This document shows positions 1-64,000 of a DNA stretch of 64,000 bases, in pieces. The position numbers and the translations under genes were made by a program. The notes below the pieces were generated by a model. The model did not search any database and was not told the origin of the DNA. It saw nothing but the letters and a program-made list of their open reading frames with translations. The first letter of the stretch is position 1, and each line of letters begins with the position of its first letter. This DNA comes from Candidatus Dadabacteria bacterium (GTDB taxonomy: Bacteria; Desulfobacterota_D; UBA1144; Nemesobacterales; Nemesobacteraceae). The stretch spans positions 504,732 to 568,731 of the forward strand of contig OX638332.1 of assembly GCA_951812735.1 (NCBI GenBank), given 5' to 3'.

Positions 1-385
1 CGAACACCCCGACAGTCTCCGCGCGCCGTCCGATAGCACGCGCCAGCTGCAGATGGGCATCCGCGTTGTTGGGGTCGGAGGTAACCGCCTTTCTCGCCAG
101 CGTTACGGCCTGCTCAAGCAATTCTTTCTTCTCGCCTTTTTTGGCGATGTAGTTGGCGTGAACTGACAGCGACTTTGCGGAGAGCACAAACCCTTGTGAA
201 GTTCCGAGGCTTTCACCGACCCGGGCCGCCTCGGCGAATCGCCCCTGCGTATAGGCCATCTTTGCCTCGTCAATAGTTTTTGCGTGGGCAACACCAATCA
301 GCGCCAGAACGTATACAAAAACAAGACAACAGGAAAAAAACGGGCAGATCGCATTAACTGGATAGTGTTTATTCCGACTGTTCAT
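1..385 (-). CDS. Exported TPR-like protein, 5' part only
   Basis: Reading leftwards from an ATG at 383-385, the frame stays open for 128 codons to the window edge, so the C-terminus is missing. Residues 12-34 are strongly hydrophobic and end in VAHA before KTIDEA, which looks like a Sec signal peptide. The mature part has helix-pair spacing typical of tetratricopeptide repeats: AYTQGRFAEAARVGES, then AVTSDPNNADAHLQLARA. TPR proteins are scaffolds for protein contacts; here the location would be periplasmic. It is transcribed away from the signalling genes that start at 800, so a shared role is only a guess. The function cannot be narrowed further from this fragment. Confidence 0.75.
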   Translation of the reverse strand, partial: MNSRNKHYPVNAICPFFSCCLVFVYVLALIGVAHAKTIDEAKMAYTQGRFAEAARVGESLGTSQGFVLSAKSLSVHANYIAKKGEKKELLEQAVTLARKAVTSDPNNADAHLQLARAIGRRAETVGVF

Positions 386-799
386 CTAACGGTTCCAGAG
401 TAATTGGTGTCTGCAAGAAAACCGAAGGTTTGCACACCAGTTCGGACACGCCATGTAGCGTACCAACCACAAGAGCTATATTCAAATCTGGTGTACGGAA
501 GTTCTGAAAAAAAAGCAGCACATACGGTTCATTTAAATTCACCAAACAGACATCAGCAGGATGCGCCACTATGGGCAGAGAACATAAAAATTCTGAGCTG
601 GAACAGTTCGATGATGGAAATGTCTTTGCGAAAGTTTTTGCTTCGTGCGTTTGCCATAAAACGACTATTTTTCTGTGGATTTGTTAGTATCGTACCAGAT
701 ATTTTGGCGAGTCAAGCATGTGATCCCCTATACATAACTTCGTGTAATCAGGTATATAATTACCAATTTAATAGCCCTAAATGGCAAGGTAGGTTCTAA
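386..799. other. Intergenic region between divergent genes
   Basis: No convincing gene is seen. Short open frames exist on both strands (minus 369-569 with a GTG start, plus 404-799), but they overlap each other and have no ribosome site. A TATAAT at 755-760, about 40 bp before the response-regulator ATG, is a candidate -10 box for the signalling operon; no good -35 box is visible. Confidence 0.45.
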
Positions 800-1957
800 A
801 TGGACGACGGCAAAATCCGAATTTTGGTTGTCGATGATGAGATAGATTTAGAACAGCTTATGCTGCAGAGAATGCGGCGTGAAGTTCGCCGTGGCCGTTA
901 CGAATTCGAATTTGCACACAATGGTGTGGAAGCCCTCGAACGTCTACGCAAAGACGGCGGGTTTGATATTGTACTGTCTGATATCAACATGCCCGTTATG
1001 GACGGGTTGACATTGTTGGGAAAGATACCGGAGGTAAACCCTGATGTTCGTGCCGTAATGGTCTCCGCATACGGCGATATGGAAAACATACGGACTGCTA
1101 TGAATCGTGGGGCATTCGACTTCGTTACCAAGCCGATAGACTTCATTGACCTGAAGATTACAATCGAACGTACGATTGAAAACCTTACTCTCTGGCGTAA
1201 CGCACTGAGTGCACGCGACCAACTTGTAGCTCTCCAGAACGAGCTTGACGTGGCACGGAAGATGCAGCAGGACATTCTTCCAAAATCCTTTCCGGTTTCT
1301 CAAGCATTTGATCTGTACGCAAGCATGGTTCCGGCTCTTTCCGTAGGCGGTGACTTTTTCGATGTTTATGAATTTAATGATGGCCGGGTTGGCGTTGCAA
1401 TAGCTGATGTGTCGGGCAAAGGAGTGCCCGCAGCAATGTTCATGATGGCCAGTCGCACACTGCTGAAGGCTTGCGCAGCAATCTCCGATTCTCCAGCCGC
1501 TGTGGTGGAACAGGTAAATACGATGTTGTCGGATGAAAACGATGCCATGACATTCGTAACCCTGTTATATGGCATTTACGATCCTGAAACGAAAAAACTC
1601 GTGTACGCAAACGGCGGACATAATCCGCCAGTCATTGTCAAACCGGATCTGACAACTGAACTATTAGAGTCAACGGGCGGAGTCGCTCTGGGTGTGATGC
1701 AAAATTTCAAATATCAGGAAAATACAGTCGCCCTTGAGCCGGGCTCCACGATTGTGTTTTACACTGACGGAGTAGTGGAAGCCGAAAAAGAAAATAAGGA
1801 ATTATTCGAAATGGACAGGTTTTGCCAAATTCTCCAAGACGGCACTTTCAAAGATGCCGAGGAAGTTACGAATGTGGTATTCAGCAAGGTCAAAGAATTC
1901 ACTGGTGAAAATCCGCAATCTGACGATATAACGTGTCTTGTTCTGCGAACCACATAA
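800..1957 (+). CDS. Response regulator with PP2C-type (RsbU/SpoIIE) serine phosphatase domain
   Basis: Residues 7-125 form a receiver domain: acidic pair in VVDDE, phospho-acceptor Asp61 in DIVLSDINMP, MVSAYGD and the conserved Lys in FVTKPID. A helical linker (about 130-165) leads to a PP2C-like SpoIIE phosphatase domain (about 165-383) with VGGDFFDV, ADVSGKGVPAAMFM, YANGGHNPP, YTDGVVEA and the terminal SDDITCLV metal-site motif. Proteins of this layout dephosphorylate STAS anti-sigma antagonists when the receiver is phosphorylated, which releases a sigma factor or another target from its anti-factor. The stop codon overlaps the next ATG (TAATG), so it is translationally coupled to the RsbW-like ATPase. 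The histidine kinase at 3645 is the obvious phosphate donor and the STAS proteins at 5928-6657 the obvious substrates; both links are inferred from proximity. Confidence 0.93.
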   Translation: MDDGKIRILVVDDEIDLEQLMLQRMRREVRRGRYEFEFAHNGVEALERLRKDGGFDIVLSDINMPVMDGLTLLGKIPEVNPDVRAVMVSAYGDMENIRTAMNRGAFDFVTKPIDFIDLKITIERTIENLTLWRNALSARDQLVALQNELDVARKMQQDILPKSFPVSQAFDLYASMVPALSVGGDFFDVYEFNDGRVGVAIADVSGKGVPAAMFMMASRTLLKACAAISDSPAAVVEQVNTMLSDENDAMTFVTLLYGIYDPETKKLVYANGGHNPPVIVKPDLTTELLESTGGVALGVMQNFKYQENTVALEPGSTIVFYTDGVVEAEKENKELFEMDRFCQILQDGTFKDAEEVTNVVFSKVKEFTGENPQSDDITCLVLRTT

Positions 1958-2391
1958 TGGGCAAAGACAGTAGGATGCAAGTTTCACGTACGTTGATCGT
2001 TCCCAATCGGATGGAAGAAATCCACACGATCGCAGTAGCGCTGGAGGAATTTTGTGAACAGCAGAATTTCCCCGCTGAAGCATTGTTTCACACACAACTT
2101 TCCTTAGAGGAAATCTTCACTAACGTGGTCAGCTATGCGCATGATGATGATCAGGAACATGAAGTGGAAATTATATTTTCGAGAGAAGATGAAACAATAA
2201 CTGTTGAGATACTGGATGATGGACATCCCTTTAATCCGCTAGAAGAAGCGCCGGAGCTTAATGTAGAAAGTTCGCTTGAAGACCGCGGTATTGGTGGAGC
2301 AGGAATAAGGCTGGCAAAGCAACTGATGACGGAGCTACGCTATCAACGCAACAGTGCTCGTAATCATCTGACTATGATCAAAAAAATTTAG
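1957..2391 (+). CDS. RsbW-like anti-sigma/serine kinase (GHKL ATPase)
   Basis: A 144-residue single-domain GHKL ATPase. Seen are the N-box LSLEEIFTNVVSYA, the G1-box ILDDGHPFNP and the G2-box GIGGAGIRLAKQLM. The ATG at 1957 is preferred over an in-frame ATG at 1933 because it overlaps the upstream stop as TAATG. Small stand-alone domains of this kind are anti-sigma factors that also phosphorylate a Ser in STAS antagonists. It sits between the RsbU-like phosphatase and an exported binding protein, with a 4-bp gap to the latter, so all belong to one operon. The sigma factor it would bind is not in this window. Confidence 0.9.
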   Translation: MGKDSRMQVSRTLIVPNRMEEIHTIAVALEEFCEQQNFPAEALFHTQLSLEEIFTNVVSYAHDDDQEHEVEIIFSREDETITVEILDDGHPFNPLEEAPELNVESSLEDRGIGGAGIRLAKQLMTELRYQRNSARNHLTMIKKI

Positions 2392-2395
2392 AAAA

Positions 2396-3634
2396 ATGCG
2401 GGTGTTAAGCAGACTGTCTCTCAAAAAAGTGGTTGCCGCTTCAATAGTTGCGATACTGATAAGCGCAGCATCTGGCGAAGCCCAAGAACAAATACACGCT
2501 GTGCCGGGCGTATACAGTAATCGTATTGTATTTGGGCAATCCGCCGCCTTCAGTGGGCCGGCCAGCGAGCTTGGCAAAGGCATGCAGGCTGGCATTCTTT
2601 CCGCGTTTAAAGAGGTTAATGACCGGGGTGGCGTTAACGGACGTCGTCTGGAACTGCGATCAATGGATGACGCATACGAACCAGAAGCGGCAATTACAAA
2701 TACGCAGCGACTGATTGGTGAGGGCGTTTTCGCACTCATCGGCGCAGTTGGTACTCCTACCTCCAAAGCTGCGGTACCTGTTGCGGAGGAACACGGTGTA
2801 CCTTACATAGCGCCTATGACCGGTGCAGAGTTCCTGCGTGGCAATGCACGCCGGACAGTCATTAATCTTCGGGCTTCGTATTATCAAGAAACCGAGGAGA
2901 TGGTAGAACGACTGACAGCTGATCTCGGAATTAATCGCGTCGCCATTCTTTATCAGGATGATTCATTCGGTCGTGCTGGTTTGCAAGGGGTCCTTCTTGC
3001 TCTTGAGCGTCGCAAACTTTCTGCTATCGGAACAGGGATATTTCCTCGCAATACTGTCGCGATAAAGACGGCGCTTCTTGATTTACGTGCCACCGGACCG
3101 GAAGCTGTGATTATTATTGGTCCCTACAAGCCGACTGCGACATTTATTAAATGGGCGCGCCATATCGGTATGAATTCCATTTTTATGACACTTTCTTTCG
3201 TAGGCAGTAATGCCTTGGCAAACGAACTGGGTGATGAAGGGGCCGGAGTCCTAGTTACGCAGGTGGTTCCTTTTCCAACCGGAAACACAATTCCTGCTTC
3301 CGCTTCCTATCGTGCTGCGTTGAAGGCGTACGATCCGGCGGCAAAACCCGGATTTATATCATATGAAGGATATTTAGCAGGGCGTTTGGCTATTTATGTC
3401 GTAGATCATTGTGGCAAGCAGGTTAACCGCGGTTGTATTGATGCGGTACTGCGGACTGGCAACAACATTAATTTGGATGGCTTCACCTTGCGATATAGCA
3501 AAAATGATAATCAAGGTTCAGACAGAGTGTTCTTGACGATTATTGGTCCTGATGGCCAGTATACACCACTTACATCTCTAACCTCCACGACGATACTGAC
3601 CGATGCTTTGCATATGCAAAAGACATTGAATTGA
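2396..3634 (+). CDS. Exported ligand-binding protein, LivK/branched-chain amino acid type
   Basis: Has a signal peptide (residues 1-30, positively charged RLSLKK then a hydrophobic run ending SGEAQ) and a type-I periplasmic binding fold of the Peripla_BP_6 kind: FGQSAAFSGPASELGKG near residue 43, then FKEVNDRGGVNGR, both standard for LivJ/LivK-like proteins. Length 412 is normal. No permease or ATPase of a Liv transporter is nearby. It lies instead between an RsbW-like gene and a membrane histidine kinase, 10 bp before the kinase. The likely job is therefore to present a small ligand (amino acid, amide or similar) to the kinase sensor domain. The ligand cannot be told from sequence. Confidence 0.88.
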   Translation: MRVLSRLSLKKVVAASIVAILISAASGEAQEQIHAVPGVYSNRIVFGQSAAFSGPASELGKGMQAGILSAFKEVNDRGGVNGRRLELRSMDDAYEPEAAITNTQRLIGEGVFALIGAVGTPTSKAAVPVAEEHGVPYIAPMTGAEFLRGNARRTVINLRASYYQETEEMVERLTADLGINRVAILYQDDSFGRAGLQGVLLALERRKLSAIGTGIFPRNTVAIKTALLDLRATGPEAVIIIGPYKPTATFIKWARHIGMNSIFMTLSFVGSNALANELGDEGAGVLVTQVVPFPTGNTIPASASYRAALKAYDPAAKPGFISYEGYLAGRLAIYVVDHCGKQVNRGCIDAVLRTGNNINLDGFTLRYSKNDNQGSDRVFLTIIGPDGQYTPLTSLTSTTILTDALHMQKTLN

Positions 3635-3644
3635 GATAAACGGA

Positions 3645-5921
3645 ATGCTTTCAAAGCTCTGGAATCGAATTTCTACGCAAATTTCTACGCAACTCTATAT
3701 AAGTTTCGGAGGTGCTGTAGTACTCATCATCATTATCAGTTTGATTGCCCTTTTCTTCCTTAGCCACATTGGCAGGGTCCAGCAAGACATTAACCGAAAG
3801 AACATACCCGAGATGACATCGGCGTTTGCAATTGCCCAGCAGACAGCCACGCTCGTCGCCGCTGCTCCCCGACTCACCTCAAGTACACCTGAACAGTTCA
3901 GGACCGTAGCTGGGACGATCGGCCTGCAGGCGGATGCATTTAAAACACAGCTCTCAGTAATGATGGAAAATCAAGGAGAAAGCGAACAAGCGCGGCAGAT
4001 TCAATCTGACGGGATCGCCATAATCAAGAACATTGATCGAATCAAATTGCTTGTCAGGGAACGTTTCGATCTTCGCGAGAGCAGTCTCAATCTTAGAGAC
4101 GAGCTTCAGGGTATCCAAAGTGAAATAACACCGATTATGATTAACGAAATCGACGATCAGATGTTCTATATAATGACCGGTTATCGGTTTCTTGATGGGG
4201 TACAATCACCCGGTTCGGTTCATTTTTCCGAATCGGAATTCCAGATCTATCGTCGCTTGTTTGAACTCCGCGAAGCGGCTGCAGTCGCCGCACAGTTGCT
4301 TGGAACCACATTTGTAGTGACCGATGCGGCTATGCTTCAGCCATTGCGAGAACGATTTCAAGCCACGGCCGGTAGTATCAGCCGATCGCTTGATGCCCTT
4401 GAGAAACACGAACAGGGGGAAGACCATCCTCAGAATAGACCGGATAGCCGATCGCCTGATCCGCTTAAGAACAATTCCCTTCACGATCGACTGTCTTGGA
4501 TTTTCGAAGACCTGGTCTCATTCGGCAGAAGAGAAAACAACGGATTTGACCTGCGCAGTCGGGAGCTTGCGGTTAATGATAAATTGTCCGCCCTGCTTCT
4601 CGAGAATCAGACTTTAGGAATTGACATCGTAGCGCGAGTAGAAAGTGTTGTAAATGATTCAAGCTTGGCTGCAGGGGAGATGACGAGCAAAGCAGCCGCA
4701 GTAACCGCTACCAGTACGAGGCTACTGGTGGCTTTCAACATTGTTAGTATAAGCGGTGCAGTCTTGCTCGGGTGGCTACTTGTACAACGTCGTCTGATTC
4801 GGCGTCTGGAGCGGATATCGAATCAGATGCAAGAAATGGCTGATGGCAACCTAGAAGTAGCCGTCGACACCAAAGGTAATGATGAAATCGCGCAATTAGC
4901 CAATGCGCTTGAGGTGTTTCGAAATAACGCACTGGAAGTACAGCGTCTTAATCTTGTAGAAACGCTTGCTAACCAACTGCAAGAAAAGAATGAGGAACTA
5001 GCACATACTAATGAAGAATTGAAACGGGCGCAGGACCAGATCGTTATGCAAGAGAAACTTGCTGCGCTTGGTGAATTGACAGCGGGGGTCGCGCACGAAA
5101 TCAAAAATCCAATGAACTTTATCATGAACTTCTCAGAGGTTTCACAAGAGCTCCTGGAAGAACTGATTGAGGAGGTAGCCAAAATTGAGGCTAGTGGAGA
5201 CATGGAAGAGGAATACGATTCGGAGTTAGTCGAGGAAGTAGCCGAGGATTTGACAGGGAATTTGAAACGCATTCACGAGCACGGAACTCGTGCGAACCGA
5301 ATTATAACAGACATGCTCAGGATGGGTCGCGGCGGTGGGGAATGGCAACCAACTGACCTCAATGTATTGCTTAACCAGCATGCGTTGCTTGCGTTCCATA
5401 GTGCTCGCGCCACCGACCCTGAATTCCAGCTAGAAATTCAGGAAGACTATGCGCCAGATATAGGCGAGATCACTGTACAACCGGAAGACATCGGTCGGGT
5501 TTTCCTAAATCTGGTAACTAATGCCTGCTATGCTGCGGACGAAAAACGAAAAATGCTGGCTGCTGCGGACAATGAGTCGAAAAAGGATTATCAACCGACG
5601 CTTAAGTTGAGTACGCGGCTTGTTGATGACCGTATTGAGGTACATGTTCGTGACAATGGAACCGGTATTCCCGAATCTGCATTGGAGCGTATCTTCAATC
5701 CGTTCTATACAACGAAACCCACGGATCAAGGGACTGGTCTGGGGTTATCGCTGTCCAATGACATCATACGACAGCATGGTGGTGAGTTTCGCGTAGAAAC
5801 GGAGGAAGGCGAATATACAGATATGATTGTTGTTTTGCCGCTTGACCCTGCAGCTCATCAAGTAATTGATACTTCAGAAGAAGCGGTAGAAGGCGAGGAT
5901 TCAGCAACTGCTTCTTCGTAA
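3645..5921 (+). CDS. Membrane sensor histidine kinase with large extracytoplasmic domain and HAMP
   Basis: 758 residues. A first membrane span lies at about 16-40, a long helical periplasmic sensor at about 41-360, a second span at about 363-385, and a HAMP domain follows (IRRLERISNQMQEMADGN). A coiled coil (about 435-470) leads to a HisKA domain with His484 in AGVAHEIKNP, then an ATPase domain with Asn626 in LVTNACYAA, VRDNGTGIPES, FNPFYTTK and GTGLGLSLS. An acidic insertion (about 500-540) between H-box and N-box is longer than usual. There is no receiver domain of its own, so phosphate most likely goes to the receiver-PP2C protein at 800. It ends 6 bp before the convergent STAS gene. Confidence 0.93.
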   Translation: MLSKLWNRISTQISTQLYISFGGAVVLIIIISLIALFFLSHIGRVQQDINRKNIPEMTSAFAIAQQTATLVAAAPRLTSSTPEQFRTVAGTIGLQADAFKTQLSVMMENQGESEQARQIQSDGIAIIKNIDRIKLLVRERFDLRESSLNLRDELQGIQSEITPIMINEIDDQMFYIMTGYRFLDGVQSPGSVHFSESEFQIYRRLFELREAAAVAAQLLGTTFVVTDAAMLQPLRERFQATAGSISRSLDALEKHEQGEDHPQNRPDSRSPDPLKNNSLHDRLSWIFEDLVSFGRRENNGFDLRSRELAVNDKLSALLLENQTLGIDIVARVESVVNDSSLAAGEMTSKAAAVTATSTRLLVAFNIVSISGAVLLGWLLVQRRLIRRLERISNQMQEMADGNLEVAVDTKGNDEIAQLANALEVFRNNALEVQRLNLVETLANQLQEKNEELAHTNEELKRAQDQIVMQEKLAALGELTAGVAHEIKNPMNFIMNFSEVSQELLEELIEEVAKIEASGDMEEEYDSELVEEVAEDLTGNLKRIHEHGTRANRIITDMLRMGRGGGEWQPTDLNVLLNQHALLAFHSARATDPEFQLEIQEDYAPDIGEITVQPEDIGRVFLNLVTNACYAADEKRKMLAAADNESKKDYQPTLKLSTRLVDDRIEVHVRDNGTGIPESALERIFNPFYTTKPTDQGTGLGLSLSNDIIRQHGGEFRVETEEGEYTDMIVVLPLDPAAHQVIDTSEEAVEGEDSATASS

Positions 5922-5927
5922 CGCGGT

Positions 5928-6287
5928 TTAACCCGTTATTGCGGCTATAGCATCAGAACGAGATTTGAACATATCAATGATTTTGTCAAAAGCTGTGATC
6001 TCGAAGATTTCTTTTACGGGACCATGCAAGCAACACAGCACAAATCTCGTATTTCTACCTTTTAATCTTTTTGCAACAAGCAGAATTGATCGCAATCCCG
6101 CACTATTGATGTAGGTAAGATTTTCAAGATCCAGAACTACGGGGCTGTCAGAGTCGATAATTTCCTTGTACAGCTTGTCGTGGAATTCCCGCGCGTTCAA
6201 ACCATGAACTTGGCCAGTTACGCTTATTACCAAGGCCCCTTCGGCCTGGTTGGCCTGCAACTTAACTTGATTGTTTTGAATGACCAT
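5928..6287 (-). CDS. STAS-domain anti-sigma factor antagonist (copy 1)
   Basis: 119 residues forming one STAS domain. The regulatory Ser is Ser62 in YINSAGLRS, the position phosphorylated in SpoIIAA/RsbV proteins. In this family the unphosphorylated form binds the RsbW-type kinase and frees its partner. It is a close paralogue of the next gene upstream; the two overlap by 26 bp at 6262-6287, and the identity extends through the start MVIQNNQVKLQA. It converges on the histidine kinase gene with a 6-bp gap. It is the likely substrate pool for the phosphatase at 800 and the kinase at 1957. Confidence 0.9.
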   Translation of the reverse strand: MVIQNNQVKLQANQAEGALVISVTGQVHGLNAREFHDKLYKEIIDSDSPVVLDLENLTYINSAGLRSILLVAKRLKGRNTRFVLCCLHGPVKEIFEITAFDKIIDMFKSRSDAIAAITG

Positions 6288-6657
6288 TCTCTAGCGGTTT
6301 AATCGTTATCGCAGCTGTAGCGTCAGAGCGAGATTTGAACACATTAATGATTTTGTCAAAACCTGCAATCTCGAAGATTTCTTTTATGGAATCAGGCAAG
6401 GAACACAGCATGAATTTCGTATTTCTACCTTGTAATGTTTTTGCAATAAGCAAAATTGATCGCAATCCCGCACTGCTGATGTAGGACAGCTTTTCAAGAT
6501 CCAGAACTACGGGGTTGTCAGAGCCGCCAATTTCCTTGTCCAGGTTTTCGTGGAATTCCTGTGCGTTCAAACCATCAATTCGACCAGTTACGCTTATTAC
6601 CAAGGCCCCTTCGATTTGATCAGCCTGCAACTTAACTTGATTGTTTTGAATGACCAT
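6262..6657 (-). CDS. STAS-domain anti-sigma factor antagonist (copy 2)
   Basis: 131 residues, a tandem duplicate of the STAS gene just downstream; the first 119 residues align without gaps and the target Ser62 is kept in YISSAGLRS. It differs by a 12-residue tail ending NGHSKQSS, which comes from reading into the start region of copy 1. Two near-identical antagonists suggest either dosage or two slightly different binding partners (for example the RsbW-like protein encoded at 1957 and another one elsewhere). Transcription would start in the roughly 280-bp gap before the peroxiredoxin gene. Confidence 0.9.
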   Translation of the reverse strand: MVIQNNQVKLQADQIEGALVISVTGRIDGLNAQEFHENLDKEIGGSDNPVVLDLEKLSYISSAGLRSILLIAKTLQGRNTKFMLCSLPDSIKEIFEIAGFDKIINVFKSRSDATAAITIKPLENGHSKQSS

Positions 6658-6689
6658 TCTCCCGCGCTAGCAATTTATCTGACTATAGT

Positions 6690-6766
6690 ACGACAATCAA
6701 GATGAGACTTTCATGTCGCAACGAAAGACACAATACCGGGATATTTCAGGGGACGCAACCTCGGGA
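6690..6766 (+). repeat. 77-bp repeat, copy A (inverted partner at 9704-9781)
   Basis: This stretch recurs in reverse orientation at 9704-9781 with only a few substitutions and 1-2 base indels. The best-kept core is AATACCGGGATATTTCAGGG plus GACGCAACC. Both copies contain an ATG followed by codons for MS(Q/R)RK(T/R)QYRDIS, so the repeat may derive from the start of a coding gene; in this copy the frame runs 6713-6838 (41 codons). The pair encloses the peroxiredoxin, the IS1595 stub and the sterol reductase. Confidence 0.75.
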
Positions 6767-6941
6767 ATCCAGGTTTGCGCAGGTACTGGGGATTTCCTAC
6801 TCTTTATCAAGCAAAAATTATATATAGTAATGACTTAATATCTAGGTTATTCGATACAATTTAGAGAGTGGGCAAATGATTACAACGAAGAATTTAGGGA
6901 ATTATATAGATTATTCACCAAAAATTTCATAAAAAACAATT

Positions 6942-7406
6942 ATGGGAAGAAATCTTGAGATAGGGAATCAGGCTCCTGATTTTGAAGCCGAAACCTACGG
7001 AGCGGAGAAAGTAAGGTTAAGCGACTTTTATTCTAAAGGGACTGTGGTGCTTTACTTTTATCCTAAGGACAACACTACGGGCTGTATTATGGAGGCTTGT
7101 TCGCTTCGCAATGCGGAGGAGGAGCTTGCGTCTCTTGGAGTACAGGTTCTGGGGGTAAGCACAGACGGGGTAAAGTCCCATGAGAAGTTCAGAGACAAGT
7201 TTTCACTCAATTTCCCGTTGCTGAGCGACAAAAGCAGGAAGATAGTGAGTCTGTACGGGGCAAGGTGGAAGTTACTCCCCTTCGTTGCTCGCAGGACCAC
7301 CTTCCTTATAGAGAAAGGTGGTAGGATAGCGTATATTTGGGACAAAGTTAAAGCCTCGTCCCATGCCGAAGAGATACTCAGCAAGGTAAAAGAACTAGGT
7401 CTTTGA
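6942..7406 (+). CDS. bcp: Thioredoxin-dependent peroxiredoxin, BCP/PrxQ type
   Basis: 154 residues with the BCP layout: GNQAPDF near the start, VVLYFYPKDNTTGC, Cys48 as the peroxidatic Cys and Cys53 five residues on as the resolving Cys (CIMEAC), which is the atypical 2-Cys arrangement of PrxQ. The usual TPGC is TTGC here, so a Pro that packs the active site is replaced; this is unusual but the Cys pair is intact. It reduces hydrogen peroxide and lipid hydroperoxides using thioredoxin. It stands alone, with no good Shine-Dalgarno before the ATG. Its place next to lipid-active genes may be chance. Confidence 0.92.
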   Translation: MGRNLEIGNQAPDFEAETYGAEKVRLSDFYSKGTVVLYFYPKDNTTGCIMEACSLRNAEEELASLGVQVLGVSTDGVKSHEKFRDKFSLNFPLLSDKSRKIVSLYGARWKLLPFVARRTTFLIEKGGRIAYIWDKVKASSHAEEILSKVKELGL

Positions 7407-7829
7407 GCGGTGAACAAGGCATATGGTTTCCAGAATGTAATATGGGTTTGTCTGATGAAGAGTGATCGATAACTAAACGGCCAACGAAAATTATGAGGGG
7501 AGAAACCAGACAAGGCCAAGCCCAAATTTCGCATTATTTGACCTATAAGTTTATGTCCTTCATCATCAGTTGGAGATTACAAGTTTCTGTGTTTTATCTT
7601 TTTGAGTGTAGAAAGATTATAATTTTACCATCATACAACTCCCAATCTTCAAAAACTTCGGCAACTTCAAAAGACATATCAGGTATAATGGTTCGTTATA
7701 TCACTACTAAAGGATTATCTGAAATTCTTTATAAAAAACGATGATCAGCTTCACAAGATATTGCCAATTTCATGATTTATATTGCTGCGTTTGTTTATAT
7801 GTGATTGCACAACAGTTTTGAGGTCTGGA
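7407..7829. other. AT-rich gap with one weak open frame
   Basis: No recognisable gene. An 83-codon frame on the plus strand (7493-7744) has an odd composition, no domain signature and no clear ribosome site, and is not called. The stretch is visibly more AT-rich than the genes on either side, which suits decayed mobile DNA. Confidence 0.4.
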
Positions 7830-8021
7830 ATGTGGATTATTGCAATATCGTTTTTCTTAGCTCTCATGCTTACTGTTTTAAATAGTACAGTGGTCTTTGA
7901 TCTTATCCCAAATTTGATTCCGGAATATGCTTATTATACAAAAATGCTCTATGGAGGATTGTCCACTTTGGGGCTTACGATAGCGGTGTTTTTTATTATT
8001 GAAAGTATTTTTTACAGGTGA
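7830..8021 (+). CDS. Small two-span membrane protein, unknown
   Basis: From the ATG at 7830, which has GAGG about 7 bp upstream, the frame gives 63 residues with two hydrophobic helices: WIIAISFFLALMLTV and, after a short loop with several Tyr, GLSTLGLTIAVFFIIES. A longer reading from TTG at 7782 is possible. No family is recognised. The DNA is AT-rich like its surroundings, so it could also be a remnant or a chance frame; the paired hydrophobic helices are the only positive evidence. Confidence 0.4.
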   Translation: MWIIAISFFLALMLTVLNSTVVFDLIPNLIPEYAYYTKMLYGGLSTLGLTIAVFFIIESIFYR

Positions 8022-8296
8022 AATAGCGATAATATAAGCAACAATCAAAATGCATATTTCATGATCAAACTGATCCCAAACACGCTCAAGTCATCGGTCT
8101 CAACTGTGTACTTAACAGTATCTGCTCCTTCGCCATTGTTCGAAACATGACTGTGCAGTTGGTCCCTATTTGGCTATTTATAGGGGGAATTTTCATATAT
8201 ATAAAATTTTTGCTTGATAAGTTCTAGGCTTAGCTTTTGATTTAACCTCTTGTATAATAATATCATTGCTAGTAATACTATGCCGGGAGATTAGAT

Positions 8297-8437
8297 ATGA
8301 ATTTAATCAAGATTTTCAAGCAGTTCCCAGACCAGAAAGCCTGCATAGAGCACCTTAAAACCATCCGCTTCGGCGATACGCCATATTGGCCGCATTGTGG
8401 AAGCATTCATAAAGAAGGAGTATTAAATCATGATTGA
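8297..8437 (+). pseudogene. IS1595-type transposase N-terminal remnant
   Basis: A 46-codon frame, MNLIKIFKQFPDQKACIEHL followed by KTIRFGDTPYWPHCGS, matches the N-terminal zinc-ribbon region of IS1595-family transposases (typical pattern F-P-D-x-x-A-C-x-x-x-L, then a C-P-x-C knuckle). The first Cys of the knuckle is Trp here, and the reading frame stops after 46 codons, so the catalytic part is gone. The remnant overlaps the first 8 bases of the sterol-reductase gene, and the AAGGAG inside it is correctly placed to be that gene's ribosome site. Confidence 0.7.
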
Positions 8438-9569
8438 ATTGCTTGGTATCAGCCACTTTTTCGAGCTTTCCCGGACGGAAGCGATTGCAGGGTTTTTCAC
8501 TCCACTGGTGATTTTCGCCGTGTTTTTCCTGGCGCAGCTCATATTGCCTGGAAAGTGGGTTCCGGGCTACGTCATCAATCCGCAGACCGGTGAACCCCGC
8601 AAGTATCGGCTAAACGGCATCCTGGTGTTTGCAGTTGCGGTGATCGTGTGGGCTTTCGAACTCACCGGGATGCCGCGTGACTGGTTCTATCGGTCCTCGA
8701 TCTATGCCGTGGCCGGTGGAACTGTTTTCACCACCATCTTTGCAATCATAGCGGTCTTCAGCCAGCCGCAAGGCAAGATCAAGAACCCGCTTCTGGCTTT
8801 GTGGGACGGGCGGGCGCAGGAGATGTCGTTCTTCAACGACCGTTTCGATGTTAAGATGTATTTCTATGTCGTCGGTGGGACGATGTTGGCGCTCAACGCC
8901 TTGTCCGGGGCCACGTACAACTACGAACTCTTTGGCGAAAACTTCAATCCAGGCGTTTTCCTGTATGCGGCGTTCTTCACATTCTACATACTGGATTACT
9001 TTGTCTTTGAGCGCGTCCAGCTATATACCTACGATCTGATCCATGAACGTCTCGGCTTCAAAATGTTCTGGGGTGGTCTCGTGGTCTACGGGTGGCTGTT
9101 CATCCTACCGTTGTGGGGCATGGCCGCTTACCCGTCTCCCGGATTCTCGTCGGCGTTGACCTATGTCTGGCTCATCGGAACAACTGCGCTATTCCTGTCC
9201 GGGTGGGTCATCTCGCGCGGCGCCAACTTGCAGAAATACTCTTTCAAACGATGGCCCGACCGCAAGTTTCTCGGGCTCATCGAGCCTGAGTACATCGAGG
9301 CCGGCGACCGCAAGATCCTGTGCAGCGGCCTGTGGGGTGTCGCTCGCCACTTCAACTACCTGGGCGAAGGCTTCCTTGGTCTTTCAATTGCCTTGGCATT
9401 CGGCTACTTCACTAATCCTTGGGCGTGGACTTACTTTGTCTTCGTCGTAACGTTTTTTACCTTTCGTCAACATTTTGACGATGCGTACTGTGCCGAGAAA
9501 TACGGCGCCGAAAAGTGGGCGGAGTATCAGGCACGGGTGAAATACCGGATTTTTCCTGGCATTTATTGA
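8430..9569 (+). CDS. ERG4/ERG24-family sterol reductase
   Basis: 379 residues, polytopic (about nine hydrophobic segments). The C-terminal signature of the Delta14/Delta24(28)/Delta7 sterol reductase family is complete: LLCSGLWG-like LCSGLWGVARHFNYLGE, then DDAYCAEKYGAEKWAEY and VKYRIFPGIY. An upstream family block is GRAQEMSFFNDRFDVKMYF. These enzymes reduce a sterol double bond with NADPH in the membrane. Which double bond is acted on cannot be decided by eye; ERG4-type side-chain reduction would follow naturally from the methyltransferase at 13779, while Delta14 or Delta7 reduction is equally possible. The ATG at 8430 is supported by AAGGAG 9 bp upstream. The gene is more GC-rich than the flanking debris and is enclosed by the 77-bp inverted repeats, which suggests transfer. 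Confidence 0.85.
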   Translation: MIELLGISHFFELSRTEAIAGFFTPLVIFAVFFLAQLILPGKWVPGYVINPQTGEPRKYRLNGILVFAVAVIVWAFELTGMPRDWFYRSSIYAVAGGTVFTTIFAIIAVFSQPQGKIKNPLLALWDGRAQEMSFFNDRFDVKMYFYVVGGTMLALNALSGATYNYELFGENFNPGVFLYAAFFTFYILDYFVFERVQLYTYDLIHERLGFKMFWGGLVVYGWLFILPLWGMAAYPSPGFSSALTYVWLIGTTALFLSGWVISRGANLQKYSFKRWPDRKFLGLIEPEYIEAGDRKILCSGLWGVARHFNYLGEGFLGLSIALAFGYFTNPWAWTYFVFVVTFFTFRQHFDDAYCAEKYGAEKWAEYQARVKYRIFPGIY

Positions 9570-9927
9570 AATCAGAAGAACGATCACGATACACAACCGC
9601 CACGATGTCGCCGTGTTGCACCGAGGGCAGCGAAGCACCTTGCTCTTGGCTAACACGCACATACGCCAGGCAGTCGGCCCTGGGACACCTCGATTAATCG
9701 GCTTTCCCAAGGTTGCGTCCCCTGAAATATCCCGGTATTGTCTTTTTCGTCGCGACATGAAAATCCTACTTGATTGTCGTAACCGTTTCATCTTGTTTGT
9801 TGCGCTATAGTTATCCTGTGTTTCAGTAAATATAGCACTGTAAAGGTGGATAGGGCTGGATGTGGCAAAGTGAAGAGAAAATGCCAGATCTGAAACTTAC
9901 ACATATTGCATAATTCGGCATGATCGT
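9570..9927. other. Intergenic region holding repeat copy B
   Basis: Besides the repeat at 9704-9781 nothing gene-like is supported. A minus-strand frame (9384-9758) begins in the repeat and runs antisense into the reductase gene; only its first 17 codons are shared with repeat copy A. Confidence 0.5.
9704..9781 (-). repeat. 77-bp repeat, copy B (inverted partner of 6690-6766)
   Basis: Reverse-complement match to 6690-6766; the longest uninterrupted shared block covers the core ATACCGGGATATTTCAGGGG and continues through ACGCAACCT. Read on the minus strand it encodes MSRRKRQYRDISGDATLG from 9758. The conservation is about equal inside and outside those codons, so whether it is kept for protein or DNA reasons is open. 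Confidence 0.75.
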
Positions 9928-12258
9928 ATGAACCTGGAATCCTTCTTTGCGATGATCATGGCCCGCCGCTGGCTGACCATTCTGCTCTCTTTGCTTGTTA
10001 TGCTGGTCCTTGCTGCGGGAGCCACGCGCTTGATTGTGGTGGATGTAGACTTTCGCAATCACTTTGGTGAATCCGACCCACACCTTATCGCGCTGGAACA
10101 GCTTGAAGAGACATATGCGCTGTCCGATGTTGCATTGGTTGCCGTGGCGCCACATAACGGCACCATTTTCACCCGGGAAACGCTTGTTGCCATTGAAGAG
10201 CTGACTGAGCAGCTTTGGCGCACCCCTTACGCCACCCGTGTCGACTCTATTTCAAACTATACGCATAGCGAGGGGTTCGAAGATGAACTGGTTGTTGAGC
10301 AGCTTATCGACGAAGCCAGTTCCCTGAGCGACACCGATATAGAACGAATCAGAGATATCGCGTTCGGCACTGAGGAAATTGCCGGGCGATTCTTTTCCCG
10401 TGACGGACGAGTTGCCGGTTTGGTTGTAAGTATTGTGCTTCCTGACGACAATCGGGAATTGACCAAGCGAGAGGTTACCGACTATTTGTATGAAACTATT
10501 GCCGACGCCCGGGATAAACATACATCCATCGACTACCACCTTTTAGGTGGACTTATCCTCAATCGTGTCATAGGTGACGCGCTTGACGATGAAACGGCCA
10601 TCCTTGGGCCCATTGCCCTTGGAACCATGCTGCTTGTCGCCTTGGTTCTGATACGTTCGATATGGGGGACACTTGCGATCGTGCTGATGATTGTTACCGT
10701 CATCCCATCTGCGCTGGGCTTTGCCGGGTGGACTGGCTTAAAGCTGTTTGGTGAAAGCGGTGCCGCACTGTTTGTACTGATGGCTGTGACCGTCGCTCAT
10801 TCCGTGCACATTATTGAGGCAATGGCCGGGGGCTTACGCCAGGACATGACGAGAACAGAGGCGGCAATCCATGCTGTGCAAGTGAACGTGTGGCCTGTTT
10901 TCCTCACCTCGTTCACAACTGCAATCGGATTTTTGAGCCTGAATTTCGTAGATATGCCGCCGTTTAAGGTTATGGGCAACATGGTGGCGTTCGGCTCCAT
11001 GTGCGCTTTCGCCTTTTCGGTGACTCTACTGCCCGCATTCCTGTCGATATTACCTATTCGTGCCCGGAAGGTGCGCGAAAGCAAACGGGATCCTTTCGAT
11101 CGCCTCAGCCGTTTTGTCATCTCCTATCGTACGATCCTTCTGTGCTTCTTTGGCATTCTGACTGTCTTTCTGGCTGCCGGCATCACCAAGATCGAACTTA
11201 AGGAGAACTGGCTTGAGGTTCTTGATGAGAGTTACGAGTTCCGGCGATCCGCGGATTTTCTGAGCGAGAATTTCCCTGGAGTGGAAACCTATGAGTACTC
11301 TCTGGATTCCGGCCGTGAAGGCGCCGTCACACACATAGAATACCTAAAACAGGTCGATGCGTTTGCGGATTGGTACCGGGAGCAACCGGAATTTGTCCAT
11401 ATCTTCTCAATTGCCGACATCATGAAGCGTCTGAACAAGAACCTGCATGGCGACAACCCGGATTACTACGTGCTTCCCGACGATCCTGAACTTGCCGCAC
11501 AGTATCTTTTGCTTTACGAATTTTCTCTTCCGGTAGGCCGCGATCTGAACAATCTGATCGACCATGATCGGAGGGCAACACGCGCAACGGTCTCAGTGAA
11601 AAGTATGACCAGTAAGGAGAAGATCGATCTCGACGACCGTGCACGTGCATGGTTGCGGCAAAATGCCCCCAGCATGGAAACCGGCGCTACAGGAATTTCG
11701 ATTGTGGGGTCTCATTCGATTCAGAGGAACATTGAAAATATGTTGCAGGGCACTTTTGTGGCGATGGCCATCGTCTCCCTGCTGCTGTTCGCCATATTCA
11801 GAAGTATACGCCTGGGACTGGTCAGTCTGATCCCCAACTTCCTTCCGGCCGCTATGGCCATGGGACTCTGGGGGTATTTGGTGGGAGAGGTAGGAGTTCC
11901 AGCGGCGGTAGTCACCGCTATAGCATTCGGCATCATCGTGGATGACACGATCCATTTCATGACAAAATATACGGATAGCAGAAAAGCAGGGAAACTGCCT
12001 TCGGAGTCCGTTCAAATAGCTTTTCGCTCTGTGGGAAGGGCATTATTTACGACTACCGTAGTGTTTGGGCTGGGCTTCATGGTGTTCGGAGCATCCGGGG
12101 TGGTGGGAAACCAAGTGCTTGGTCTTTTGGTAGGAATAACGGTAATTATTGCTCTACTGGCAGATTTTTTCTTCCTTCCACCACTTCTGATGCTGCTTGA
12201 CGAGACCAAGGAAACCAGCGAGCAGATTAGGGAACGATTGAGAGGCTCCACCTCATAG
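9928..12258 (+). CDS. RND-superfamily lipid/hydrophobe exporter (MMPL type)
   Basis: 776 residues in the duplicated RND layout: one span at about 12-34, a periplasmic loop (40-210), a five-span bundle (about 215-385), a second loop (about 420-590) and a second bundle (about 600-765). The proton-relay acidic pair is Asp672-Asp673 in IIVDDTIHFM; the first bundle has the weaker AVTVAHSVHII. It belongs with the MMPL/HpnN-like branch that moves lipids and hopanoids, not with tripartite drug pumps; no membrane-fusion or TolC gene is adjacent. RND members are known to carry sterols in some bacteria. Placed between a sterol reductase and a sterol methyltransferase, sterol transport to the outer membrane is the favoured role, by inference. 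Confidence 0.85.
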   Translation: MNLESFFAMIMARRWLTILLSLLVMLVLAAGATRLIVVDVDFRNHFGESDPHLIALEQLEETYALSDVALVAVAPHNGTIFTRETLVAIEELTEQLWRTPYATRVDSISNYTHSEGFEDELVVEQLIDEASSLSDTDIERIRDIAFGTEEIAGRFFSRDGRVAGLVVSIVLPDDNRELTKREVTDYLYETIADARDKHTSIDYHLLGGLILNRVIGDALDDETAILGPIALGTMLLVALVLIRSIWGTLAIVLMIVTVIPSALGFAGWTGLKLFGESGAALFVLMAVTVAHSVHIIEAMAGGLRQDMTRTEAAIHAVQVNVWPVFLTSFTTAIGFLSLNFVDMPPFKVMGNMVAFGSMCAFAFSVTLLPAFLSILPIRARKVRESKRDPFDRLSRFVISYRTILLCFFGILTVFLAAGITKIELKENWLEVLDESYEFRRSADFLSENFPGVETYEYSLDSGREGAVTHIEYLKQVDAFADWYREQPEFVHIFSIADIMKRLNKNLHGDNPDYYVLPDDPELAAQYLLLYEFSLPVGRDLNNLIDHDRRATRATVSVKSMTSKEKIDLDDRARAWLRQNAPSMETGATGISIVGSHSIQRNIENMLQGTFVAMAIVSLLLFAIFRSIRLGLVSLIPNFLPAAMAMGLWGYLVGEVGVPAAVVTAIAFGIIVDDTIHFMTKYTDSRKAGKLPSESVQIAFRSVGRALFTTTVVFGLGFMVFGASGVVGNQVLGLLVGITVIIALLADFFFLPPLLMLLDETKETSEQIRERLRGSTS

Positions 12259-12299
12259 ATCGCAAAAACCCCACTGTGCGGTATGGAAAAGCTGAATAG

Positions 12300-12317
12300 T
12301 ATGCCGAGATCGGCATA
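12300..12317. other. Small palindrome between convergent genes
   Basis: TATGCCG-AGAT-CGGCATA forms a 7-bp hairpin in the 76-bp gap between the convergent exporter and Rieske genes. There is no T run after it on either strand, so it is at best a weak or Rho-assisted terminator. Confidence 0.3.
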
Positions 12318-12334
12318 AACACCTCTACATACTT

Positions 12335-13378
12335 CTACGGATTATAATACTGACCATCCGGATAGAACTGCCTGCAGTAGCGCCGATACTTCCCGATATC
12401 GCCGTCAACACTGCAAAGCCTCGGAAGTGACCGATGTTTCAGATTGCTCCAGATAACGACATCCTGCATGACGTCATGCTCCTGGGAGGCAATGAGGACC
12501 TTGTTCATGAGGCGGGTCCTGAGTCCCAGGGGAAAGATCCGCAGCCCGTGGCCCGGTCCCTTCAGATTACGAAGTTGCCGGACTTGGCTCACCAATGTCA
12601 TTTCAATAAACTTGCCATCAATCGGTGTTGCAAGCACCCACAGGCGGGTGTCCATGTTGACCGAATGCTCGTGAACCTCGACAATTGAATAGCCAAGCCC
12701 GTGTATACTGGCGACCGCAGAAACGTCGTACTCGAAAAGCTTGATGCCGGCAACTGTGAGGTTGCGTTTGAAGTTGAAGGAGTTCCTGAGCAAGGTGCCG
12801 TCAATTGTTATCGACCCGACAATATTCACACTGTTGTAGTGGTGCACATAGTTAAGGTGCGCAACATCCACGGAGTTCTCGGTAGTTTCCTGGGGATGTC
12901 CCGGGAAACGGATGTGCCGGAATTCCATCCCGCTCCAGTCGGTATCCGTTGTGGGAAGTTCGGGCAGGTGCCATTGAGGTTCTCGACCGCCGCTGCCCCA
13001 CCAACCAAAGATAAGACCCTCTATTTCCCATGTCTCGAATACCTTCAGCTTAGCGGTTTTTGGCGGAGGAGCAAAAGGTGTCGCCACGCATTGACCGCTT
13101 ACATCAAACTCGAAACCGTGAAAAGGACATACAAGGCAACCGTTGCGCACGCGCCCCCCTACCTCAGGACCAAGATCGGCTCCTAGATGCGGACAGACCG
13201 CCTCGGCAACACAAACTTCCCCTTCCCCGTTGCACCAGACAACAATCTGTTCTCCAAGCCAGGTTCTCTTTAGGAGTCCTTTTTTTTTAATCATCTTGCG
13301 GCTGGCAACGAAATACCAGCCTTCCGGAAATGGGTAAAGCAAGGCTTCATCCTTGCGCATATTTGAGTTTGGATTCAT
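12335..13378 (-). CDS. Rieske non-haem iron oxygenase, Neverland/DAF-36 sterol type
   Basis: 347 residues. The Rieske [2Fe-2S] site is Cys62-x-His64 and Cys84-x2-His87 (AVCPHLGADLG and CLVCPFHGFEF). The mononuclear iron site is Asp171, His174, His179 in ENSVDVAHLNYVHH. Overall order and the E-N-x-x-D-x-x-H-x4-H spacing resemble the cholesterol 7-desaturase (Neverland/DAF-36) and KshA-like branch that acts on sterols and steroids. Such enzymes need an electron-donating reductase, which is not next door. Possible reactions are C-7 desaturation, nuclear hydroxylation, or C-4 methyl oxidation as in bacterial sterol demethylases; sequence alone does not choose. Divergent from the sterol methyltransferase, with a strong promoter at 13449-13477. 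Confidence 0.85.
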   Translation of the reverse strand: MNPNSNMRKDEALLYPFPEGWYFVASRKMIKKKGLLKRTWLGEQIVVWCNGEGEVCVAEAVCPHLGADLGPEVGGRVRNGCLVCPFHGFEFDVSGQCVATPFAPPPKTAKLKVFETWEIEGLIFGWWGSGGREPQWHLPELPTTDTDWSGMEFRHIRFPGHPQETTENSVDVAHLNYVHHYNSVNIVGSITIDGTLLRNSFNFKRNLTVAGIKLFEYDVSAVASIHGLGYSIVEVHEHSVNMDTRLWVLATPIDGKFIEMTLVSQVRQLRNLKGPGHGLRIFPLGLRTRLMNKVLIASQEHDVMQDVVIWSNLKHRSLPRLCSVDGDIGKYRRYCRQFYPDGQYYNP

Positions 13379-13778
13379 TTGCTGTTACTCCGCTTATCCA
13401 GTTATCCAGCGTTAAGTACCAGAAATGCATTTGCATTAGCTTCAGGGAATTATATATCTAAATAGAAAAAGTGTAAACCACTGCTCTTTCCCATCGTTTT
13501 GCTTGCCTTTTGTTTCTAGATCAATGCACAGCCAGTCTGTTCTCTTAACGTAAGCCCATAACTTGTCATTACGAAATATTTTGACCGCAGGCAAAATGCC
13601 GTCCCTCCAGCCGGGGTGATTCAGAAATTACTTGTATTTCTCATTAGTATCCTCTAGTATTGGTACTGACTTTTGCAAAATAATTCATTGCAGTAAGCAT
13701 CTTCTCGCAGGTTCGGGACTGTAGAAATGCCGTTACAGGTGGATTCCAGAAGCTCAAACGCAAAAGTCAAACCACTTA
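13379..13778. other. Divergent control region between Rieske and SMT genes
   Basis: A 400-bp gap without a credible gene. It contains the minus-strand promoter described separately. No equally clear plus-strand promoter is seen for the methyltransferase. A frame starting at 13727 runs into the methyltransferase in the wrong phase and is not coding. Confidence 0.5.
13449..13477 (-). promoter_or_regulatory. Sigma70-type promoter for the Rieske gene
   Basis: On the minus strand TTTACA (13472-13477) and TATAAT (13449-13454) are separated by 17 bp. They lie about 70 bp upstream of the Rieske ATG and point toward it. This is the best-formed promoter in the sterol region. Confidence 0.6.
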
Positions 13779-14816
13779 ATGAAACTCCGCAAATTATCAA
13801 ACGGACTGAAGGCAGCGTACAGTGGGTCGAACATCGCCCGCAGGGTGCAAGACTTCAATGGATGGATAGACAGAGCATCCGCGGAGAATGTCGGTGCGGC
13901 AAGCTACGACCACACCCAGACCGTCAAGGAATACTACGACCTTTGCGGCGAGTTCATGGTGTTCGGCTGGGGCGAATCCCTTCACTTCGCGCCGCTGTCG
14001 CCCCGCGAGAGCGTGGAGGACTCCAAGATTCGCCATCAGCGATTGATGATCGACAAACTGGAGCTGCAACAGGGCATGACGGTGGTCGATATCGGTTGCG
14101 GGATCGGCGGCCCGATGCGCCGTGTAGTCCGCGAGACCGGAGTCAGGGTCATCGGGGTCAACATCAACAAAATCCAGTTGGGAAAGGCAAAAAGGTTGAA
14201 CGCCGAAGCGGGGCTCGATCACATGGTCGACTACCTCGAGTGCAGCTTCATGGACATGAGCGCCGTCGCGGACGACACTTTCGACCGGGGCTACGCGTTC
14301 GAATCGACATGCCATGCGCCAAAAAAGGTGGACGCATTTGCCGAGATCTACCGCGTGCTGAAACCCGGAGCCCTCTTCTGGGGTCAGGAAATGTGTGTTA
14401 CGGACAAATTCGATCCCGACGACAATCAGCACCAAGCCATAAAGCAGGAGCTGATGCTCGGCATCGCGCTCAAGGATATCGCAACGATGGGCGAGGTAAA
14501 TGAGGCGCTCGAGACCGTGGGATTCCAAGTTATCGAGGGGGTGGACGAGGCCGTCGAGGAGAACGGTCCTACCACGCCGTGGTATCAACCCATGGTGAGT
14601 CGGCATGGAACGCTGGGCAACCCTCTGTACAGGACTCGACTGGGTCAGAAGATGTTCAACGGGGCATCCAGGCTGGCCGAGATACTGGGGATATTCCCGA
14701 AAGGCTCCACGGAAGTCGCAAGGCTGATGAATCGGACCGCTGACGCCTATGTCGCAGGTGGCAGGACCGGAATCTTCACACCGCTATACTGTTTCCTGGC
14801 GCGCAAACCCCTCTAG
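13779..14816 (+). CDS. Sterol C-24 methyltransferase (ERG6/SMT family)
   Basis: 345 residues with SMT-specific blocks in order: YYDLCGEFMVFGWGESLHFA (the Y-E-Y-G-W-G-x-S-F-H-F sterol-binding motif), a SAM site with Asp104 in VVDIGCGIGGPMRR, GVNINKIQ, YAFESTCHAP, EIYRVLKPG, TDKFDPDD and the C-terminal AYVAGGRTGIFTPLYCFLAR. The last block and the first are not found in general SAM methyltransferases, so the family call is firm. SMTs add a methyl group from SAM to C-24 of a sterol side chain (Delta24 sterols such as cycloartenol, zymosterol or desmosterol). Bacterial members are rare and mostly known from uncultured lineages. The ATG at 13779 lacks a Shine-Dalgarno, and no alternative in-frame start lies just upstream. 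Confidence 0.93.
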   Translation: MKLRKLSNGLKAAYSGSNIARRVQDFNGWIDRASAENVGAASYDHTQTVKEYYDLCGEFMVFGWGESLHFAPLSPRESVEDSKIRHQRLMIDKLELQQGMTVVDIGCGIGGPMRRVVRETGVRVIGVNINKIQLGKAKRLNAEAGLDHMVDYLECSFMDMSAVADDTFDRGYAFESTCHAPKKVDAFAEIYRVLKPGALFWGQEMCVTDKFDPDDNQHQAIKQELMLGIALKDIATMGEVNEALETVGFQVIEGVDEAVEENGPTTPWYQPMVSRHGTLGNPLYRTRLGQKMFNGASRLAEILGIFPKGSTEVARLMNRTADAYVAGGRTGIFTPLYCFLARKPL

Positions 14817-14947
14817 ACCCCCGCATTCCCTAGTGCTCCGGCGACCCCATGGCGCACTTCAGACGGACAGTTCACACCTCTGCTCGGCAATGCGGAATTT
14901 CAGCTTTTCGTCCGGTTTCATCGCAGGTAATGGTATATCTTAGGGAA

Positions 14948-16396
14948 TTAATAAGTTGCGCGTCTTGCAATTTCTTTAAACATCTGCCTGAAAATAATCC
15001 AGTGGGTGGGGTAAAGACCATACCAATAGATCAGGCCACCTAGGCCCAGGGGTCGGAAAACTGCTGTCTGCGTTATTCGACTGCCCTTTTCAGCGGGCTC
15101 GACTTCAAACTGAAGCCACGCCTGACCAGGCAACCTCATCTCTGCTCTCAGGCTCAGCAGCCGATTCTCTTCATAAGCCTCAACACGCCAGAAATCCAGA
15201 GGATCACCCGGGCGCAAGTCGGTCGGATGCCGCCTGCCCCTACGCATGCCTACTCCGCCCAGAAGCAGATCAACCAAGCCGCGCAGATACCAGATCCAAG
15301 TGGCAAAATACCAGCCTTGGTCTCCGCCAATGCACCGTATGGGCGCGAAGGCTCGCGCGGGGTCCACGTTGACGACGGTCCGCTGGCAGTCGATAAGCCT
15401 CGAACCGAAACGCCCTCCTCCCCAAGACGGCCGGTTACCACTTGAAGACACGGCGTCGCTCCAGCGGGTCCGGGCCACTTCCATATCCTCCCGCTTAAGA
15501 GCCTGGGCTACTGCTTGGCGTACTCCCAAGGGATGTACCGGAAAATGTTTCAGGGCCGCTTTATCACGGACAATGGTCTCGTTGCGTAAGCCGTCCACGA
15601 GTTTTCTGCCCACCCTAGCATAAAGAGGAGTCACAAGCCCCAGCCAGAGACTCGAGAGATTGGGACTCAGGACAGGCACCGGAATCATAAGGCGCCGCAC
15701 GCCGATCTGGCGGGCATATTCATTCATCAGTTCGCCGTAGGTAACCTGGTCGGGACCGGCGATTTCGAAAACCGCGCTGTCCTGCAGTTCCAGATCCAGA
15801 CCGCAAATAAGATAGGCTATTACGTCTTCGATGGCGATGGGCTGGGTTAATGTTCTCACCCAGCTCGGGGTAACCATCAGCGGCAGCCTGTCAACCAGGC
15901 TTCGCAGCAACTCAAAAGAAAGCGATCCTGAGCCGATTATGATTGAGGCACGAAATTCCAAGGTAAGGGGACCTTCTGAAGCCAGAATATCCCCTACTTC
16001 CCTGCGGCTTGCCAAGTGAGAGGAAAGTTCACCGTCTCCGAACAATCCTCCCAGATAAATAATTCGACGCACTCCATGTTGGCGTGCAACTCGGGCGAAA
16101 TTGCGGGACCCGATACGGTCCTGTTCCTCGAAATTGTCCCCGGAACCCATGGAATGAACCATGTAATAAGCCGTGTCCACCCCTTCAAGAGCGATCTCGA
16201 GAGAATCAGGGTCAAGCACATCGCCAGCGACAATCCGGGTATCGGGAGAAAAACGACCAGCGAGATATCCGGGTTTGCGGGCAAGACAGCGCACCCGTTC
16301 GCCCTTTTCCTCCAAAGCCGGGACCAGGCGCCCACCGACGTAACCGCTTGCTCCCGTCACCAGTACAATTCGGTCTTTTTTCTTATCCTCAGACAT
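14948..16396 (-). CDS. SDR-family NAD(P)-binding protein with DUF2867 (YbjT-like)
   Basis: 482 residues from the ATG at 16396 (a TTG 15 bp upstream is less likely). The N-terminal half is an atypical extended SDR: LVTGASGYVGGRL nucleotide motif at about 12-24, a NmrA/YbjT-like SMGSGDNF region and IIYLGGLFGD. The C-terminal part (about 330-480) is a DUF2867/START-like domain (GDPLDFWRVEAYEENRLLSL). The family is poorly characterised; members are quinone- or lipid-associated in several genomes. It converges on the sterol methyltransferase with a 130-bp gap. A reductase role in sterol modification is attractive, because bacterial C-4 demethylation pairs a Rieske enzyme with an NAD(P) reductase, but this is inference only. 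Confidence 0.8.
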   Translation of the reverse strand: MSEDKKKDRIVLVTGASGYVGGRLVPALEEKGERVRCLARKPGYLAGRFSPDTRIVAGDVLDPDSLEIALEGVDTAYYMVHSMGSGDNFEEQDRIGSRNFARVARQHGVRRIIYLGGLFGDGELSSHLASRREVGDILASEGPLTLEFRASIIIGSGSLSFELLRSLVDRLPLMVTPSWVRTLTQPIAIEDVIAYLICGLDLELQDSAVFEIAGPDQVTYGELMNEYARQIGVRRLMIPVPVLSPNLSSLWLGLVTPLYARVGRKLVDGLRNETIVRDKAALKHFPVHPLGVRQAVAQALKREDMEVARTRWSDAVSSSGNRPSWGGGRFGSRLIDCQRTVVNVDPARAFAPIRCIGGDQGWYFATWIWYLRGLVDLLLGGVGMRRGRRHPTDLRPGDPLDFWRVEAYEENRLLSLRAEMRLPGQAWLQFEVEPAEKGSRITQTAVFRPLGLGGLIYWYGLYPTHWIIFRQMFKEIARRATY

Positions 16397-16419
16397 TAAG
16401 AACGAACCCAAGGTGTTGT

Positions 16420-16443
16420 AAAAAGCCTTTTTGACGAAAAGGC
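16420..16443 (-). terminator. Intrinsic terminator after the GST gene
   Basis: On the minus strand GCCTTTT-CGTCA-AAAAGGC is followed at once by TTTTT (plus-strand A run 16420-16424). It lies 45 bp past the GST stop and just before the SDR start, separating the two transcripts. Confidence 0.7.
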
Positions 16444-16487
16444 CTATAGAGGATTTTTCCGCCTACCCCGTCTCGGACATAGAAAAA

Positions 16488-17156
16488 CTAGGGAAGCAGT
16501 TTCTGAATTCTCTTTATCCTCTCCTCTTCCGTTTCCTCTTCCTTCGGGCTTGGGGGAATCCCGTTTCCTCTTATCACGGCGGGCCTTTCGCCAACTTCGG
16601 CATGCCACCTGGTAAGATTCGGAAAAGCCCCGAGATCTAGTTCCGCCCAGCCGTAAGCGTTTATCCAAGGCCAAGTGGCTATATCGGCAATTGAATACTC
16701 TCTTGCAAGATACTCCATCTCAGAGAGTCTTTCGTCGAGTATCGAGTAGAGCCTTTTAGTCTCCTCGGTGTATCTCTTTATCGCATAGGGTATTTTTTCC
16801 GGGGCGTACTTTAAAAAGACGTTCAGCTGTCCCTGCATGGGCCCTACAGCCGACATCTGGAACATGAGCCACTGGATACACGTTGTTCTGCGTCTGTCCC
16901 CGACCGGCGGAAGAAAGCTCCCGAACTTGTCGGCAAGATATATGAGTATGGCTCCTGACTCAAAAACCGCCGTGCCGTCATCATTATCAACTATTGCGGG
17001 TATTTTCCCGTTCGGATTTATCTCGAGAAACCACGGCTCCTTGTGTTCAAGCTCAGAGAGATTAAGAGCGTGAACCTTGTAGTCAGCTTCCAGTTCCTCA
17101 AGCATCATTGAAACCTTCTTGCCGTTCGGCGTGGCCGCCGTGTAAAGATCGATCAT
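16488..17156 (-). CDS. Glutathione S-transferase-like protein (YfcG/YghU type)
   Basis: 222 residues. The thioredoxin-like N-terminal domain begins IDLYTAATPNGKKVSMMLEE, the nu-class signature of YfcG/YghU disulfide oxidoreductases, and has the cis-Pro region NPNGKIPAI and the glutathione-binding ES pair in AVFESGAILIYLA. The all-helical C-terminal domain follows (about 88-205), with the family N-capping block SIADIATWPW. Nu-class members use glutathione to reduce disulfides or peroxides in the cytoplasm. The last 25 residues are an unusual charged tail (KEEETEEERIKRI). Ends before a clear terminator. Confidence 0.88.
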   Translation of the reverse strand: MIDLYTAATPNGKKVSMMLEELEADYKVHALNLSELEHKEPWFLEINPNGKIPAIVDNDDGTAVFESGAILIYLADKFGSFLPPVGDRRRTTCIQWLMFQMSAVGPMQGQLNVFLKYAPEKIPYAIKRYTEETKRLYSILDERLSEMEYLAREYSIADIATWPWINAYGWAELDLGAFPNLTRWHAEVGERPAVIRGNGIPPSPKEEETEEERIKRIQKLLP

Positions 17157-17388
17157 TTTTTGCCTCGGTTTATATCGGGCCTTTAGTTAGCTGACAATCC
17201 GAACCAAGAGCGCGAGTTCCATGCAAAAATTTTCAGGTTCCTCACCCTCTTTGTTTCCTGAACTGAGTTCCCCTTTTTTTAGAAAACCTCATGAAATATA
17301 TCTGCCAGGAATCTCTAGAACTTTAGGGGTTATTTGAGATAAAATAATACCATCAAAATCGAACAGTAACGACAACGGCGAAACAATC

Positions 17389-17396
17389 AAGGAGGT
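17389..17396 (+). promoter_or_regulatory. Strong ribosome site of the outer-membrane protein gene
   Basis: AAGGAGGT-like sequence lies about 10 bp before the ATG at 17407. It fixes that start and implies high expression. The 230-bp gap upstream is otherwise featureless apart from an AT-rich stretch near 17340-17350. Confidence 0.6.
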
Positions 17397-17406
17397 TAAG
17401 AACGAA

Positions 17407-18276
17407 ATGGCAAAGGAAACTTTCTGGTCATCCGTACATGCCGCGCCACGGTGTTTTAATCAGTCGACAACCCGGTTGCTGCAGCTTGCCGCGGCTTTAA
17501 TCTTGGCAACTTTTTGCTTCGCGTCGCAACCACAGAGCGCAAATGCCGAAGGCATGGGCGGTTTTTACATCGGAGCAGCGCTCGGAAGAGAATACGCCGA
17601 CGTGGATCACAAGAAAACGGCAATTCACAATTTTCCCAACATGGAACTCATGTCGACCTACGAAAGCGATAACGGCAAAGGTGGAATCGGCTCCGTCAAA
17701 GCGATCTTGGGACATCGATGGAACCTCCCCGGCCAAACCTATTTTTCAGGCGAACTTGACTTCGCTTTTAACCTTAACAAAAAAGTAGACGGCAGGCTCA
17801 AAGGAGTTGATGACACTTCTTCGCCGGACGCTCCCGACGTGTTTCCCGGAGACTGGGACCTGGAGAAGAACTACAGTGCGGGATTTAACGCGAAGCTGGG
17901 GTTATCGCCCCGGAAAAACATTCTGGGAAGCGGCGGTTCGATTTATCTGGTCGGAGGCGTTAAGTGGGCGGACTTCACGTTTGACGGTGGTTATGACGGC
18001 ATGGTCGTTCTTCCAGATGGCACTACCGAGCGGATTGCGGGCGTGGATCGCAAGGAACTTAGCGCATGGCCCTGGCTCGTGGGAACCGGAGTAGAATTCG
18101 GAAGCGAACAAAATCGTCTTGATCTGAGGGTTACCTACTCCAAGTATAAATTCGATTCCAGTTCGGGAGACGGATTGACCTCCTCGACGGCAAAGGTTGA
18201 TTATGATTTTGAAATCAGCGAATGGGGAGTCTATGTCGGTTACACCTTCGCTACAGGATTCGGTCTGGGCATCTGA
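17407..18276 (+). CDS. Outer-membrane beta-barrel protein (OmpA-like/porin-like)
   Basis: 289 residues. A long signal region (to about residue 47, ALILATFCFASQPQSANAEG) is followed by GGFYIGAALGREYADV, the usual first strand of 8-stranded barrels. Alternating hydrophobic strands run to the C-terminus, which ends GVYVGYTFATGFGLGI with aromatic positions suited to BAM recognition. The N-terminus is extended by about 25 residues compared with a minimal signal peptide, so translation could also begin further in, although the strong ribosome site supports 17407. The function is not known; surface barrels of this size are mostly structural or small pores. Confidence 0.82.
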   Translation: MAKETFWSSVHAAPRCFNQSTTRLLQLAAALILATFCFASQPQSANAEGMGGFYIGAALGREYADVDHKKTAIHNFPNMELMSTYESDNGKGGIGSVKAILGHRWNLPGQTYFSGELDFAFNLNKKVDGRLKGVDDTSSPDAPDVFPGDWDLEKNYSAGFNAKLGLSPRKNILGSGGSIYLVGGVKWADFTFDGGYDGMVVLPDGTTERIAGVDRKELSAWPWLVGTGVEFGSEQNRLDLRVTYSKYKFDSSSGDGLTSSTAKVDYDFEISEWGVYVGYTFATGFGLGI

Positions 18277-18328
18277 GTTCCCGGATAACTTTTGACGGAC
18301 GCAGGATCCGGCGAAAAAGCGGGGTTCA

Positions 18329-18928
18329 TCAGGAGTGAATCTCGTCCGCTTTCTCAAGATGTTTCGCGTATTCGAGAATTTCGGGGAAAAACCGGTTGAA
18401 ATGCTCGTTCATCTCGTCGTAGTGCGCGACGAGTTCCTGCTCGGACCCGGAAAGAGGATTTTTTCTCCTTACCCTTCTTGACATCCCCTCGAATACGACG
18501 CTGAGCCCCGAAACGCTCCGGTACTTCTCTATCCAGCCGTCCTCTACAATGGTGATTATCCTGGCCGCCGCGCGCTCGGGGAAGATATCCGCCACCCCGA
18601 GGATTATATCGTACGCCCTGTCAAGAAAGTCCCTCAGGCTCTCATCCGAATACCTCTCCCAATTAACGGCAAGCAGGTGGTCATAGAAGATGTCAATAAT
18701 AACCCTGCTCCAGCGCCTGCGCTCGGGACTTATAAGCCGGGCGCACTTCCTCGTTATTTCATGGGAATCCGTCCAGGCATCAATCCTGCGGTGCATCATT
18801 ATCCCGCGTCTTATGCCCGGGGTATAGCAATCCTCGGAGAGCCTGCCCTTAACGAAATCGCCCAGGAGATTTCCTATCAGGCATTCCGGATCATCCCCGG
18901 CAAGGCGGATATGGGCAAGGTAGTTCAT
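18329..18928 (-). CDS. acpH: Acyl carrier protein phosphodiesterase-like protein
   Basis: 199 residues, close to the family's usual 193. MNYLAHIRLAG at the start, GNLLGDFVKGR, GIMMHRRIDAWTDSH and IFYDHLLAVNW are the conserved AcpH blocks containing His and Asp residues of an HD-type metal site. AcpH removes the phosphopantetheine arm from ACP, although its importance in cells is uncertain. The gene lies 9 bp downstream of htpG on the same strand, so the two are probably cotranscribed. Confidence 0.88.
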   Translation of the reverse strand: MNYLAHIRLAGDDPECLIGNLLGDFVKGRLSEDCYTPGIRRGIMMHRRIDAWTDSHEITRKCARLISPERRRWSRVIIDIFYDHLLAVNWERYSDESLRDFLDRAYDIILGVADIFPERAAARIITIVEDGWIEKYRSVSGLSVVFEGMSRRVRRKNPLSGSEQELVAHYDEMNEHFNRFFPEILEYAKHLEKADEIHS

Positions 18929-18937
18929 TTGCGGGCA

Positions 18938-20788
18938 TCACCAGGAACTCAGCCGCTCAAGCAGCTTGTTTATTCTTCCGACCATGGTTCCGGGATTCTC
19001 CATGTACCCTGCGGCCAAAAGCGCGTTATCAAAAAGTTGCTCGACTATGATTGCAGCAAATTCCCCGTCTTTTTCTCTCATGGAAGCAAGGTTTTTTATA
19101 AGCGCATGGTTACCGTTTATCTCAAGGCGGACGACCGAACGCATCTCCACGTCCGCATTAAGGTCTTTCATTATTCTTTTCATCCCCTGCGTCATAGTGG
19201 AATCGGAGTTAAACGCCGCCGCAGGACTCTCAACAAGCCTTCTGCTCACGCGCACGTCCCCGACCCTCTCGCCAAGCACTTCCTTCATCCACCCGCAAAG
19301 CGATTTTTCCTCTTCTGACGGACCCTCAGGAGAATCCCCGGCGTCCTTATCCGAAATGCTTACATCAACACTATCGGCCGAGACAATCTTTTTTTCCTTA
19401 TACTCGCCTAGAGTTGACATCACGAATTCGTCAATAGGCTCGTATATGAAAAGAACCTCGATATCTTTCGAGTGGAAAAACTCCATGTGGGGACCGTTCT
19501 CGAGCGTGTCTCTTGCGGAACCGAACAGATAATAGATCTCCTCCTGGCCTTCGCGCATCCCCGAGAGATAATCCTCAAGGGAAACCAGTTCCCCTTCCCC
19601 CCTGCGCGAGGACTCGAACCGAAGCAGCCCCCGAAGCTGCTCTTTGTGCTCAAAATCCGAGGCTACGCCCTCTTTTATGAAAAAACCGAACTTGCTATAG
19701 AAATCGTCGTAGCTCTTCGGGTCGTCAGCCGAGATCTGCTCAAGGAATTTTATGAACCTTCCCGTGATGGCGGAATTAAGCTTCCTAACAAGAGAGCTGT
19801 CCTGCATGGTCTCTCTTGAGATGTTAAGAGGAATGTCGGCGCTGTCCACCACGCCCTTTAAAAATCTCGTCCACTCGGGAAGAAGATTCTTGGGGGAGGC
19901 ATCGATAAGAACCCTTCTTGAGTAAAGACTCACTCCGGGGTCCATTCTCCCGAATCCCAGGCGTTCCATATTGTCCTCGGGTACGAAAAGAAGCACGTTC
20001 ATGTCAATGGGGGCTTCCGAGGAGAAATGAAGCCTGTATCTGGGTTCGTCAAAAGAGTTCGTCTGGAACCTGTAAAAACCGCCGTATTCCTGATCCGTAA
20101 TCTCGTTCTTGTTGCGAAGCCAGACGGCTTCCGTGGTGTTTATCTGCTCGCCGTTTAGCTTAAGCGGAAAGGGAACAAACGCGGAATATTTCCTCAGAAT
20201 ACCCCTTATCACGTCCGGGTCTGAGTACTCCTTTGTATCTTCCCTGAGAGACACGACGACCTTCGTGCCTCTTCTGTGCCCCTTTCCCTTGGTTATCTCG
20301 AACAGTCCGTCGCCTCTGCTGCGCCAGATAAGATGTTCGGAATTTCTCCTATAGCCCCGCGTCACCACCTCGACTGAATCGGCAACCATAAAAGAACTGT
20401 AAAAGCCCACTCCGAACTGCCCGATCAGGTCTCCCCCTTCGGTCCCGCTTTTCTCTATCGCCTCAAGAAAGCCCCTTGAGCCGGAGCGGGCTATCGTTCC
20501 CAGGTTCTCGACGAGCTCCTTTCTGCTCATTCCGATACCGTAATCGGTAAAAGTAATCGTATTGTCCTCGCTTGAGGTGGATATCTCGATTTCAAGCGGG
20601 AGGGTCTCATCGTATATTTCTTTTTCGGTAAGCTGTATGTATCTAAGTTTTTCAAGCGCGTCTGAGGCGTTTGAAACCAGTTCCCTGATGAATATCTCCT
20701 TGTCGGTATAAAGGGAGTTGATCACGATGTCCATCAGCCTTCTTACTTCGGCCTGAAACTCGTGTTTCTCAGTTTTCTGCTCAGTCAT
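18938..20788 (-). CDS. htpG: Hsp90-family chaperone HtpG
   Basis: 616 residues, the usual length. The N-terminal GHKL ATPase shows ELVSNASDALEKLR, DYGIGMSRKEL, GQFGVGFYSSFMVAD and GTKVVVSL. The middle domain has LLPEWTRFLKGVVDS and LNISRETMQ, and the C-terminal dimerisation domain follows. HtpG remodels client proteins in the cytosol with DnaK. The 230-bp gap upstream should carry its promoter. A short inverted repeat (GGTCA at 20974-20978, TGACC at 20984-20988) in that gap resembles mobile REP-type debris, not a heat-shock operator. Confidence 0.97.
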   Translation of the reverse strand: MTEQKTEKHEFQAEVRRLMDIVINSLYTDKEIFIRELVSNASDALEKLRYIQLTEKEIYDETLPLEIEISTSSEDNTITFTDYGIGMSRKELVENLGTIARSGSRGFLEAIEKSGTEGGDLIGQFGVGFYSSFMVADSVEVVTRGYRRNSEHLIWRSRGDGLFEITKGKGHRRGTKVVVSLREDTKEYSDPDVIRGILRKYSAFVPFPLKLNGEQINTTEAVWLRNKNEITDQEYGGFYRFQTNSFDEPRYRLHFSSEAPIDMNVLLFVPEDNMERLGFGRMDPGVSLYSRRVLIDASPKNLLPEWTRFLKGVVDSADIPLNISRETMQDSSLVRKLNSAITGRFIKFLEQISADDPKSYDDFYSKFGFFIKEGVASDFEHKEQLRGLLRFESSRRGEGELVSLEDYLSGMREGQEEIYYLFGSARDTLENGPHMEFFHSKDIEVLFIYEPIDEFVMSTLGEYKEKKIVSADSVDVSISDKDAGDSPEGPSEEEKSLCGWMKEVLGERVGDVRVSRRLVESPAAAFNSDSTMTQGMKRIMKDLNADVEMRSVVRLEINGNHALIKNLASMREKDGEFAAIIVEQLFDNALLAAGYMENPGTMVGRINKLLERLSSW

Positions 20789-21017
20789 CTGAAACCTCCT
20801 TCCCCGTGATAAAGTTCACACGGAAAAACCGTTTTTTACGTCCACATAGTAAAAAATAAGACTTGGTTGCTCTCTTTACAAGTATGGCTAATACAAGAAA
20901 CTGTCTTTATTAACGTATCAAGGCAGTAACAACAAACTTTGCGCAGCAGGTTGTACGGAAAAACATATTTTAGGGTCAGGTCTTGACCACTCGCAGTTCA
21001 AAAACAAGCGGATAAAC

Positions 21018-21842
21018 CTACTTGCGTCCTATCGCCTCCCCCCAGGCAAAGCCAGCTAAAGCACCAGGAGTCTCCCTCCACCGATCAAGCAGGACACGCC
21101 AGTCATTGAACTGTTCTTCGATTGCAAGTCCATATTTAGTAGCTGCTTCAACGGTACCCGGGGCAAAGAACCATCCGATTATAAAATCATGAAGAAAGTC
21201 AATGTCCTCATCCGTAACGAAAGGTTCGAAAGAAACTCCCGCACTGATATCAGAAAATCCCGCTTCGAGAAACACGCGTTTAAGTTCCTTGCCCATCTGG
21301 GGGTGTCCGCCGTTTGCGGTGATAAGTTTTGAGAAGGTATCGCAACCGTCGCTGAGTTCGGGTTCGAGAAAAGATGAATCAACAAACATTTCTCGGCTTG
21401 AGATTATACCTCCGGGCTTAAGTACCCTGCGCACTTCGGTCAGCACAGCTTTCGTATCAGGAACGTGCATGAGCAGGGCGTTGCAGTGTGCAACATCAAA
21501 CGAGCTATCTTCGAAGGGGAGATCGGTCACATCAGCGGTTTGAAAGGCCGCGTTTCGGTGCCCACCGGCCAAGGCGGCAGCCCGTGCCATCTCGATCTGG
21601 GATTCCTCCATATCAATGCCGTGCAGCTCTCCCGGTTCCACCGCTTCTGCGAGTCCCATCGAGATTGTTCCGGGGCCGCACCCGAAATCCAGAACGCGCA
21701 TGCCGGGCTTGAGATGAGGAAGCAGGTGTGTGGCGCTGGTCTCCGCATTACGACGTCTGAGCAATTTCTGAAAATCCTCGCTGTACCCCATTGTGTAGGC
21801 AGCTGCGGGACTACCCGGGGTTTTATCTCTGTTCATGGGCAT
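21018..21842 (-). CDS. Class I SAM-dependent methyltransferase (UbiE/Methyltransf_11 type)
   Basis: 274 residues. SAM motifs are VLDFGCGPGTIS (motif I), GIDMEESQIEMA (acidic loop), FQTADVTDLPFEDSSFD (motif II) and LTEVRRVLKPGGII (motif post-II). The N-terminus AAYTMGYSEDFQKLLRRR is shared with a group of uncharacterised UbiE-like methyltransferases. The C-terminal 100 residues, with a Trp/Phe-rich IIGWFFAPGTVEAA, may form a lid over a hydrophobic substrate. It is monocistronic. It is not a menaquinone MenG by motif, and the substrate is unknown. Confidence 0.85.
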   Translation of the reverse strand: MPMNRDKTPGSPAAAYTMGYSEDFQKLLRRRNAETSATHLLPHLKPGMRVLDFGCGPGTISMGLAEAVEPGELHGIDMEESQIEMARAAALAGGHRNAAFQTADVTDLPFEDSSFDVAHCNALLMHVPDTKAVLTEVRRVLKPGGIISSREMFVDSSFLEPELSDGCDTFSKLITANGGHPQMGKELKRVFLEAGFSDISAGVSFEPFVTDEDIDFLHDFIIGWFFAPGTVEAATKYGLAIEEQFNDWRVLLDRWRETPGALAGFAWGEAIGRK

Positions 21843-21968
21843 CTCTCCTGGCTATGTCGGAGTTTCATTATAGCTCCCTCAAGTAATGTTTTAAAGTCCG
21901 CCTGAGACCAGACCGACCGAAACCCCTTTTCAAACACCCACAGGCGAAAACCTGCATGTTTGCTTTTG

Positions 21969-21996
21969 TTGACTATTACCCTTAGCCTTTTATTAT
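21969..21996 (+). promoter_or_regulatory. Candidate promoter for hemB
   Basis: TTGACT (21969-21974) and TATTAT (21991-21996) are spaced by 16 bp and lie about 70 bp before the hemB ATG on the same strand. Confidence 0.5.
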
Positions 21997-22066
21997 TTTC
22001 CGTAGACTTCGCACTGGGTGAGACCGCTTTTCCGCCCATGCTTACAAAACCAAGACCATAAAAGCT

Positions 22067-23101
22067 ATGAGTACCGGAAGGAAATCTAAAACAAGAACGC
22101 CGGATAAGGACGTGCCATCTCTTGACCTGTCCGCAAGACCGAGAAGAAACCGAAAATCCTCTTCTATAAGAAATCTCGTGCGGGAAACCTGCCTTCTGCC
22201 CGGAGATCTCATCTACCCGCTTTTTATCCACGATAAGAACGGCGATGAGGAAATAGAATCGATGCCCGGGTGCAAAAGGTGGAGTGTTCGGGGTCTCGTG
22301 GAAGAAGTGAGACAGTCCCACAGTTTGGGCATAGGTGCGGTAATGATTTTCCCGGCAATTGAAGATGGACTTAAATCCCCATTTGCGGAGGAGTGCTATA
22401 ATCCCAGGGGTTTGGTCCCAAGAGCCGTAGCATCCATAAAAAAACAGATCCCTGAAGTCGCTGTCATAACTGATATCGCACTTGACCCGTACTCAAGCGA
22501 CGGGCACGACGGGGTGGTGTCCCCCTCCGGGGAAATACTTAACGATGTAACGGTAGAGGTACTCTGCAAGCAGGCACTCTGCCACGCCGCCACGGGAGTC
22601 GACATAGTAGCCCCAAGCGACATGATGGACGGGCGGATCGGGGCAATCAGGGAGACTCTTGACGAAGAGGGTTATACGAACGTTTCTATAATGTCTTACA
22701 CGGCCAAGTACGCATCCTCTTTTTACGGACCGTTTCGTGGAGCGCTTGATTCAGCTCCCAGAGGCGGGAACAAGATGACTTACCAGATGGACCCAGCTAA
22801 CTCAACAGAAGCCTTGAGGGAACTCATTCTGGACGAAGAAGAAGGCGCAGACATGGTAATGGTAAAACCCGCGGGATACTACCTCGATCTCGTATCCCTG
22901 TTTCGGGAAAATACCGATCTTCCTCTTGCCGCTTACCAAGTAAGTGGAGAGTACCTCATGATAAAGGCGGCCGCGGAATCAGGGTGGCTCGACGAGGAAA
23001 AAATTATCCTTGAGAGCCTACTAAGTGTAAAAAGAGCCGGCGCCGACATGGTAATCACCTATTTCGCGAAAAAAGCCGCCGAAATTCTTAGCCGAACTTA
23101 G
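22067..23101 (+). CDS. hemB: Porphobilinogen synthase (delta-aminolevulinate dehydratase)
   Basis: 344 residues. It condenses two 5-aminolevulinate molecules in haem and corrin synthesis. The Schiff-base lysines sit in SYTAKYASSFYGPF and MVKPAGYYLDLV. The metal loop reads DIALDPYSSDGHDG: the Cys residues that bind catalytic zinc are replaced by Ala/Asp, which marks the Mg-activated type known from Pseudomonas. The N-terminal 35-residue arm (rich in R/K) is normal for octamer assembly. Downstream, rpmE2 follows after 91 bp on the same strand. Confidence 0.96.
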   Translation: MSTGRKSKTRTPDKDVPSLDLSARPRRNRKSSSIRNLVRETCLLPGDLIYPLFIHDKNGDEEIESMPGCKRWSVRGLVEEVRQSHSLGIGAVMIFPAIEDGLKSPFAEECYNPRGLVPRAVASIKKQIPEVAVITDIALDPYSSDGHDGVVSPSGEILNDVTVEVLCKQALCHAATGVDIVAPSDMMDGRIGAIRETLDEEGYTNVSIMSYTAKYASSFYGPFRGALDSAPRGGNKMTYQMDPANSTEALRELILDEEEGADMVMVKPAGYYLDLVSLFRENTDLPLAAYQVSGEYLMIKAAAESGWLDEEKIILESLLSVKRAGADMVITYFAKKAAEILSRT

Positions 23102-23192
23102 CAATCGAGAAAAACCCATGTCGAGGCGCACTTTACAAAATTTTATAGTCGTATAAAATTCCCTTTCTCGAAAGAAACGCTGGATAAATAAA

Positions 23193-23474
23193 ATGAAGAA
23201 AGACATTCACCCAGATTATAACTATGTGGTTTTTAAGGATTCGTTCACCGGGCATATGTTCCTTACGCGCTCGACCAGAACATCGGAGGAAACTACTAAA
23301 TGGGAAGACGGAAACGAGTACCCGCTTATAAGCGTGGAAATCTCAAGCGACTCTCACCCTTTCTACACCGGGAAGGAAAAACACTATAAAAAAGAAGGCA
23401 GGGTCGAGAAATTCCGCCGCAAATACCAGAGAAATTCCCCAAAACAAGAAACTGCGGAAGAGACATCGCAATAA
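23193..23474 (+). CDS. rpmE2: Ribosomal protein L31, type B (zinc-free)
   Basis: 93 residues. [25 protein letters not shown] and the block [16 protein letters not shown] identify L31. The C-x-x-C zinc ligands of type A are absent, so this is the C-minus (type B) form that replaces L31 under zinc shortage in many bacteria. The tail after residue 70 ([12 protein letters not shown]) is longer than usual. No Zur-like palindrome was spotted upstream, and whether a type A copy exists elsewhere cannot be seen here. Confidence 0.95.
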
Positions 23475-23543
23475 GAAAGCTTTAAATTTTTTCTGTTTTC
23501 GCTGTAATGTCTGGTGGGAGATCCCGATTCACCTTACCCTCAT

Positions 23544-24362
23544 TCACACTAATGCGACTATGAACAGGCGGCGGAAGGGATACACGGTACCGTTCCCCGA
23601 ACGTTTGGGATAAGCATCCCGCAGTCTCTGTTTGTATACCTTTAAGAACCAGGTCCGGTCGGCATCCCCTAAGCTGTTTAGAATCGGGCGCAAGCCACTT
23701 CCCCTTACCCACTCAAAAACAGCATCTTCGCCCTCGAGTTCATGGAAATATTGTGTTTCCCATATATCTAGGCGCTGCGTAAGGGGAGCCAGAACATCAT
23801 GGTAAAAGTCCGTATTCTCAACCCAATTGCTTGACAGAGAGGCCAGCAACGCAGCGTCGCCAAGGGGTCTCCCATCGGGACCACCTCTGGCCAGCGTATC
23901 CCGCATCAGGTGGTGAGACAGAAGATTCCAGCTAAGCGGCATCTGGACCGCAAGGCAACCGCCCGGGGCAAGGTAGCTCACAAAACGCTGAAACAGATCA
24001 AAGTGGTTACCAATCCAGTGCAGAGTCGCATTGGAATAGATCAGGTCAGGGGATTTACGCGGTACCCAGTTGCGGATATCGGCATCTATCCAGTGTACAG
24101 TCGACGGCTCCCCAGTCGCCTCAGCTAGCATCTGGGGTGAATTATCCACACCGTAAACCTCGGATGAGGACCAGCGCTCGGCCAGAAGACGTGTTATCTG
24201 GCCCGAACCGCAACCCAGATCATAAATCACATTCGGTTCTGCAAGGGGTATACGATCGAGTAGTTCAAGAGCCGGCCGCAAGCGGTGCTCGGAGAACTTC
24301 AGGTACTGATCAGGGGCCCAACTCGTTCCTGCAACTTCGCCCTGATGCGCTCTTTGCGACAT
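23544..24362 (-). CDS. tam: Trans-aconitate 2-methyltransferase-like protein
   Basis: 272 residues from MSQRAHQGEV at 24362; an ATG-less extension of 9 codons upstream is unlikely. Family blocks are SWAPDQYLKFSEHRLRPALE, the SAM motif VIYDLGCGSGQITRLL, YSNATLHWIGNH and QMPLSWNLLSH, in the order found in Tam. Tam methylates trans-aconitate, a spontaneous and inhibitory by-product of the aconitase reaction, which fits an organism with an active glyoxylate shunt (46.5-50.8 kb). The gene is more GC-rich than hemB beside it. It converges on rpmE2 with a 69-bp gap. Confidence 0.88.
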   Translation of the reverse strand: MSQRAHQGEVAGTSWAPDQYLKFSEHRLRPALELLDRIPLAEPNVIYDLGCGSGQITRLLAERWSSSEVYGVDNSPQMLAEATGEPSTVHWIDADIRNWVPRKSPDLIYSNATLHWIGNHFDLFQRFVSYLAPGGCLAVQMPLSWNLLSHHLMRDTLARGGPDGRPLGDAALLASLSSNWVENTDFYHDVLAPLTQRLDIWETQYFHELEGEDAVFEWVRGSGLRPILNSLGDADRTWFLKVYKQRLRDAYPKRSGNGTVYPFRRLFIVALV

Positions 24363-24459
24363 ACAATATCCCCTGCCGTTCCACCGCACTCGGACATGTC
24401 CGGGAGATTTGTGCGTTGCGCGGTCCGCAACGTGACCTGCTGAGTTTCAGGAACCGTGA

Positions 24460-24924
24460 TCAGTTGCCGCTCAGGTAACTTACCACATCATCCTGAATGG
24501 ATTCGTCCACAAGTTCTTTCCACTCCTCGTTACCACTCGCTATTGACTCGCGTATCTTGGTAGCCGATATGAAACCTATGTTTTCAGGAGGAAAAAACTC
24601 GTTCATCTCGTAACCTACCCCTCTGCCCCAGTTTACCGATTCGATATCCGGAATCACCATTACGACCACGTCATCACCCTTGCTCTCGTGATATTTCCTT
24701 ATCATTCCGACGGTCTGTTCCGTGGTAAAAGGGTTTTTCGGGTCGGGAGGAATATCCCTTACCATTATCAGGCACGGAACTTCCTTGTCGAGCTTCTGCC
24801 TGACAAGGCTTATGTGTCCGGCGTGATAGGGCTGATACCTACCGATAAATATTGCTCTTCTGGAAGTAGATGGCTTTATGTCCGGATGGCCGTGATTTTT
24901 GTATTCCCAGCTGCTCATGTTCAC
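24460..24924 (-). CDS. Nicotinamide-nucleotide adenylyltransferase-like (NadM family)
   Basis: 154 residues of a HIGH-type nucleotidyltransferase fold: AIFIGRYQPYHAGHISLV carries the H-x-G-H motif and ISATKIRESI is the ISSTxxR motif. This pair and the size fit archaeal-type NadM or related NMN adenylyltransferases, which make NAD from NMN and ATP; other cytidylyl or adenylyl transfer reactions remain possible. The first 18 residues (SSWEYKNHGHPD) are not part of the fold and the start could be further in. A well-formed promoter lies about 50 bp upstream. Confidence 0.82.
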   Translation of the reverse strand: MNMSSWEYKNHGHPDIKPSTSRRAIFIGRYQPYHAGHISLVRQKLDKEVPCLIMVRDIPPDPKNPFTTEQTVGMIRKYHESKGDDVVVMVIPDIESVNWGRGVGYEMNEFFPPENIGFISATKIRESIASGNEEWKELVDESIQDDVVSYLSGN

Positions 24925-24975
24925 CTCGTTGTGTGGATTGAAAAAAAGGATTTTTCATAACTGAAAAACGCACGG

Positions 24976-25003
24976 ATTATACACACGCTTGGTTTTTTTT
25001 CAA
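24976..25003 (-). promoter_or_regulatory. Sigma70-type promoter for the NadM-like gene
   Basis: On the minus strand TTGAAA (24998-25003) and a perfect TATAAT (24976-24981) are spaced by 16 bp, with an A-rich spacer. It shows that the gene is not read only from the amidotransferase upstream. Confidence 0.6.
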
Positions 25004-25048
25004 CAGTGACCGATGAGAAAACTCCCAATGAATTGCAAGAGACGAAGT

Positions 25049-25798
25049 TCAGACAGAAGGCATATGCGCCTTTTTTTCCGAGGGGGAACCGAGCAGATCG
25101 ATAAAACCGCCGAAAGTGCGTCTGCTTAGCTCGGAAAGCGTGTCTATATACTTGGGCGTCTGGGATCTTATAGCATCGGGATTTATCTTGCCGCCGAGTT
25201 CTTCAATTTCCTTTTTGTTAACCGGGGTAACAAGCCAGCGTTCTATCATGGGCGCATCGACCTCAAGGTGGAACTGGAATCCGTATACCTTGTCTCCGTA
25301 TCGAAACGCCTGGTTCGCACACGCAGAAGACGTGGCTAGGTGCGAGGCGCCTTGTGGAATCTCAAAAGTATCTCCATGCCACTGAAAAACCTTTTCAACC
25401 TTACTGAACACGCCAAGAAGCGGATCCCTTTTTCCTTCCTCGGTAGTGGAAACATCATACCAGCCAATCTCCTTTTCTGGGTTTTTGTAAACGCGGGCGC
25501 CAAGGGCCTTGGCAATGAGTTGCGAACCGAGACATATGCCGAGCACGGGAGCGTCCATATCGATAAACTCCCTTATGGCTTCGGTCTCCGGTACAAGATA
25601 GGGATATTCATCGGACTCGTCCACGTTCATCGGGCCTCCGAGAACTACAAGACCGTCGTAGTTGCGGAGTTTCGGGATGCTGTAATTGGAACGGCCGAAG
25701 TTTACGTAACGCATTCTGAAACCGGCATTTCTGAGCATCGGATGAAGCGTTCCCAATATCTCGTGAGGCACGTGCTGAAAGACAAGCAGTTTCGGCAT
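25049..25798 (-). CDS. Class I glutamine amidotransferase (GuaA-N-like, stand-alone)
   Basis: 249 residues. The catalytic Cys is in VLGICLGSQLIAKALGA, and the His is in GFQFHLEVDAP; the oxyanion strand VVLGGPMNVDE is also seen. Stand-alone domains of this kind release ammonia from glutamine or act as gamma-glutamyl hydrolases of polyamine or folate conjugates. The family is broad (often labelled GMP synthase glutamine domain), but no GMP synthase ATPase domain is attached. It is the gene next to aat, on the same strand. Confidence 0.87.
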   Translation of the reverse strand: MPKLLVFQHVPHEILGTLHPMLRNAGFRMRYVNFGRSNYSIPKLRNYDGLVVLGGPMNVDESDEYPYLVPETEAIREFIDMDAPVLGICLGSQLIAKALGARVYKNPEKEIGWYDVSTTEEGKRDPLLGVFSKVEKVFQWHGDTFEIPQGASHLATSSACANQAFRYGDKVYGFQFHLEVDAPMIERWLVTPVNKKEIEELGGKINPDAIRSQTPKYIDTLSELSRRTFGGFIDLLGSPSEKKAHMPSV

Positions 25799-25856
25799 GG
25801 AGCAGGATTTTAACCAGTTTTTCGGCCCCTGTCATTTCGCCGGATTACGGACAAAT

Positions 25857-26537
25857 TCAGATTTGCCACACGCCGCGCAGAGTCTTCTTCTGGAGAGAGG
25901 ATTCAAGCGCAAGCAGAAACTCCTTTCTGCTGATTTCTCTTCCTCCGAGAGTCTTCATATGATCCGTTGGAACTTGGGAATCTATGAAATCGAAGCCAAA
26001 TTCCCAGCATTTTCGCGCCAGATGAAAAAGAGCTACCTTGGAAGCGTCGGTTTCGAGGTGGAACATCGATTCTCCGAAAAATGCACCGCCGAGAGAGACT
26101 CCGTAAAGACCCCCTACAAGGCTTTCCCCGGAATAGACCTCAAAAGAATGAGTGTAACCAAGTTCATGCAGCTTGAGATAGGCGACTTTCATATCCTCCG
26201 TTATCCACGTCCCGCTCTGCCCTTTTCTTCCGACATTGGCGCAGTTTTCCACAACCGCGGCGAAATCGGTGTCAACTCTCACCGAAAATTTTCCGGAAGA
26301 TACTGTCTTTAAAAGGGTTTTTGAAAATTTGAAGTCTCCCGGAAAAAAAACCATTCTTGGGTCGGGAGAGAACCACAAAATGGGATCTTCTTCTGAATAC
26401 CAGGGGAAAATACCATTTTCATAGGCCAAAAGAAGCCTCTCGGGAGAAAGGTCTCCTCCGACCGCCAAAAGTCCTCCCGGTTCCGCTTCGCGTGGGTCAG
26501 GAAACCTTATTCGGGAATCGAGAAAGTAAACGGTCAT
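25857..26537 (-). CDS. aat: Leucyl/phenylalanyl-tRNA-protein transferase
   Basis: 226 residues, standard length. Family blocks: FPDPREAEPGGLLAVGGDL, ENGIFPWYSE, LWFSPDPRMVF, VYSGESLVGGLYGVSLGGAF and ESMFHLETDASKVAL. The enzyme adds Leu or Phe to N-terminal Arg/Lys of proteins, making them ClpS-ClpAP substrates (N-end rule). Its presence points to a Gram-negative, proteobacteria-like lineage. It lies 58 bp upstream of the amidotransferase gene and 63 bp downstream of msrA on the same strand, possibly one transcript. Confidence 0.95.
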   Translation of the reverse strand: MTVYFLDSRIRFPDPREAEPGGLLAVGGDLSPERLLLAYENGIFPWYSEEDPILWFSPDPRMVFFPGDFKFSKTLLKTVSSGKFSVRVDTDFAAVVENCANVGRKGQSGTWITEDMKVAYLKLHELGYTHSFEVYSGESLVGGLYGVSLGGAFFGESMFHLETDASKVALFHLARKCWEFGFDFIDSQVPTDHMKTLGGREISRKEFLLALESSLQKKTLRGVWQI

Positions 26538-26600
26538 CAGTTCCGGATAAAACCTTTTTTATCGCGACGGCCATTTGGGCCTGTAAAGTCCTCGGAAACC

Positions 26601-27245
26601 TTATTTTCCCCAGGTTCTTTCGATGAAGCCCGCCCTTCCCGAACCTATTTTATAATTGCCGTAGTGAATCGGGTTTTTCTCGTAATACTTCTGGTGGTAC
26701 TCCTCCGCCCTGTAGAAAGAAACGAATTTTTCTACCAAGGTAACTATCGGTTTTTTGAATTTTCCCGACTCCTCGAGTTTCTTCTTCGAGAGAAGGGCTT
26801 TTTCCTTCTGCAAATCATCGTGGTAGAAAATGGCGGTTCTGTAGTGCCTTCCCCTGTCAGCGAACTGCCCATCCTCCTGGGTCGGATCAATGTTTATCCA
26901 GAAAGTCTCAAGAAGCGTTTCGTAGTCTATCTTCGTTGGGTCGTAAATGACCCTTATCGCCTCGGCGTGGCCTGTTCTCCCCTGCCAGACCTGCTCGTAG
27001 GTAGGATTTTCCTCCTTTCCCCCCGAGTAGCCAACCACCGTCTCGACAACTCCGGAAAGGCTGTCAAAAGGAGGCTGCATGCACCAGAAGCATCCCCCGG
27101 CGAAAGTCGCCTCCATGTAACCGCTGTTTTTTCCGCTTTCCATGTCTTTAACCTCCCCTACACTTTCGTTGTACACGGGAAAAGCCACACCCGCAAACAC
27201 AACTAGCACCAAGACAAAAAGCCTAGACCAAAAATTATATTTCAT
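26601..27245 (-). CDS. msrA: Peptide methionine sulfoxide reductase A, membrane-anchored or exported
   Basis: 214 residues from ATG 27245. Residues 5-22 (WSRLFVLVLVVFAGVAF) form a signal peptide or anchor, so the enzyme acts outside the cytoplasm. The active site is ATFAGGCFWCMQPPF with the catalytic first Cys; most MsrA have CFWG or CFWC followed by E, so the second Cys in CFWC is a possible redox partner. GYSGGKEENPTYEQV, GRTGHAEA, DPTQEDGQFADRG and YHQKYYEKNP complete the family pattern. It reduces methionine-S-sulfoxide in oxidised proteins. A start 17 codons further upstream (27296) is possible but would spoil the signal peptide. Confidence 0.93.
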   Translation of the reverse strand: MKYNFWSRLFVLVLVVFAGVAFPVYNESVGEVKDMESGKNSGYMEATFAGGCFWCMQPPFDSLSGVVETVVGYSGGKEENPTYEQVWQGRTGHAEAIRVIYDPTKIDYETLLETFWINIDPTQEDGQFADRGRHYRTAIFYHDDLQKEKALLSKKKLEESGKFKKPIVTLVEKFVSFYRAEEYHQKYYEKNPIHYGNYKIGSGRAGFIERTWGK

Positions 27246-27317
27246 TTCTCTGCACACCAAGTAAAAACCAGGAAATTTCCGACTCCGTAAACTCATAAAA
27301 CCGGTCTCGGATGGAAA

Positions 27318-28424
27318 TCAGTTGTACACCCTTATCTCATTATAAAGCGCGTCTCTCTCCACGGGAACGTATCCCGAGTCCCGGATCATCTTTATCATGA
27401 AATCCCTGCTGTGACCCACTTCCGATGGGGCGCCCGCGTCATGGATGATTTTTTCCCTCATTATAGTTCCGTCCGCATCGCTTGCACCGTAATGCAGGGC
27501 CACCTGAGCCGCTTTTTCCCCGAGGGTGATCCAATAGGACTTTATGTGAGGAAAGTTGTCAAGATACAGTCTCGCGAGCGCGTGAACTTTCATGTCGTAT
27601 GAGGCGGGAAAAGGTTTTATGTTCTTAAGGCCCGTGTTCTCCGGCTGGAAAAGAACCGGGATAAACGCGAAAAACCCTGGGCACTCGTCTTCTATTCTTC
27701 TCAGTCTCTCCATGTGGTCAACGACGTGGAAAGGCTTTTCAAGGTGGCCGTAGAGAATGGTGGCGTTTGTAGGGATACTGAGACTGTGGGAGAGTCGGTG
27801 GATCTCCTCCCACCTTGTCGCGACTGTCTTGGGGGCGCAGATTTTCTTTCTCACCTCTTCATGCAGTATCTCCGCTCCGCCGCCCGTAAGGGCGTCCACG
27901 CCCGCGTCCCGAAGCGTGAGAAGCACATCTTTTAACGAAAGACCGCTTATTTCAGAGAACCAGTCGATCTCAACGGCGGTGAAGGCCTTTATGTGAATAT
28001 CCGGGTAATGGCGCTTTATCATCTTCACTATGTCCAGATAATGATCAAACTCCCAGTCGGGGTGAAGACCGCCGACTATGTGAACTTCCTTCATCTCTTC
28101 GCTCAGCATGGAAAGCATCTGCTCGTTTGAAAGCTCGTAGGCGTTGGGAGATTTCTTCGTGGTTCCAAAAGCACAGAACCGACATGATATGGCGCATATA
28201 TTCGAAGGATTGATGTGGCGGTTTACGACGAAATAGACCTTTTCTCCCGATTTTTTTCTTTTTACGTAATCGGCCATCATACCGATGGTGTTAAGGTCAG
28301 GGGAATCAAGTATCAAAAGCCCATCTTCAAAAGAAAGCCTGCGGCCCTCGGCAACTTTCTCCATTATCGGAAGCAGGTTCTCGTCAGTGCAGAAGCTCTC
28401 CGTTAGTTCTAGTACTCGCTCCAT
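27318..28424 (-). CDS. mqnE: Aminofutalosine synthase (radical SAM)
   Basis: 368 residues from ATG 28424. The radical-SAM cluster is Cys77-x3-Cys81-x2-Cys84 in NICAISCRFCAF. The blocks HIVGGLHPDWEFDHYL, IKAFTAVEIDWFSEISGLS, LTGGGAEIL and NATILYGHLEKPFHVVDH mark MqnE and not its homologue MqnC. MqnE joins adenosine from SAM to 3-enolpyruvyl-oxybenzoate, the first committed step of the futalosine menaquinone route. The start overlaps the end of mqnL by 16 bp, with GGTGGAG as ribosome site; a longer start at 28481 is not needed. Last gene of the mqnP-mqnM-mqnL-mqnE run. Confidence 0.93.
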   Translation of the reverse strand: MERVLELTESFCTDENLLPIMEKVAEGRRLSFEDGLLILDSPDLNTIGMMADYVKRKKSGEKVYFVVNRHINPSNICAISCRFCAFGTTKKSPNAYELSNEQMLSMLSEEMKEVHIVGGLHPDWEFDHYLDIVKMIKRHYPDIHIKAFTAVEIDWFSEISGLSLKDVLLTLRDAGVDALTGGGAEILHEEVRKKICAPKTVATRWEEIHRLSHSLSIPTNATILYGHLEKPFHVVDHMERLRRIEDECPGFFAFIPVLFQPENTGLKNIKPFPASYDMKVHALARLYLDNFPHIKSYWITLGEKAAQVALHYGASDADGTIMREKIIHDAGAPSEVGHSRDFMIKMIRDSGYVPVERDALYNEIRVYN

Positions 28425-30178
28425 CTCGTCTCCACCTTGTCTTTTATATCTTCTGACATCTCTATAACCGGGGGATACCAATGTTTTACGGTTGCATCAA
28501 TCCCCATCCTGCCGTCATAAACGACCGCGGAACCCCGCAGTTCTGTGTGTTCGAACAGAACATCCAGATAAGGATCGAATCTAGTAAAGATACCCCAGAT
28601 AAGCTCCGTGTCATCCATTAAATCTATATCCGGGCTCACAACAGCGATTATGCGCACCCCCTCAAGGCCGGGAGTCTCAAACAGCCTGCGTATCATTTCC
28701 TTGGGATCGGTCCGCGATTCGTCAATCCGCACCACGCAGAAGCCTCCCGCAAGAAGCCTGAATCCCGTTATATCCTGGTGTTTTTCCCTGGGGTCAGGGA
28801 TCTCCTTGGCGTAGGTTTTTCTCTCGGAAGAGTTTTTTCTGACGGCGTTTATTCCCATCTTGCTTCCCACATTGAACTTGTTGCTCGTGAAGTCAAGGGT
28901 ATCGAGAGGCGCCCACTGTATCATGAGGAAATCCTCTCTGGGATCGAAATTCTCCCCTATCTCGTGAAGCACCGCGGAGAAATCTCTTGGGTTGACCTCG
29001 CTTGAGACGCAGATCATGCATTTGGTGAGAAGAAGCTGTCCCGTCCCCCAGAGAGCGAGCATGGCCTTTATCCCCCCTTTGGGGTAGCGTTCATCGACGG
29101 AAACCGCAAGCAGGTTATGAAATCCTGCCTCGGGGTAAGCCCACATGTCCTTCACTTCGGGCTGTATTATCCTGATAAGTGGGGAGAACATCTCGCCGGC
29201 GGCAATCCCGAGGTAGACATCCTCCTGCGGGGGCTTGCCTACCACGATAGAGGGATACACGGGGTTTTTCCTGTGGGTTATTTCGCTCAGGTTAAAAACA
29301 GGGAAATCGGCCTCCATAGAGTAGTGACCGAAATGATCGCCGAAGGGTCCTTCCTGTCTCAGCACGTCCCTTGGAACGGAACCTTCAAGTATGAATTCCG
29401 CGTCGGCCGGAACGTGAAGCGAGATGCTCTTGCCCTTTACCATCGGCATCGGGCTTCCGCGAAGATAGCTCGCAAAAGCAAGCTCATCCATGCCGTCTGG
29501 AAGCGGAGCGACTGCGGAGAAAATCATCCTCGGGTCTCCTCCGAGAATCACTGCGGCTTCAAGATCCCTTCCCAACTTCTTCGCCTGGTGGTAGTGCGCA
29601 GCTCCTCCCTTGTGCGCATGCCAGTGCATCCCGGTGGTCCTGCGGTCAAACATCTGGAGCCTGTAAATCCCCAGGTTCCTCGAGCCCGTCGCGGGATCCC
29701 TCGTCAGCACCAGGCCGAACGTAACGAATTTTCCCCCGTCGCGTGGCCAGCATTTCATCACGGGAAGCTTAGAGAGGTCGGGTTCGGTTTCAACCTGCTG
29801 AACGTCACCGCGCCTTACCTTCTTAGTTCTCATGGAAAGCAGGCCGGTAGCCTTTGGAAGCACGGAAAATATCCCTTGTATTGTGGGAGGATTGACCTTG
29901 CGAAATATCTCGACAAGCTCCTCGCCTACGTCCGAGGGTTTCCTGCCGAGAGCAAGTTCCACCCTTTGCTCGGTTCCGAAGAGGTTTATTACCAGGGGGA
30001 AATCAGACCCTTCCACGTTTTCAAACAAGAGGGCGGGTCCGCCTTCCCTCACGGTCCGCGACGCTATCTCCGTTATCTCAAGCTCGGGGGAGACCTCAGT
30101 TTTTATTCTCTTGAGATCGCCTATGCTCTCAAGGTGGCTTATATAGCTTGCAAGATTGGGAAAACCTTTTGGGGGCAT
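28409..30178 (-). CDS. mqnL: UbiD-family decarboxylase, menaquinone (MqnL) type
   Basis: 589 residues, the long form seen in futalosine-pathway organisms (classic UbiD is about 490). Blocks PALLFENVEGSDFPLVINLF, FGLVLTRDPATGSRNLGIYR, MHWHAHKGGAAHYHQAKKLG, RQEGPFGDHFGHYS and WAPLDTLDFTSN are typical. The enzyme uses prenylated FMN, supplied by the UbiX homologue encoded just upstream, and removes the ring carboxylate of the prenylated dihydroxynaphthoate intermediate. The assignment to menaquinone instead of ubiquinone rests on its neighbours mqnE and a UbiA homologue. 9-bp gap to the UbiX gene. Confidence 0.92.
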   Translation of the reverse strand: MPPKGFPNLASYISHLESIGDLKRIKTEVSPELEITEIASRTVREGGPALLFENVEGSDFPLVINLFGTEQRVELALGRKPSDVGEELVEIFRKVNPPTIQGIFSVLPKATGLLSMRTKKVRRGDVQQVETEPDLSKLPVMKCWPRDGGKFVTFGLVLTRDPATGSRNLGIYRLQMFDRRTTGMHWHAHKGGAAHYHQAKKLGRDLEAAVILGGDPRMIFSAVAPLPDGMDELAFASYLRGSPMPMVKGKSISLHVPADAEFILEGSVPRDVLRQEGPFGDHFGHYSMEADFPVFNLSEITHRKNPVYPSIVVGKPPQEDVYLGIAAGEMFSPLIRIIQPEVKDMWAYPEAGFHNLLAVSVDERYPKGGIKAMLALWGTGQLLLTKCMICVSSEVNPRDFSAVLHEIGENFDPREDFLMIQWAPLDTLDFTSNKFNVGSKMGINAVRKNSSERKTYAKEIPDPREKHQDITGFRLLAGGFCVVRIDESRTDPKEMIRRLFETPGLEGVRIIAVVSPDIDLMDDTELIWGIFTRFDPYLDVLFEHTELRGSAVVYDGRMGIDATVKHWYPPVIEMSEDIKDKVETRWSEY

Positions 30179-30187
30179 GAGAAAAGA

Positions 30188-30739
30188 CTACTCCAGTTCG
30201 TCCCTTTTCCATCCCCTGCCGGTATCAACGCCGACAAGGCCTAAAAGCTTGTCAACGTATCCACTCACCACGTCGGAGATCGATTCAGCACCCATGTAGT
30301 CAGTCGGAGAGATCGGCGCGATCACGACTCCCTCACGGGAGAGCTTAAGAGCGTTTTCAAGGGCGATTGTGCCAAGCGGAGTCTCGCGCAAGGCGATTAT
30401 GAGCTTTCTTTTCTCCTTTAGCGCCACGGCGGCTATTCTCGTTATCAGGGTATCGGCTATGCCGTTTGCGATTTTCGCAAGCGTTGAGACCGAACACGGC
30501 ACTATTACCATGGAATCGAAATGATTGCTTCCGGAGGAAAAAGGTGATGCCAAGTCGGAATCATTGTAGATATCGGTTACCCAGGGACGCATTTCCTCGA
30601 CCTTTAGGCCAAGTTCCTCGTGAAGGACCCTCTTCCCCCACTTGCTTGCTACCAGATATTTCTCATCGGGACATCTTCTCAGAAAATCAACTCCGTAAAC
30701 GACTCCGGAAGCTCCCGTAATTCCGACTATAGTTCTCAT
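30188..30739 (-). CDS. mqnM: Flavin prenyltransferase, UbiX/MqnM type
   Basis: 183 residues, standard for UbiX. GITGASGVVYGVDFLRR at the start, PCSVSTLAKIANGIADTLITR and RKLIIALRETPLGTIALEN are the signature blocks for FMN and prenyl-phosphate binding. It makes the prenylated FMN cofactor needed by the adjacent UbiD-family decarboxylase. Sits 2 bp after the prenyltransferase gene, so the four genes form a tight minus-strand operon. Confidence 0.94.
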   Translation of the reverse strand: MRTIVGITGASGVVYGVDFLRRCPDEKYLVASKWGKRVLHEELGLKVEEMRPWVTDIYNDSDLASPFSSGSNHFDSMVIVPCSVSTLAKIANGIADTLITRIAAVALKEKRKLIIALRETPLGTIALENALKLSREGVVIAPISPTDYMGAESISDVVSGYVDKLLGLVGVDTGRGWKRDELE

Positions 30740-30741
30740 GT

Positions 30742-31584
30742 TCAGGGTAAGTATATACCCGCAAGGGTGAAAAACAAAACCGCGAACCCTATGAGGATAT
30801 TGGTTCTGAAAAAAGCGGGATCTACCTGTCCGAAGCTTCTGTGCTCAAGGTAAAGAAGGTAGCCGCAGAGCGCAAGCGGCAAGAGCGCGGAGAAGGTGCG
30901 AAACGAAAGAAAATAGAGAAGGATCAGGGAACCAAACGAAAGCAGGTGAGAGATTCTGGAAACAAGAAGTGCCTCCTCTCTGCCGAAACGGGCGACAAGG
31001 GAGAAAACACCGCGGCGGCGGTCAAATTCCTCGTCGGCGGTGGCATATATTATGTCAAACCCGGAAATCCAGAGGAAAGTGAAAACCGAGAGCACGACTG
31101 CCGGAAGCACCTCCTCAAAAGAGCACTTAACGGCAAGCCACCCGCCAAGCGGGCCAAGTGCCAGTGAGAATCCCACACCGAAATGACACAGACTCGTAAA
31201 CCTTTTCATAAGCGGATAAACAGTAAAAGCTACAAGGGGCAACGGGGACAGAAGGAAAACAAGCGGGCATATAAGATAAGCGGAAAAAAAGTATAGCAGA
31301 GCTCCCGCAGCCGTTACGGCAACTGCCTCACCCATGTTCATTTTGCCCGAGGGAAGCTCTCTCTTCGCGGTTCTCGGGTTTTCCCGGTCTATTCCCCGAT
31401 CGAAAATCCTGTTAAGCGCCAGAGCTGTGGTTCGCGCCCCCGTGCCCGCGAGGATAATCAGCACGAAAAGGCGGGCGCTGAAAATCCCGCCGGCGGCCAG
31501 AAAAGCTCCTGCGAAGATAACCGGAAGGGAAAAAAACGTGTGCTCTATTCTCAGGAATCCCGAGAGGTTTTTTAAGAAAGTCAT
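30742..31584 (-). CDS. mqnP: UbiA-family prenyltransferase, menaquinone (MqnP) type
   Basis: 280 residues, with about nine membrane helices. The first Asp-rich motif is ALNRIFDRGIDRENPRTAKR (N-R-x-x-D-x-x-x-D) and the second is YATADEEFDRRRGVFS. It attaches a polyprenyl tail to the naphthoate ring in the membrane. The motif spacing is that of the 4-hydroxybenzoate-type UbiA branch to which MqnP belongs. It is the first gene of the mqnP-M-L-E operon; its start lies 175 bp from the divergent recO gene. Confidence 0.92.
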   Translation of the reverse strand: MTFLKNLSGFLRIEHTFFSLPVIFAGAFLAAGGIFSARLFVLIILAGTGARTTALALNRIFDRGIDRENPRTAKRELPSGKMNMGEAVAVTAAGALLYFFSAYLICPLVFLLSPLPLVAFTVYPLMKRFTSLCHFGVGFSLALGPLGGWLAVKCSFEEVLPAVVLSVFTFLWISGFDIIYATADEEFDRRRGVFSLVARFGREEALLVSRISHLLSFGSLILLYFLSFRTFSALLPLALCGYLLYLEHRSFGQVDPAFFRTNILIGFAVLFFTLAGIYLP

Positions 31585-31760
31585 TTTGAATACGGAATTT
31601 TACCGGACTTTTCGTTTGTGCGGACGGTCTTTCGAGCGGAAATCCTCTCGCACAAACCGTGGCCGCAGTTTACTTTGCCTGTCATCTAAAATAACAGTAA
31701 TCTTCTCAAACACACCGGAAATTTCAATGAGAACCCGCATTTTTAACCTGGACACAAACG

Positions 31761-32447
31761 ATGGAAACATGTGAAGCTCTCCTTTTAAGAAAATCCAGTT
31801 ACGGGGAAGCCGATCTCGTGGTAACCCTTTTCTCAAGGGAACTCGGAAAATTCAGAGCGCTTGCCAAAAACGCAAAAAAGAGCCAGAAGCGCTTCGGGGG
31901 ACGTCTTGATTTCTTTAACCGCTTAGCAATCGAAGTAACCCTGAACAAAAAAAGGTTCAACCTCATCGGGGAAGTGACCTTAAAGGAAAGCTACAGGGAA
32001 ATAACGGAATCGGTTGACTCTTTCGTCGCGGCAACCCGCGTTTTGGAGCTGCTTGATTTCCTCACCCCCGAACAGGAACCCGGAGGCGAACTGTTCGACC
32101 TCGCGGCAGACACCCTGGGGTTTCTCTCGGGAAAACGGGAACCGTATTCCGTTTTTCTCGTTTTCCTCCTCAGAGCGCTTACCCTTTGCGGCTACAGGCC
32201 CGATTTCCGGTTTGACAGGGAAAAGGACATCGCGGGGTTTGACGTTGAGAACGGAAAACTCTGCAATCTTGAGAAAGCACGTGGGAAAAGAAACACCTAC
32301 CCCTTCCACATGGACATAATGAGACATCCGGAAATCATGGAGTCTCACCCCGAGAAAGTAAAAAACAACATAAAGGTTCTCACGAGATACGCCGAATACC
32401 GTATCGGCAAGCGTCTAGGGAAACCCGGGTTTGCGGACGAGACCTAA
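31761..32447 (+). CDS. recO: DNA repair protein RecO
   Basis: 228 residues. The N-terminal OB fold opens CEALLLRKSSYGEADLVVTL followed by FSRELGK and ALAKNAKKSQKRFGG, the standard RecO start; the helical C-terminal domain follows without the Cys-rich zinc finger seen in many RecO proteins. RecO helps RecR and RecF load RecA on gapped DNA; recF is in this window at 55218. It converges on argJ, with a short GCGGAG-AGC-CTCCGC hairpin in the 37-bp gap. Confidence 0.87.
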   Translation: METCEALLLRKSSYGEADLVVTLFSRELGKFRALAKNAKKSQKRFGGRLDFFNRLAIEVTLNKKRFNLIGEVTLKESYREITESVDSFVAATRVLELLDFLTPEQEPGGELFDLAADTLGFLSGKREPYSVFLVFLLRALTLCGYRPDFRFDREKDIAGFDVENGKLCNLEKARGKRNTYPFHMDIMRHPEIMESHPEKVKNNIKVLTRYAEYRIGKRLGKPGFADET

Positions 32448-32484
32448 CCATGAAGCGGAGAGCCTCCGCCGAAGTCTCCCTAGG

Positions 32485-33663
32485 TCAGGTCCTGTAATCG
32501 GAATTGATCGAGACGTAATTGTGGCTTAGGTCGCTCGTGAGAATCGAGTATGCCGCTTTTCCTTCTCCGAGGCTCAAAGTCACCGTAAATGACGGTTTTT
32601 TGAATACGGAGGCGAATCTTGATTCCGGTTTAGATCTTACCCCTTTTGAGAACACCTCTATTCCGTCAAAATAAAGCTTTATTTTTTCCGGATCGAACTT
32701 CACACCGGCTCTTCCGGCAGCCGCCACTATCCTTCCCCAGTTCGCGTCCTCTCCGTAAAACGCGGTCTTAACGAGCTGGGAAGTGGCTATCGTCCTTGCG
32801 ATCTTCTCGGCGTCCCCCTCGGTTCTGGCTTCCGTAACATTGATCCTGATGACCTTCGTAGCCCCTTCGCCGTCGCTTACTATCATCTCGGCGATCTCTC
32901 CGCATAAAGATGAAAGCACATCTACGAACCTGCCATAATCCCCGCTTTTCTCCGTGATCTGCCTGTTTCCCAGAACCCCGTTTGCGAGGATAAAAACGGA
33001 GTCGTTAGGGGAAGTGTCCCCGTCAACCGTAATGGCGTTAAAAGAACCGCTTGCCGCTGCGGCAAGAGCTTTTGAAAGAGCTTTCCGCCCGACGTTAAGG
33101 TCGGTCATTACAAAACAGAGCATGGTAGCCATGTTAGGGCATATCATCCCCGCCCCCTTGCCGATAGCCGAAACGGTAGCGGTCTTTCCTCCCACGGAAA
33201 ACTGCCTTGACGCATACTTGGGAAAGGAATCGGTCGTCATGATGGCTTCGGCCGCATCGCGGGCATTGTCTTCTCCAAGACACCTCGTGAGCTTGGGAAT
33301 TGACTTTTTGATTTTCCCTACGCGCAGCCATTCTCCCGTAACCCCGGTTGAAGAAGGGATCACGAGCGATTCGTCTATCCCGAGTTGCCTTGAGAGCGCA
33401 TTTGCGACGTCAAGCGAGTCTTCATAGCCCCTTTGGCCCGTGAAGGCATTAGCATTTACGCTGTTTATTATTAGCGCCTGGCAGAACCCGCCTGCAATTC
33501 TCTCCTTCCCAACAAGTACAGGAGCGCCTTTTATCAAGTTTTTCGTAAATATGGCGGACGCATGGGCCGGAACCGTTGAGAATATAAGCGCCAGGTCCCT
33601 CTTTTCGTTTTTCTTAAGCCCGGCGGATACGCCGCTTAGCAGAAATCCCGGTGTGGTTTTCAT
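32485..33663 (-). CDS. argJ: Ornithine acetyltransferase/N-acetylglutamate synthase
   Basis: 392 residues from ATG 33663, which matches the normal ArgJ start (TTPGFLLSGVSAGLKKNEKRD); a TTG-like extension of 13 codons is not needed. The precursor cleaves itself before Thr180 in NMATMLCFVMTD, giving the alpha and beta chains; TSSLV-type residues are replaced by PSSTGVTGEWL. EDANWGRIVAAAGRAG and the terminal SDLSHNYVSIN are conserved. It recycles the acetyl group in arginine synthesis. It is the last backbone gene before the accessory island that begins at about 33.8 kb. Confidence 0.94.
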   Translation of the reverse strand: MKTTPGFLLSGVSAGLKKNEKRDLALIFSTVPAHASAIFTKNLIKGAPVLVGKERIAGGFCQALIINSVNANAFTGQRGYEDSLDVANALSRQLGIDESLVIPSSTGVTGEWLRVGKIKKSIPKLTRCLGEDNARDAAEAIMTTDSFPKYASRQFSVGGKTATVSAIGKGAGMICPNMATMLCFVMTDLNVGRKALSKALAAAASGSFNAITVDGDTSPNDSVFILANGVLGNRQITEKSGDYGRFVDVLSSLCGEIAEMIVSDGEGATKVIRINVTEARTEGDAEKIARTIATSQLVKTAFYGEDANWGRIVAAAGRAGVKFDPEKIKLYFDGIEVFSKGVRSKPESRFASVFKKPSFTVTLSLGEGKAAYSILTSDLSHNYVSINSDYRT

Positions 33664-33803
33664 TTCGCAAGTGCACCTAAAACTAAGATTCTCCCCAAGC
33701 AAATTCCAGTCTTGGCATTCAGTATATCCAATATAACAGCACGCATGTTGTTTGCAGAATAAAAATCAAGAAAGCCTTCAGGAAGGTGCCGGATTATATA
33801 CTG

Positions 33804-33835
33804 TATATTTAGGGACTTATGTATTTAAGTTGACA
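33804..33835 (+). repeat. Left inverted repeat of TnpB element 1
   Basis: This 32-bp stretch is the reverse complement of 35052-35083: the outer 5-6 bp vary, then 20 of 21 inner bases match around TTATGTATTTAAGTTGACA. See the mobile-element entry. Confidence 0.75.
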
Positions 33836-33874
33836 GGCAATTTAAACGGCTGATAAATCGGGTATAATATAGTG

Positions 33875-35062
33875 ATGATAAGGACTTACAAGTGCAGAGT
33901 GAAGTTATCCAGAGCTGGGCATGAGAGGCTTGGGGATATATTCGCAATGTCTGCGGAACTGTATAATGCAGGACTGGAATCCCGCATTGACTGCTACAGA
34001 AAGACAGGCGAAAACCGCAGTCTCTATGACCAGTACAAGGAACTTGTGCAGGTAAGAGCGGAGTTGCCGGAGTTTGAGGCTGTATCCAGTATCGTGTTCC
34101 GAGGCGTGCTATCGAGACTTGACAAGGCGTACAAGTCGTTTTTCCGCCGGGTGAAAGCAAAGGAGAAAGCCGGATTCCCCCGTTTCAAGAGCCGGAGACG
34201 CTGGCGAACCATAGAGATAAACGATCAGTGCTGGCGAATGCTCAAGCGTGAGGGAAACAAGTTAGTTCTCAAAGTAAAGGGGCTTCCCCGCATTGAAGTG
34301 AAGCCTTCCCGGGAACTGCCGTCGGACTCCATGCTCAAGGCAATCAGAATTACGAGAAAGCCTGCGCGGAGGGAAGTAGCGTTATCGTATGAATTGCCGA
34401 CTCCCGAGGTAAAATCAGTCAGCAACCCCGTCGGGATAGACATGGGCATATCGAATCGTCTGACGCTGAGCAACGGGGAGACAGTGGAGAAGCGGGAGAT
34501 AGATAGAAAGAAACTGATACGCCTCCAACGCTCCGTATCCCGCAAGGTGAAGGGAAGCAATAACAGACGCAAAGCAGTATCTTTGCTTGCAAAGGAGTGG
34601 CAGAGGGTATCGGACAAGGAAAGAGACTATCTCCACCGCCTGACCTCGGAGATAGCGAGGATGTACGACTTTATAGCGGTAGAGAAACTCAGGACAAAGA
34701 ACATGTTGCGCGACGGGGATTTGGCAAAGAGCATACAGGAGCAGACCTGGGGCAGGTTCATCATGCTGCTTAACGAGAAGGCTGAGAGCGCTGGCGTTAA
34801 GATGGTGGGAGTGAATCCCAAGGGAACCTCGCAGGAATGCTCAAGTTGCGGAGCAACAGTGAAGAAAGACCTGTCGGTAAGGACGCATAAATGCGACTGT
34901 GGTTATGAGGCGGACAGGGATGTAAACGCAGCGATAAATATCCTTCATCGGGGCTTAGCTTCGATTGCGGGCGGGAATGTCACCGCATGGCCGGAAGGAT
35001 TGGAGAGAAGCAAGGGGTTGCCCTTGCTCGGCCAAGAACAGTGTATGGAAGTGTCAACTTAA
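33875..35062 (+). CDS. tnpB: RNA-guided endonuclease TnpB, element 1
   Basis: 395 residues from ATG 33875 (a GTG one codon earlier is also open). The N-terminal helix-turn-helix/OrfB region starts MIRTYKCRVKLS. The RuvC triad is complete: Asp189 in GIDMGISNRL, Glu270 in AVEKLRTKN and Asp349 in EADRDVNAAINIL. The zinc ribbon is CSSCG (about 322-326) and CDCG (about 340-343). TnpB proteins cut DNA under guidance of an RNA read from the element's right end and help the element persist. All catalytic residues are present, so it may be active. It is about 75-80 percent alike by eye to the copy at 56476. Confidence 0.93.
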   Translation: MIRTYKCRVKLSRAGHERLGDIFAMSAELYNAGLESRIDCYRKTGENRSLYDQYKELVQVRAELPEFEAVSSIVFRGVLSRLDKAYKSFFRRVKAKEKAGFPRFKSRRRWRTIEINDQCWRMLKREGNKLVLKVKGLPRIEVKPSRELPSDSMLKAIRITRKPARREVALSYELPTPEVKSVSNPVGIDMGISNRLTLSNGETVEKREIDRKKLIRLQRSVSRKVKGSNNRRKAVSLLAKEWQRVSDKERDYLHRLTSEIARMYDFIAVEKLRTKNMLRDGDLAKSIQEQTWGRFIMLLNEKAESAGVKMVGVNPKGTSQECSSCGATVKKDLSVRTHKCDCGYEADRDVNAAINILHRGLASIAGGNVTAWPEGLERSKGLPLLGQEQCMEVST

Positions 35063-35083
35063 ATACATAATTCCCTATATTTA
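34940..35083 (+). ncRNA. Putative right-end guide (omega) RNA region, element 1
   Basis: TnpB guide RNAs overlap the 3' end of tnpB and run to the right end. Here a perfect hairpin GCAAGGG-GTTG-CCCTTGC (35010-35027) precedes CTCGGCCAAGAACAGTG, and the same arrangement recurs in element 2 although the encoded amino acids differ there. Conservation of structure over protein suggests an RNA. Exact ends are not defined. Confidence 0.45.
35052..35083 (-). repeat. Right inverted repeat of TnpB element 1
   Basis: TGTCAACTTAAATACATAA, then a T in place of the left end's G, then TCCCTA; matches the reverse complement of 33804-33835. The tnpB stop codon (35060-35062) is inside it. Confidence 0.75.
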
Positions 35084-35101
35084 ATTGCCCATAATGTGGA
35101 C

Positions 35102-35325
35102 TTAGTTTACAACAAACAGTTCCCTTGAGAGGCCCGAGCGACTTATAATGGCATGGAGTGTACCAACTGGAATATCTTTGTTGCCATGACGAGGGCAATT
35201 ACAATTTTTCCAGTCCGTTTGTTTTCGTACTTGAAATGACTGCCTTTCGAACTCTTGAGCACAAATCCCGAGTTTAATAAGACTTCTCTTACTTTTTTGA
35301 AAGGCAGGGGGACAAGGCGGCTCAA
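35102..35325 (-). pseudogene. hicA: HicA mRNA interferase, frameshifted
   Basis: Reading from ATG 35325, the first part is a normal HicA: VREVLLNSGFVLKSSKGSHF with the catalytic His in KGSHFKY. After GKIVIA the frame leaves the family and stops at 35143. Shifting by one base near 35193-35197 restores the expected end, RHGNKDIPVGTLHAIISRSG and LSREL, to a stop at 35102. A single-base loss in GGGC is the simplest cause. The truncated form lacks the core strand and helix, so the toxin is probably inactive; a sequencing error or programmed shift is the alternative. Partner hicB is just upstream. Confidence 0.75.
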
Positions 35326-35329
35326 GATC

Positions 35330-35557
35330 CTACTTTGCTAAAGAAATTTGCACTGAACTGATATTCATAGGAGACATAAAGGCAGTTATTTCTTGAATCT
35401 CCGCCTCTGACATATCTTCAAGAAACAACTCCATTGCCTCTTTGTGGTGCTCAATGGCTTCTTTTTCCGTTTCTCCATAACTCGAAACCAGAGTTACTGG
35501 ACAAAGAGATACATAGGTATTCCCTTCTTTTCTTATTAACACCGCAAAATCTTTCAT
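35330..35557 (-). CDS. hicB: HicB-type antitoxin
   Basis: 75 residues from ATG 35557. MKDFAVLIRKEGNTYVSLCP followed by GETEKEAIEHHKEAMELFLED is the HicB RNase-H-like fold, in its short form without a DNA-binding tail. It neutralises HicA. The gene order is hicB then hicA with a 4-bp gap, the reverse of the textbook order but common. A perfect TATAAT ends 6 bp before this ATG, implying a leaderless message; a start at 35590 would instead place the -10 box inside the coding region. Confidence 0.8.
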   Translation of the reverse strand: MKDFAVLIRKEGNTYVSLCPVTLVSSYGETEKEAIEHHKEAMELFLEDMSEAEIQEITAFMSPMNISSVQISLAK

Positions 35558-35563
35558 GCCGGA

Positions 35564-35592
35564 ATTATAACACAATGCAATTTTTACCACAA
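35564..35592 (-). promoter_or_regulatory. Promoter of hicBA, probably leaderless
   Basis: On the minus strand TTGTGG (35587-35592), 17-bp spacer, TATAAT (35564-35569). A start 7 bp beyond the -10 would fall on or beside the ATG at 35557. Confidence 0.55.
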
Positions 35593-35839
35593 TCAGAAAC
35601 TTACTTGCCTGAAATCCTTGCGTTTTATCGACTTTTCAAGTTTCTCCGCAATCCATCTTCCCAACATGCATGTATTTAGGAGATAGGCTCCGGAATTCCA
35701 AGGTGTTTCGCCACCCGGAGCACAAGACTTGTCTATTGCATTTTACTGCTCACACAATGTCGTTTCCGCCGTCCCATTTTATCAGTTAGTTAAGTAAGGG
35801 ACTTCTTACCTTTCATCAAGCAATAAATTTATATAGCGG

Positions 35840-37174
35840 TTCACTGCTGTCCCGACGTTTTGAGCTAAGTGTGTTATAACCGGCTGATTACAAACATAAA
35901 ACAGCCGTTAAGAGATGCGGCTGACTTGAAGTCCAAAATCCGTTTTCCCATGATATCTGTACCTATCAGCATAACAGGAGACAGATATCATGTACACGGG
36001 GAAACTGGTTTTCACACAGCTCATGGATCATCTTCCGTGGGACACTTTCCACAGATACGTAAAACGTTATAACGGCACTCACAAAGTCAAATCATTTTTC
36101 TGCGCAGAACAATATCGCTGCATGGCTTTCGCCCAGCTTACCTGCAGAGAGAGCCTTCGCGACATAGAAACCTGTCTCCGCGCCCAAGTTAAAAGACTCT
36201 ACCACATGGGAATCACAAGCGGCATCTCACGCAGCACCCTCGCTGTCGCGAACCAGAATCGCAACTGGCACATCTACGCGGATTTCGCACAGCACCTTAT
36301 CCGCAAAGCCCGCCTGCTCTATCGTGATGACGACAATGGGCTGGATATTCCCGACACTGTCTACGCACTGGATTCTTCCACCATAGACCTCTGCCTTAAC
36401 CTGTTTCCGTGGGCCCGGTTCCGAAGAACAAAATCAGCGGTAAAACTCCATACCCTCCTTGACCTGCGTGGCTATATCCCCGCTTTCATTCACATTTCCG
36501 ACGGTAAACTCCATGATGTCAATCTCCTTGACCAACTTGTTCCCGAACCCGGGGCCTTTTATGTTATGGATCGAGCCTACCTCGACTTCACTCGCCTGTA
36601 TCGCCTCCACCAGTCTCTGTGCTTCTTCGTTCTGCGAACCAAAAAACACACACGGTATCGCCGTACCGACTATCGCAAAGTGGACCGTTCCACAGGACTT
36701 GTCTGTGACCACACAATTAAACTGACAGGAACAAAGAGCATCAAAGATTTCCCACAACCCCTGCGGGTAGTAAAGTATCGGGACAAGGAGCGTAACAAGA
36801 CCCTCACTTTCATCACAAACAATTTCTCGCTTCCTTCCATTACCATCTGCGAACTGTATCGGAACCGCTGGCATGTTGAACTGTTTTTCAAGTGGATCAA
36901 GCAACATCTTAGAATCAAGAGTTTTTACGGTCTATCGGAGAACGCCGTAAAATCTCAGATATGGATTGCGGTCTCGGTATATGTGCTTGTTGCGATTATC
37001 AAGAAGCCGCTTGCACTTGAGCAAAGTTTCCACACAATTTTACAGACTTTGAGCCTTACTCTGTTTGAAAAAATCCCGTTAAATCAGCTACTTACAACAG
37101 AACTGGATTTTTCTCCCGACCTCATGTATCGTAACCAACTGGAATTGTTTGATTAACATCAAGACACTAGTGAA
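35840..37174 (+). mobile_element. IS4-family insertion sequence
   Basis: About 1.33 kb around an intact transposase. Imperfect ends: TTCACTGCTGTCCCGACGTT at the left (35840-35859) against the reverse complement of AACATCAAGACACTAGTGAA at the right (37155-37174), matching at roughly three of four positions. No target duplication was identified with certainty. The 130 bp between the left end and the gene is non-coding. Confidence 0.7.
35990..37156 (+). CDS. IS4-family DDE transposase
   Basis: 388 residues, full length. N-terminal DUF4372-like region (QLMDHLPWDTFHRYVKRYNG), then the DDE core: first Asp in YALDSSTIDL, second Asp in YVMDRAYLDF, and the Y-(2)-R-(3)-E-(6)-K motif of IS4 in YRNRWHVELFFKWIK. 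Closest in pattern to the IS4Sa/ISPepr1-like groups. No stops or frameshifts, so it may be active. RBS: AGGAGA about 10 bp before the ATG. It separates hicBA from the collagen-like gene. Confidence 0.93.
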   Translation: MYTGKLVFTQLMDHLPWDTFHRYVKRYNGTHKVKSFFCAEQYRCMAFAQLTCRESLRDIETCLRAQVKRLYHMGITSGISRSTLAVANQNRNWHIYADFAQHLIRKARLLYRDDDNGLDIPDTVYALDSSTIDLCLNLFPWARFRRTKSAVKLHTLLDLRGYIPAFIHISDGKLHDVNLLDQLVPEPGAFYVMDRAYLDFTRLYRLHQSLCFFVLRTKKHTRYRRTDYRKVDRSTGLVCDHTIKLTGTKSIKDFPQPLRVVKYRDKERNKTLTFITNNFSLPSITICELYRNRWHVELFFKWIKQHLRIKSFYGLSENAVKSQIWIAVSVYVLVAIIKKPLALEQSFHTILQTLSLTLFEKIPLNQLLTTELDFSPDLMYRNQLELFD

Positions 37175-37250
37175 AGCCGATATTCTTTTTTTACGATAAG
37201 GGGCAGGAGTTTTATCTTCTGAATTTATAAAGGATTATCTGGAGGAAATT

Positions 37251-38849
37251 ATGAGCAGGTATTTATTGTTGGGAGTTGTTTTAATTGTTTTTGGGTTTAC
37301 GTTGGGGGTCTCTGAGTTTTCACATGCGCAGACAATTGACTGCAGTACTTATCAGCGTCCTTCCGATGCACCGGATCTGGATGACTTAATAGATGAGCTT
37401 GACGATACAGGTGAGTGCGTTGGATGCAATCTGATTTGCGCGGATTTGAACGATGAGAATTTAAGAAAAGCGAATTTGATCAGTGCGAATCTGTCCAGCG
37501 CGGATCTGGGCGACGCGAATCTTGCCGGGGCGAATTTGACCAGTGCGGACCTGACGGGTGCGGATTTGAGCGGCGCGGATTTGAGAAAGGCGTATTTGGC
37601 CGCCGCGACCTTGTACTATGCGGATTTTATCAACGCGGACTTGACCGGAGCGAATTTGACCAGTGCGACAGTTGACGATGCGGATTTTAGCGGAGCGGAT
37701 CTGGCGAGCGTGAATTTTACCAGTGCGGATATGCTCAATGCGGATTTTAGCGGGGCGGATTTAACAAGAGCGAATTTGAGCAACGCGCGGTTGCCCTTCG
37801 CGGATTTGAGCAACGGGGATTTGACGAAGGCTGATTTTAGCGGAGCGGATCTGAGCTTAGCGAATTTGAGCAACGCGGATTTGACGGACGCTAATTTTAC
37901 CGGGGCCAAATTGTCCGGAGCTAATCTTACGGGGGCTAATTTTGAGGATTCGGTTCAGACCGATATACCTGGACCTGAAGGGCCGGAGGGGCCACAAGGA
38001 CCTCAAGGAGAAACAGGGCCAAAGGGAGACAAGGGGGATAAAGGGGATACCGGTGACACCGGCGCGCAGGGACCGATAGGAGAAACCGGAGCCACTGGAG
38101 AGACCGGGGCGACAGGGCCGGAGGGGCCTAAGGGAAAAAAGGGGAAAAAGGGGGATAAAGGGGATACCGGTGACACCGGCGCGCAGGGACCGATAGGAGA
38201 AACCGGAGCCACTGGAGAGACCGGGGCGACAGGGCCGGAGGGGCCTAGGGGAAAAAAGGGGAAAAAGGGGGATACCGGAGACACGGGACCGGCTGGAGCC
38301 GATGGAGCTAAGGGTGATAAAGGCGATAAGGGGGATACCGGAGATACGGGACCGGCTGGAGCTGACGGAGCTAAGGGTGATAAAGGCGATAAGGGTGATA
38401 AGGGGGATACAGGAGACACGGGACCGGCTGGAGCCGATGGAGCTAAGGGTGATACCGGAGACACGGGACCGACTGGAGCTGACGGAGCTAAGGGTGATAC
38501 CGGAGACACGGGACCGACTGGAGCTGACGGAGCTAAGGGTGATACCGGAGACACGGGACCGGCTGGAGCTGACGGAGCCGATGGAGCTACCGGTGCGCAA
38601 GGAGCAACTGGAGCTACCGGAGCCGATGGAGTATCAAACTATGAAAGGATAACAGCCTCCGCGGAAAATAAGAGTAGTCTGTCTCTCGGTTGCACCGAAG
38701 GAAGGAAAGTTATAGGTGGTGGTTGTTTGATATCAGGTACTAACGATCTGGTTAAAGGCAGTTACCCAGGAAATTATTATTGGTACTGTTATACTGGCTA
38801 CGTCGCTGACAAAATTACAATTTATGCCATTTGTGCCGATGTTGACTAG
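37251..38849 (+). CDS. Secreted pentapeptide-repeat plus collagen-like fibre protein
   Basis: 532 residues. Signal peptide 1-26 ([18 protein letters not shown], cleavage near SHAQ). A short Cys pair (ECVGC) precedes about 35 pentapeptide repeats (A-D/N-L-x-x, residues about 62-235), a right-handed beta-helix fold. Residues 241-459 are about 73 uninterrupted G-X-Y triplets rich in GDK, GDT, GPA and GAD, a collagen triple helix. A C-terminal Cys-containing module (463-532: [21 protein letters not shown]) resembles the caps of other bacterial collagen-like proteins and may trimerise the fibre. RBS GGAGGA precedes the ATG. Likely a surface or extracellular stalk for host contact; the combination of two repeat folds in one protein is uncommon. 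Confidence 0.88.
38046..38279 (+). repeat. 117-bp tandem duplication in collagen codons
   Basis: GATACCGGTGACACC recurs at 38046 and 38163, and the 117 bp (39 residues) after each are almost identical, differing mainly near the end (AAG against AGG). In-frame, so length changes do not break the protein. Confidence 0.8.
38406..38585 (+). repeat. 45-bp tandem repeats in collagen codons, about four copies
   Basis: A 45-bp unit (15 residues, [15 protein letters not shown]) starts at 38406, 38451, 38496 and 38541. The middle two copies are identical over the whole unit and the outer ones differ at a few bases. Identity at third positions indicates recent slippage or recombination. Confidence 0.8.
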
Positions 38850-38905
38850 GAACAGCACCGTAACGAGGCGTTTGGTGTAAAATAATAAAAAAATAGGAGG
38901 CAAGA

Positions 38906-39277
38906 ATGAAAAGGATAATAATTTCAATATTAACGCTATTAATGCTTTCAGGATTAGCGATGTTTCTCTACACCGATAATTCACTGGCTGATGAAGTTGT
39001 CTTATGCGTCAGCCAGAAAGACCAATCCGCGGTTTTAGTGGATGCGAAAGGCCTTTGCAGCGAAGGGAAGAATGAATATGTAATAAGCAGCTCAGAGATA
39101 AAGCGATCAGAAAACTTAGTACCCTTAGCTGTATTTTCGGACAACGAGAACTGCGATGAGGGCTCAACCGGAACTACAACGCAGATAGGTTTCGACAGGA
39201 ATGGCGACGGGACGCTCGGAGATGATGAAGTCATGATGAATTCCGGTTCATGCAGCCCAACCGGTCAGGAGGAATAG
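38906..39277 (+). CDS. Small exported protein with EF-hand-like loop
   Basis: 123 residues. Signal peptide or anchor at 1-28 (IIISILTLLMLSGLAMFL, then SLADE). Two Cys near the N-terminus, then NENCDEGSTGTTTQIGFDRN and DGTLGDDEVMMNSGSC: the D-R-N-G-D-G-x-L-x-x-x-E loop is a calcium-binding pattern. Similar C-G-x-G-x-x-x-x-x-G-x-D-x-N-x-D-G-x-L modules (DUF7151-like) accompany bacterial collagen-like proteins. It follows the collagen gene by 56 bp with AGGAGG as ribosome site, so it is likely cotranscribed and may cap or calcium-clamp the fibre. Confidence 0.65.
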   Translation: MKRIIISILTLLMLSGLAMFLYTDNSLADEVVLCVSQKDQSAVLVDAKGLCSEGKNEYVISSSEIKRSENLVPLAVFSDNENCDEGSTGTTTQIGFDRNGDGTLGDDEVMMNSGSCSPTGQEE

Positions 39278-39714
39278 ACAATAATAAATTTTTTAAATTG
39301 AGGAAGAAAAACAGGCACAAGTTGTCTTGGTAAAACAAAATAGTGAAAAAAAATAAAACATGAAATAGAACTGTCCACTTTCGTTATTTTCCACACCAGC
39401 CTCAAAGGGCGTAGCCCGAAGGGGCTGATGTGAAGCTGCGATGCCCGGCAAAGCAGGCTTTAACTGGCAAGATTTATTTGTTTATTTGGCAGGGTCATTT
39501 TACCCGCTATAGTGGCCAAACTATTTTTCCAATTTGGCAAAAGTAGCTTTCAAACTATACCAGTTAAAACCTGGTTATATTCCCTCAACTAGCACTTGAA
39601 ACTTAAGCAAACTACTTAATTTATTCCCTTTTTCGGTTAACATAATATCCCAGATTTTGTGAATTTCATGGCAAAACTATTTTTCCCATGTGGCAATTTC
39701 ATTTTTCCCGTTAC
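39278..39714. other. Non-coding stretch with IS21-like end motifs
   Basis: No gene. It contains repeated TGGCA...TTTTxCC motifs (near 39486, 39513, 39533, 39669 and 39691), the multi-repeat style of IS21-family ends, and one copy of a 33-bp sequence found again at 41869. A palindromic piece GGGCGTAGCCCGAAGGGGCT lies near 39410. The stretch stops abruptly where a duplicated piece of the collagen gene begins at 39715. Confidence 0.5.
39531..39563 (+). repeat. 33-bp direct repeat, copy 1
   Basis: AATTTGGCAAAAGTAGCTTT continuing through CAAACTATACCAG is repeated exactly at 41869-41901, same orientation. Confidence 0.85.
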
Positions 39715-40604
<890 letters not shown>

Positions 40605-40732
40605 GGTTAAGAAAGCCGATAGTGCTTTAGTTTTTTCGCAAATTTAAGTTTTCAGCATTTCTTCAGTGGAACCGCCTTGAAGAGGGGCGCTGATTCTCGG
40701 ACGCGTGCGGTGGGTTTACAACAAGGTCTAAA

Positions 40733-41416
40733 TCACCCGGTTGTGGGAGGCACTTCTCCGCCTAGTTCCTTAATCTTTGACTCAATCTCTATGATCTGTG
40801 TGCGTTGCTGGTCGTCTGGAATGCTGTCTTTGCGCAACAGATATAAGGCATCCAGATAGGCATCACAAGCGCGCTTCTTCTGCGCTTTAAACGCCAGCTT
40901 CTCTGCGCGCTCTATTTCTACCCCCAAACGCACCGCATCCATTTCTTGTCGAACAGCTAACTCCGTTTTCCTAATCTCCTCAACATCGTCAAGCTCGGTA
41001 TAGACGATGCTGAAACTCTCCAGAATCTTAGTGTAAGGCCGCGTCTTGCTGGCCGGCGTGGTTCCCGCCAGCGACTTCGAGCGCGCGTTGACAAGTTCCT
41101 GATCGATCCATTCTGAAACCGCCGCCTGTCTGTTAGTTTTTATCTTCTCGATGTTTTTGCTAGGCAGTGGTTGTGTGGTTGGAATGCCTCGCTTCTCGTA
41201 CTTTAGGAGCTTGTGAAAAGAGTCTAACGCAAGCTGTAGCCGTGACAGCATCGTGTCGAGCTTCCTTGTCTTAGACGCTATCTCCAAACTTTCATTGCCG
41301 ACTCGGAGTGTGTAAGAAACCTCTTCTTCCCAGTCGACGGCGCAGGGGTTGCAAAGCCCCTGGTTGTTGGTTGGCAACGTCCAACCTGAATTCTCGCAAA
41401 ATTTACACGTAGCCAT
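40733..41416 (-). CDS. Zinc-ribbon and coiled-coil protein, unknown
   Basis: 227 residues. Cys4-x2-Cys7 and Cys22-x2-Cys25 (CKFC, CNPC) form an N-terminal zinc ribbon. The rest is charged and helical, with a likely coiled coil over about 150-215 (EIRKTELAVRQEMDAVRLGV). No enzyme motif is seen. Codon use differs from the backbone, and it lies inside the accessory island between a broken fibre gene and repeat clusters. AGGAGGAGGA before the ATG supports the start. The role is unknown; DNA or RNA binding is possible. Confidence 0.6.
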   Translation of the reverse strand: MATCKFCENSGWTLPTNNQGLCNPCAVDWEEEVSYTLRVGNESLEIASKTRKLDTMLSRLQLALDSFHKLLKYEKRGIPTTQPLPSKNIEKIKTNRQAAVSEWIDQELVNARSKSLAGTTPASKTRPYTKILESFSIVYTELDDVEEIRKTELAVRQEMDAVRLGVEIERAEKLAFKAQKKRACDAYLDALYLLRKDSIPDDQQRTQIIEIESKIKELGGEVPPTTG

Positions 41417-41510
41417 GATTCTCTTCCTCCTCCTTTAGGTAGAAAAAACAGCGATCATTCTAACACAATCGCCCGAAAAGAAAATTAAGCAGCTAGCTTA
41501 ATCTTACTGA

Positions 41511-41628
41511 TCTCCCGGAAATATCTCCCGGAAAACGTGGGGCGGGGAAATGTCTCCCGGAAAACGTTCTATACTCGCCTGACATCCCTAGAACTTTAGA
41601 AATGTCTCCCGGAAATGTCTCCCGGAAA
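41511..41628 (+). repeat. Iteron-like cluster of five TCTCCCGGAAA
   Basis: The 11-mer TCTCCCGGAAA occurs at 41511, 41524, 41553, 41604 and 41618, same strand, with irregular spacing of 13, 29, 51 and 14 bp. Three copies are preceded by ATG. Could be transposase-binding repeats of an IS end, or iterons of a small replicon. Confidence 0.7.
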
Positions 41629-41868
41629 CAAAAGTAGCGATTTAGTAGCGCTCGTGTTATTCTTGCTTAATGCCTTGATATTGTTGCTTTTTTATCGGAT
41701 TTCCCCCCGGATTCTTGGGCAATTTGATATTTCAAGCGCTAGAAAATCGCTAAAATCGCTATATAATCGCTCATCGGATTTTGAGCTTCGGTCAGCGCGA
41801 GATTGACGGAAATATACAAGGATGGCAGGAGATTACGAGATGTAGGGCTTTGGCAGAGTCATCTTTTA

Positions 41869-41901
41869 AATTTGGCAAAAGTAGCTTTCAAACTATACCA
41901 G
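41869..41901 (+). repeat. 33-bp direct repeat, copy 2
   Basis: Exact copy of 39531-39563. It is preceded by TTGGCAGAGTCAT, close to the TTGGCAGGGTCAT before copy 1, so the shared unit extends with changes to about 50 bp. Confidence 0.85.
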
Positions 41902-41924
41902 CGTCATTTCTTTTGATCGTCCGT

Positions 41925-43037
41925 TCAGCTTGCATCATGGCCTGAACCGGTAATCTCGCTTATGTCACTGATCCCGTTTTTATCCATAAACTCTAAAAGC
42001 CCCCTGTTTATCGAGTTCGCAACCGAAAGACCCTCTCCGCGAAGACCCGTGACCACCTGAAGGGCCTTGGCACCCGCGCGAAGTTTCTCAAGCGCAGAAG
42101 CTGTGTCGCAAACGCCCCCGACCCCGATTATCTCAAGCTCCTCGCCCGCGGTGCGGTAGATGTGGGAAATAATAGACGTTGAAAGCGCCCTGTACTCAAG
42201 ATCGTTTCCGCTTATTCCCCCGGGAAGACCCTCCCACTTCACGCCGTATTTTGCCTTGAGGGCCCGGTTGTCACTCGTATTGGTAGCAATTACGCCCGAA
42301 ATCCCGGAATCGATCACGACCCCAAGGAGATCGTCTATCGCACCTAGGGAAAGATCCGGGGAGATTTTTACAAACAGTGGTTTCCCCACGCCTGAGGAAT
42401 CAACAAGTGACTCCGTTACCGCACGTATTATCTCCCCAAGGCGCCCTCCGTCCTGAAGCTTCCTTAACCCCGGGGTGTTGGGGGAACTTACATTTATGGC
42501 GAAGTAGGTAGCGTCCGAGCGGAATTTCCGAGCGACGGCGGCGTAGGCCCGCGGGGCATCCTCATGGCTTACGTCAGAGTTTATGCCCAAGTTTATTCCC
42601 GCGGGCATATCGAGGCGGCCGTACCGCCTGAGGTTCTCAAGGACAGCATCCATCCCCGGGCTGTTAAGACCAAGGGAATTAAGGCACACATCGGGGGTAA
42701 CCATAAACTGCCTGGGTTTGGGATTTCCCCTCTGGGGCCTCTCCACAACCGAACCCACCTCGACCCCCGCAAAACCAATCGAGTAAAGCGCCCGAAGCGC
42801 CCTCCCGGTCTTGTCCCAGCCCGCGCCCACGATAAGCGGATTCTCAAAAGGCACGCCGGCTACGGTGACGCCTAACCTTTTGTCCTCGAACCTGCTTCCG
42901 CTGCTTGCGGCTAGCTCAAGGAGTCTCAGTGTAAGACCCGAGAACTCGCAGAGGTGCATGAGTTCCTTTACGTTATGGTGCCACGTTTCAGAATCAAGAC
43001 GGTCAAGAACCGGCCTTAGGAAAGTTTTGTAGATCAT
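41925..43037 (-). CDS. pyrD: Dihydroorotate dehydrogenase, quinone-dependent (class 2)
   Basis: 370 residues with the N-terminal helical membrane-association arm of class 2 (IYKTFLRPVLDRLDSETWHH). FMN-binding barrel: VGAGWDKTG, VEVGSVVERPQRGNPKPR, catalytic Ser in NVSSPNTPGLRKLQ, PLFVKISPDLS and the ISGVIATNT block. It oxidises dihydroorotate with electrons passed to the quinone pool, here presumably menaquinone from the mqn route. It lies 68 bp downstream of ychF on the same strand. Its C-terminal end marks the return to backbone after the accessory island. Confidence 0.96.
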   Translation of the reverse strand: MIYKTFLRPVLDRLDSETWHHNVKELMHLCEFSGLTLRLLELAASSGSRFEDKRLGVTVAGVPFENPLIVGAGWDKTGRALRALYSIGFAGVEVGSVVERPQRGNPKPRQFMVTPDVCLNSLGLNSPGMDAVLENLRRYGRLDMPAGINLGINSDVSHEDAPRAYAAVARKFRSDATYFAINVSSPNTPGLRKLQDGGRLGEIIRAVTESLVDSSGVGKPLFVKISPDLSLGAIDDLLGVVIDSGISGVIATNTSDNRALKAKYGVKWEGLPGGISGNDLEYRALSTSIISHIYRTAGEELEIIGVGGVCDTASALEKLRAGAKALQVVTGLRGEGLSVANSINRGLLEFMDKNGISDISEITGSGHDAS

Positions 43038-43105
43038 GCCCTCTTGAGAATTCTATCCGAACAAGGCGTCTGCAGGCAAAACCGACCTTGAAAGTGAGCG
43101 GGGAA

Positions 43106-44206
43106 TCAGACATTAAACCTGAAAAACATGACGTCCCCGTCGCAGACCTCGTAGTCTTTTCCCTCAAGCCTCATCTTCCCGGCCTCCCTCACCATCTGCT
43201 CGGAACCTTCCCCTACGTAATCCTCGTAGGATATGGTCTCGGCCCTTATGAAACCTCTTTCGAAATCGGTGTGGATAATTCCGGCCGCCTGAGGCGCTTT
43301 GGTTCCCCGCCTGACCGTCCATGCCCTTACTTCTTTTGGCCCGGTTGTGAAATAGGTAAGAAGCCCCAGATTCGAGTACGCGCAGTTAACAAGCCTGTCA
43401 AGACCGGAATCGCAAAGCCCAAGTTCTTCCAGGAAAGCCGCTTTCTCCTCGTCCCCAAGTTCGGATATCTCGGCCTCTATCTTGGCCGAGACAATGATAA
43501 CATCATCTCCCGAGCGGTTTGCGTGTTCCCTTACTTTTTGGACCTCGGCGTTTCCCTCGGCTCCCGAAACCTCGTCCTCCGATACGTTACATACATAGGT
43601 AACAGGCTTTGAGCTAAGGAGAAAGAGCTCGCGCATAGTATCCGCGCTCCCCTCCGGGCCCGGGAAGTCTCTTGCGCGTCGCCCGGTTTCGATAAACTCT
43701 CTTAGCGATCTTACCGTCTCAAGCCCCCTGATTATGTCCCTGTCCCCGCTTTTAGACTGATTCGCAAGTCTTTGCTCCCTTTTCTCTACCGTCTCAAGGT
43801 CCTTCAGGATAAGTTCGTCCTCTATCGTGCGGATATCACGGATGGCGTCAATCCCCTCCTCCACGTGGACAACGTTTTCATCCTCAAAACATCTTACGAC
43901 ATGCAGTATAAGATCCACCTCCCTTATATGGGACAAAAAGGCGTTTCCCCTGCCCTTTCCCTCAGAAGCTCCCTTCACGAGTCCCGCGATGTCAACAACT
44001 TCTAAGTTTGTGGGGACGGTTTTCTGGGGTTTTACGATATTCGAGAGGGCATAAAGTCTGGGGTCTGGAACCCCGACCACTCCTATGTTGGGATCTATGG
44101 TGCAGAAAGGGAAGTTGGAGGCGTCCGCGCCCGCGTTTGTAAGCGCGTTAAAAAGAGTCGACTTCCCGACATTGGGAAGTCCTACTATTCCGCATCGAAG
44201 TCCCAT
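43106..44206 (-). CDS. ychF: YchF/OLA1-family ATPase
   Basis: 366 residues. P-loop GLPNVGKSTLFNALT at the start, switch region DIAGLVKGASEGKGRGNAFL, the non-canonical G4 motif (NVSEDE in place of NKxD, which makes the family prefer ATP), a coiled-coil insertion and a C-terminal TGS domain ending GDVMFFRFNV. A ribosome-associated ATPase implicated in stress responses. It is followed by pyrD, and a tRNA-His gene lies 36 bp upstream on the same strand. Confidence 0.96.
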   Translation of the reverse strand: MGLRCGIVGLPNVGKSTLFNALTNAGADASNFPFCTIDPNIGVVGVPDPRLYALSNIVKPQKTVPTNLEVVDIAGLVKGASEGKGRGNAFLSHIREVDLILHVVRCFEDENVVHVEEGIDAIRDIRTIEDELILKDLETVEKREQRLANQSKSGDRDIIRGLETVRSLREFIETGRRARDFPGPEGSADTMRELFLLSSKPVTYVCNVSEDEVSGAEGNAEVQKVREHANRSGDDVIIVSAKIEAEISELGDEEKAAFLEELGLCDSGLDRLVNCAYSNLGLLTYFTTGPKEVRAWTVRRGTKAPQAAGIIHTDFERGFIRAETISYEDYVGEGSEQMVREAGKMRLEGKDYEVCDGDVMFFRFNV

Positions 44207-44241
44207 TTGTCCTTAATTTTCCGCTACCTGTGAGGAAATGG

Positions 44242-44317
44242 GGTGGATGACCGGATTTGAACCGGCGACCTCTTGGGCCACAACCAAGTGCTCTAACCTG
44301 ACTGAGCTACACCCACC
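44242..44317 (-). tRNA. tRNA-His (GTG)
   Basis: Reading the minus strand, an 8-bp acceptor includes the extra G at -1 opposite C73 (GGTGGGTG with CATCCACC), the hallmark of tRNA-His. Anticodon arm CTTGG-TTGTGGC-CCAAG gives GTG; T arm CCGG-TTCAAAT-CCGG. CCA is not encoded. Confidence 0.95.
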
Positions 44318-44520
44318 GTCGAAACCTTTATTGTCTATGAGGCAAAAACCGAATTTGCTAATATACCGGCAACCTGGTTAACAGACAAATTGCCGAGAGA
44401 AAGTCGCCAAAAGTTCTACGTCTGCTCTCGGCAGTGCTGGATTGACGCCCCATTGTCGCACTTTTAGTCTGCACTTATCGCTCCGTGGAAAAATTTGACT
44501 GCACTTAGTATAGTATCGCC

Positions 44521-46281
44521 ATGGCTACCGATACTTCCGCTTTGCGATCAGACATCCGCTACGAACCTAACGACAAACCGCCAACACCGCTTGTAGCCGG
44601 GCTGGGCTTACAGCTTGCCATTCTCACCATATCGGGGATCGTCCTCACTCCGTTAATCGTGATCAAGGCAGCCGGCGGATCTGAGACCTACATGCTGTGG
44701 GCGGTATTCGCATCAGTCGTGATTAGCGGGATCAGCACGATATTGCAGGCCGTCAGAGTTGGTCGAATCGGCGCGGGATATGTCCTCTTGATGGGTACCT
44801 CCGGCGCATTCATCGCAATTTGTATTACTGCGATCGCGGAAGGCGGACCCGCTATGTTGGCGACGCTCGTCATTATCTCATCTTTGTTCCAATTTGCCCT
44901 GGCAAAACGTCTTTCTCTGTTTCGCCGGATTCTCACCCCCACAGTCGCAGGCACGGTAATCATGCTGATTTCTGTCACCGTGATGCCAATAATTTTCGAT
45001 CTCCTAGACAACGTTCAGGACGCTGCACATCCCCAAGCTGCCCCCATCAGTGCGCTTGTGACTGTACTTGTCATCACTGCCATCGCCCTCAAGGGCACTG
45101 GTGTATTTCGACTTTGGGCACCCGTAGCAGGCGTCATTGCAGGATCCATTGTTGGCGGCTTTTTCGGAATTTACGACACGGCACGCATTTCCGAGGCCGC
45201 CTGGATCGGGTTTCCGAAAGGAGGCTGGCCCGGCTTCGATCTGAGTTTTGGACCGACATTCTGGATCCTTCTGCCTGGGTTCATCCTTGTCACCCTGATT
45301 GGTGCAATCGAAACAATTGGCGACTCCGTAGCAATTCAGCGCATTTCGTGGCGACGGCCACGAGCCATAGACTTTCGTTCCGTTCAGGGAGCTGTGGCTG
45401 CCGATGGGGTGGGCAACCTGCTATCTGGATGCGCCGGCACGATTCCAAATACGACGTACTCGACCAGCGTATCAGTAACGGAACTTACCGGAGTAGGAGC
45501 TCGGGCAGTCGGGGTTGCTGCGGGCATCGTCTTTCTCATCTTGGCGTGCTTCCCAAAAGCACTCACCGCAATTCTTGCAATTCCGAGTCCGGTAGCTGGC
45601 GGGTATTTAGCCATCCTGGTAGCCACGCTGTTTGTGCTTGGAATGAAGGTCGTCGTCCAGGACGGAATTGACTACCGCAAAGGCATGATTGTGGGAGTTT
45701 CATTCTGGGTAGGTGTCGGCTTTCAGAATGGCGTGATTTTCCCTGAGTATTTCGCGGAATTTGCCGGTGGCTTGTTACAAAACGGCATGACAGCAGGTGG
45801 TCTCACCGCTCTGCTCTTGACCTTTTTTGTCGAAGTCACTGAACCTCGGCGCAGACGCATAGAGCTTCCGTTCCACATTACGACATTACCGAAAATTCGA
45901 GAGTTTCTGCGATCGTTTGCTTCCCACAGCGGTTGGGGGGAGACAATGGCTGACCGCCTCGACGCCGCCAGTGAAGAAGCTCTGATCACGCTGCTCGACC
46001 ACAAGACGACATCAGGTCAGGAAGAACCTTTGCGGCGACTGCACATTATTGCGCACAAGGAAGGCGACGAAGCTGTGCTTGAATTCATTGCATCAGCCAC
46101 TAAAGAAAATCTCCAAGACCAGATCGCGCTGCTAGGCGAGCGAGCTACGGAAGCCCCAACTGAACAAGAAGTGTCTCTGCGACTGTTGCAGCACATCGCG
46201 TCGTCGGTACACCATCAGCAGTATCACGACACGGACATCTTAACGGTCCGCGTGAAGGCACCGGCTCCTTCATCCGACTGA
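44521..46281 (+). CDS. NCS2 xanthine/uracil permease with ATPase-like C-terminal domain
   Basis: 586 residues. Residues 20-440 are a 14-span nucleobase transporter of the NAT/NCS2 family (PLVAGLGLQLAILTISGI at the start, GAIETIGDSVAIQRISWR, GVGNLLSGCAGTIPNTTYST and the VGVAAG region). The usual Q/E-N-x-G-x4-T motif is recognisable as NLLSGCAGTIPNT. A 140-residue cytoplasmic tail (about 444-586: KIREFLRSFASHSGWGETMA, RLDAASEEALITLL, LRLLQHIASSVHHQQYHDTD) looks like a decayed GHKL/RsbW-type ATPase domain without the glycine boxes. Typical NCS2 carriers lack this tail. It stands alone, so substrate (xanthine, urate or uracil) is open. Confidence 0.87.
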   Translation: MATDTSALRSDIRYEPNDKPPTPLVAGLGLQLAILTISGIVLTPLIVIKAAGGSETYMLWAVFASVVISGISTILQAVRVGRIGAGYVLLMGTSGAFIAICITAIAEGGPAMLATLVIISSLFQFALAKRLSLFRRILTPTVAGTVIMLISVTVMPIIFDLLDNVQDAAHPQAAPISALVTVLVITAIALKGTGVFRLWAPVAGVIAGSIVGGFFGIYDTARISEAAWIGFPKGGWPGFDLSFGPTFWILLPGFILVTLIGAIETIGDSVAIQRISWRRPRAIDFRSVQGAVAADGVGNLLSGCAGTIPNTTYSTSVSVTELTGVGARAVGVAAGIVFLILACFPKALTAILAIPSPVAGGYLAILVATLFVLGMKVVVQDGIDYRKGMIVGVSFWVGVGFQNGVIFPEYFAEFAGGLLQNGMTAGGLTALLLTFFVEVTEPRRRRIELPFHITTLPKIREFLRSFASHSGWGETMADRLDAASEEALITLLDHKTTSGQEEPLRRLHIIAHKEGDEAVLEFIASATKENLQDQIALLGERATEAPTEQEVSLRLLQHIASSVHHQQYHDTDILTVRVKAPAPSSD

Positions 46282-46293
46282 GTGGTTGAAGGA

Positions 46294-46318
46294 GGAGGCA
46301 CACGAGCCCGCTGCCTCC
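46294..46318 (+). terminator. Possible terminator after the NCS2 gene
   Basis: GGAGGCA and TGCCTCC (7-bp stem, 11-bp loop) lie 13 bp past the stop; the following T run (GGTTTT) is weak and displaced. Confidence 0.35.
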
Positions 46319-46496
46319 CTGTAAGGTTTTGACTGTGTCAGCCGGAAAATACCGGCGTTCCCGCCCGCCCGTCTTCCCCTACGAAGTCCTCGCGTACCGC
46401 AAGCTTAAAAGCCCCATTTCCACTCGCCCGTACGATTCCGCTTAAAGCTAAAAACCGCTGTTTTCCCCGACACCCAACGGGTTCCGGCCAGGATAT

Positions 46497-46524
46497 TTGA
46501 TTTAATCGAGAACTTGTTTATACT
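46497..46524 (+). promoter_or_regulatory. Candidate promoter of aceB-aceA
   Basis: TTGATT (46497-46502), 16-bp spacer, TATACT (46519-46524), about 48 bp before the aceB ATG, which has GAGGAG as ribosome site. Confidence 0.5.
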
Positions 46525-46572
46525 AGGCAGTTTTTATTTGACCACAACAGGCATCTGAGGAGCGAAAGACCA

Positions 46573-48456
46573 ATGGGCACTAAACTGCACATAAGAGACA
46601 ACATTGAGCAATCCTACGGCGATGTGTACACACCGGAGGCAATTGCCGCCCTTGAATTCATGGCCCGCTTCAACGGGGAGCAGAAAGCCGTCATGGAGAA
46701 AAGGACGCAAAGAAGGAAAAGACGCTATGAAGCCGGAGAAAGGATAACGTTTCTTGACCCCGATTCACTCATACCGCGTACCGACATCAAGGTCCAGGAC
46801 GCGAGGGACGGAAAATTCGAGGGGGCCGAGATTCCTCACGACCTCAGAAGACAGTGGATACAGGGAACTGGCCCGGCGGCCAAACCGAACTCGCCTGTTG
46901 AAAAAAGCATAAGGAACGTGGCCTACGCTCTTCTCTCGGGTGCCGACGGTTGGATGTTCGACGGAGAGGATGCCCTCGGACAGATCGCCACGATGTCCCT
47001 TGACAACCAGCGCAACCTAAAGCTCGCTATCGCCAGGGACGAGGTCTTCTTGAAAACAGCCGAGGGTGTGGCAGCGGAGATGAACAGGTGGGGACAGAGC
47101 TTCTTCGGACATGACATAATCGAGGACTGGGAAAAACAGCTTGACTTCACCACCGTCATTTTCCGGGCAAGGGGACTTCATCTTGATGACCGCCACATAC
47201 GCGACGCAGACGGTGTAGCCCTTTCCGCTTCGATAGTCGACATAACCCTGTTCGTTGTGAACAACTACAAGGAACTTGCGAAAAGAAATTCATCGATAGT
47301 TCTCTACCTGCCCAAGATTCAGACCGCAGAGGAAGCGGCGCTTTGGAATGAGATGCTCTCGGCCCTTGAGGGCTACCTAGAGCTTCCCGAAGGGTCCATA
47401 AAGGTATACGTGCTTATAGAACAGCTTGAGGAAACGTTCCAGCTGATGGAAATAAGGGCCGCTTTGGGAAAACATTTCGCCGGATTTAACACCGGCAGGT
47501 GGGATTACATAAACAGCGTTTCGGACGCCATGGCGTGGGACAAGGATTTTCTGAATCCGAACATAGAGTCGATCACCATGACGTACGGTTACATGAGAAA
47601 TTACGAAGACCGCGTGAGAAGGGCAGTGAATACGCCGGACATCAACGGAAATTTCGCGCTCTGGCAGGGAGGGATGGAACCGAACATCCCCGTGGGATCA
47701 AAAGAGGGCGTTGAAAGCAGCATGGAAAAAGCATACGCCGGGGCTGTGCGCGAACAGCAGGAAGGAGCAAGCGGCAAATGGGTCGCCCACTGGAAAATGG
47801 TTCACATAATAAGACCCGTGTGGGAAAAAGCGGGCGAAGAGAACCAACTCGGAAGAGAATTTCCCGCCCTAACCTATACTCAGGAAGACGCAGACGGCCT
47901 TACACTGCTTGAACCGGCTCCAAGAACGATACGTGGAGCCCGCAATCTTTTGAGCGTCGGGCTTCAGTACGGAAACGCGTTCGGACAAGGATTTCAGGCC
48001 GCGGCTCTGAAACCGGCGGATTTCTTCGGCAACGACGACATTCTCTATCTGATGGAAGATGCCGCAACCGGAGAGATAAGGCTCAGCATACTCTGGGAAT
48101 GGATCCATAAGGGAGCAAAACTCACTGAGGACGACCCGGAAACCGGGCTCAAAGCCGGAGACACATTCACCGCCGATGTTTTCGAAAGACTTCTTGAAGA
48201 GGAATACGAAAAACTGCAGAAAGCAAGCGACAGAGACGTCCATGACATCTCTAAACCCACCACCCTACCAATAGCGAAACAGATAGTGAGAACCTATGTG
48301 CTTGACGACGTCAAGGTGCCGTGGTACATAGACCTGCTCAACATAAACCTGAACAACCATGACCACGACGTAGCCGAGCAGAGAATCGAACTCTACATGT
48401 CGGAGTTCGCGGGCAAGGACAAGAGAATCACCGAGAACCTCGATTTCGTAATCTAG
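46573..48456 (+). CDS. aceB: Malate synthase
   Basis: 627 residues, longer than enterobacterial AceB (about 530) because of insertions in the C-terminal part. Conserved blocks: [18 protein letters not shown]-like opening, [60 protein letters not shown] and [19 protein letters not shown] with the catalytic acid/Arg region, then [13 protein letters not shown]. It condenses glyoxylate with acetyl-CoA to malate. aceA follows after 44 bp, so the two glyoxylate-shunt enzymes form an operon and the organism can grow on two-carbon units or fatty acids. Confidence 0.93.
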
Positions 48457-48500
48457 GCCCTCGAAGAAACAATTATTTTTATTTTCAGGAGATCATACCC

Positions 48501-50780
48501 ATGAGCCAGTTTGAAGCTGAGATAAGGAAGACGAAAAGGTATTTCTCAAGCGCGCGCTTCCGGGAAATAACCCGTCTTTACTCACCCCGCCAGGTGGTGG
48601 AACAGAGAGGAACCATAAGAAGAGATTATTCGATCGCGAAAAACGCGGCGGAGGCATTCTACAAAAGACTCCGGGAGCTGTTTGCCGAGAAAAAACAGAT
48701 AACGTCCTTCGGTCCATATTCGCCCGGTCAGGCCGTTATGATGAAAAGAAAGGGAATAGAGGGCATATATCTCGGCGGGTGGGCCACTTCGGCGAAGGGA
48801 TCGATCGGCGAGGACCAGGGAGCTGACCTCGCGAGCTATCCGCTAAGCCAGGTGCCGGACGAAGCCGCTCCGATAGTAAGGGCACTTCTCGCCGCGGACA
48901 AGAACCAGAGATACAACCGCTCAAGAATGACGGAGAAAGAAAGAGCGCAGACACCGGAAATTGATTACAGCCCCTTCATAGTCGCGGACGCGGACACGGG
49001 ACACGGCGGGGACGCCCACGTGAGAAACCTTATCCGCAGATTCGTTGAAGCAGGCGTAACCGGTTATCACATCGAAGACCAGAAACCCGGAACCAAGAAA
49101 TGCGGTCATCAAGGCGGAAAGGTTCTGGTGCCTTCTGACGAACAAATAAAAAGACTTAACGCCGCGAGGTTCCAGCTCGATATAATGGAAGTTCCGGGGA
49201 TAATCGTTTCAAGAACCGACGCCGAAGCCGCGACGCTTCTTGACGGAAACGGGGATGAGCGTGACCAGCCGTTTATCCTGGGAGCCACCAAGCTTAATAT
49301 CCCAAGTTACAAAAATGCTTACCTCACGATCCTGAAAAGGATCCACGATAAAGGCATAAAAGAAATAAGCGGCCACAAGCTCTACAAAATAAGCGATGAG
49401 ACCTACGCGGAGACCGGCAAGTGGCTTGAGGAAACCGGCATAGCGTCGTTCATAGACGAAAACGTGGAGAGAATGAGAGGGGATACGCACGAATTTGAAA
49501 CCACCTTCGATTCCATAGTTACCTATTTCGTCGAGATATGGGAAGAGGAATCAGGGCTGAGCACATTCGGCGAAACGATAGAAACGCTTATGCAGTTTAA
49601 CATTGAGCAGGGTATCGAGTTCGACATAACCGTCGAGCAGTGGAGAGAGTTCGCCAAAACCGCGTCAACAAAAGACGCAATGGCAAAAGCCGACTCCCTG
49701 GGGATCGACTACATATGGGACACCGAGATTTCAAGAACCCCTGAGGGGTACCATCAGGTAAAAGGCGGAATCGAATACGCCATCGCAAAGTCACTTGCCG
49801 TGGCACCTTTTGCCGATCTGCTCTGGATGGAAACCAAAACAGCGGACCTAGAAGATGCAAGGCAGTTCGCAGAAGCCATTCACGAGGTCTTTCCGAGCAA
49901 AATGCTGGCCTACAACCTCTCTCCCTCCTTTAACTGGGACACAACGGGAATGACCGACGAGGAAATGAAGAAATTTCCCGAGGAGATAGGAAAGCTTGGC
50001 TTCGTCTTTGACTTCATAACCTACGGAGGCCACCAGATCGATGGTATGGCCGCGGAAGAGTTCGCAACCGCACTCCAAGAAGACGGCATGCTCGCCCTGG
50101 CGCGGGTGCAGAGAAGGCTGAGGTTAATAGACTCGCCTTACAAGACTCCCCAGTCCCATGTCGGGGGACCCCGCATGGACGGAGCTCTTGTGGCAAGTTC
50201 CGGAAGAACCGCGACGACAAAGGCCATGGGCAAAGGTTCCACGCAATTCCAGCACCTAGTTCAGACGGAGGTTTCCATCAAGCTTCTAGAAGAGTGGCTT
50301 GAGTCCTGGACAAGACACTACAAGATCAAGGACACCTTTTCCGTTGAACTCAAGCCCCATACCGTGGGAACGTTCGTACTTGAACTGAACATCCTAAACG
50401 GTAAGGGTGAGAAAGTGGCGGACATCATATTCGAGATACTGCAGGACAGGAAGGGAGAGAAAATACTCACGATAAGGGATGAGAACAATTTTGATACAGC
50501 TCTTCGCCAGAAACGTCTTGCGACCCTGCTTCACCTGTTTCTAATTCACCGCTACAGAACGGATTTCGTACACTACGTAAGCCCCACTGAAGATAATCTC
50601 ATGCAGACCAAGGGAATGATGAGACTCGGGATTTACGAATCGGTCAACACCGAAGTGGGACATATAATAGTGACCAGGGTGAATGTCGATTACGTGAAGG
50701 AGCTGCTTAACCCCGACCGAAGGGAGCTCAAAAGGCTTATCGCGAAAAAAACCAAAGCCAAGTCCCGCAAAAAAAAGTAA
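48501..50780 (+). CDS. aceA: Isocitrate lyase, long (ICL2-like) form
   Basis: 759 residues, much longer than the 430-540 of ordinary AceA and close to mycobacterial AceA2. The catalytic loop is intact: Cys201 in [11 protein letters not shown]. Other blocks are [57 protein letters not shown] and [13 protein letters not shown]. The C-terminal 150 residues (about 590-745) form an extra domain that in ICL2 proteins is regulatory (acetyl-CoA binding in mycobacteria); the Lys-rich tail [12 protein letters not shown] is unusual. It splits isocitrate to succinate and glyoxylate. Ends just before a strong terminator. Confidence 0.93.
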
Positions 50781-50791
50781 CGGGGTACAAA

Positions 50792-51850
50792 TTGAAAAGA
50801 TCCTGTTTTTGTGTGTGCCCAAGGCGAAAAGCGACACTTCTCGCCTTGGGCACAGCTTTTTTTCTATGGTTCTTATGTGAAACCTCGCTTGCCGATCAAG
50901 TCTCACTTCCCGATGATCACGCGCCCATAGGGGTTATGGGCGAGCATACCCACAAAACGGGCGAATGGATGGCTTCCTACCGCTACGGTTTCATGAAAAT
51001 GGACGGCAACCGTGACGGCACGGATGATCTTACAAACGCCGAGGTGCTTGCTGACTTTATGGTGGCACCCCTTGACATGACGATGGAGATGCACATGTTC
51101 GGGCTCATGTACGGGGTTACAGACAGACTCACCATGATGGGCATGGGATCTTATGTTCGAAAATCCATGAATCACGTTACCCGTATGAACAAAAAATTTG
51201 AGATTGAGAGCGAGGGTCCTGGTGATATGAAACTCCTAGGACTTTTTACGATCTACGATTCGGGAAAAAACGAAAACTCGCACCGCCTGGGAGATAAAAT
51301 CCATTTAAATCTGGGAGTAAGCTTTCCCACTGGAGATACGGACAAGCGGGCGGACACTCCCGCGGGAGAGGATCAGAAGCTTCCCTACCCTATGCAGATC
51401 GGCTCAGGAACATACGATCCGCTTCTGGCGTTAACTTGGGTAAGAAAGTACTCCGACTGGTCAATGGGTTTTCAGTCAGACTGCGTGCTGCGTTTCTGGG
51501 AAAACGACGAGGACTACAGGCTTGGCAACGAGTACGGAGCCACTGCATGGGTTGCGAAGAACCTGAACGATTACGCAAGTCTCTCGCTTCGCATTCACGG
51601 AAAAATCCGCGACGAGATCGAGGGCCGGGACGAAGAACTTAATCCCAACATGGTGCCAACGGCGCGGGGGAACCTAAGCTCAAGAAAAAACGTCAAGGGA
51701 TTTGCCGGGCTTAACCTCTACAAGCCGAAAGGCGCCTTTTCAAGCAACCGTTTAGCGGTTGAGATTGGGTGGCCGCTCTATCAGTATCTGGACGGTCCAC
51801 AGCTTAAAAGCGGTTACAGCTTCACAATCGGCTGGCAGTTTTCAATCTGA
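50792..51850 (+). CDS. Outer-membrane transporter-like protein (phenol-degradation MetA-type barrel)
   Basis: 352 residues from a TTG at 50792. Residues 1-34 make a workable signal peptide (n-region RRK, then ATLLALGTAFFLWFLCETSL, cleavage at ADQ). The mature part has GEHTHKTGEWMASYRY, GDMKLLGLFTIYD, NLGVSFPTGDTDKRAD and an aromatic C-terminal strand YSFTIGWQFSI, a pattern of PF13557-type barrels that take up or sense hydrophobic compounds. Met-rich segments (MAPLDMTMEMHMFGLMYG region) are notable and may bind metal ions. Its first 25 codons coincide with a terminator hairpin, so expression from the aceA transcript would be low or regulated. Confidence 0.75.
   Translation: MKRSCFCVCPRRKATLLALGTAFFLWFLCETSLADQVSLPDDHAPIGVMGEHTHKTGEWMASYRYGFMKMDGNRDGTDDLTNAEVLADFMVAPLDMTMEMHMFGLMYGVTDRLTMMGMGSYVRKSMNHVTRMNKKFEIESEGPGDMKLLGLFTIYDSGKNENSHRLGDKIHLNLGVSFPTGDTDKRADTPAGEDQKLPYPMQIGSGTYDPLLALTWVRKYSDWSMGFQSDCVLRFWENDEDYRLGNEYGATAWVAKNLNDYASLSLRIHGKIRDEIEGRDEELNPNMVPTARGNLSSRKNVKGFAGLNLYKPKGAFSSNRLAVEIGWPLYQYLDGPQLKSGYSFTIGWQFSI
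50814..50863 (+). terminator. Strong intrinsic terminator/attenuator inside a signal-peptide region
   Basis: TGTGCCCAAGGCGA (50814-50827) pairs perfectly with TCGCCTTGGGCACA (50841-50854), 14 bp with a 13-base loop, followed by GC and seven Ts (50857-50863). This is a textbook terminator 33 bp past the aceA stop, yet it lies within the coding frame of the next gene starting at TTG 50792. Confidence 0.85.
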
Positions 51851-52068
51851 AGACAGAATTCGATTAAAAACCCCCTCCGACTGACACTAAGTCCTAAAGA
51901 GCTCCCTCTCAACCATCATCCCGGAGTAGAAAGCCTTACAGTTTCAAAGAAAAAAATCGTAAAATATTTTTCGTAGTAATCAATTCCAAAAACTGTATCC
52001 TAATCATCCAAGACTGAGGTAACATCTCAACACACCTCTTGAGAAAACACGGAACCGAGAGTAATGCG

Positions 52069-53442
52069 ATGCCGGTAAACGTCAAAAAAACTCTAAAGAG
52101 AATAGACAGGGCTCTTGAGAAGGGGAACTGGGATGCCGTGAGAAGCATAACCCAGTCCCTGCACCCCTCCGAAACAGCATCCCTGATACAGGCTTCCCCG
52201 CAGGAGAAAAAGCATCTCATACTCGAGGCTCTCGATACTGAGATAGCCTCCGAGGTCTACTTCCAGCTAAATCCCGAGGAACGCGTAAGCATACTGAAAT
52301 TTATGCGAGAGACATCCATCACCGCGATGGCTGAAGAGATGGAATCGGACGACGCCGCAGACTTCCTGGGAGAACTTCCCGAAGATTTGGCGGATACAGT
52401 TCTCGAAACCATGGATCCGGAAGAACGCGAGGAAGTAACACCGCTCCTTAAGTACCCGGAAGATTCCGCGGGTGGGATCATGCAGACCGAAGTTCTAAAA
52501 GGTTCGCATGACGCTACTTCTAGAGAAACCGTCGAACTGATAAGAAAAATCGAGGAGGGAGATGAAGAAGACGTAGAGGACCTGCATATGGTCTATGTGG
52601 TGAACGAAACGGGAAGACTTGTCGGAAGGGTGTTTCCACTTAAGCTCTCAACTGCGGCACCGGATTCACCTCTCTGGACGATAATGGACCCGGTCGAGGT
52701 AAGGCTCACTCCGAACATGGATCAGGAGGAAGTGGCCAAGATTTTCAGGAGATACGATGAAATGTCGCTTCCCGTGGTAGATGATTCCGGAGTGCTGCTC
52801 GGCAGGATAACCGCAGATGACATACTCGACGTCATATCCGAAGAAGCAGGAGAAGACATATACAAACTCGGGGGAATAAGCGGTGAGGGACTCCACCCCA
52901 TACACACGTCCATATACGACAACGTGAGACTTAGGGCGCCCTGGATAATGCTCGCCCTTGTGGGAGAGCTCCTCGTGGCTTTCATAATAATGCAGAAGTT
53001 CCAGACCACGCTTGAGAACTTCATCATACTCGCGGCACTGCTTCCCCTCGTAATGGCCACGGGCGGAAACGTCGGAGTTCAGACAAACACCATCACGGTC
53101 AGGGTCATAGCCACCGGCGATTTCGTGATGAACCAGATAAAAGACCTTCTTCTTGCAGAACTAAAGGTGGGGCTAGTGCTTGGGATCATAAGCGGCATTC
53201 TGGGCTCCCTTATTGGAATTGCGCTAAATACCGCGGATATCGATTTCGTAAGGCTGTTTCTGGTAATATTCGCGGGAATTGTCGGAGCTACGCTTACAAC
53301 TTCGTTTCTCGGCGTTGCGGGCCCCCTTGTTCTTAATAAGCTCAAGATGGATCCGGCGGTATCCTCAGGGCCGTTTCTCGTTACGTTTAACGATATATTC
53401 GGTACCGCTTTCTACCTTTTTTTAGGCGCAGCACTGCTCTAG
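52069..53442 (+). CDS. mgtE: Magnesium transporter MgtE
   Basis: 457 residues from ATG 52069 (a TTG 30 bp upstream is less likely). N-terminal MgtE_N superhelix (residues 1-125: LNPEERVSILKFM, LPEDLADTVLETMD), a pair of CBS domains (about 130-250: PEDSAGGIMQT, LPVVDDSGVLLGRITADDIL), a connecting helix and five membrane spans (about 275-455) with the P-A-x-G-N-type stretch MATGGNVGVQTNTI. MgtE is a Mg-gated channel in the inner membrane whose CBS domains close it when Mg is plentiful. No M-box was recognised in the roughly 215-bp leader. Confidence 0.94.
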   Translation: MPVNVKKTLKRIDRALEKGNWDAVRSITQSLHPSETASLIQASPQEKKHLILEALDTEIASEVYFQLNPEERVSILKFMRETSITAMAEEMESDDAADFLGELPEDLADTVLETMDPEEREEVTPLLKYPEDSAGGIMQTEVLKGSHDATSRETVELIRKIEEGDEEDVEDLHMVYVVNETGRLVGRVFPLKLSTAAPDSPLWTIMDPVEVRLTPNMDQEEVAKIFRRYDEMSLPVVDDSGVLLGRITADDILDVISEEAGEDIYKLGGISGEGLHPIHTSIYDNVRLRAPWIMLALVGELLVAFIIMQKFQTTLENFIILAALLPLVMATGGNVGVQTNTITVRVIATGDFVMNQIKDLLLAELKVGLVLGIISGILGSLIGIALNTADIDFVRLFLVIFAGIVGATLTTSFLGVAGPLVLNKLKMDPAVSSGPFLVTFNDIFGTAFYLFLGAALL

Positions 53443-53472
53443 GCAAGCGGATTTCTGCACCATGGGGAAATG

Positions 53473-53547
<75 letters not shown>

Positions 53548-53584
53548 GGAAAAAATAGACGCGTATCAAATCGCAAAGAAATGG

Positions 53585-53657
53585 TCGGGGTGAGAGGGCT
53601 CGAACCTCCGACCTCAGCATCCCAAATGCTGCGCGCTCCCAGCTGCGCCACACCCCG
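53585..53657 (-). tRNA. tRNA-Pro (TGG)
   Basis: Minus strand: acceptor CGGGGTG with CACCCCG, D arm GCGC/GCGC, anticodon arm CAGCA-TTTGGGA-TGCTG giving TGG, T arm GGAGG-TTCGAGC-CCTCT. Discriminator A. It sits 37 bp from tRNA-Arg in the same direction. Confidence 0.95.
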
Positions 53658-53722
53658 ATTTAAAAACGCATAATTATAACAACGCGACCGGAGAAAACAA
53701 AACCGCGGCCTCAACGGAGAAC

Positions 53723-54616
53723 TCAGGAACCCGGAAGCCTGTACTTCTTCCAGTATCTTATAAGGCCGCCGGCATTCATTTGGTAAGGAGCCATAAGATC
53801 ATACTTACTATAGATTTCCTCGCTTACTCCTTCCCGCTCGAACATTCCCCTGAAGTAGTCTCCGAATTCTTCGGTTATCTCCTCGTCGCTCTTCCCGGCC
53901 GATAATCTCTCGCCAACCCACTCAGACCACTCCTGCAGTTTTTCTTCGGCAGCATCAAGCTTGGCTCCAACGTCCGTGTATCCGCCGAAATGGGTAAGAT
54001 AAATGATATCGGGAGAGATCTCCCTCATCTTCTCAAGAGAAGCGTACCACTTTTCAAGATGTATTTCGGGAGGAGGAGTCGCGGGAATCATCGGGCCCCC
54101 AGCCATTACGCATCCCGCCGTATCCCCGGTAAAAAGGGCATTCTCGACGAGATAGGAGTAATGGTGTCCGGCGTGCCCGCTAGTCTCAACAGCCTGTATT
54201 TCCACGCCTCCTATGCTGACACTCTGCATATCCTCAAGTGCAACAACGCTGCTTTCATCCATTCCCCTCACTTCGCCCCAAAGCTCTTCCATATTATCCC
54301 CGTATATCCTTGCGGCGGATTTCATAAGTTTCTCAGGGGCAACAAGGTGCGGAGCTCCTACAGGGTGAACGTATATGGTGGAGCCCGCCGCCGCGAAATG
54401 CCAGGCAGCCCCAGAGTGGTCAAGATGAATGTGGGTTACGAACACGTGTTTTACGTCCGAGGGAGCATAGCCCAGGTCCGAAAGACCGTTTTTAAGATTC
54501 TCAAACGATGTGTCGGGACCCGTCTCTATAAGTATCGGCCCTTCGCCGGTCTCGATAAGGTAAGACGCTATCGCCTCTGTTGTAAAGAAATTAACGTCAA
54601 TGATCTTCAAGTCCAT
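53723..54616 (-). CDS. MBL-fold metallo-hydrolase
   Basis: 297 residues of the metallo-beta-lactamase fold. The metal site is His62-x-His64-x-Asp66-His67 in VTHIHLDHSGA, with ETSGHAGHHYSYL (third His) and FTGDTAGCV (bridging Asp) and a final His in IYLTHFGG. The C-terminal 90 residues are helical and may lie over the active site. Members with this pattern cleave thioesters, lactones or phosphodiesters; no closer call is safe. It is followed upstream by a small exported protein gene. Confidence 0.88.
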   Translation of the reverse strand: MDLKIIDVNFFTTEAIASYLIETGEGPILIETGPDTSFENLKNGLSDLGYAPSDVKHVFVTHIHLDHSGAAWHFAAAGSTIYVHPVGAPHLVAPEKLMKSAARIYGDNMEELWGEVRGMDESSVVALEDMQSVSIGGVEIQAVETSGHAGHHYSYLVENALFTGDTAGCVMAGGPMIPATPPPEIHLEKWYASLEKMREISPDIIYLTHFGGYTDVGAKLDAAEEKLQEWSEWVGERLSAGKSDEEITEEFGDYFRGMFEREGVSEEIYSKYDLMAPYQMNAGGLIRYWKKYRLPGS

Positions 54617-54654
54617 TTAATTTTGTCCTCCTGAAAATTACGGTTGCTTCTTGT

Positions 54655-55116
54655 TTAGAATCCGAAACGTATCCCCGCGTGAAAAGTAGTATTATCGATT
54701 GACAACGAGTCTATTATGTCGCTGCTTCTGGCAATCCCCAGTTTCAGTCTCGCGCTCTCTCCCAAGTTAACAAAACCCGCCACGGCTAAGGCGGTGTTAC
54801 CTTCGCAAGGGTCTCCGTCTTTTACCGGGTAAGAAGTCCCGTTTGTATAATGACTGACGCCCATGCCCAGCTTGACTCCCGCTACCTTGAAGCCCGCTCC
54901 CCCAGTAAACACGCTGATATTGTCAATCTCCGAGTACTTTTCATCAAACGGGGTATGCGTCGCCGCTACGTCAAAAGTAACTTTCTGGTGAACGAGTTCC
55001 GGTACAGCGTGAATCGCGAGATTGTTGTTTTCAACCGTGCTACAATCACCCGCGACTGCCAGCGTCGGCATAATAGCTATTAAGCCCGCTATCAGGGACA
55101 GCTTGATTTTATCCAT
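54655..55116 (-). CDS. Small exported beta-strand protein, unknown
   Basis: 153 residues from ATG 55116, fixed by AAAGGAGGTAGTGA just upstream; an ATG 18 bp earlier overlaps that site and is rejected. Signal peptide 1-22 (IKLSLIAGLIAIMPTLAVAG). The mature 130 residues alternate polar and hydrophobic residues (VKLGMGVSHYT, LKLGIARSSD) and end THFHAG-like FHAGIRFGF with a terminal Phe, as in small outer-membrane barrels or fragments of larger ones. Two Cys (GDCS, DPCEG) may form a disulfide. No family recognised. Confidence 0.7.
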   Translation of the reverse strand: MDKIKLSLIAGLIAIMPTLAVAGDCSTVENNNLAIHAVPELVHQKVTFDVAATHTPFDEKYSEIDNISVFTGGAGFKVAGVKLGMGVSHYTNGTSYPVKDGDPCEGNTALAVAGFVNLGESARLKLGIARSSDIIDSLSIDNTTFHAGIRFGF

Positions 55117-55217
55117 TTCACTACCTCCTTTCAACTAGAACCAGATCTTTTGCGCCGCATGGTTAACTAAATTACGATAATTTTTCCTTCTCAGATAATT
55201 TTGGCAATTATACCAAA

Positions 55218-56309
55218 TTATGCGCCGGCTTTTACCCGGCCTGAGTCAACGAGAAACGAATGGAATTCCCCCCGACGGGGTATCTCGTTCTTATCGGTCG
55301 AGGTAACGAACACCTGCCCGGTGAATTCCGAGAGAGTCTTAAAAAGGAAACTCCTGCGTTTTATGTCAAGTTCGCTCGTTATGTCATCGAGAAGAAGTAT
55401 GGGGTTAGTTCCCGTGTGTTCCTTAAAAAGCCTTATCTCTGAGGCCTTGAGCGCCAGAACCAGATTTTTTGACTGTCCCTGCGAGGCAAAACGTGAAGCG
55501 TCCTGTCCGTTAAGCAGAAAACCAACCCGATCCCTGTGGGGACCGACGGTAGTGTGGCCCCTTTTTCTGTCTAAAGGGAAATTTTTCGAAAGCGCCTCTC
55601 TTATTCCCTCTCCGATATCCTCGCTGCGTTCAAAAGAAAACCCGTAGCTTACGCGCGCCGAAGTGTCTGACTCTCCATGTTCCCCGTAAACTTCGGCGAG
55701 CTTTCGGTTGAAACTCTTTATCATCTCGATGCGCCTGCTCACTATGTCGGCTCCGTACCGTGCTATCTGCTCGTCCCAAAGTTCCATGGAAAGCGAAGAC
55801 ACCTTTTCCCTTGAGCCAAGCATGTGGTTTCTCTGACTCACGGCCCTCTGGTAGTCGCGAAGCTGCTTTATGTGGGCCGGGTGGATGGAGCTAATTACGG
55901 AATCGAGGTAATTTCTCCTTGCCTGAAGCCCTCCCTTTACTATCTCTATGTCCGAGGGGAGGAACAAAACGACCTTGAATCGGCCGAAATGCTGGCTTAT
56001 GCTTCGCACCGTCTTTGAGTTAAGCCGCGTGTGGCGGCCCTCTTTCTTCACGGTTATATGTACTTCATTCAGGCCGTTTCCTGAAAGAATCTCCCCCTTC
56101 ACAAGCGAAGCTTCGCAGCCGAAGCGCACAAGATCCGAGTTTTTCGCGCCCGAGAAAGGCCGCAGCCCGCAAACAAGATATATGGCTTCGAGAAGATTGG
56201 TCTTCCCTTGGGCATTTCTGCCGTGGATGACGTTGAATCCCGGATAGAACGGAAGGGAAAGGCTCTCGTAATTTCTGTAGTTTCTGAGGCTTAGATGTTT
56301 GAGCTGCAC
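55218..56309 (-). CDS. recF: DNA replication and repair protein RecF
   Basis: 363 residues, standard length. Walker A in GRNAQGKTNLLEAIY, ABC-type signature SQGQSKNLVLALK and Walker B LLLDDITSELD near the C-terminus; the opening LKHLSLRNYRNYESL is the usual RecF start. It binds at single-strand gaps and loads RecA with RecO and RecR. Not next to dnaA-dnaN-gyrB, its common setting. TnpB element 2 is inserted in the gap between recF and the divergent CDC48-type gene. Confidence 0.95.
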   Translation of the reverse strand: MQLKHLSLRNYRNYESLSLPFYPGFNVIHGRNAQGKTNLLEAIYLVCGLRPFSGAKNSDLVRFGCEASLVKGEILSGNGLNEVHITVKKEGRHTRLNSKTVRSISQHFGRFKVVLFLPSDIEIVKGGLQARRNYLDSVISSIHPAHIKQLRDYQRAVSQRNHMLGSREKVSSLSMELWDEQIARYGADIVSRRIEMIKSFNRKLAEVYGEHGESDTSARVSYGFSFERSEDIGEGIREALSKNFPLDRKRGHTTVGPHRDRVGFLLNGQDASRFASQGQSKNLVLALKASEIRLFKEHTGTNPILLLDDITSELDIKRRSFLFKTLSEFTGQVFVTSTDKNEIPRRGEFHSFLVDSGRVKAGA

Positions 56310-56475
56310 TTGATTAGTTGACCCCGTATTCCCCCGGGAAAAACCGCATCTGCACTTCCCGCGGGCGCTTTCTTGACCATAAAATTTTAAGCGTTAATAT
56401 CTTTTTTGAAAGGTACGGCTAATGATATCGCTGGAAAATTATAGCAACAACTAAACAGTCAAGTATAGTATAGCA

Positions 56476-57663
56476 ATGATAAGGACTTACAAGTGCCGAG
56501 CCAAGCTGACAAGGTCAGGACATGAAGCATTATCCCGGGTATTCGGGATGTGCGCCACACTCTACAACGCCTGTCTTGAGGAGCGTATTGGCTGCTATAA
56601 GAAAACGGGTGAATCCCGTTCATATTATGACCAGTGCAAAGCATTGACCGAAGTGAGGGCGAATGATCCAGAGTATGCCAATATCAGCGTTCAGGTGTTC
56701 CGTGGCGTTATGGGTCGCATAGACAAGGCGTACAAGTCATTTTTCCGTAGGGTGAGGACCAAAGAGAAAGCTGGTTTTCCTCGATTCAAGAGTTCCAGAC
56801 GCTGGAGAACAATAGAGATAAACGACCAGTGCTGGCATATGCTGAAGCGTGAGGGGCAGAAACTGGTTCTCAAGATAAAGGGGCTTCCCCGTATCGAAGT
56901 GAAAACGGAGCGGGAACTGCCCTCAAACACTTTGCTGAAAGCAATTCGGATTACAAGAAAACCTTTACGCACGGAAGTCGCGTTATCGTATGAGTTGCCT
57001 ACTCCCGAGGCAAAACCAGTGGGCAGTCCCATTGGGATAGACATGGGGATATCAAAGCGTCTTACCTTGAGCAACGGGGAGACCGTTAAAAAGCGGGAGG
57101 TGGACAGGCGCAGGTTAATACGACTGCAACGTTCCGTATCTCGCAAGAAGAAAGGAAGCAACAACAGAAGAAAAACTGTTTCGTTGCTTGCGAAAGAGTG
57201 GCAGAGACTTGCGGGCAAAGAGAGGAACTATCTCCACAGGCTGACTTCGGAGATAGTAAGGATGTACGATTTCATAGCGGTAGAGAAGCTTGAAACGAAA
57301 AAAATGCTTGGCAACAGGCAGTTGGCAAAGAGCATACAGGAGCAGACTTGGGGGAAGTTTGCTGCGCTGCTTAACGAGAAGGCTGAGAGTGCTGGCGTTA
57401 CGGTAGTAGCAGTGAATCCCAAGGGAACTTCACAGGAATGCTCAAGTTGCGGAGCAACGGTAGAGAAATCCCTGTCCATCCGGACGCATAGGTGTACTTG
57501 CGGGTATGAAGCAGACAGGGACTTGAACGCAGCAATAAATATCCTTCATCGAGGCATCTCGGTTGCGGGTGGGAAACTCAAGCAGTCCCGCATGGTCGGA
57601 AGGATGAGAGATAAGCAGGGCGCTGGCCTTGCTCGGCCAAGAACAGTGGAGGTAACTATCTAG
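56476..57663 (+). CDS. tnpB: RNA-guided endonuclease TnpB, element 2
   Basis: 395 residues, same length and layout as the copy at 33875. RuvC residues: Asp189 in GIDMGISKRL, Glu270 in AVEKLETKK, Asp349 in EADRDLNAAINIL. Zinc ribbon CSSCG and CTCG. All catalytic positions are intact. The first 35 bp around the start (ATGATAAGGACTTACAAGTG) are identical to copy 1, while the last 30 codons are quite different in protein but keep a similar hairpin, in keeping with an overlapping guide RNA. The TATAGT box lies 10 bp before the ATG. Confidence 0.93.
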   Translation: MIRTYKCRAKLTRSGHEALSRVFGMCATLYNACLEERIGCYKKTGESRSYYDQCKALTEVRANDPEYANISVQVFRGVMGRIDKAYKSFFRRVRTKEKAGFPRFKSSRRWRTIEINDQCWHMLKREGQKLVLKIKGLPRIEVKTERELPSNTLLKAIRITRKPLRTEVALSYELPTPEAKPVGSPIGIDMGISKRLTLSNGETVKKREVDRRRLIRLQRSVSRKKKGSNNRRKTVSLLAKEWQRLAGKERNYLHRLTSEIVRMYDFIAVEKLETKKMLGNRQLAKSIQEQTWGKFAALLNEKAESAGVTVVAVNPKGTSQECSSCGATVEKSLSIRTHRCTCGYEADRDLNAAINILHRGISVAGGKLKQSRMVGRMRDKQGAGLARPRTVEVTI

Positions 57664-57680
57664 TTATGACTATAATTCCC
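57540..57680 (+). ncRNA. Putative right-end guide (omega) RNA region, element 2
   Basis: AGCAGG (57614-57619) can pair with CCTTGCT (57627-57633, one bulge), followed by CGGCCAAGAACAGTG as in element 1. Target-adjacent guide would be the DNA just beyond the right end, that is, the first codons of the CDC48-type gene. Confidence 0.4.
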
Positions 57681-59777
57681 ATATCGCTAAAAATATCGGA
57701 AATCCATTCAAAAGACTGCGGAAAGGGTTACGCTAGGATCAGCAGCATGGACATGAAGGAACTCGGCCTCACGTCCTGGGACCTCATACAGATAGACGGA
57801 AGAAGGAAAACCGTCGTGAGAGCCCTGCCGCTTGACGCGGATGAACGGGAAACAGAGTCCGTCATAGAAATAGATATGGTAACAAGAGAAAACGCGGGAG
57901 TGGGACTTGACGACATAGTAGTAGTAAAAAAAGCAGATGTTGAGAAGGCAAGAAAAATAACCTTGTGTCCAAGAGACAAGGCCTTTCTCTACGATCCCGC
58001 CAAAAGCAAGCGTCTTTGCGACAGGCTAGAGGGCCTTGCAGTAACAGCCGGAGACAGGGTATCAGTCAGAGTGTCCTCCGCCAAGACCGAAGATTTCGAC
58101 GTGCTTACCACAACGCCCGAGCACTCGGTGGTCATAAGCCAGAAAACCCGCATGGACGTGATACAGAGACCGCGGACCAAAGTAGACACAGAAAGGGTCT
58201 CATATGCGGATATAGGAGGACTTTCAAGCCAGATAAAAAGGATAAAAGAGATTCTTGAACTTCCGATACGCTTCCCCTCGCTTTTTGAAAAACTTGGGGT
58301 TCAGCCGCCAAGAGGAGTCCTTCTGACAGGACCCCCGGGAAGCGGAAAAACCCTGCTTGCAAAAGCCATAGCATTTGAGACGAATTCAAATTTCCAGGTG
58401 ATAAACGGCCCCGAGGTAATCCAAAGGTTCTACGGAGAAAGCGAAGCCAAGTTGCGCCAGATATTCGAGAACGCGATTAAAAACCAGCCTTCGATAATAT
58501 TTCTTGACGAACTCGACGCGATAGCTCCACGCCGGGACAAGGTAACGGGAGACGTGGAAAAAAGGGTGGTGGCACAGCTTCTCTCACTTATGGACGGACT
58601 CACTCATAGGGGAAACGTTACGGTTATCGGAGCTACCAATCTTCCCGAGATGATTGATCCCGCGCTGCGCCGCCCGGGCAGGTTTGACAGGGAAATTCAC
58701 CTTCCGGTTCCCGATACCAAGGCTCGTCTCGAGATATTTCAGGTTCACTCAAGAGGCATGTCTCTTTCAAATGACGTGGATCTTCAGAGACTCTCTGATC
58801 TTTCAAGCGGTTACATGGGAGCCGACATAGGAAATCTCTGCAGGGAGGCAGCCATAAATTCCCTTACCGATATTCTGCCGGACATGGAGCAGGATTTTGC
58901 CTCCGACGTCGCGCACAGCTTTCCCGTCGAAGTCAATATGGAAGACTTTCTTTCTGCGCTTCGAAACATTCATCCTTCCGCAATAAGGGAGATAGTGGCT
59001 GAGATACCGAAAACCTCCTGGGATGACGTGGGGGGTCTTGAGGACGTAAAAAATGACTTGATTGAATCCGTTGTATGGCCGATGAAGCACAGGAATTTTT
59101 ACGAAGCCCTCGACGTAGCGTCACCGAAGGGAATACTGCTTCACGGTCCACCGGGAACGGGGAAAACCCTCCTCGCAAAAGCACTTGCGAACAGAACGGA
59201 AGTTAACTTCATTTCCATAAAGGGAGCAGAGCTTCTCTCCAAGTATGTCGGCGAATCGGAACGTGCCGTAAGGGAGGTTTTCAAAAAGGCAAAGCAGGTT
59301 TCTCCCTGCATAGTATTCTTCGATGAACTCGACGCTCTTTGTCCCAGGCGCTCAGAATCGAACTCAACCCGCGTGAGCGAAAGGGTCGTAAGCCAGCTGC
59401 TTGCCGAAATTGACGGAGTTGAAGAACTTCCGGATGTACTGGTGCTGGCCGCGACAAACAGAATTGACATGATCGAACCGGCGCTGCTGAGACCAGGGAG
59501 ATTTGACCTCGTGGTTGAAATTCCGACTCCGTCAAAACAGGAAATTCTCGATATCCTGAAAATCCACACGCGGAAAAAGCCTCTCGGCTCGGATGTGAAA
59601 ATCCGCGCGCTTGCCGGGGAGCTTGAGGGCAAAACCGGAGCGGACGTAAGACTCGTGTGCAACAGGGCCGCACTGCACGCGATGAGAGAGCATATAGGGA
59701 AGAACAGGAAAATTCTTAAACTCTGCAAAAGACATTTCGACCTTGCAGTCACAGAATTTCAGAAAAGAAAGGTTTAG
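57666..59777 (+). CDS. CDC48/VAT-family double-AAA ATPase
   Basis: 703 residues with the archaeal/eukaryal CDC48 layout: N-terminal double-psi barrel ([20 protein letters not shown], 1-90), CDC48_2 subdomain (about 100-170), then two AAA rings. D1: Walker A GPPGSGKT at 222-229, Walker [11 protein letters not shown], arginine-finger stretch [11 protein letters not shown]2: Walker A GPPGTGKT at 494-501, Walker [21 protein letters not shown]. It unfolds proteins or remodels complexes; both sites are intact. True CDC48 homologues are patchy in bacteria. The gene begins 2 bp after the tnpB stop, within the element's right inverted repeat, with no ribosome site of its own apparent. Confidence 0.93.
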
Positions 59778-59914
59778 AGAAAGGGCCCGGTCACCGAAGC
59801 AACTTCCCGCGTTGCCGCCATATCCCTCTTTCGCTCGCACAATACCGTGGCGGAATGAATCGGACGGTTGATGTTGGAGAACGATTTTTACCCAGAGGCA
59901 CCCGAGCGAGCGGT

Positions 59915-61564
59915 CTATCCCGTATTTTCCGCGTCCCGTTCCTTAAGCACCGAGGTGAGCCAGTCGGGATCCATCTCCGGCACTGAGGACAGCAGCAAAT
60001 CCGTGTAGGGATGGTGAGGAGGCGTGAACATCTCGCTCTTGGGGCCCTGCTCCACCACGCTGCCTTCCTTCATCACGACCACTTCATCGGCGATTGAGCG
60101 TACCGTCGCCAGATCATGGGTGATAAACATATAGGCCAGGTTGAAGTTCCGCTGCAGTTTATCAAGCAGTTTAAGGATTCCTTCCGCGATAATCTGGTCA
60201 AGAGCGCTTGTGATCTCGTCGCATATGATAAGGGCGGGTTCGGCGGCAAGCGCCCTGGCAATGCCGATTCGCTGCTTCTCACCCCCCGAGAGCTGCGACG
60301 GAAGGCGGCTGTAGAACTGCGCGGGGTCAAGCTCAAGCAGGTGAAGCAGTTCATCAACGCGGTTTTTCAGCGCCGCGCCCCTGAGACCTTTGTAGAACTG
60401 CGCCGGCCGACCTATTATGTCGCCGACTCGAACCTTGGGATTCAGCGCAGTGTCTGCCGCCTGGTAAATCATCTGGATCTGTCTCAGATGATCCATGCTG
60501 CGGTTCCTGTAGCTTTTCGGCAGTTCCTCGCCGTTTAAAAGAACCCGCCCCCGAGCGGGTGGCAGAAGCCCCGTAATGCATCGGGCCGCGGTGGATTTGC
60601 CAGAACCCGATCCACCTACCACCGCGACGGTCATGCCCGCGTGGATGTCGAACGAAACGTTTTTCAGCACCTCGGTTCGTCCGTACGCGGCGTCAATGTT
60701 CTCAATCGAGACGAGCGCGGGGGCGTTACTGCCCGCGGGACGTTTTTTCTGAGAGTGCCTGTAGCTGCGCACCGCCCAGAGAGACTTGGTGTAGTCGTCA
60801 CGCGGGGAGTCGAGCATGGTTCTGGTATCGGACTGCTCGACTTCCTTTCCCTTCAGAAGCACCTTGATAACATCGGCCATCTGGGCCACCACGGCCAGGT
60901 CGTGAGTAATGTAGATGGCAGCCGTTCCAAACTGGTGGACTATGTCGCGTATAGCCGCCAGCACCTCAATCTGGGTGGTGACGTCAAGAGCCGTCGTGGG
61001 CTCGTCAAAGATAATGAAATCGGGACGGCAGGCCATAGCCATGGCTGTCATCGCCCGCTGCAACTGGCCGCCTGAGACCTGGTGGGGATAACGGAAGCCG
61101 ATCTCCCGGGGATTGGGCAGGCGCAGGCGCCTGTACAATTCCATCGCGTCTTCCCTGCTCTCCGCGCGACTTCCGGTACGGTGGTAAACGGGGGCCTCGG
61201 TGTGCTGATCAATGAGCCTGTGGGCGGGGTTAAACGACGCGGCGGCCGACTGAGCCACGTAAGCAATGCGCGAACCGCGCAGGACGCGCAGGTCGGATTC
61301 GGACGTGGTGGTCAGCTCCATGCCATCAAATTCCACAGAGCCGCCGGAGATGCGGCAGCCACCCCGGGTAAAGCCCATGGCCGCGAGACCGATTGTGGAC
61401 TTGCCTGCGCCGGATTCGCCGATGAGTCCCATGATTTCCCCGCGGTGCAGGTTAAGATCAACGCCACACACGATTTCCTTCCACTTCCCGCCGACGGAGG
61501 CTTCGACTCGAAGACCCTTTATTTCAAGCAGTATCTGGTTTTTGTCTTCAACCGTCATTCTCAT
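59915..61564 (-). CDS. Peptide-type ABC transporter, fused double ATPase (DppD-DppF)
   Basis: 549 residues containing two complete nucleotide-binding domains. NBD1: Walker A GESGAGKST, signature VSGGQLQRAM, Walker B FIIFDEPTTAL. NBD2: Walker A GGSGSGKST, signature LSGGEKQRIG, Walker B LIICDEITSAL (the usual DEP is DEI). The C-terminal PHHPYTDLLLSSVPEMDP is the oligopeptide-transport tail. It powers the two permeases encoded just upstream, with a 0-bp junction. Substrates are peptides, opines, glutathione or metal chelates; the binding protein is not in the window and probably lies beyond the right edge or elsewhere. Confidence 0.93.
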   Translation of the reverse strand: MRMTVEDKNQILLEIKGLRVEASVGGKWKEIVCGVDLNLHRGEIMGLIGESGAGKSTIGLAAMGFTRGGCRISGGSVEFDGMELTTTSESDLRVLRGSRIAYVAQSAAASFNPAHRLIDQHTEAPVYHRTGSRAESREDAMELYRRLRLPNPREIGFRYPHQVSGGQLQRAMTAMAMACRPDFIIFDEPTTALDVTTQIEVLAAIRDIVHQFGTAAIYITHDLAVVAQMADVIKVLLKGKEVEQSDTRTMLDSPRDDYTKSLWAVRSYRHSQKKRPAGSNAPALVSIENIDAAYGRTEVLKNVSFDIHAGMTVAVVGGSGSGKSTAARCITGLLPPARGRVLLNGEELPKSYRNRSMDHLRQIQMIYQAADTALNPKVRVGDIIGRPAQFYKGLRGAALKNRVDELLHLLELDPAQFYSRLPSQLSGGEKQRIGIARALAAEPALIICDEITSALDQIIAEGILKLLDKLQRNFNLAYMFITHDLATVRSIADEVVVMKEGSVVEQGPKSEMFTPPHHPYTDLLLSSVPEMDPDWLTSVLKERDAENTG

Positions 61565-62626
61565 CTACTCCTTCAGTCCTGATGAGCGGAACTGAATCCA
61601 GTCCACAACAAAATTCACGGCCACTGTGAGCAGGGCTATCGCCGCGGCAGGAATCAGTGGCGTTACCTCCCCGAACGAAACGAGCGTCGCGTTCTCCCGC
61701 ACCATGGAACCCCAGTCGGCGGCGGGGGGCTGAATACCGAGACCGAGAAATGACAGGCCCGCCACAAGCAGGAAAACGAAACAGAACTCCAGGCCAAATT
61801 CCGCGATCAGGGGCGCCGTAGAGTTAGGCAGAACTTCTCTTCTGATAAGATACCACATGCCTTCACCCCGCAGCCGCGCCGCCTCGACGTAGTCCATCAC
61901 CATCACGTTTCCGGCGACCGCGCGGGTAAGCCGGAACACTCTGGGAGAATAAATCACCGCTATTACAATTACCAGCACGTGCAGTTCGGTGCCGAAGATG
62001 CTGAGCAACAGCAAAGCAAATATAAGCGACGGCACCGCCATAACCACGTCGACCGTGCGCCCCATAAGCTGATCGAACCAGCCCCCTTTGACAGCAGCGG
62101 CCAAGCCCACGATGGCGCCCATGACAAACGCCAACACGGTAGCGAGCAGGGCCAGCCCGACGCTGTTTCGCGCCCCGTAGATGATCCGGCTGAACATGTC
62201 CCTGCCCAGCTGATCCGTGCCGAGCAGCATGGTCTCGCCAGTCGGCGCAAATGCTGGACCGATGATTTCGGCCTGCCCGTAGGGAGCAATAATCGGGGCG
62301 AATATTCCGGCGATGGCGTAGGTCCCTATGACAAACAGTCCGAAGCTGGCCGTCAGAGGCGCCGTGCGCATGGCTTCGGAACTTTTCCCGGGCAGCACTA
62401 TCACAAGAAATTCCCTGAAGGCGTAAGCGGTGCCGCCGGACATGGCTAGAATCACGGCAATTACGGTCACCGTGCGCAACGCTGACTCGCCGCCTATGAT
62501 TCCCATGATGAAAGAGGCGAGCGTGAGGGAGAACAACATCAGGAAAGCCCCGCGTTTCCGCATGTAGGCGGCTAAGCAGGAAGCTCCGATCAACATTGCG
62601 TAATAAACGATTACAAACACATTCAT
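61565..62626 (-). CDS. Peptide-type ABC transporter permease (DppC-like)
   Basis: 353 residues. An N-terminal pair or trio of extra hydrophobic helices (about 1-60, MLIGASCLAAYMRKRG) precedes the usual DppC core: FAPIIAPYGQAEI, LGTDQLGRDMFSRIIYGARN and the EAA loop VEAARLRGEGMWYLIRREVL, then FLGLGIQPPAADWGSM. The extra helices make it longer than E. coli DppC (300). Pairs with the DppB-like permease, 10 bp upstream. Confidence 0.92.
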   Translation of the reverse strand: MNVFVIVYYAMLIGASCLAAYMRKRGAFLMLFSLTLASFIMGIIGGESALRTVTVIAVILAMSGGTAYAFREFLVIVLPGKSSEAMRTAPLTASFGLFVIGTYAIAGIFAPIIAPYGQAEIIGPAFAPTGETMLLGTDQLGRDMFSRIIYGARNSVGLALLATVLAFVMGAIVGLAAAVKGGWFDQLMGRTVDVVMAVPSLIFALLLLSIFGTELHVLVIVIAVIYSPRVFRLTRAVAGNVMVMDYVEAARLRGEGMWYLIRREVLPNSTAPLIAEFGLEFCFVFLLVAGLSFLGLGIQPPAADWGSMVRENATLVSFGEVTPLIPAAAIALLTVAVNFVVDWIQFRSSGLKE

Positions 62627-62636
62627 AGCACGGTTC

Positions 62637-63599
62637 TCATTTCGGATGACGCAAACGCGGATTGGTCAGAATAGTTCCCATGTCTGCGGCAAGATTCAGA
62701 AGAATGAACGTAGCGGCGAATATCAGACAGCAGGCCTGCACCACCGGAAAATCACGCTTCGTCACGCTGTCCACCAGCAACTGGCCTATACCCGGGTAGA
62801 CAAACACCACCTCAACAAGCACCACCCCGGTGACAAGATAGGCAAGATTCAGGGCGACGACATTTATTATCGGCGCCCATGAATTGGGCAGCGCGTGCCT
62901 TACAATTATTCTCCATTCCGGAATTCCCTTCAGGCGCGCCATTTCTATATACGGGGAAGCCATCAGGTCAATGATGGCCGCCCGGGTCATGCGCATCATA
63001 TGGGCCACCACCACCAGTATCATGGTCAGCGCGGGGAGGAGCATGCGGTGCAGTTTCTCCGAGAACACCATGTCTTCGTCCAGCTTGGCTATGGAATGAA
63101 AGTATCCTGTATTCACGGCAAGATAAAGAATCAGAATATAACCGAGGAAGAACTCGGGGGATGAAATAAAGGTCAAGGTGGTCACATTGGCCACCCTGTC
63201 AAACACCGAATTTCTGAAGAGTGCCGCCAGAATGCCCAGAATGATCGCCACCGGCACCGCGATGACCGCCGCGTAAAGGGCCAGAAGCAGTGTATTCACG
63301 AACCGCGGTCCGATCGTTTCGGCCACGGGCGTCTGAGTGATCAGGGAGGAGCCGAAATCGCCCGTAACAACTCCCAGGAACCATTCGATGTAACGCACGG
63401 GGACCGGTCGGTCAAGACCCAGCTGCTCGCGCATCGCCGCAACGTTCTGCTCGGTGGCGCCCTGACCAAGCACTGCCTGTGCTACATCTCCCGGTAGCAT
63501 TTCCACCGCGCCGAAAATGATTATCGAAATAACCACCAGAGTCGCCAGACCCAGACCCAGCCGCTTGAGAACAATAACTAGAACATCGCCCACGGGCAC
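62637..63599 (-). CDS. Peptide-type ABC transporter permease (DppB-like)
   Basis: 320 residues with six spans. MPGDVAQAVLGQ-like EMLPGDVAQAVLGQ, REQLGLDRPVPVRYIEW, DFGSSLITQTPVAETI and the EAA loop MARLKGIPEWRIIVRHALPN are typical of DppB/OppB. First gene of a three-gene minus-strand operon (permease, permease, double ATPase). ATG at 63597-63599 has an AAGGAG ribosome site just upstream. Confidence 0.93.
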   Translation of the reverse strand: MPVGDVLVIVLKRLGLGLATLVVISIIIFGAVEMLPGDVAQAVLGQGATEQNVAAMREQLGLDRPVPVRYIEWFLGVVTGDFGSSLITQTPVAETIGPRFVNTLLLALYAAVIAVPVAIILGILAALFRNSVFDRVANVTTLTFISSPEFFLGYILILYLAVNTGYFHSIAKLDEDMVFSEKLHRMLLPALTMILVVVAHMMRMTRAAIIDLMASPYIEMARLKGIPEWRIIVRHALPNSWAPIINVVALNLAYLVTGVVLVEVVFVYPGIGQLLVDSVTKRDFPVVQACCLIFAATFILLNLAADMGTILTNPRLRHPK

Positions 63600-64000
63600 A
63601 CTCCTTTCATCATTTCCGGAAAGCTGCGGTTGAAACCGCCCGGCCTTTATGATACCACAACAAGGGGCGAGTGAATCACAATTCTTTCATCAGGAGACAC
63701 CCTGTTCCATATTTCCCGCCTGAATTACAAAAGCTGTTTTTCAGGCCAGTCATCATGGGGAAGCGCACCACCGCCTCGGGAGACTCCTGGCATGCGCACC
63801 GCGATATGACCGTGAAGAAAATCAACGCCGCGGGGATGGCAGACCCCATGGAGCAAGATGTAGTCATGCCGCTTGTCAGGGCATCGGGACGCTTTCCCCA
63901 AGCGTCACCGCAAAAAAGAACCCGCCACACCTGAAACCGTTGTCGTAGAGGCGCCCGGCGGCTTCAGGCAAACAAAGCTTCACCGAATCGGAATCTGGAT
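63600..64000. other. Right-edge region, mostly unassigned
   Basis: Should hold the promoter of the ABC operon. A minus-strand frame entering from the right edge (63998 down to a stop at 63876, 40 codons: DSVKLCLPEAAGRLYDNGFR then CGGFFFAVTLGE) could be the end of a gene, since NGFRC is reminiscent of formylglycine-generating-enzyme tails, but it is too short to judge. Two longer overlapping frames (63671-63934 plus, 63676-63930 minus) show no family pattern. Confidence 0.3.

Follow-up and report, generated by a model that had tools for sequence, protein, structure and literature searches.

A putative sterol-remodeling gene cluster in a genus of Candidatus Dadabacteria without detected sterol synthesis genes

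Genes at the locus

The window (the whole stretch of 64,000 nucleotides that was analyzed) is part of a small, single-contig genome (G000; 1.59 Mb, 91% complete) whose genus is placed within Ca. Dadabacteria, a lineage found in marine sponges; judging from its genus, the genome itself is probably of sponge origin. Dadabacteria MAGs are reported from the petrosterol-bearing sponge Petrosia ficiformis in the available text of PMC12648040; nothing links the window genome to this sponge.

The first-pass annotation had grouped five sterol-modification genes between positions 8297 and 16,411. All five are present as open, intact ORFs with Pfam domains over the curated cut-offs, but they occupy 8430–16,411, and the beginning of the original interval (about 8297–8437, plus strand) belongs to a 46-aa remnant directly upstream of the first gene, which resembles the N-terminus (zinc ribbon) of IS1595-type transposases (PF12760, 21.0 bits, E = 0.00032, under the cut-off of 25.4). 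The first gene (RED; 8430–9569, plus strand, 379 aa) encodes, as had been proposed, a sterol C=C reductase of the ERG4/ERG24 family (PF01222, 113.2 bits, cut-off 27) with the conserved C-terminal motifs RGANxQK and SGxWGxARHxNYxGE. Its residues 28–379 align with the Δ14-sterol reductase of the same family in PDB 4quv (E = 8.9e−35); a certain maker of the Δ14 bond (CYP51) does not stand alongside, and the regiospecificity of RED is predicted at the family level only. It is followed by RND1 (9928–12,258, plus strand, 776 aa), an MMPL/HAE3-type RND transporter (MMPL 122.3 bits, cut-off 20.5) with a part resembling a sterol-sensing domain (23.7 bits, marginal against the cut-off of 22.3), which matched the HAE3 model under its cut-off and reached equivalog status neither for HpnN (TIGR03480, 92.7 vs. 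751.85 bits) nor for BstA (NF045600, 32.7 vs. 1400 bits).

On the minus strand, a Rieske non-haem iron oxygenase of the KshA type (12,335–13,378, 347 aa) carries Rieske (64.7 bits, cut-off 20.3) and KshA_C (92.9 bits, cut-off 23.3) domains, and the iron-ligand motifs CxH, CxxH, and DxxHxxxxH were found in every listed string (18, 17, and 15 of 18 aligned relatives, respectively). DAF-36 and Neverland are Rieske oxygenases of this kind, and the earlier naming after them holds to this extent, but could be narrowed no further: the best solved match is the 3-ketosteroid 9α-hydroxylase KshA (83 bits, E = 1.5e−22), which shares both domains and the iron-ligand motifs in an alignment spanning only residues 17–180 and 304–342. 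The sterol methyltransferase (SMT-A; 13,779–14,816, plus strand, 345 aa) is complete, as first described, with Sterol_MT_C (PF08498) after the SAM-methyltransferase domain (63.8 bits, cut-off 21.7); SMT and reductase both carrying sterol-family domains, their assignment to sterol families stands. The last of the five genes (14,948–16,411, minus strand, TTG start, 487 aa) encodes an accessory SDR in which NAD(P)-binding domains are fused to DUF2867 (110.4 bits, cut-off 27). Next to it lies a syntenic neighbor, a glutathione S-transferase-like gene (16,488–17,156, minus strand, 222 aa; GST domains; 192.7 bits for the NCBIfam GSH-dependent disulfide bond oxidoreductase, cut-off 332 not reached), the position of which is kept across the genus. 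On the other side, an AhpC/TSA peroxiredoxin gene (6942–7406, plus strand, Pfam 123.7 bits) is a neighbor of uncertain association, found beside RND1 only in G006 among the genus neighborhoods compared.

These genes are best read as the right half of a genus-wide cluster of ~27 kb that extends left beyond the start of the window, to about G000:C1:493990. The left-hand part contains a second methyltransferase (SMT-B; G000:C1:499449–500450, Sterol_MT_C 56.5 bits against the same cut-off), a GPP34-P450 fusion, an FAD oxidase, a second RND transporter (RND2), and LolA-like genes, and in the genus, acyl-CoA dehydrogenase and thiolase genes adjoin RND2. The five genes are thus not a unit by themselves, as the additional methyltransferase, oxidizing enzymes, and transport genes belong to it too and the reductase owes its place to a rearrangement (see below). 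The best PDB matches of the GPP34-P450 were CYP51 (75 bits), a putative P450 (74 bits), and CYP3A5 (68 bits), scores too close to single out CYP51 or any other family. Structure predictions for the FAD oxidase (mean pLDDT 32.9, 10-row alignment) and for a presumed outer-membrane protein (mean pLDDT 30.2, 8-row alignment) were set aside.

The two halves are separated by a sensory/partner-switch block (800–6657) made up of a SpoIIE response regulator (800–1957), a HATPase (1933–2391), an ANF-like binding protein (2396–3634), a sensor kinase (3645–5921), and two STAS-like genes (5928–6657, minus strand); Pfam domains support these names (for the STAS-like pair at 5931–6287), except for the kinase and the second STAS-like gene, which were named from sequence alone. 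The regulator, binding protein, and kinase keep the same place in the genus, and the block is at most a candidate functional partner of the sterol cluster.

Conservation in the genus and missing synthesis genes

The genes co-occur across the genus in a largely conserved order, RND1 included, and this recurrence in the same neighborhood points to clustering beyond chance; they probably act together. SMTs were present in 12/13 genus genomes, the GPP34-P450 (E ≤ 1e−40) in nine, with a 64-aa start of it at a contig end in G005, and RED in 11 genus genomes and in none of 47 other relatives. RED sits between SMT-B and the P450 in nine relatives; a tenth (G012) has it close to SMT-B at a contig end. 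It adjoins RND1 only in the window genome, its position there being the result of a rearrangement. No match to SMT, reductase, or P450 was found in G009 (89% complete, ~250 contigs), and none to reductase or P450 in G004 (92% complete, ~110 contigs).

Parts of the cluster appear dispensable, as SMT-A is broken in two genomes (by a stop in G007 and a frameshift in G011), G008 showed no RND2 between LolA and the acyl-CoA dehydrogenase, and the SDR-DUF2867 gene, among nine genomes with a readable slot, is intact in G000, G002, G006, and G012 but disrupted or absent in G003, G007, G008, G010, and G011. Its earlier listing as a cluster member is therefore right for this genome, but the gene is not core.

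The first-pass annotation had proposed later-step tailoring of imported sterols by a symbiont, and this is well supported. Models for the cyclase, squalene epoxidase, and squalene/phytoene synthase found nothing in any of the 13 genus genomes (89–97% complete, none closed), and were over their cut-offs in 2, 2, and 7 of 14 control genomes, respectively. As the SMTs and the tailoring set are kept while the synthesis genes are absent, sterols taken from the host or from neighbors are probably remodeled, which is the best reading of the gene content.

The SMT-A group and its gene neighbors

In the tree, the window SMT belongs to the SMT-A group with an SH-aLRT support of 100. At regions I and IV, this group departs from the SMTs encoded by sterol-making genomes, and it has active-site motifs of its own, region I of the window protein, FMVFGWGESLHFAP, being clade-specific. 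The Tyr-Glu pair before GWG in region I, which we take to be the motif known from work on yeast Erg6, occurs in 12/12 SMTs of synthesis-type genomes and in none of the SMT-A strings listed (20 of 35), where MV mostly stands instead; the 16 of 18 SMT-B strings listed have YE (seven) or CE (nine). Given this divergence, activity on ordinary Δ24 sterols is not assured, and C-24 is an assumed site of methylation by SMT-A.

Loci outside the genus were taken from the best 80 of 583 stretches (264 relatives; 79 loci), so all counts describe this top slice. From trees and counts, 28 of the 79 loci (L083–L089 and L091–L111; 27–34% identity, most partial-query) were excluded as generic methyltransferases. 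Of the 51 loci left, 47 went into the cyclase search (all but L052, L072, L073, and L079), and L069, which is of the window's own genus, was kept out of the comparisons. Members of the SMT-A clade occur in at least eight phyla and frequently have counterparts of the P450, Rieske, and FAD genes as neighbors. Within the best 80 of 583, the GPP34-P450 accompanied 17/28 SMT-A loci outside the genus vs. 1/22 other SMT loci, the Rieske gene 16/28 vs. 0/22, and the FAD oxidase 9/28 vs. 0/22, while 8/28 SMT-A loci, including four whose 10-kb flanks are complete, had none of these partners, and the reductase and RND1 each stood beside SMT-A in a single locus of the 28.

Oxidosqualene cyclase (OSC) was found, again among the best 80 of 583, in 2/26 SMT-A genomes vs. 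15/20 other SMT genomes (Fisher p = 4.7e−6; p = 2.5e−5 with the divergent L059 moved to SMT-A), a comparison in which genome completeness is not given and a missing cyclase may be a gap, the comparison group consisting nearly entirely of MAGs too, and in which the motif confirms OSC for 7 of the 15 genomes credited with it in the comparison group. OSC and squalene-hopene-type (SHC-type) cyclases were told apart by DCTAE and DDTA, which we assume to be family motifs, in 20 cyclases that were read (ten DCTAE, seven DDTA, and three with neither, assigned by score and identity), the others being assigned by score band (OSC 157–204 bits, SHC 375–485 bits) and the L059 genome from two fragments (108 and 81 bits). 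An SHC-type cyclase without OSC was found in 8/26 SMT-A genomes of the same top slice (best 80 of 583); L043, on a 3.88-Mb contig, combines SMT-A, P450, FAD oxidase, and Rieske genes with two SHC-type cyclases and no OSC in the genome.

Functional bacterial SMTs of sponge symbionts have already been published (Brown et al. 2023, PMC10070321). According to the available text of that work, desmosterol was methylated by 8/10 of the symbiont SMTs assayed, two of which went on to C30 isopropyl sterols, a Chlamydiae MAG with an SMT but no other sterol genes raised the possibility of host-sterol modification, and a C-26 methylating SMT was called undiscovered. Those bacterial, sponge-associated SMTs belong to the same family as the window SMT (Sterol_MT_C), but 13/24 occur with OSC and their clusters were read as de novo synthesis, unlike the window cassette; the main text, as available, does not mention Dadabacteria. 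The available text of a second study describes clusters of steroid genes (CSGs) of Ircinia symbionts (ERG24-CYP51-LSS, often with SMT1) laterally spread over ten phyla (Kelly et al. 2022, PMC9531527); they share sponge symbionts, an ERG24-type reductase, and an SMT with our cluster, but contain lanosterol synthase and CYP51, while the window cassette has no cyclase. RED is 29–35% identical to the reductases of CSG-like loci and distinct from them, and the GPP34-P450 is 20–25% identical to their P450s. The first-pass suggestion of an undescribed system thus fails for bacterial SMTs and sponge-symbiont sterol clusters as such, whereas a cassette without a cyclase, its occurrence in Dadabacteria, and the swapping of SMT-A appear new.

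Proposed function and its implications

We consider it probable (roughly 70%) that the cluster takes up and remodels sterols which the bacterium cannot make. These would reach the cell from the sponge or from neighboring sterol-making symbionts. The GPP34-P450, Rieske oxygenase, and FAD oxidase could oxidize or desaturate the nucleus and/or the side chain, perhaps supplying the side-chain double bond that the SMT needs; SMT-A and SMT-B would methylate the side chain once or more than once, and the ERG4/ERG24-type reductase may remove a double bond, possibly one left by methylation. RND transporters, LolA-like, and presumed outer-membrane proteins may move sterol across the envelope in either direction.

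The enzymes might instead use a polycyclic or isoprenoid lipid that is not a sterol, SMT-A having diverged toward another substrate. The active-site motifs of SMT-A, the SHC-type cyclases without OSC in the top-slice SMT-A genomes (best 80 of 583), and the P450 scores agree with such a role, but the Dadabacteria genus has neither a cyclase nor a squalene/phytoene synthase, and the joint presence of three sterol/steroid families (SMT, ERG4/ERG24 reductase, and KshA-type Rieske) with two intact SMTs makes it unlikely. Sterol breakdown, with the Rieske enzyme as 9α-hydroxylase, the P450 working on the side chain, and thiolase and acyl-CoA dehydrogenase serving β-oxidation, would fit the KshA match and the two genes adjoining RND2; it is nevertheless quite improbable, since the methyltransferases and the reductase, the most constant members, are anabolic. 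Steroid catabolism was judged by one marker, TIGR03213, presumably indicative of an HsaC-like ring-cleavage dioxygenase, which was found in 0/13 genus genomes at E ≤ 1e−5, a weak test because none of the controls (n = 14) was over the cut-off either. De novo synthesis with early genes missed in incomplete genomes or through unrecognized enzymes is very unlikely: despite the lack of closed genomes, 13/13 lack each of the three enzymes searched for, and the same cyclase search finds a clear OSC in 17/46 other SMT genomes (best 80 of 583).

Beyond the uptake and remodeling of sterols, we tentatively raise a more specific, and rather doubtful, extension. SMT-A could be a new SMT subclass with an unusual position or substrate (e.g., C-26, which would supply the enzyme still lacking for 26-methyl and related sterols of sponges). 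Its cyclase-free cassette would move laterally and let symbionts of many phyla modify sponge sterols although they have no access to sterol synthesis; in Dadabacteria, the SMT-A slot would have been swapped by lateral transfer in an otherwise fixed cluster, as if product specificity were exchanged between symbionts.

What is added to the published SMTs is a lineage that is unable to start sterol synthesis and keeps SMTs and a tailoring set, as well as a cassette common to many symbiont phyla, mostly without OSC among the matches listed. If remodeling of imported sterols is true, exotic sponge sterols may be joint host-microbe products, and cyclase-based genome searches would therefore miss part of the producers. 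The cassette also offers candidates for the C-26 methylating SMT called undiscovered in the available text of PMC10070321, and it is compact enough for expression and enzyme assays to address the question directly. Steranes alkylated on the side chain are interpreted as fossil traces of early sponges and algae; this lineage, if it remodels sterols as proposed, could be a hidden source of the unusual ones that serve as early-sponge fossil markers.

Extent and conservation of the gene cluster

The first-pass annotation had proposed a sterol-modification cluster of five genes, and the families it gave for the ERG4/ERG24 reductase (RED, 8430-9569, + strand), the RND protein RND1 (9928-12258, +), the Rieske oxygenase (12335-13378, -), the sterol methyltransferase (SMT-A, a name also used for its clade; 13779-14816, +) and the SDR-DUF2867 protein (14948-16411, -) were borne out, all five reading frames being open and intact with Pfam scores above the cut-offs. 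Sterol_MT_C, taken as the criterion telling SMTs from generic methyltransferases, scored 63.8 bits in the window SMT (Pfam cut-off 21.7), and the 39 PDB matches of this protein were other methyltransferases except for one chain titled 24-sterol C-methyltransferase (28.5 bits). In the PDB search, residues 28-379 of RED aligned to the Delta14-sterol reductase 4quv (E 8.9e-35). The Rieske protein carries KshA_C and has KshA as its nearest solved structure, while RND1 is of the MMPL/HAE3 type, with a marginal Pfam match to the Sterol-sensing domain and matches to the HpnN and BstA models far under their cut-offs.

The cluster is real, but the unit is larger than these five genes and extends to the left of the window. 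The own genome is a single contig of 1.59 Mb (91.4% complete; the window covers bases 504732-568731), where Sterol_MT_C was detected three times: in the window SMT, in another intact SMT (SMT-B; 333 aa, sharing 40% identity with the window SMT and lying ~4.3 kb beyond the left edge of the window) and in a C-terminal fragment. In the left flank (L005, G000:C1:484732-504731) the genes run in this order: RND2, with MMPL and a clear Sterol-sensing match (41.5 bits, cut-off 22.3); a LolA-like gene; the gene of a presumed outer-membrane protein (448 aa, no Pfam match); SMT-B; a GPP34-cytochrome P450 fusion of 675 aa (85.5 and 128.7 bits for the two domains); and an FAD amine-oxidase-like gene, whose product has LkcE as its best solved relative (79 bits). 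The fragment belongs to a truncated inverted copy (L005:12685-13098) of the SMT-B end and part of its downstream sequence, the two inverted repeats measuring 163 nt (86%) and 61 nt (89%). A PIN-domain protein (L005:8624-9022) adjoins RND2 in this genome, and another methyltransferase (window 21018-21842), without Sterol_MT_C in its Pfam list, matches SMT-B at 32-36% over ~104-145 residues and lies downstream of HtpG, a position shared with relatives.

Sterol_MT_C matches (E ≤ 1e-4) occurred in 13 of 147 genomes, own included, i.e., in 12 of the 13 genus genomes and one distant genome; the sole genus member without a match, G009, is 89% complete and split into ~250 contigs. RED was present in 11/13 genus genomes vs. 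0/47 other relatives, and GPP34-P450 (E ≤ 1e-40) in 9/13 vs. 0/47. As far as the contigs extend, the genus order is ACAD, RND2, LolA, outer-membrane protein, SMT-B, reductase, GPP34-P450 and FAD oxidase, followed by a sensory block, RND1, Rieske, SMT-A, (SDR), GST (16488-17156, - strand) and HtpG. Gene order, a comparison already proposed in the first-pass annotation, is largely retained across the genus, the exceptions being a second slot for SMT-A, a second SMT-B copy in some genomes, and RND2, which was not found in the G008 neighbourhood. RED lies between SMT-B and the P450 in nine relatives; in G012 it is close to SMT-B, at the end of a contig, and its position left of RND1 is unique to the window genome. 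Immediately before it, at 8297-8437, where the own gene order departs from that of the relatives, is a remnant resembling the start of an IS1595 transposase (21.0 bits, under the cut-off); we infer that an insertion element moved RED.

G012 has a full SMT-A and, flanked by the reductase and SMT-B, a partial SMT-A-like copy (L132:2783-3751, G012:C86; 65% across 190 residues). Two genus genomes encode an additional, divergent reductase of the ERG4/ERG24 family (30-31% identity; G003:C10:117628-118650 and G005:C6:980-1999). Between the cluster halves lies the sensory block (window 800-6657), made up of a SpoIIE response regulator, a HATPase, an ANF-like periplasmic binding protein, STAS proteins and a sensor kinase. 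Its regulator, binding protein and kinase hold the same place in the genus; a lipid or another signal from the host might be what the block senses.

SMT-A outside the genus and its lateral spread

A species-genome collection scanned with ten aligned SMTs gave at least 79 loci, those with the best matches; SMTs ≥ 50% identical to that of the window were counted as SMT-A outside the genus (28 among the loci listed). Among these listed loci, GPP34-P450 (≥ 35% identity) accompanied SMT-A in 17/28, the Rieske gene (≥ 40%) in 16/28 and the FAD oxidase (≥ 60%) in 9/28, vs. 1/22, 0/22 and 0/22 of the other SMT loci (Fisher p 2.8e-5 and 7.2e-6 for P450 and Rieske, respectively). At least one of the three was found in 20/28 listed SMT-A loci and none in 8/28, four of the latter being ~12 kb or less and four having full 10-kb flanks. 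The reductase (≥ 60%) was near SMT-A in one listed locus (L033, two copies) and near another SMT in one of 22 (L080), and RND1 (≥ 40%) was near SMT-A in one (L036); both are therefore mainly a Dadabacteria feature among the loci listed. The 24 aligned P450s fill 192-204 of the 206 GPP34 columns, and the haem-Cys (18 of 24 strings displayed) and ExxR (20 of 24) motifs are kept in every string displayed.

SMT-A formed one group of 35 rows (SH-aLRT 100) in the tree built from 71 SMTs; judged by record titles, this group mixes members of the Dadabacteria genus with Pseudomonadota, Chloroflexota, Acidobacteriota, Actinomycetota, Gemmatimonadota, Bacteroidota and Nitrospinota. The genus itself splits three ways: G002, G003, G006 and G008 group with the window; G010 and G012 branch with a Bacteroidota MAG, whose contig may be mis-binned; and G004 is placed among Gammaproteobacteria. 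A single group of the seven genus rows without G004 was rejected (AU p 2.9e-41; 1.4e-61 with G004) on a careful tree of 33 rows, the constrained group having been chosen after the first tree was seen. SMT-A adjoins the Rieske gene in the first group and the sensor kinase in G007, G010, G011, G012 and G004. Its identity to the window genome is 68-86% across the genus (61% in G004), and that of the other cluster genes is ~80-96%, G004 apart (first SMT-B copy used). We read these sequence patterns as lateral spread of SMT-A between phyla and swapping within the genus.

Relatives of SMT-B are preceded by another Rieske oxygenase (24-28% to that of the window) in a second place in G007 (L122:8140-10537, G007:C13) and in four other MAGs (L062, L066, L074, L081), three of them titled Alphaproteobacteria or Rhodospirillales. 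A third SMT type, SMT-C, occurs in the genus at L115 (G010:C27) and L119 (G011:C25), and also at L036, a Nitrospinota MAG that holds SMT-A, RND1-like and Rieske genes as well.

Sterol synthesis and the SMT-A active site

The earlier suggestion that missing cyclase and squalene epoxidase genes point to later-step tailoring was supported genome-wide: the models for cyclase (PF13243), squalene epoxidase (PF08491) and squalene/phytoene synthase (PF00494) were each found in 0/13 genus genomes (controls over the cut-off 2/14, 2/14 and 7/14), and the organism would therefore hardly be able to make squalene, hopanoids or sterols.

Cyclase matches (E ≤ 1e-6) were present in 28 of the 47 genomes searched, which were drawn from the loci listed. 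Among the 20 cyclases read, all ten of 157-198 bits carry DCTAE, while none of the ten of 375-485 bits do and seven of these have DDTA; we take the former to be the motif of oxidosqualene cyclases (OSC) and the latter that of squalene-hopene-type (SHC-type) cyclases. With OSC assigned by motif or score band in genomes of unstated completeness, OSC was found in 2/26 listed SMT-A genomes (L037, L055) vs. 15/20 other SMT genomes outside the genus (p 4.7e-6), seven of the 15 being confirmed by motif; counting the divergent L059 as SMT-A gave 3/27 vs. 14/19 (p 2.5e-5). Eight of the 26 listed SMT-A genomes had only an SHC-type cyclase and 16 had none or weak matches only. In L043, SMT-A, P450, FAD oxidase and Rieske genes lie within a 3.88-Mb contig of a genome with two SHC-type cyclases and no OSC in the cyclase search. 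L090 (RFIY01000335.1, titled Dadabacteria J088; G105, sharing only the domain in the kinship table) carries an SMT plus an OSC whose motif is the variant ADCTAE.

SMT-A differs in regions that, judging by work on yeast Erg6, line the sterol pocket. Y-E precedes GWG in region I of 12/12 SMTs from synthesis-type genomes (ten with OSC, one without, one outside the cyclase search) and in none of the 20 SMT-A strings displayed (of 35), which mostly have M-V. Region IV is mostly Y(E/D)WCLT(D/E) in the same twelve vs. xEMCxTx in SMT-A (33 of 35 displayed), and mostly YDxCxTP in SMT-B. The SAM motif is retained, as is region III, (I/F)ESTCHA, in SMT-A (33 of 35 strings displayed). The comparison as a whole suggests a live enzyme with an altered substrate or product.

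Proposed function and known systems

Taken together, the cluster is real, conserved and probably functional in sterol remodelling, the bacterium is very probably unable to make sterols, and the simplest substrate would be an imported sterol. On the best reading, a foreign sterol would be imported and then oxidized, methylated, reduced and transported. SMTs need a side-chain double bond, which cholesterol lacks; a Delta24 sterol would therefore have to be supplied or, as a guess, made by one of the oxidases. RED could either finish the side chain as ERG4 does or act on the nucleus. Sterol catabolism is a less likely role, since the one ring-cleavage marker tried was absent, although no control exceeded its cut-off either.

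In PMC10070321, bacterial SMTs of sponge symbionts were active in vitro, two yielding C30 isopropyl sterols, and host-sterol modification was already raised for a Chlamydiae MAG; PMC9531527 reports steroid gene clusters that include lanosterol synthase from 115/537 Ircinia MAGs, with evidence for lateral transfer. Dadabacteria are absent from the main texts of both, and no description of the present cassette was seen among the papers listed by open full-text searches on its subjects. The genus members are probably sponge-derived MAGs; among the sponge MAGs of PMC8163846 are 22 of Dadabacteria (SBR1093 included), and its hosts include Rhopaloeides, Coscinoderma, Ircinia and Aplysina.

Follow-up and report, generated by a model that had tools for sequence, protein, structure and literature searches.

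A Rieske non-heme iron oxygenase gene was found in a Dadabacteria genome (a single contig of 1.59 Mb, 91% complete), and, judging from its sequence, its product is probably a terminal oxygenase that oxidises the sterol nucleus and belongs to a mobile island with which sponge-type symbionts would tailor sterols. The gene lies in the 64-kb window (the whole stretch of DNA that was analysed, 64,000 nucleotides, G000:C1:504732-568731), where it is divergent from a gene for a sterol 24-C-methyltransferase (SMT). The island spans approximately 25-30 kb (G000:C1 ~494 kb to 520 kb), and its left part falls just outside the window. Besides the Rieske gene it holds two SMTs, a GPP34-P450 fusion, an LkcE-like flavoprotein, an ERG4/24-type reductase and MMPL/RND transporters (Table 1); the Rieske enzyme and the GPP34-P450 are its two candidate oxidases. 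Bacterial SMTs are already known; the present result suggests a complete set of tailoring genes in bacteria of which most are unable to synthesise sterols. No description of a Rieske/GPP34-P450/flavoprotein island was found in the open-licence literature. Such an island suggests that host sterols pass through symbionts, at a time of live dispute over which organisms produce the unusual sponge sterols, among them the fossil markers for early animals.

Table 1. Features of the Rieske locus and the adjoining island (window positions unless a contig is given)
Feature	Position	Strand	Remarks
ERG4/ERG24-type sterol reductase	8430..9569	+	part of the island
MMPL/RND (HAE3) transporter	9928..12258	+	sterol-sensing-domain match is weak; also adjoins the Rieske gene in L003-L008
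Rieske non-heme iron oxygenase, putative sterol-tailoring family	12335..13378	-	347 aa; assigned from domains, homologues, alignment, tree and fold
Best-conserved intergenic element	13411..13432	-	just downstream of the -10 box; holds palindrome AAATGCATTT (13423-13432)
Predicted sigma-70 type promoter of the Rieske gene, TTTACA-17-TATAAT	13477-13449	-	11/12 consensus bases; conserved in Dadabacteria relatives
Sterol 24-C-methyltransferase (SMT), divergent neighbour	13779..14816	+	Sterol_MT_C domain
NAD-binding SDR + DUF2867 protein	14948..16411	-	adjoins the locus at full length in Dadabacteria only
MMPL transporter with sterol-sensing match	G000:C1:493990-496359		left of the window
SMT2	G000:C1:499449-500450		left of the window; 42% identical to the SMT at 13779..14816
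GPP34-P450 fusion	G000:C1:500726-502753 (= L083:14727-16754)		left of the window
LkcE-like flavoprotein	G000:C1:502877-504271		left of the window

The Rieske protein and its enzyme class

The Rieske ORF is intact, with an ATG start and a GGAG-type ribosome binding site. Scanning 84,980 species genomes for homologues yielded 190 relatives, and the analysis used the best 80 of them. Conservation extends along the entire protein in these 80 other genomes (52-97% identity), and its closest relatives among them are from Dadabacteria MAGs (78-97% protein identity). The Rieske ligands C62, H64, C84 and H87, the iron-site pattern E167-N168-x2-D171-x2-H174-x4-H179, and D306 are each invariant in 81 of 81 copies, which bears out the preliminary description in its claim that both metal sites are intact. 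The iron site of Rieske oxygenases (ROs) is of the 2-His-1-carboxylate type, the roles of its residues being general family knowledge, and this site and the CxH...CxxH pair were both recognised in the protein. An alignment with the solved chains of KshA (the oxygenase of 3-ketosteroid 9alpha-hydroxylase) pairs D306 with the Asp of the KshA sequence '(E/L)QDVEIW', and from this alignment the predicted facial triad is H174/H179/D306. An iron site of Asp171, His174 and His179 had been proposed; both histidines are retained as ligands, but the third is D306, and D171 is the bridging or relay Asp between the two metal centres.

Pfam searches of the Rieske protein returned KshA_C (PF19298) at 3.8e-26 and Rieske at 7.1e-18, with no match to the aromatic ring-hydroxylating alpha-subunit domain or the PaO C-terminal domain. 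Its AlphaFold model (pLDDT 84, pTM 0.85) found the KshA crystal structures as best fold matches, with TM of 0.75-0.80 at 22-23% identity; SxtT/GxtA, dicamba and other ROs ranked below them. The resemblance to enzymes of the sterol nucleus noted in the preliminary description is thus upheld, and a grouping with Rieske enzymes of aromatic or chlorophyll substrates, named there as evidence against it, did not appear in either the domains or the fold ranking. An aromatic or chlorophyll RO was rejected on the same grounds, since neither Pfam domain is present and the KshA folds rank above those of aromatic ROs. A maximum-likelihood tree placed the window Rieske family in its own clade (100/100), apart from KshA, very far from the C-4 demethylase oxygenase SdmA, and sister to a clade of Streptomyces plasmid ROs, while KshA and an RHA1 homologue share another clade. 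The phylogeny with KshA and SdmA that had been proposed as a check therefore agrees with a steroid-type enzyme, yet puts it within neither of the two families. By domain, tree and modelled fold, then, the predicted enzyme is of the steroid type and neither of the aromatic nor of the chlorophyll type, and its sequence indicates that it almost certainly acts on sterols.

The region between the Rieske and SMT genes

The divergent Rieske and SMT genes are separated by exactly 400 bp (13379-13778), as described previously, and the near-consensus promoter reported for the Rieske gene is present in this region. A match of at least 11/12 consensus bases arises in approximately 1% of 2000 dinucleotide shuffles of the same 400 bp. 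In six Dadabacteria relatives (L003-L008) the promoter blocks retain 76-80% identity to the window where the flanking DNA has drifted, most of the remaining region being at ~50-65% identity, and the predicted promoter is better supported by this conservation than by the shuffle statistics. Highest conservation was seen just beyond the -10 box, where 96% of the bases in a 20-bp stretch (13430-13411) are retained in the six relatives, a stretch that overlaps the palindrome AAATGCATTT; the element listed in Table 1 is a candidate operator or 5'UTR/leader element. A repeat search of the 400-bp region found no longer inverted repeat.

On the SMT side of the region, identity in the same six relatives falls to ~40-60% with no conserved block, so that the comparison of related genomes showed conservation on the Rieske side only. 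Furthermore, the SMT of L006 is located elsewhere, and there is no SMT within the fetched flank of L008. For these reasons, the common regulation of both genes that had been suggested from their shared region is not supported as a general rule, and the case for it is weak.

The island, its carriers and their sterol genes

In the fetched flanks of 81 Rieske loci the neighbours included the GPP34-P450 (56 loci), AcrB (33), the flavoprotein (33) and SMT (30), as well as HlyD (25), OEP (18) and MMPL with a sterol-sensing match (17). No dedicated Rieske reductase was seen in the island, and the membership of the NAD-binding SDR + DUF2867 protein is uncertain. The GPP34-P450, for which no description was found in the open-licence literature, joins a GPP34 (Golgi phosphoprotein 3-like) domain to a cytochrome P450 with an intact heme motif, PYGLGTHxCLG. 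Its I-helix reads A-S-V/M-Y-L-G-D, without the usual acid-alcohol pair, which suggests unusual P450 chemistry, and the fusion could perhaps provide lipid-head tethering.

Several other features of these loci were observed. A third Sterol_MT_C match in the own genome (G000:C1:497630-497788, minus strand) lies in a 119-aa open frame that is a probable remnant of another SMT. Compared with L004, L005 and L007, the SMT of the window is 79-85% identical, against 91-94% for the adjacent Rieske protein and 90-92% for the transporter; this faster divergence of the SMT (13779-14816) may reflect different selection or replacement. In one Dadabacterium a second, different Rieske oxygenase (L006:8357-9343, minus strand; 34% identical, with motifs that include ENTVDFTHFSTVH) adjoins the first. 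Positions 800-6657 of the window encode a SpoIIE-phosphatase response regulator, a HATPase_c_2 protein, a periplasmic binding protein and a histidine-kinase-like ORF, along with tandem near-duplicate ORFs (5928-6287 and 6262-6657) that look like anti-sigma-factor antagonists, and are possibly a partner-switching signalling set adjoining the island.

By title, the carriers among the best 80 of the 190 relatives are MAGs of Gemmatimonadota, Chloroflexota, Acidobacteriota, Latescibacterota and Dadabacteria, and further of Rhodothermales, Acidimicrobiia, Gammaproteobacteria, Opitutales and Rhodospirillaceae. These 80 other MAGs are of symbiont type and belong to about ten phyla; several of their bin-name series resemble those of published sponge or coral MAG studies (e.g. 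PMC8163846), and on the basis of names and literature a sponge or coral origin is likely. Among 58 Dadabacteria genomes, the Rieske gene occurs in 11 of the 14 of the window's own genus and in 0/44 elsewhere, and SMT in 13 of the 14 and again 0/44, with an SMT present in every Rieske carrier. The Fisher p of this association is ~3e-10 across Dadabacteria, where it is not independent of genus, and 0.21 within the genus. In places the Rieske gene tree mixes phyla: Latescibacterota fall among Gemmatimonadota, Rhodospirillaceae beside Dadabacteria, and one Acidimicrobiia inside Chloroflexota. The restriction to one genus of Dadabacteria and the mixing of phyla in the gene tree point to horizontal transfer among symbionts, and from the sequences the island looks like a mobile one for tailoring acquired sterols.

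SMT was detected in 49 of 51 Rieske carrier genomes and in 0/14 control genomes; as the 51 were chosen partly for an SMT in the locus, a fairer figure is 19/21, the proportion of carriers without a full-length SMT in the fetched locus that have one elsewhere in the genome. The co-occurrence in 49/51 genomes supports a functional partnership of the Rieske enzyme and SMT. An ERG4/24-type reductase was present in 35/51 carriers, and three Acidimicrobiia carriers (G037, G041 and G044; loci L065, L072 and L077) each have a set of three such reductases, of which two lie in tandem.

Squalene epoxidase, by comparison, was found in only 6/51 carriers. The same six have an epoxidase-cyclase (SE-OSC-like) frame of 1,146-1,293 codons and SdmA, and in L095, one of the six, direct reading showed the OSC motif DCTAE. 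At this locus (G027:C76, from the gammaproteobacterial MAG of L046) a squalene epoxidase-oxidosqualene cyclase fusion has a squalene-synthase-like ORF as its neighbour, and the tailoring Rieske gene is present in the same genome. The strong cyclase matches of other carriers were of SHC type wherever a motif could be read (DDTAV or DDTAE; L084 and L087 gave none), and SHC-type matches were excluded from the sterol-synthesis count. A family-by-family search of the own genome found neither squalene epoxidase nor oxidosqualene cyclase, nor indeed any cyclase, so that the pair needed for de novo synthesis is lacking in this genome and in 45/51 carriers. Since these 45 absences stand beside 49 presences of SMT, missing data are not the explanation, and most carriers appear to modify sterols without making them. 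For the own genome it follows that substrate sterols would come from the host, the diet or neighbouring symbionts.

Candidate reactions, alternatives and known systems

The proposed pathway would begin with the uptake of sterols from one of these sources. The ring of an acquired C27 sterol would then be oxidised by the Rieske enzyme, to which a generic reductase with its gene elsewhere would pass electrons, and further oxidation would be carried out by the P450 and the flavoprotein. The SMT is expected to methylate the sterol at C-24 and the ERG4/24-type enzyme to reduce it, after which the exporters would move the product out; the order of these steps is itself conjectural.

Three readings that depart from this pathway were weighed. 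The first of the enzymes to consider is KshA, and a divergent KshA of sterol degradation in sponge bacteria, possibly of the sponge-only KshA cluster IV (PMC5790920), would account for the KshA_C domain and the fold. The two proteins also have the same layout of Rieske and iron sites (PDB 4qdc/4qdf/2zyl), and the cluster in question is reported from sponge MAGs only, in Bacteroidetes and Actinobacteria, groups that carry the window Rieske family; the cluster may in fact be this family. Nevertheless, we consider a catabolic KshA very unlikely. The window family forms a separate clade, has E-N in the iron site where KshA and SdmA have D-N, and has x19 in the Rieske loop as against x16 in KshA. 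KshA belongs to steroid catabolism, whereas no KstD or Hsa ring-degradation genes were found in the own genome when its FAD_binding_2 proteins and HsaC-type dioxygenase were searched for: the only FAD_binding_2 proteins of full length are two, SdhA and NadB, and an HsaC-type dioxygenase is absent at E<=1e-15 from this genome and from 43/51 carriers, with none over the cut-off. The partner genes, SMT and the reductase, are biosynthetic. We also reject, as the least probable reading of all, an SdmA-like C-4 demethylase oxygenase, one of the two activities offered in the preliminary description. SdmA is likewise a bacterial Rieske enzyme of sterol metabolism and was the best NCBIfam match by name, but its model scored 33.7 bits (residues 21-179) against a cut-off of 600, and the branch to SdmA is long. 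That sdmA and SMT share clusters in other bacteria (PMC10070321) speaks for such a role, and also means that a C-4 demethylase would not have been the new SMT partner it was taken for. True SdmA relatives (~400 bits) occur as separate genes near the cyclase in the six carriers with sterol-synthesis genes, together with the window family, and this coexistence argues against the assignment. In addition, the 45/51 carriers without epoxidase, including the own genome, have no self-made lanosterol to demethylate, and no full-length SdmB was found, the SDR at 14948..16411 matching SdmB over its NAD-binding part only. The island might also act on a lipid other than a sterol (a hopanoid, another triterpenoid or a host terpenoid), with the SMT recruited to it; SHC-type cyclases do occur in some carriers, and LkcE-like flavoproteins and P450s serve other natural-product pathways too. 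We regard this as unlikely, since carriers of the Dadabacteria type are without any cyclase, the SMT has the sterol C-terminal domain and is present in 49/51 carriers, and SMTs of sponge bacteria methylate sterols in vitro (PMC10070321).

If the substrate is a sterol, the best single candidate for the ring reaction is C-7(8) desaturation of the Neverland/DAF-36 type, which is attractive on mechanistic grounds and which we put forward tentatively by analogy. The published iron-site pattern of Neverland, E-X3-D-X2-H-X4-H (PMC7609953), agrees with the invariant E167...H179 of the window family. This agreement is not diagnostic, because in the tree alignment the E-X3-D pattern is also seen in Streptomyces and other ROs. 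No Neverland sequences were found in the viral contigs scanned or in the text of the papers searched. Nearly as likely, and equally a minority view, is an unspecified ring hydroxylation, in which the Rieske enzyme and the P450 would make a polar sterol that is exported to serve in signalling, in defence or in the membrane. The closest solved folds are those of steroid ring hydroxylases, KshA, and the island has a P450 and AcrB/HlyD/OEP exporters; on the other hand, no particular ring position is indicated, and the iron site has Glu where KshA has Asp. C-7 desaturation is favoured because the parts of the island match the roles known from Capsaspora owczarzaki, which converts serum cholesterol to ergosterol by means of a Rieske C7-desaturase, a C22-desaturase P450, SMT and a delta24(28)-reductase, with side-chain delta24 desaturation as the missing step (PMC4967820). 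By analogy, the Rieske protein, P450, SMT, ERG4/24-type reductase and flavoprotein would supply one candidate for each of these roles. A broader proposal, that about ten phyla share the island horizontally, convert host or dietary sterols into their own products without synthesis and so account for part of the unusual sterol chemistry of sponges, with the Rieske proteins as the first family of C-7 sterol desaturases from bacteria, is a doubtful extension.

Among known systems, the horizontally spread sterol clusters (CSGs) of Ircinia symbionts (ERG24-CYP51-LSS with SMT nearby; PMC9531527) and the msb cluster of Melophlus (PMC7074536) resemble the island in being shared among symbiont phyla and in including an SMT. 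They encode de novo synthesis (OSC, CYP51, ERG24), whereas the window-type island occurs without epoxidase and OSC in 45/51 carriers and adds the GPP34-P450, the flavoprotein and the exporters. A Chlamydiae MAG likewise has an SMT without other sterol genes, in a bacterium unlikely to synthesise sterols (PMC10070321), but the SMT of the window belongs to a multi-gene island that is conserved across many phyla. The cholesterol C-7 desaturases Neverland, DAF-36 and DES7 share their published iron-site pattern with the window family, which differs in its Rieske loop (x19, as against x18 from the residue numbers of C. elegans DAF-36; PMC7609953). In Capsaspora an enzyme of this type works with a C-22 P450 and SMT on acquired cholesterol (PMC4967820); the Rieske protein described here is bacterial.
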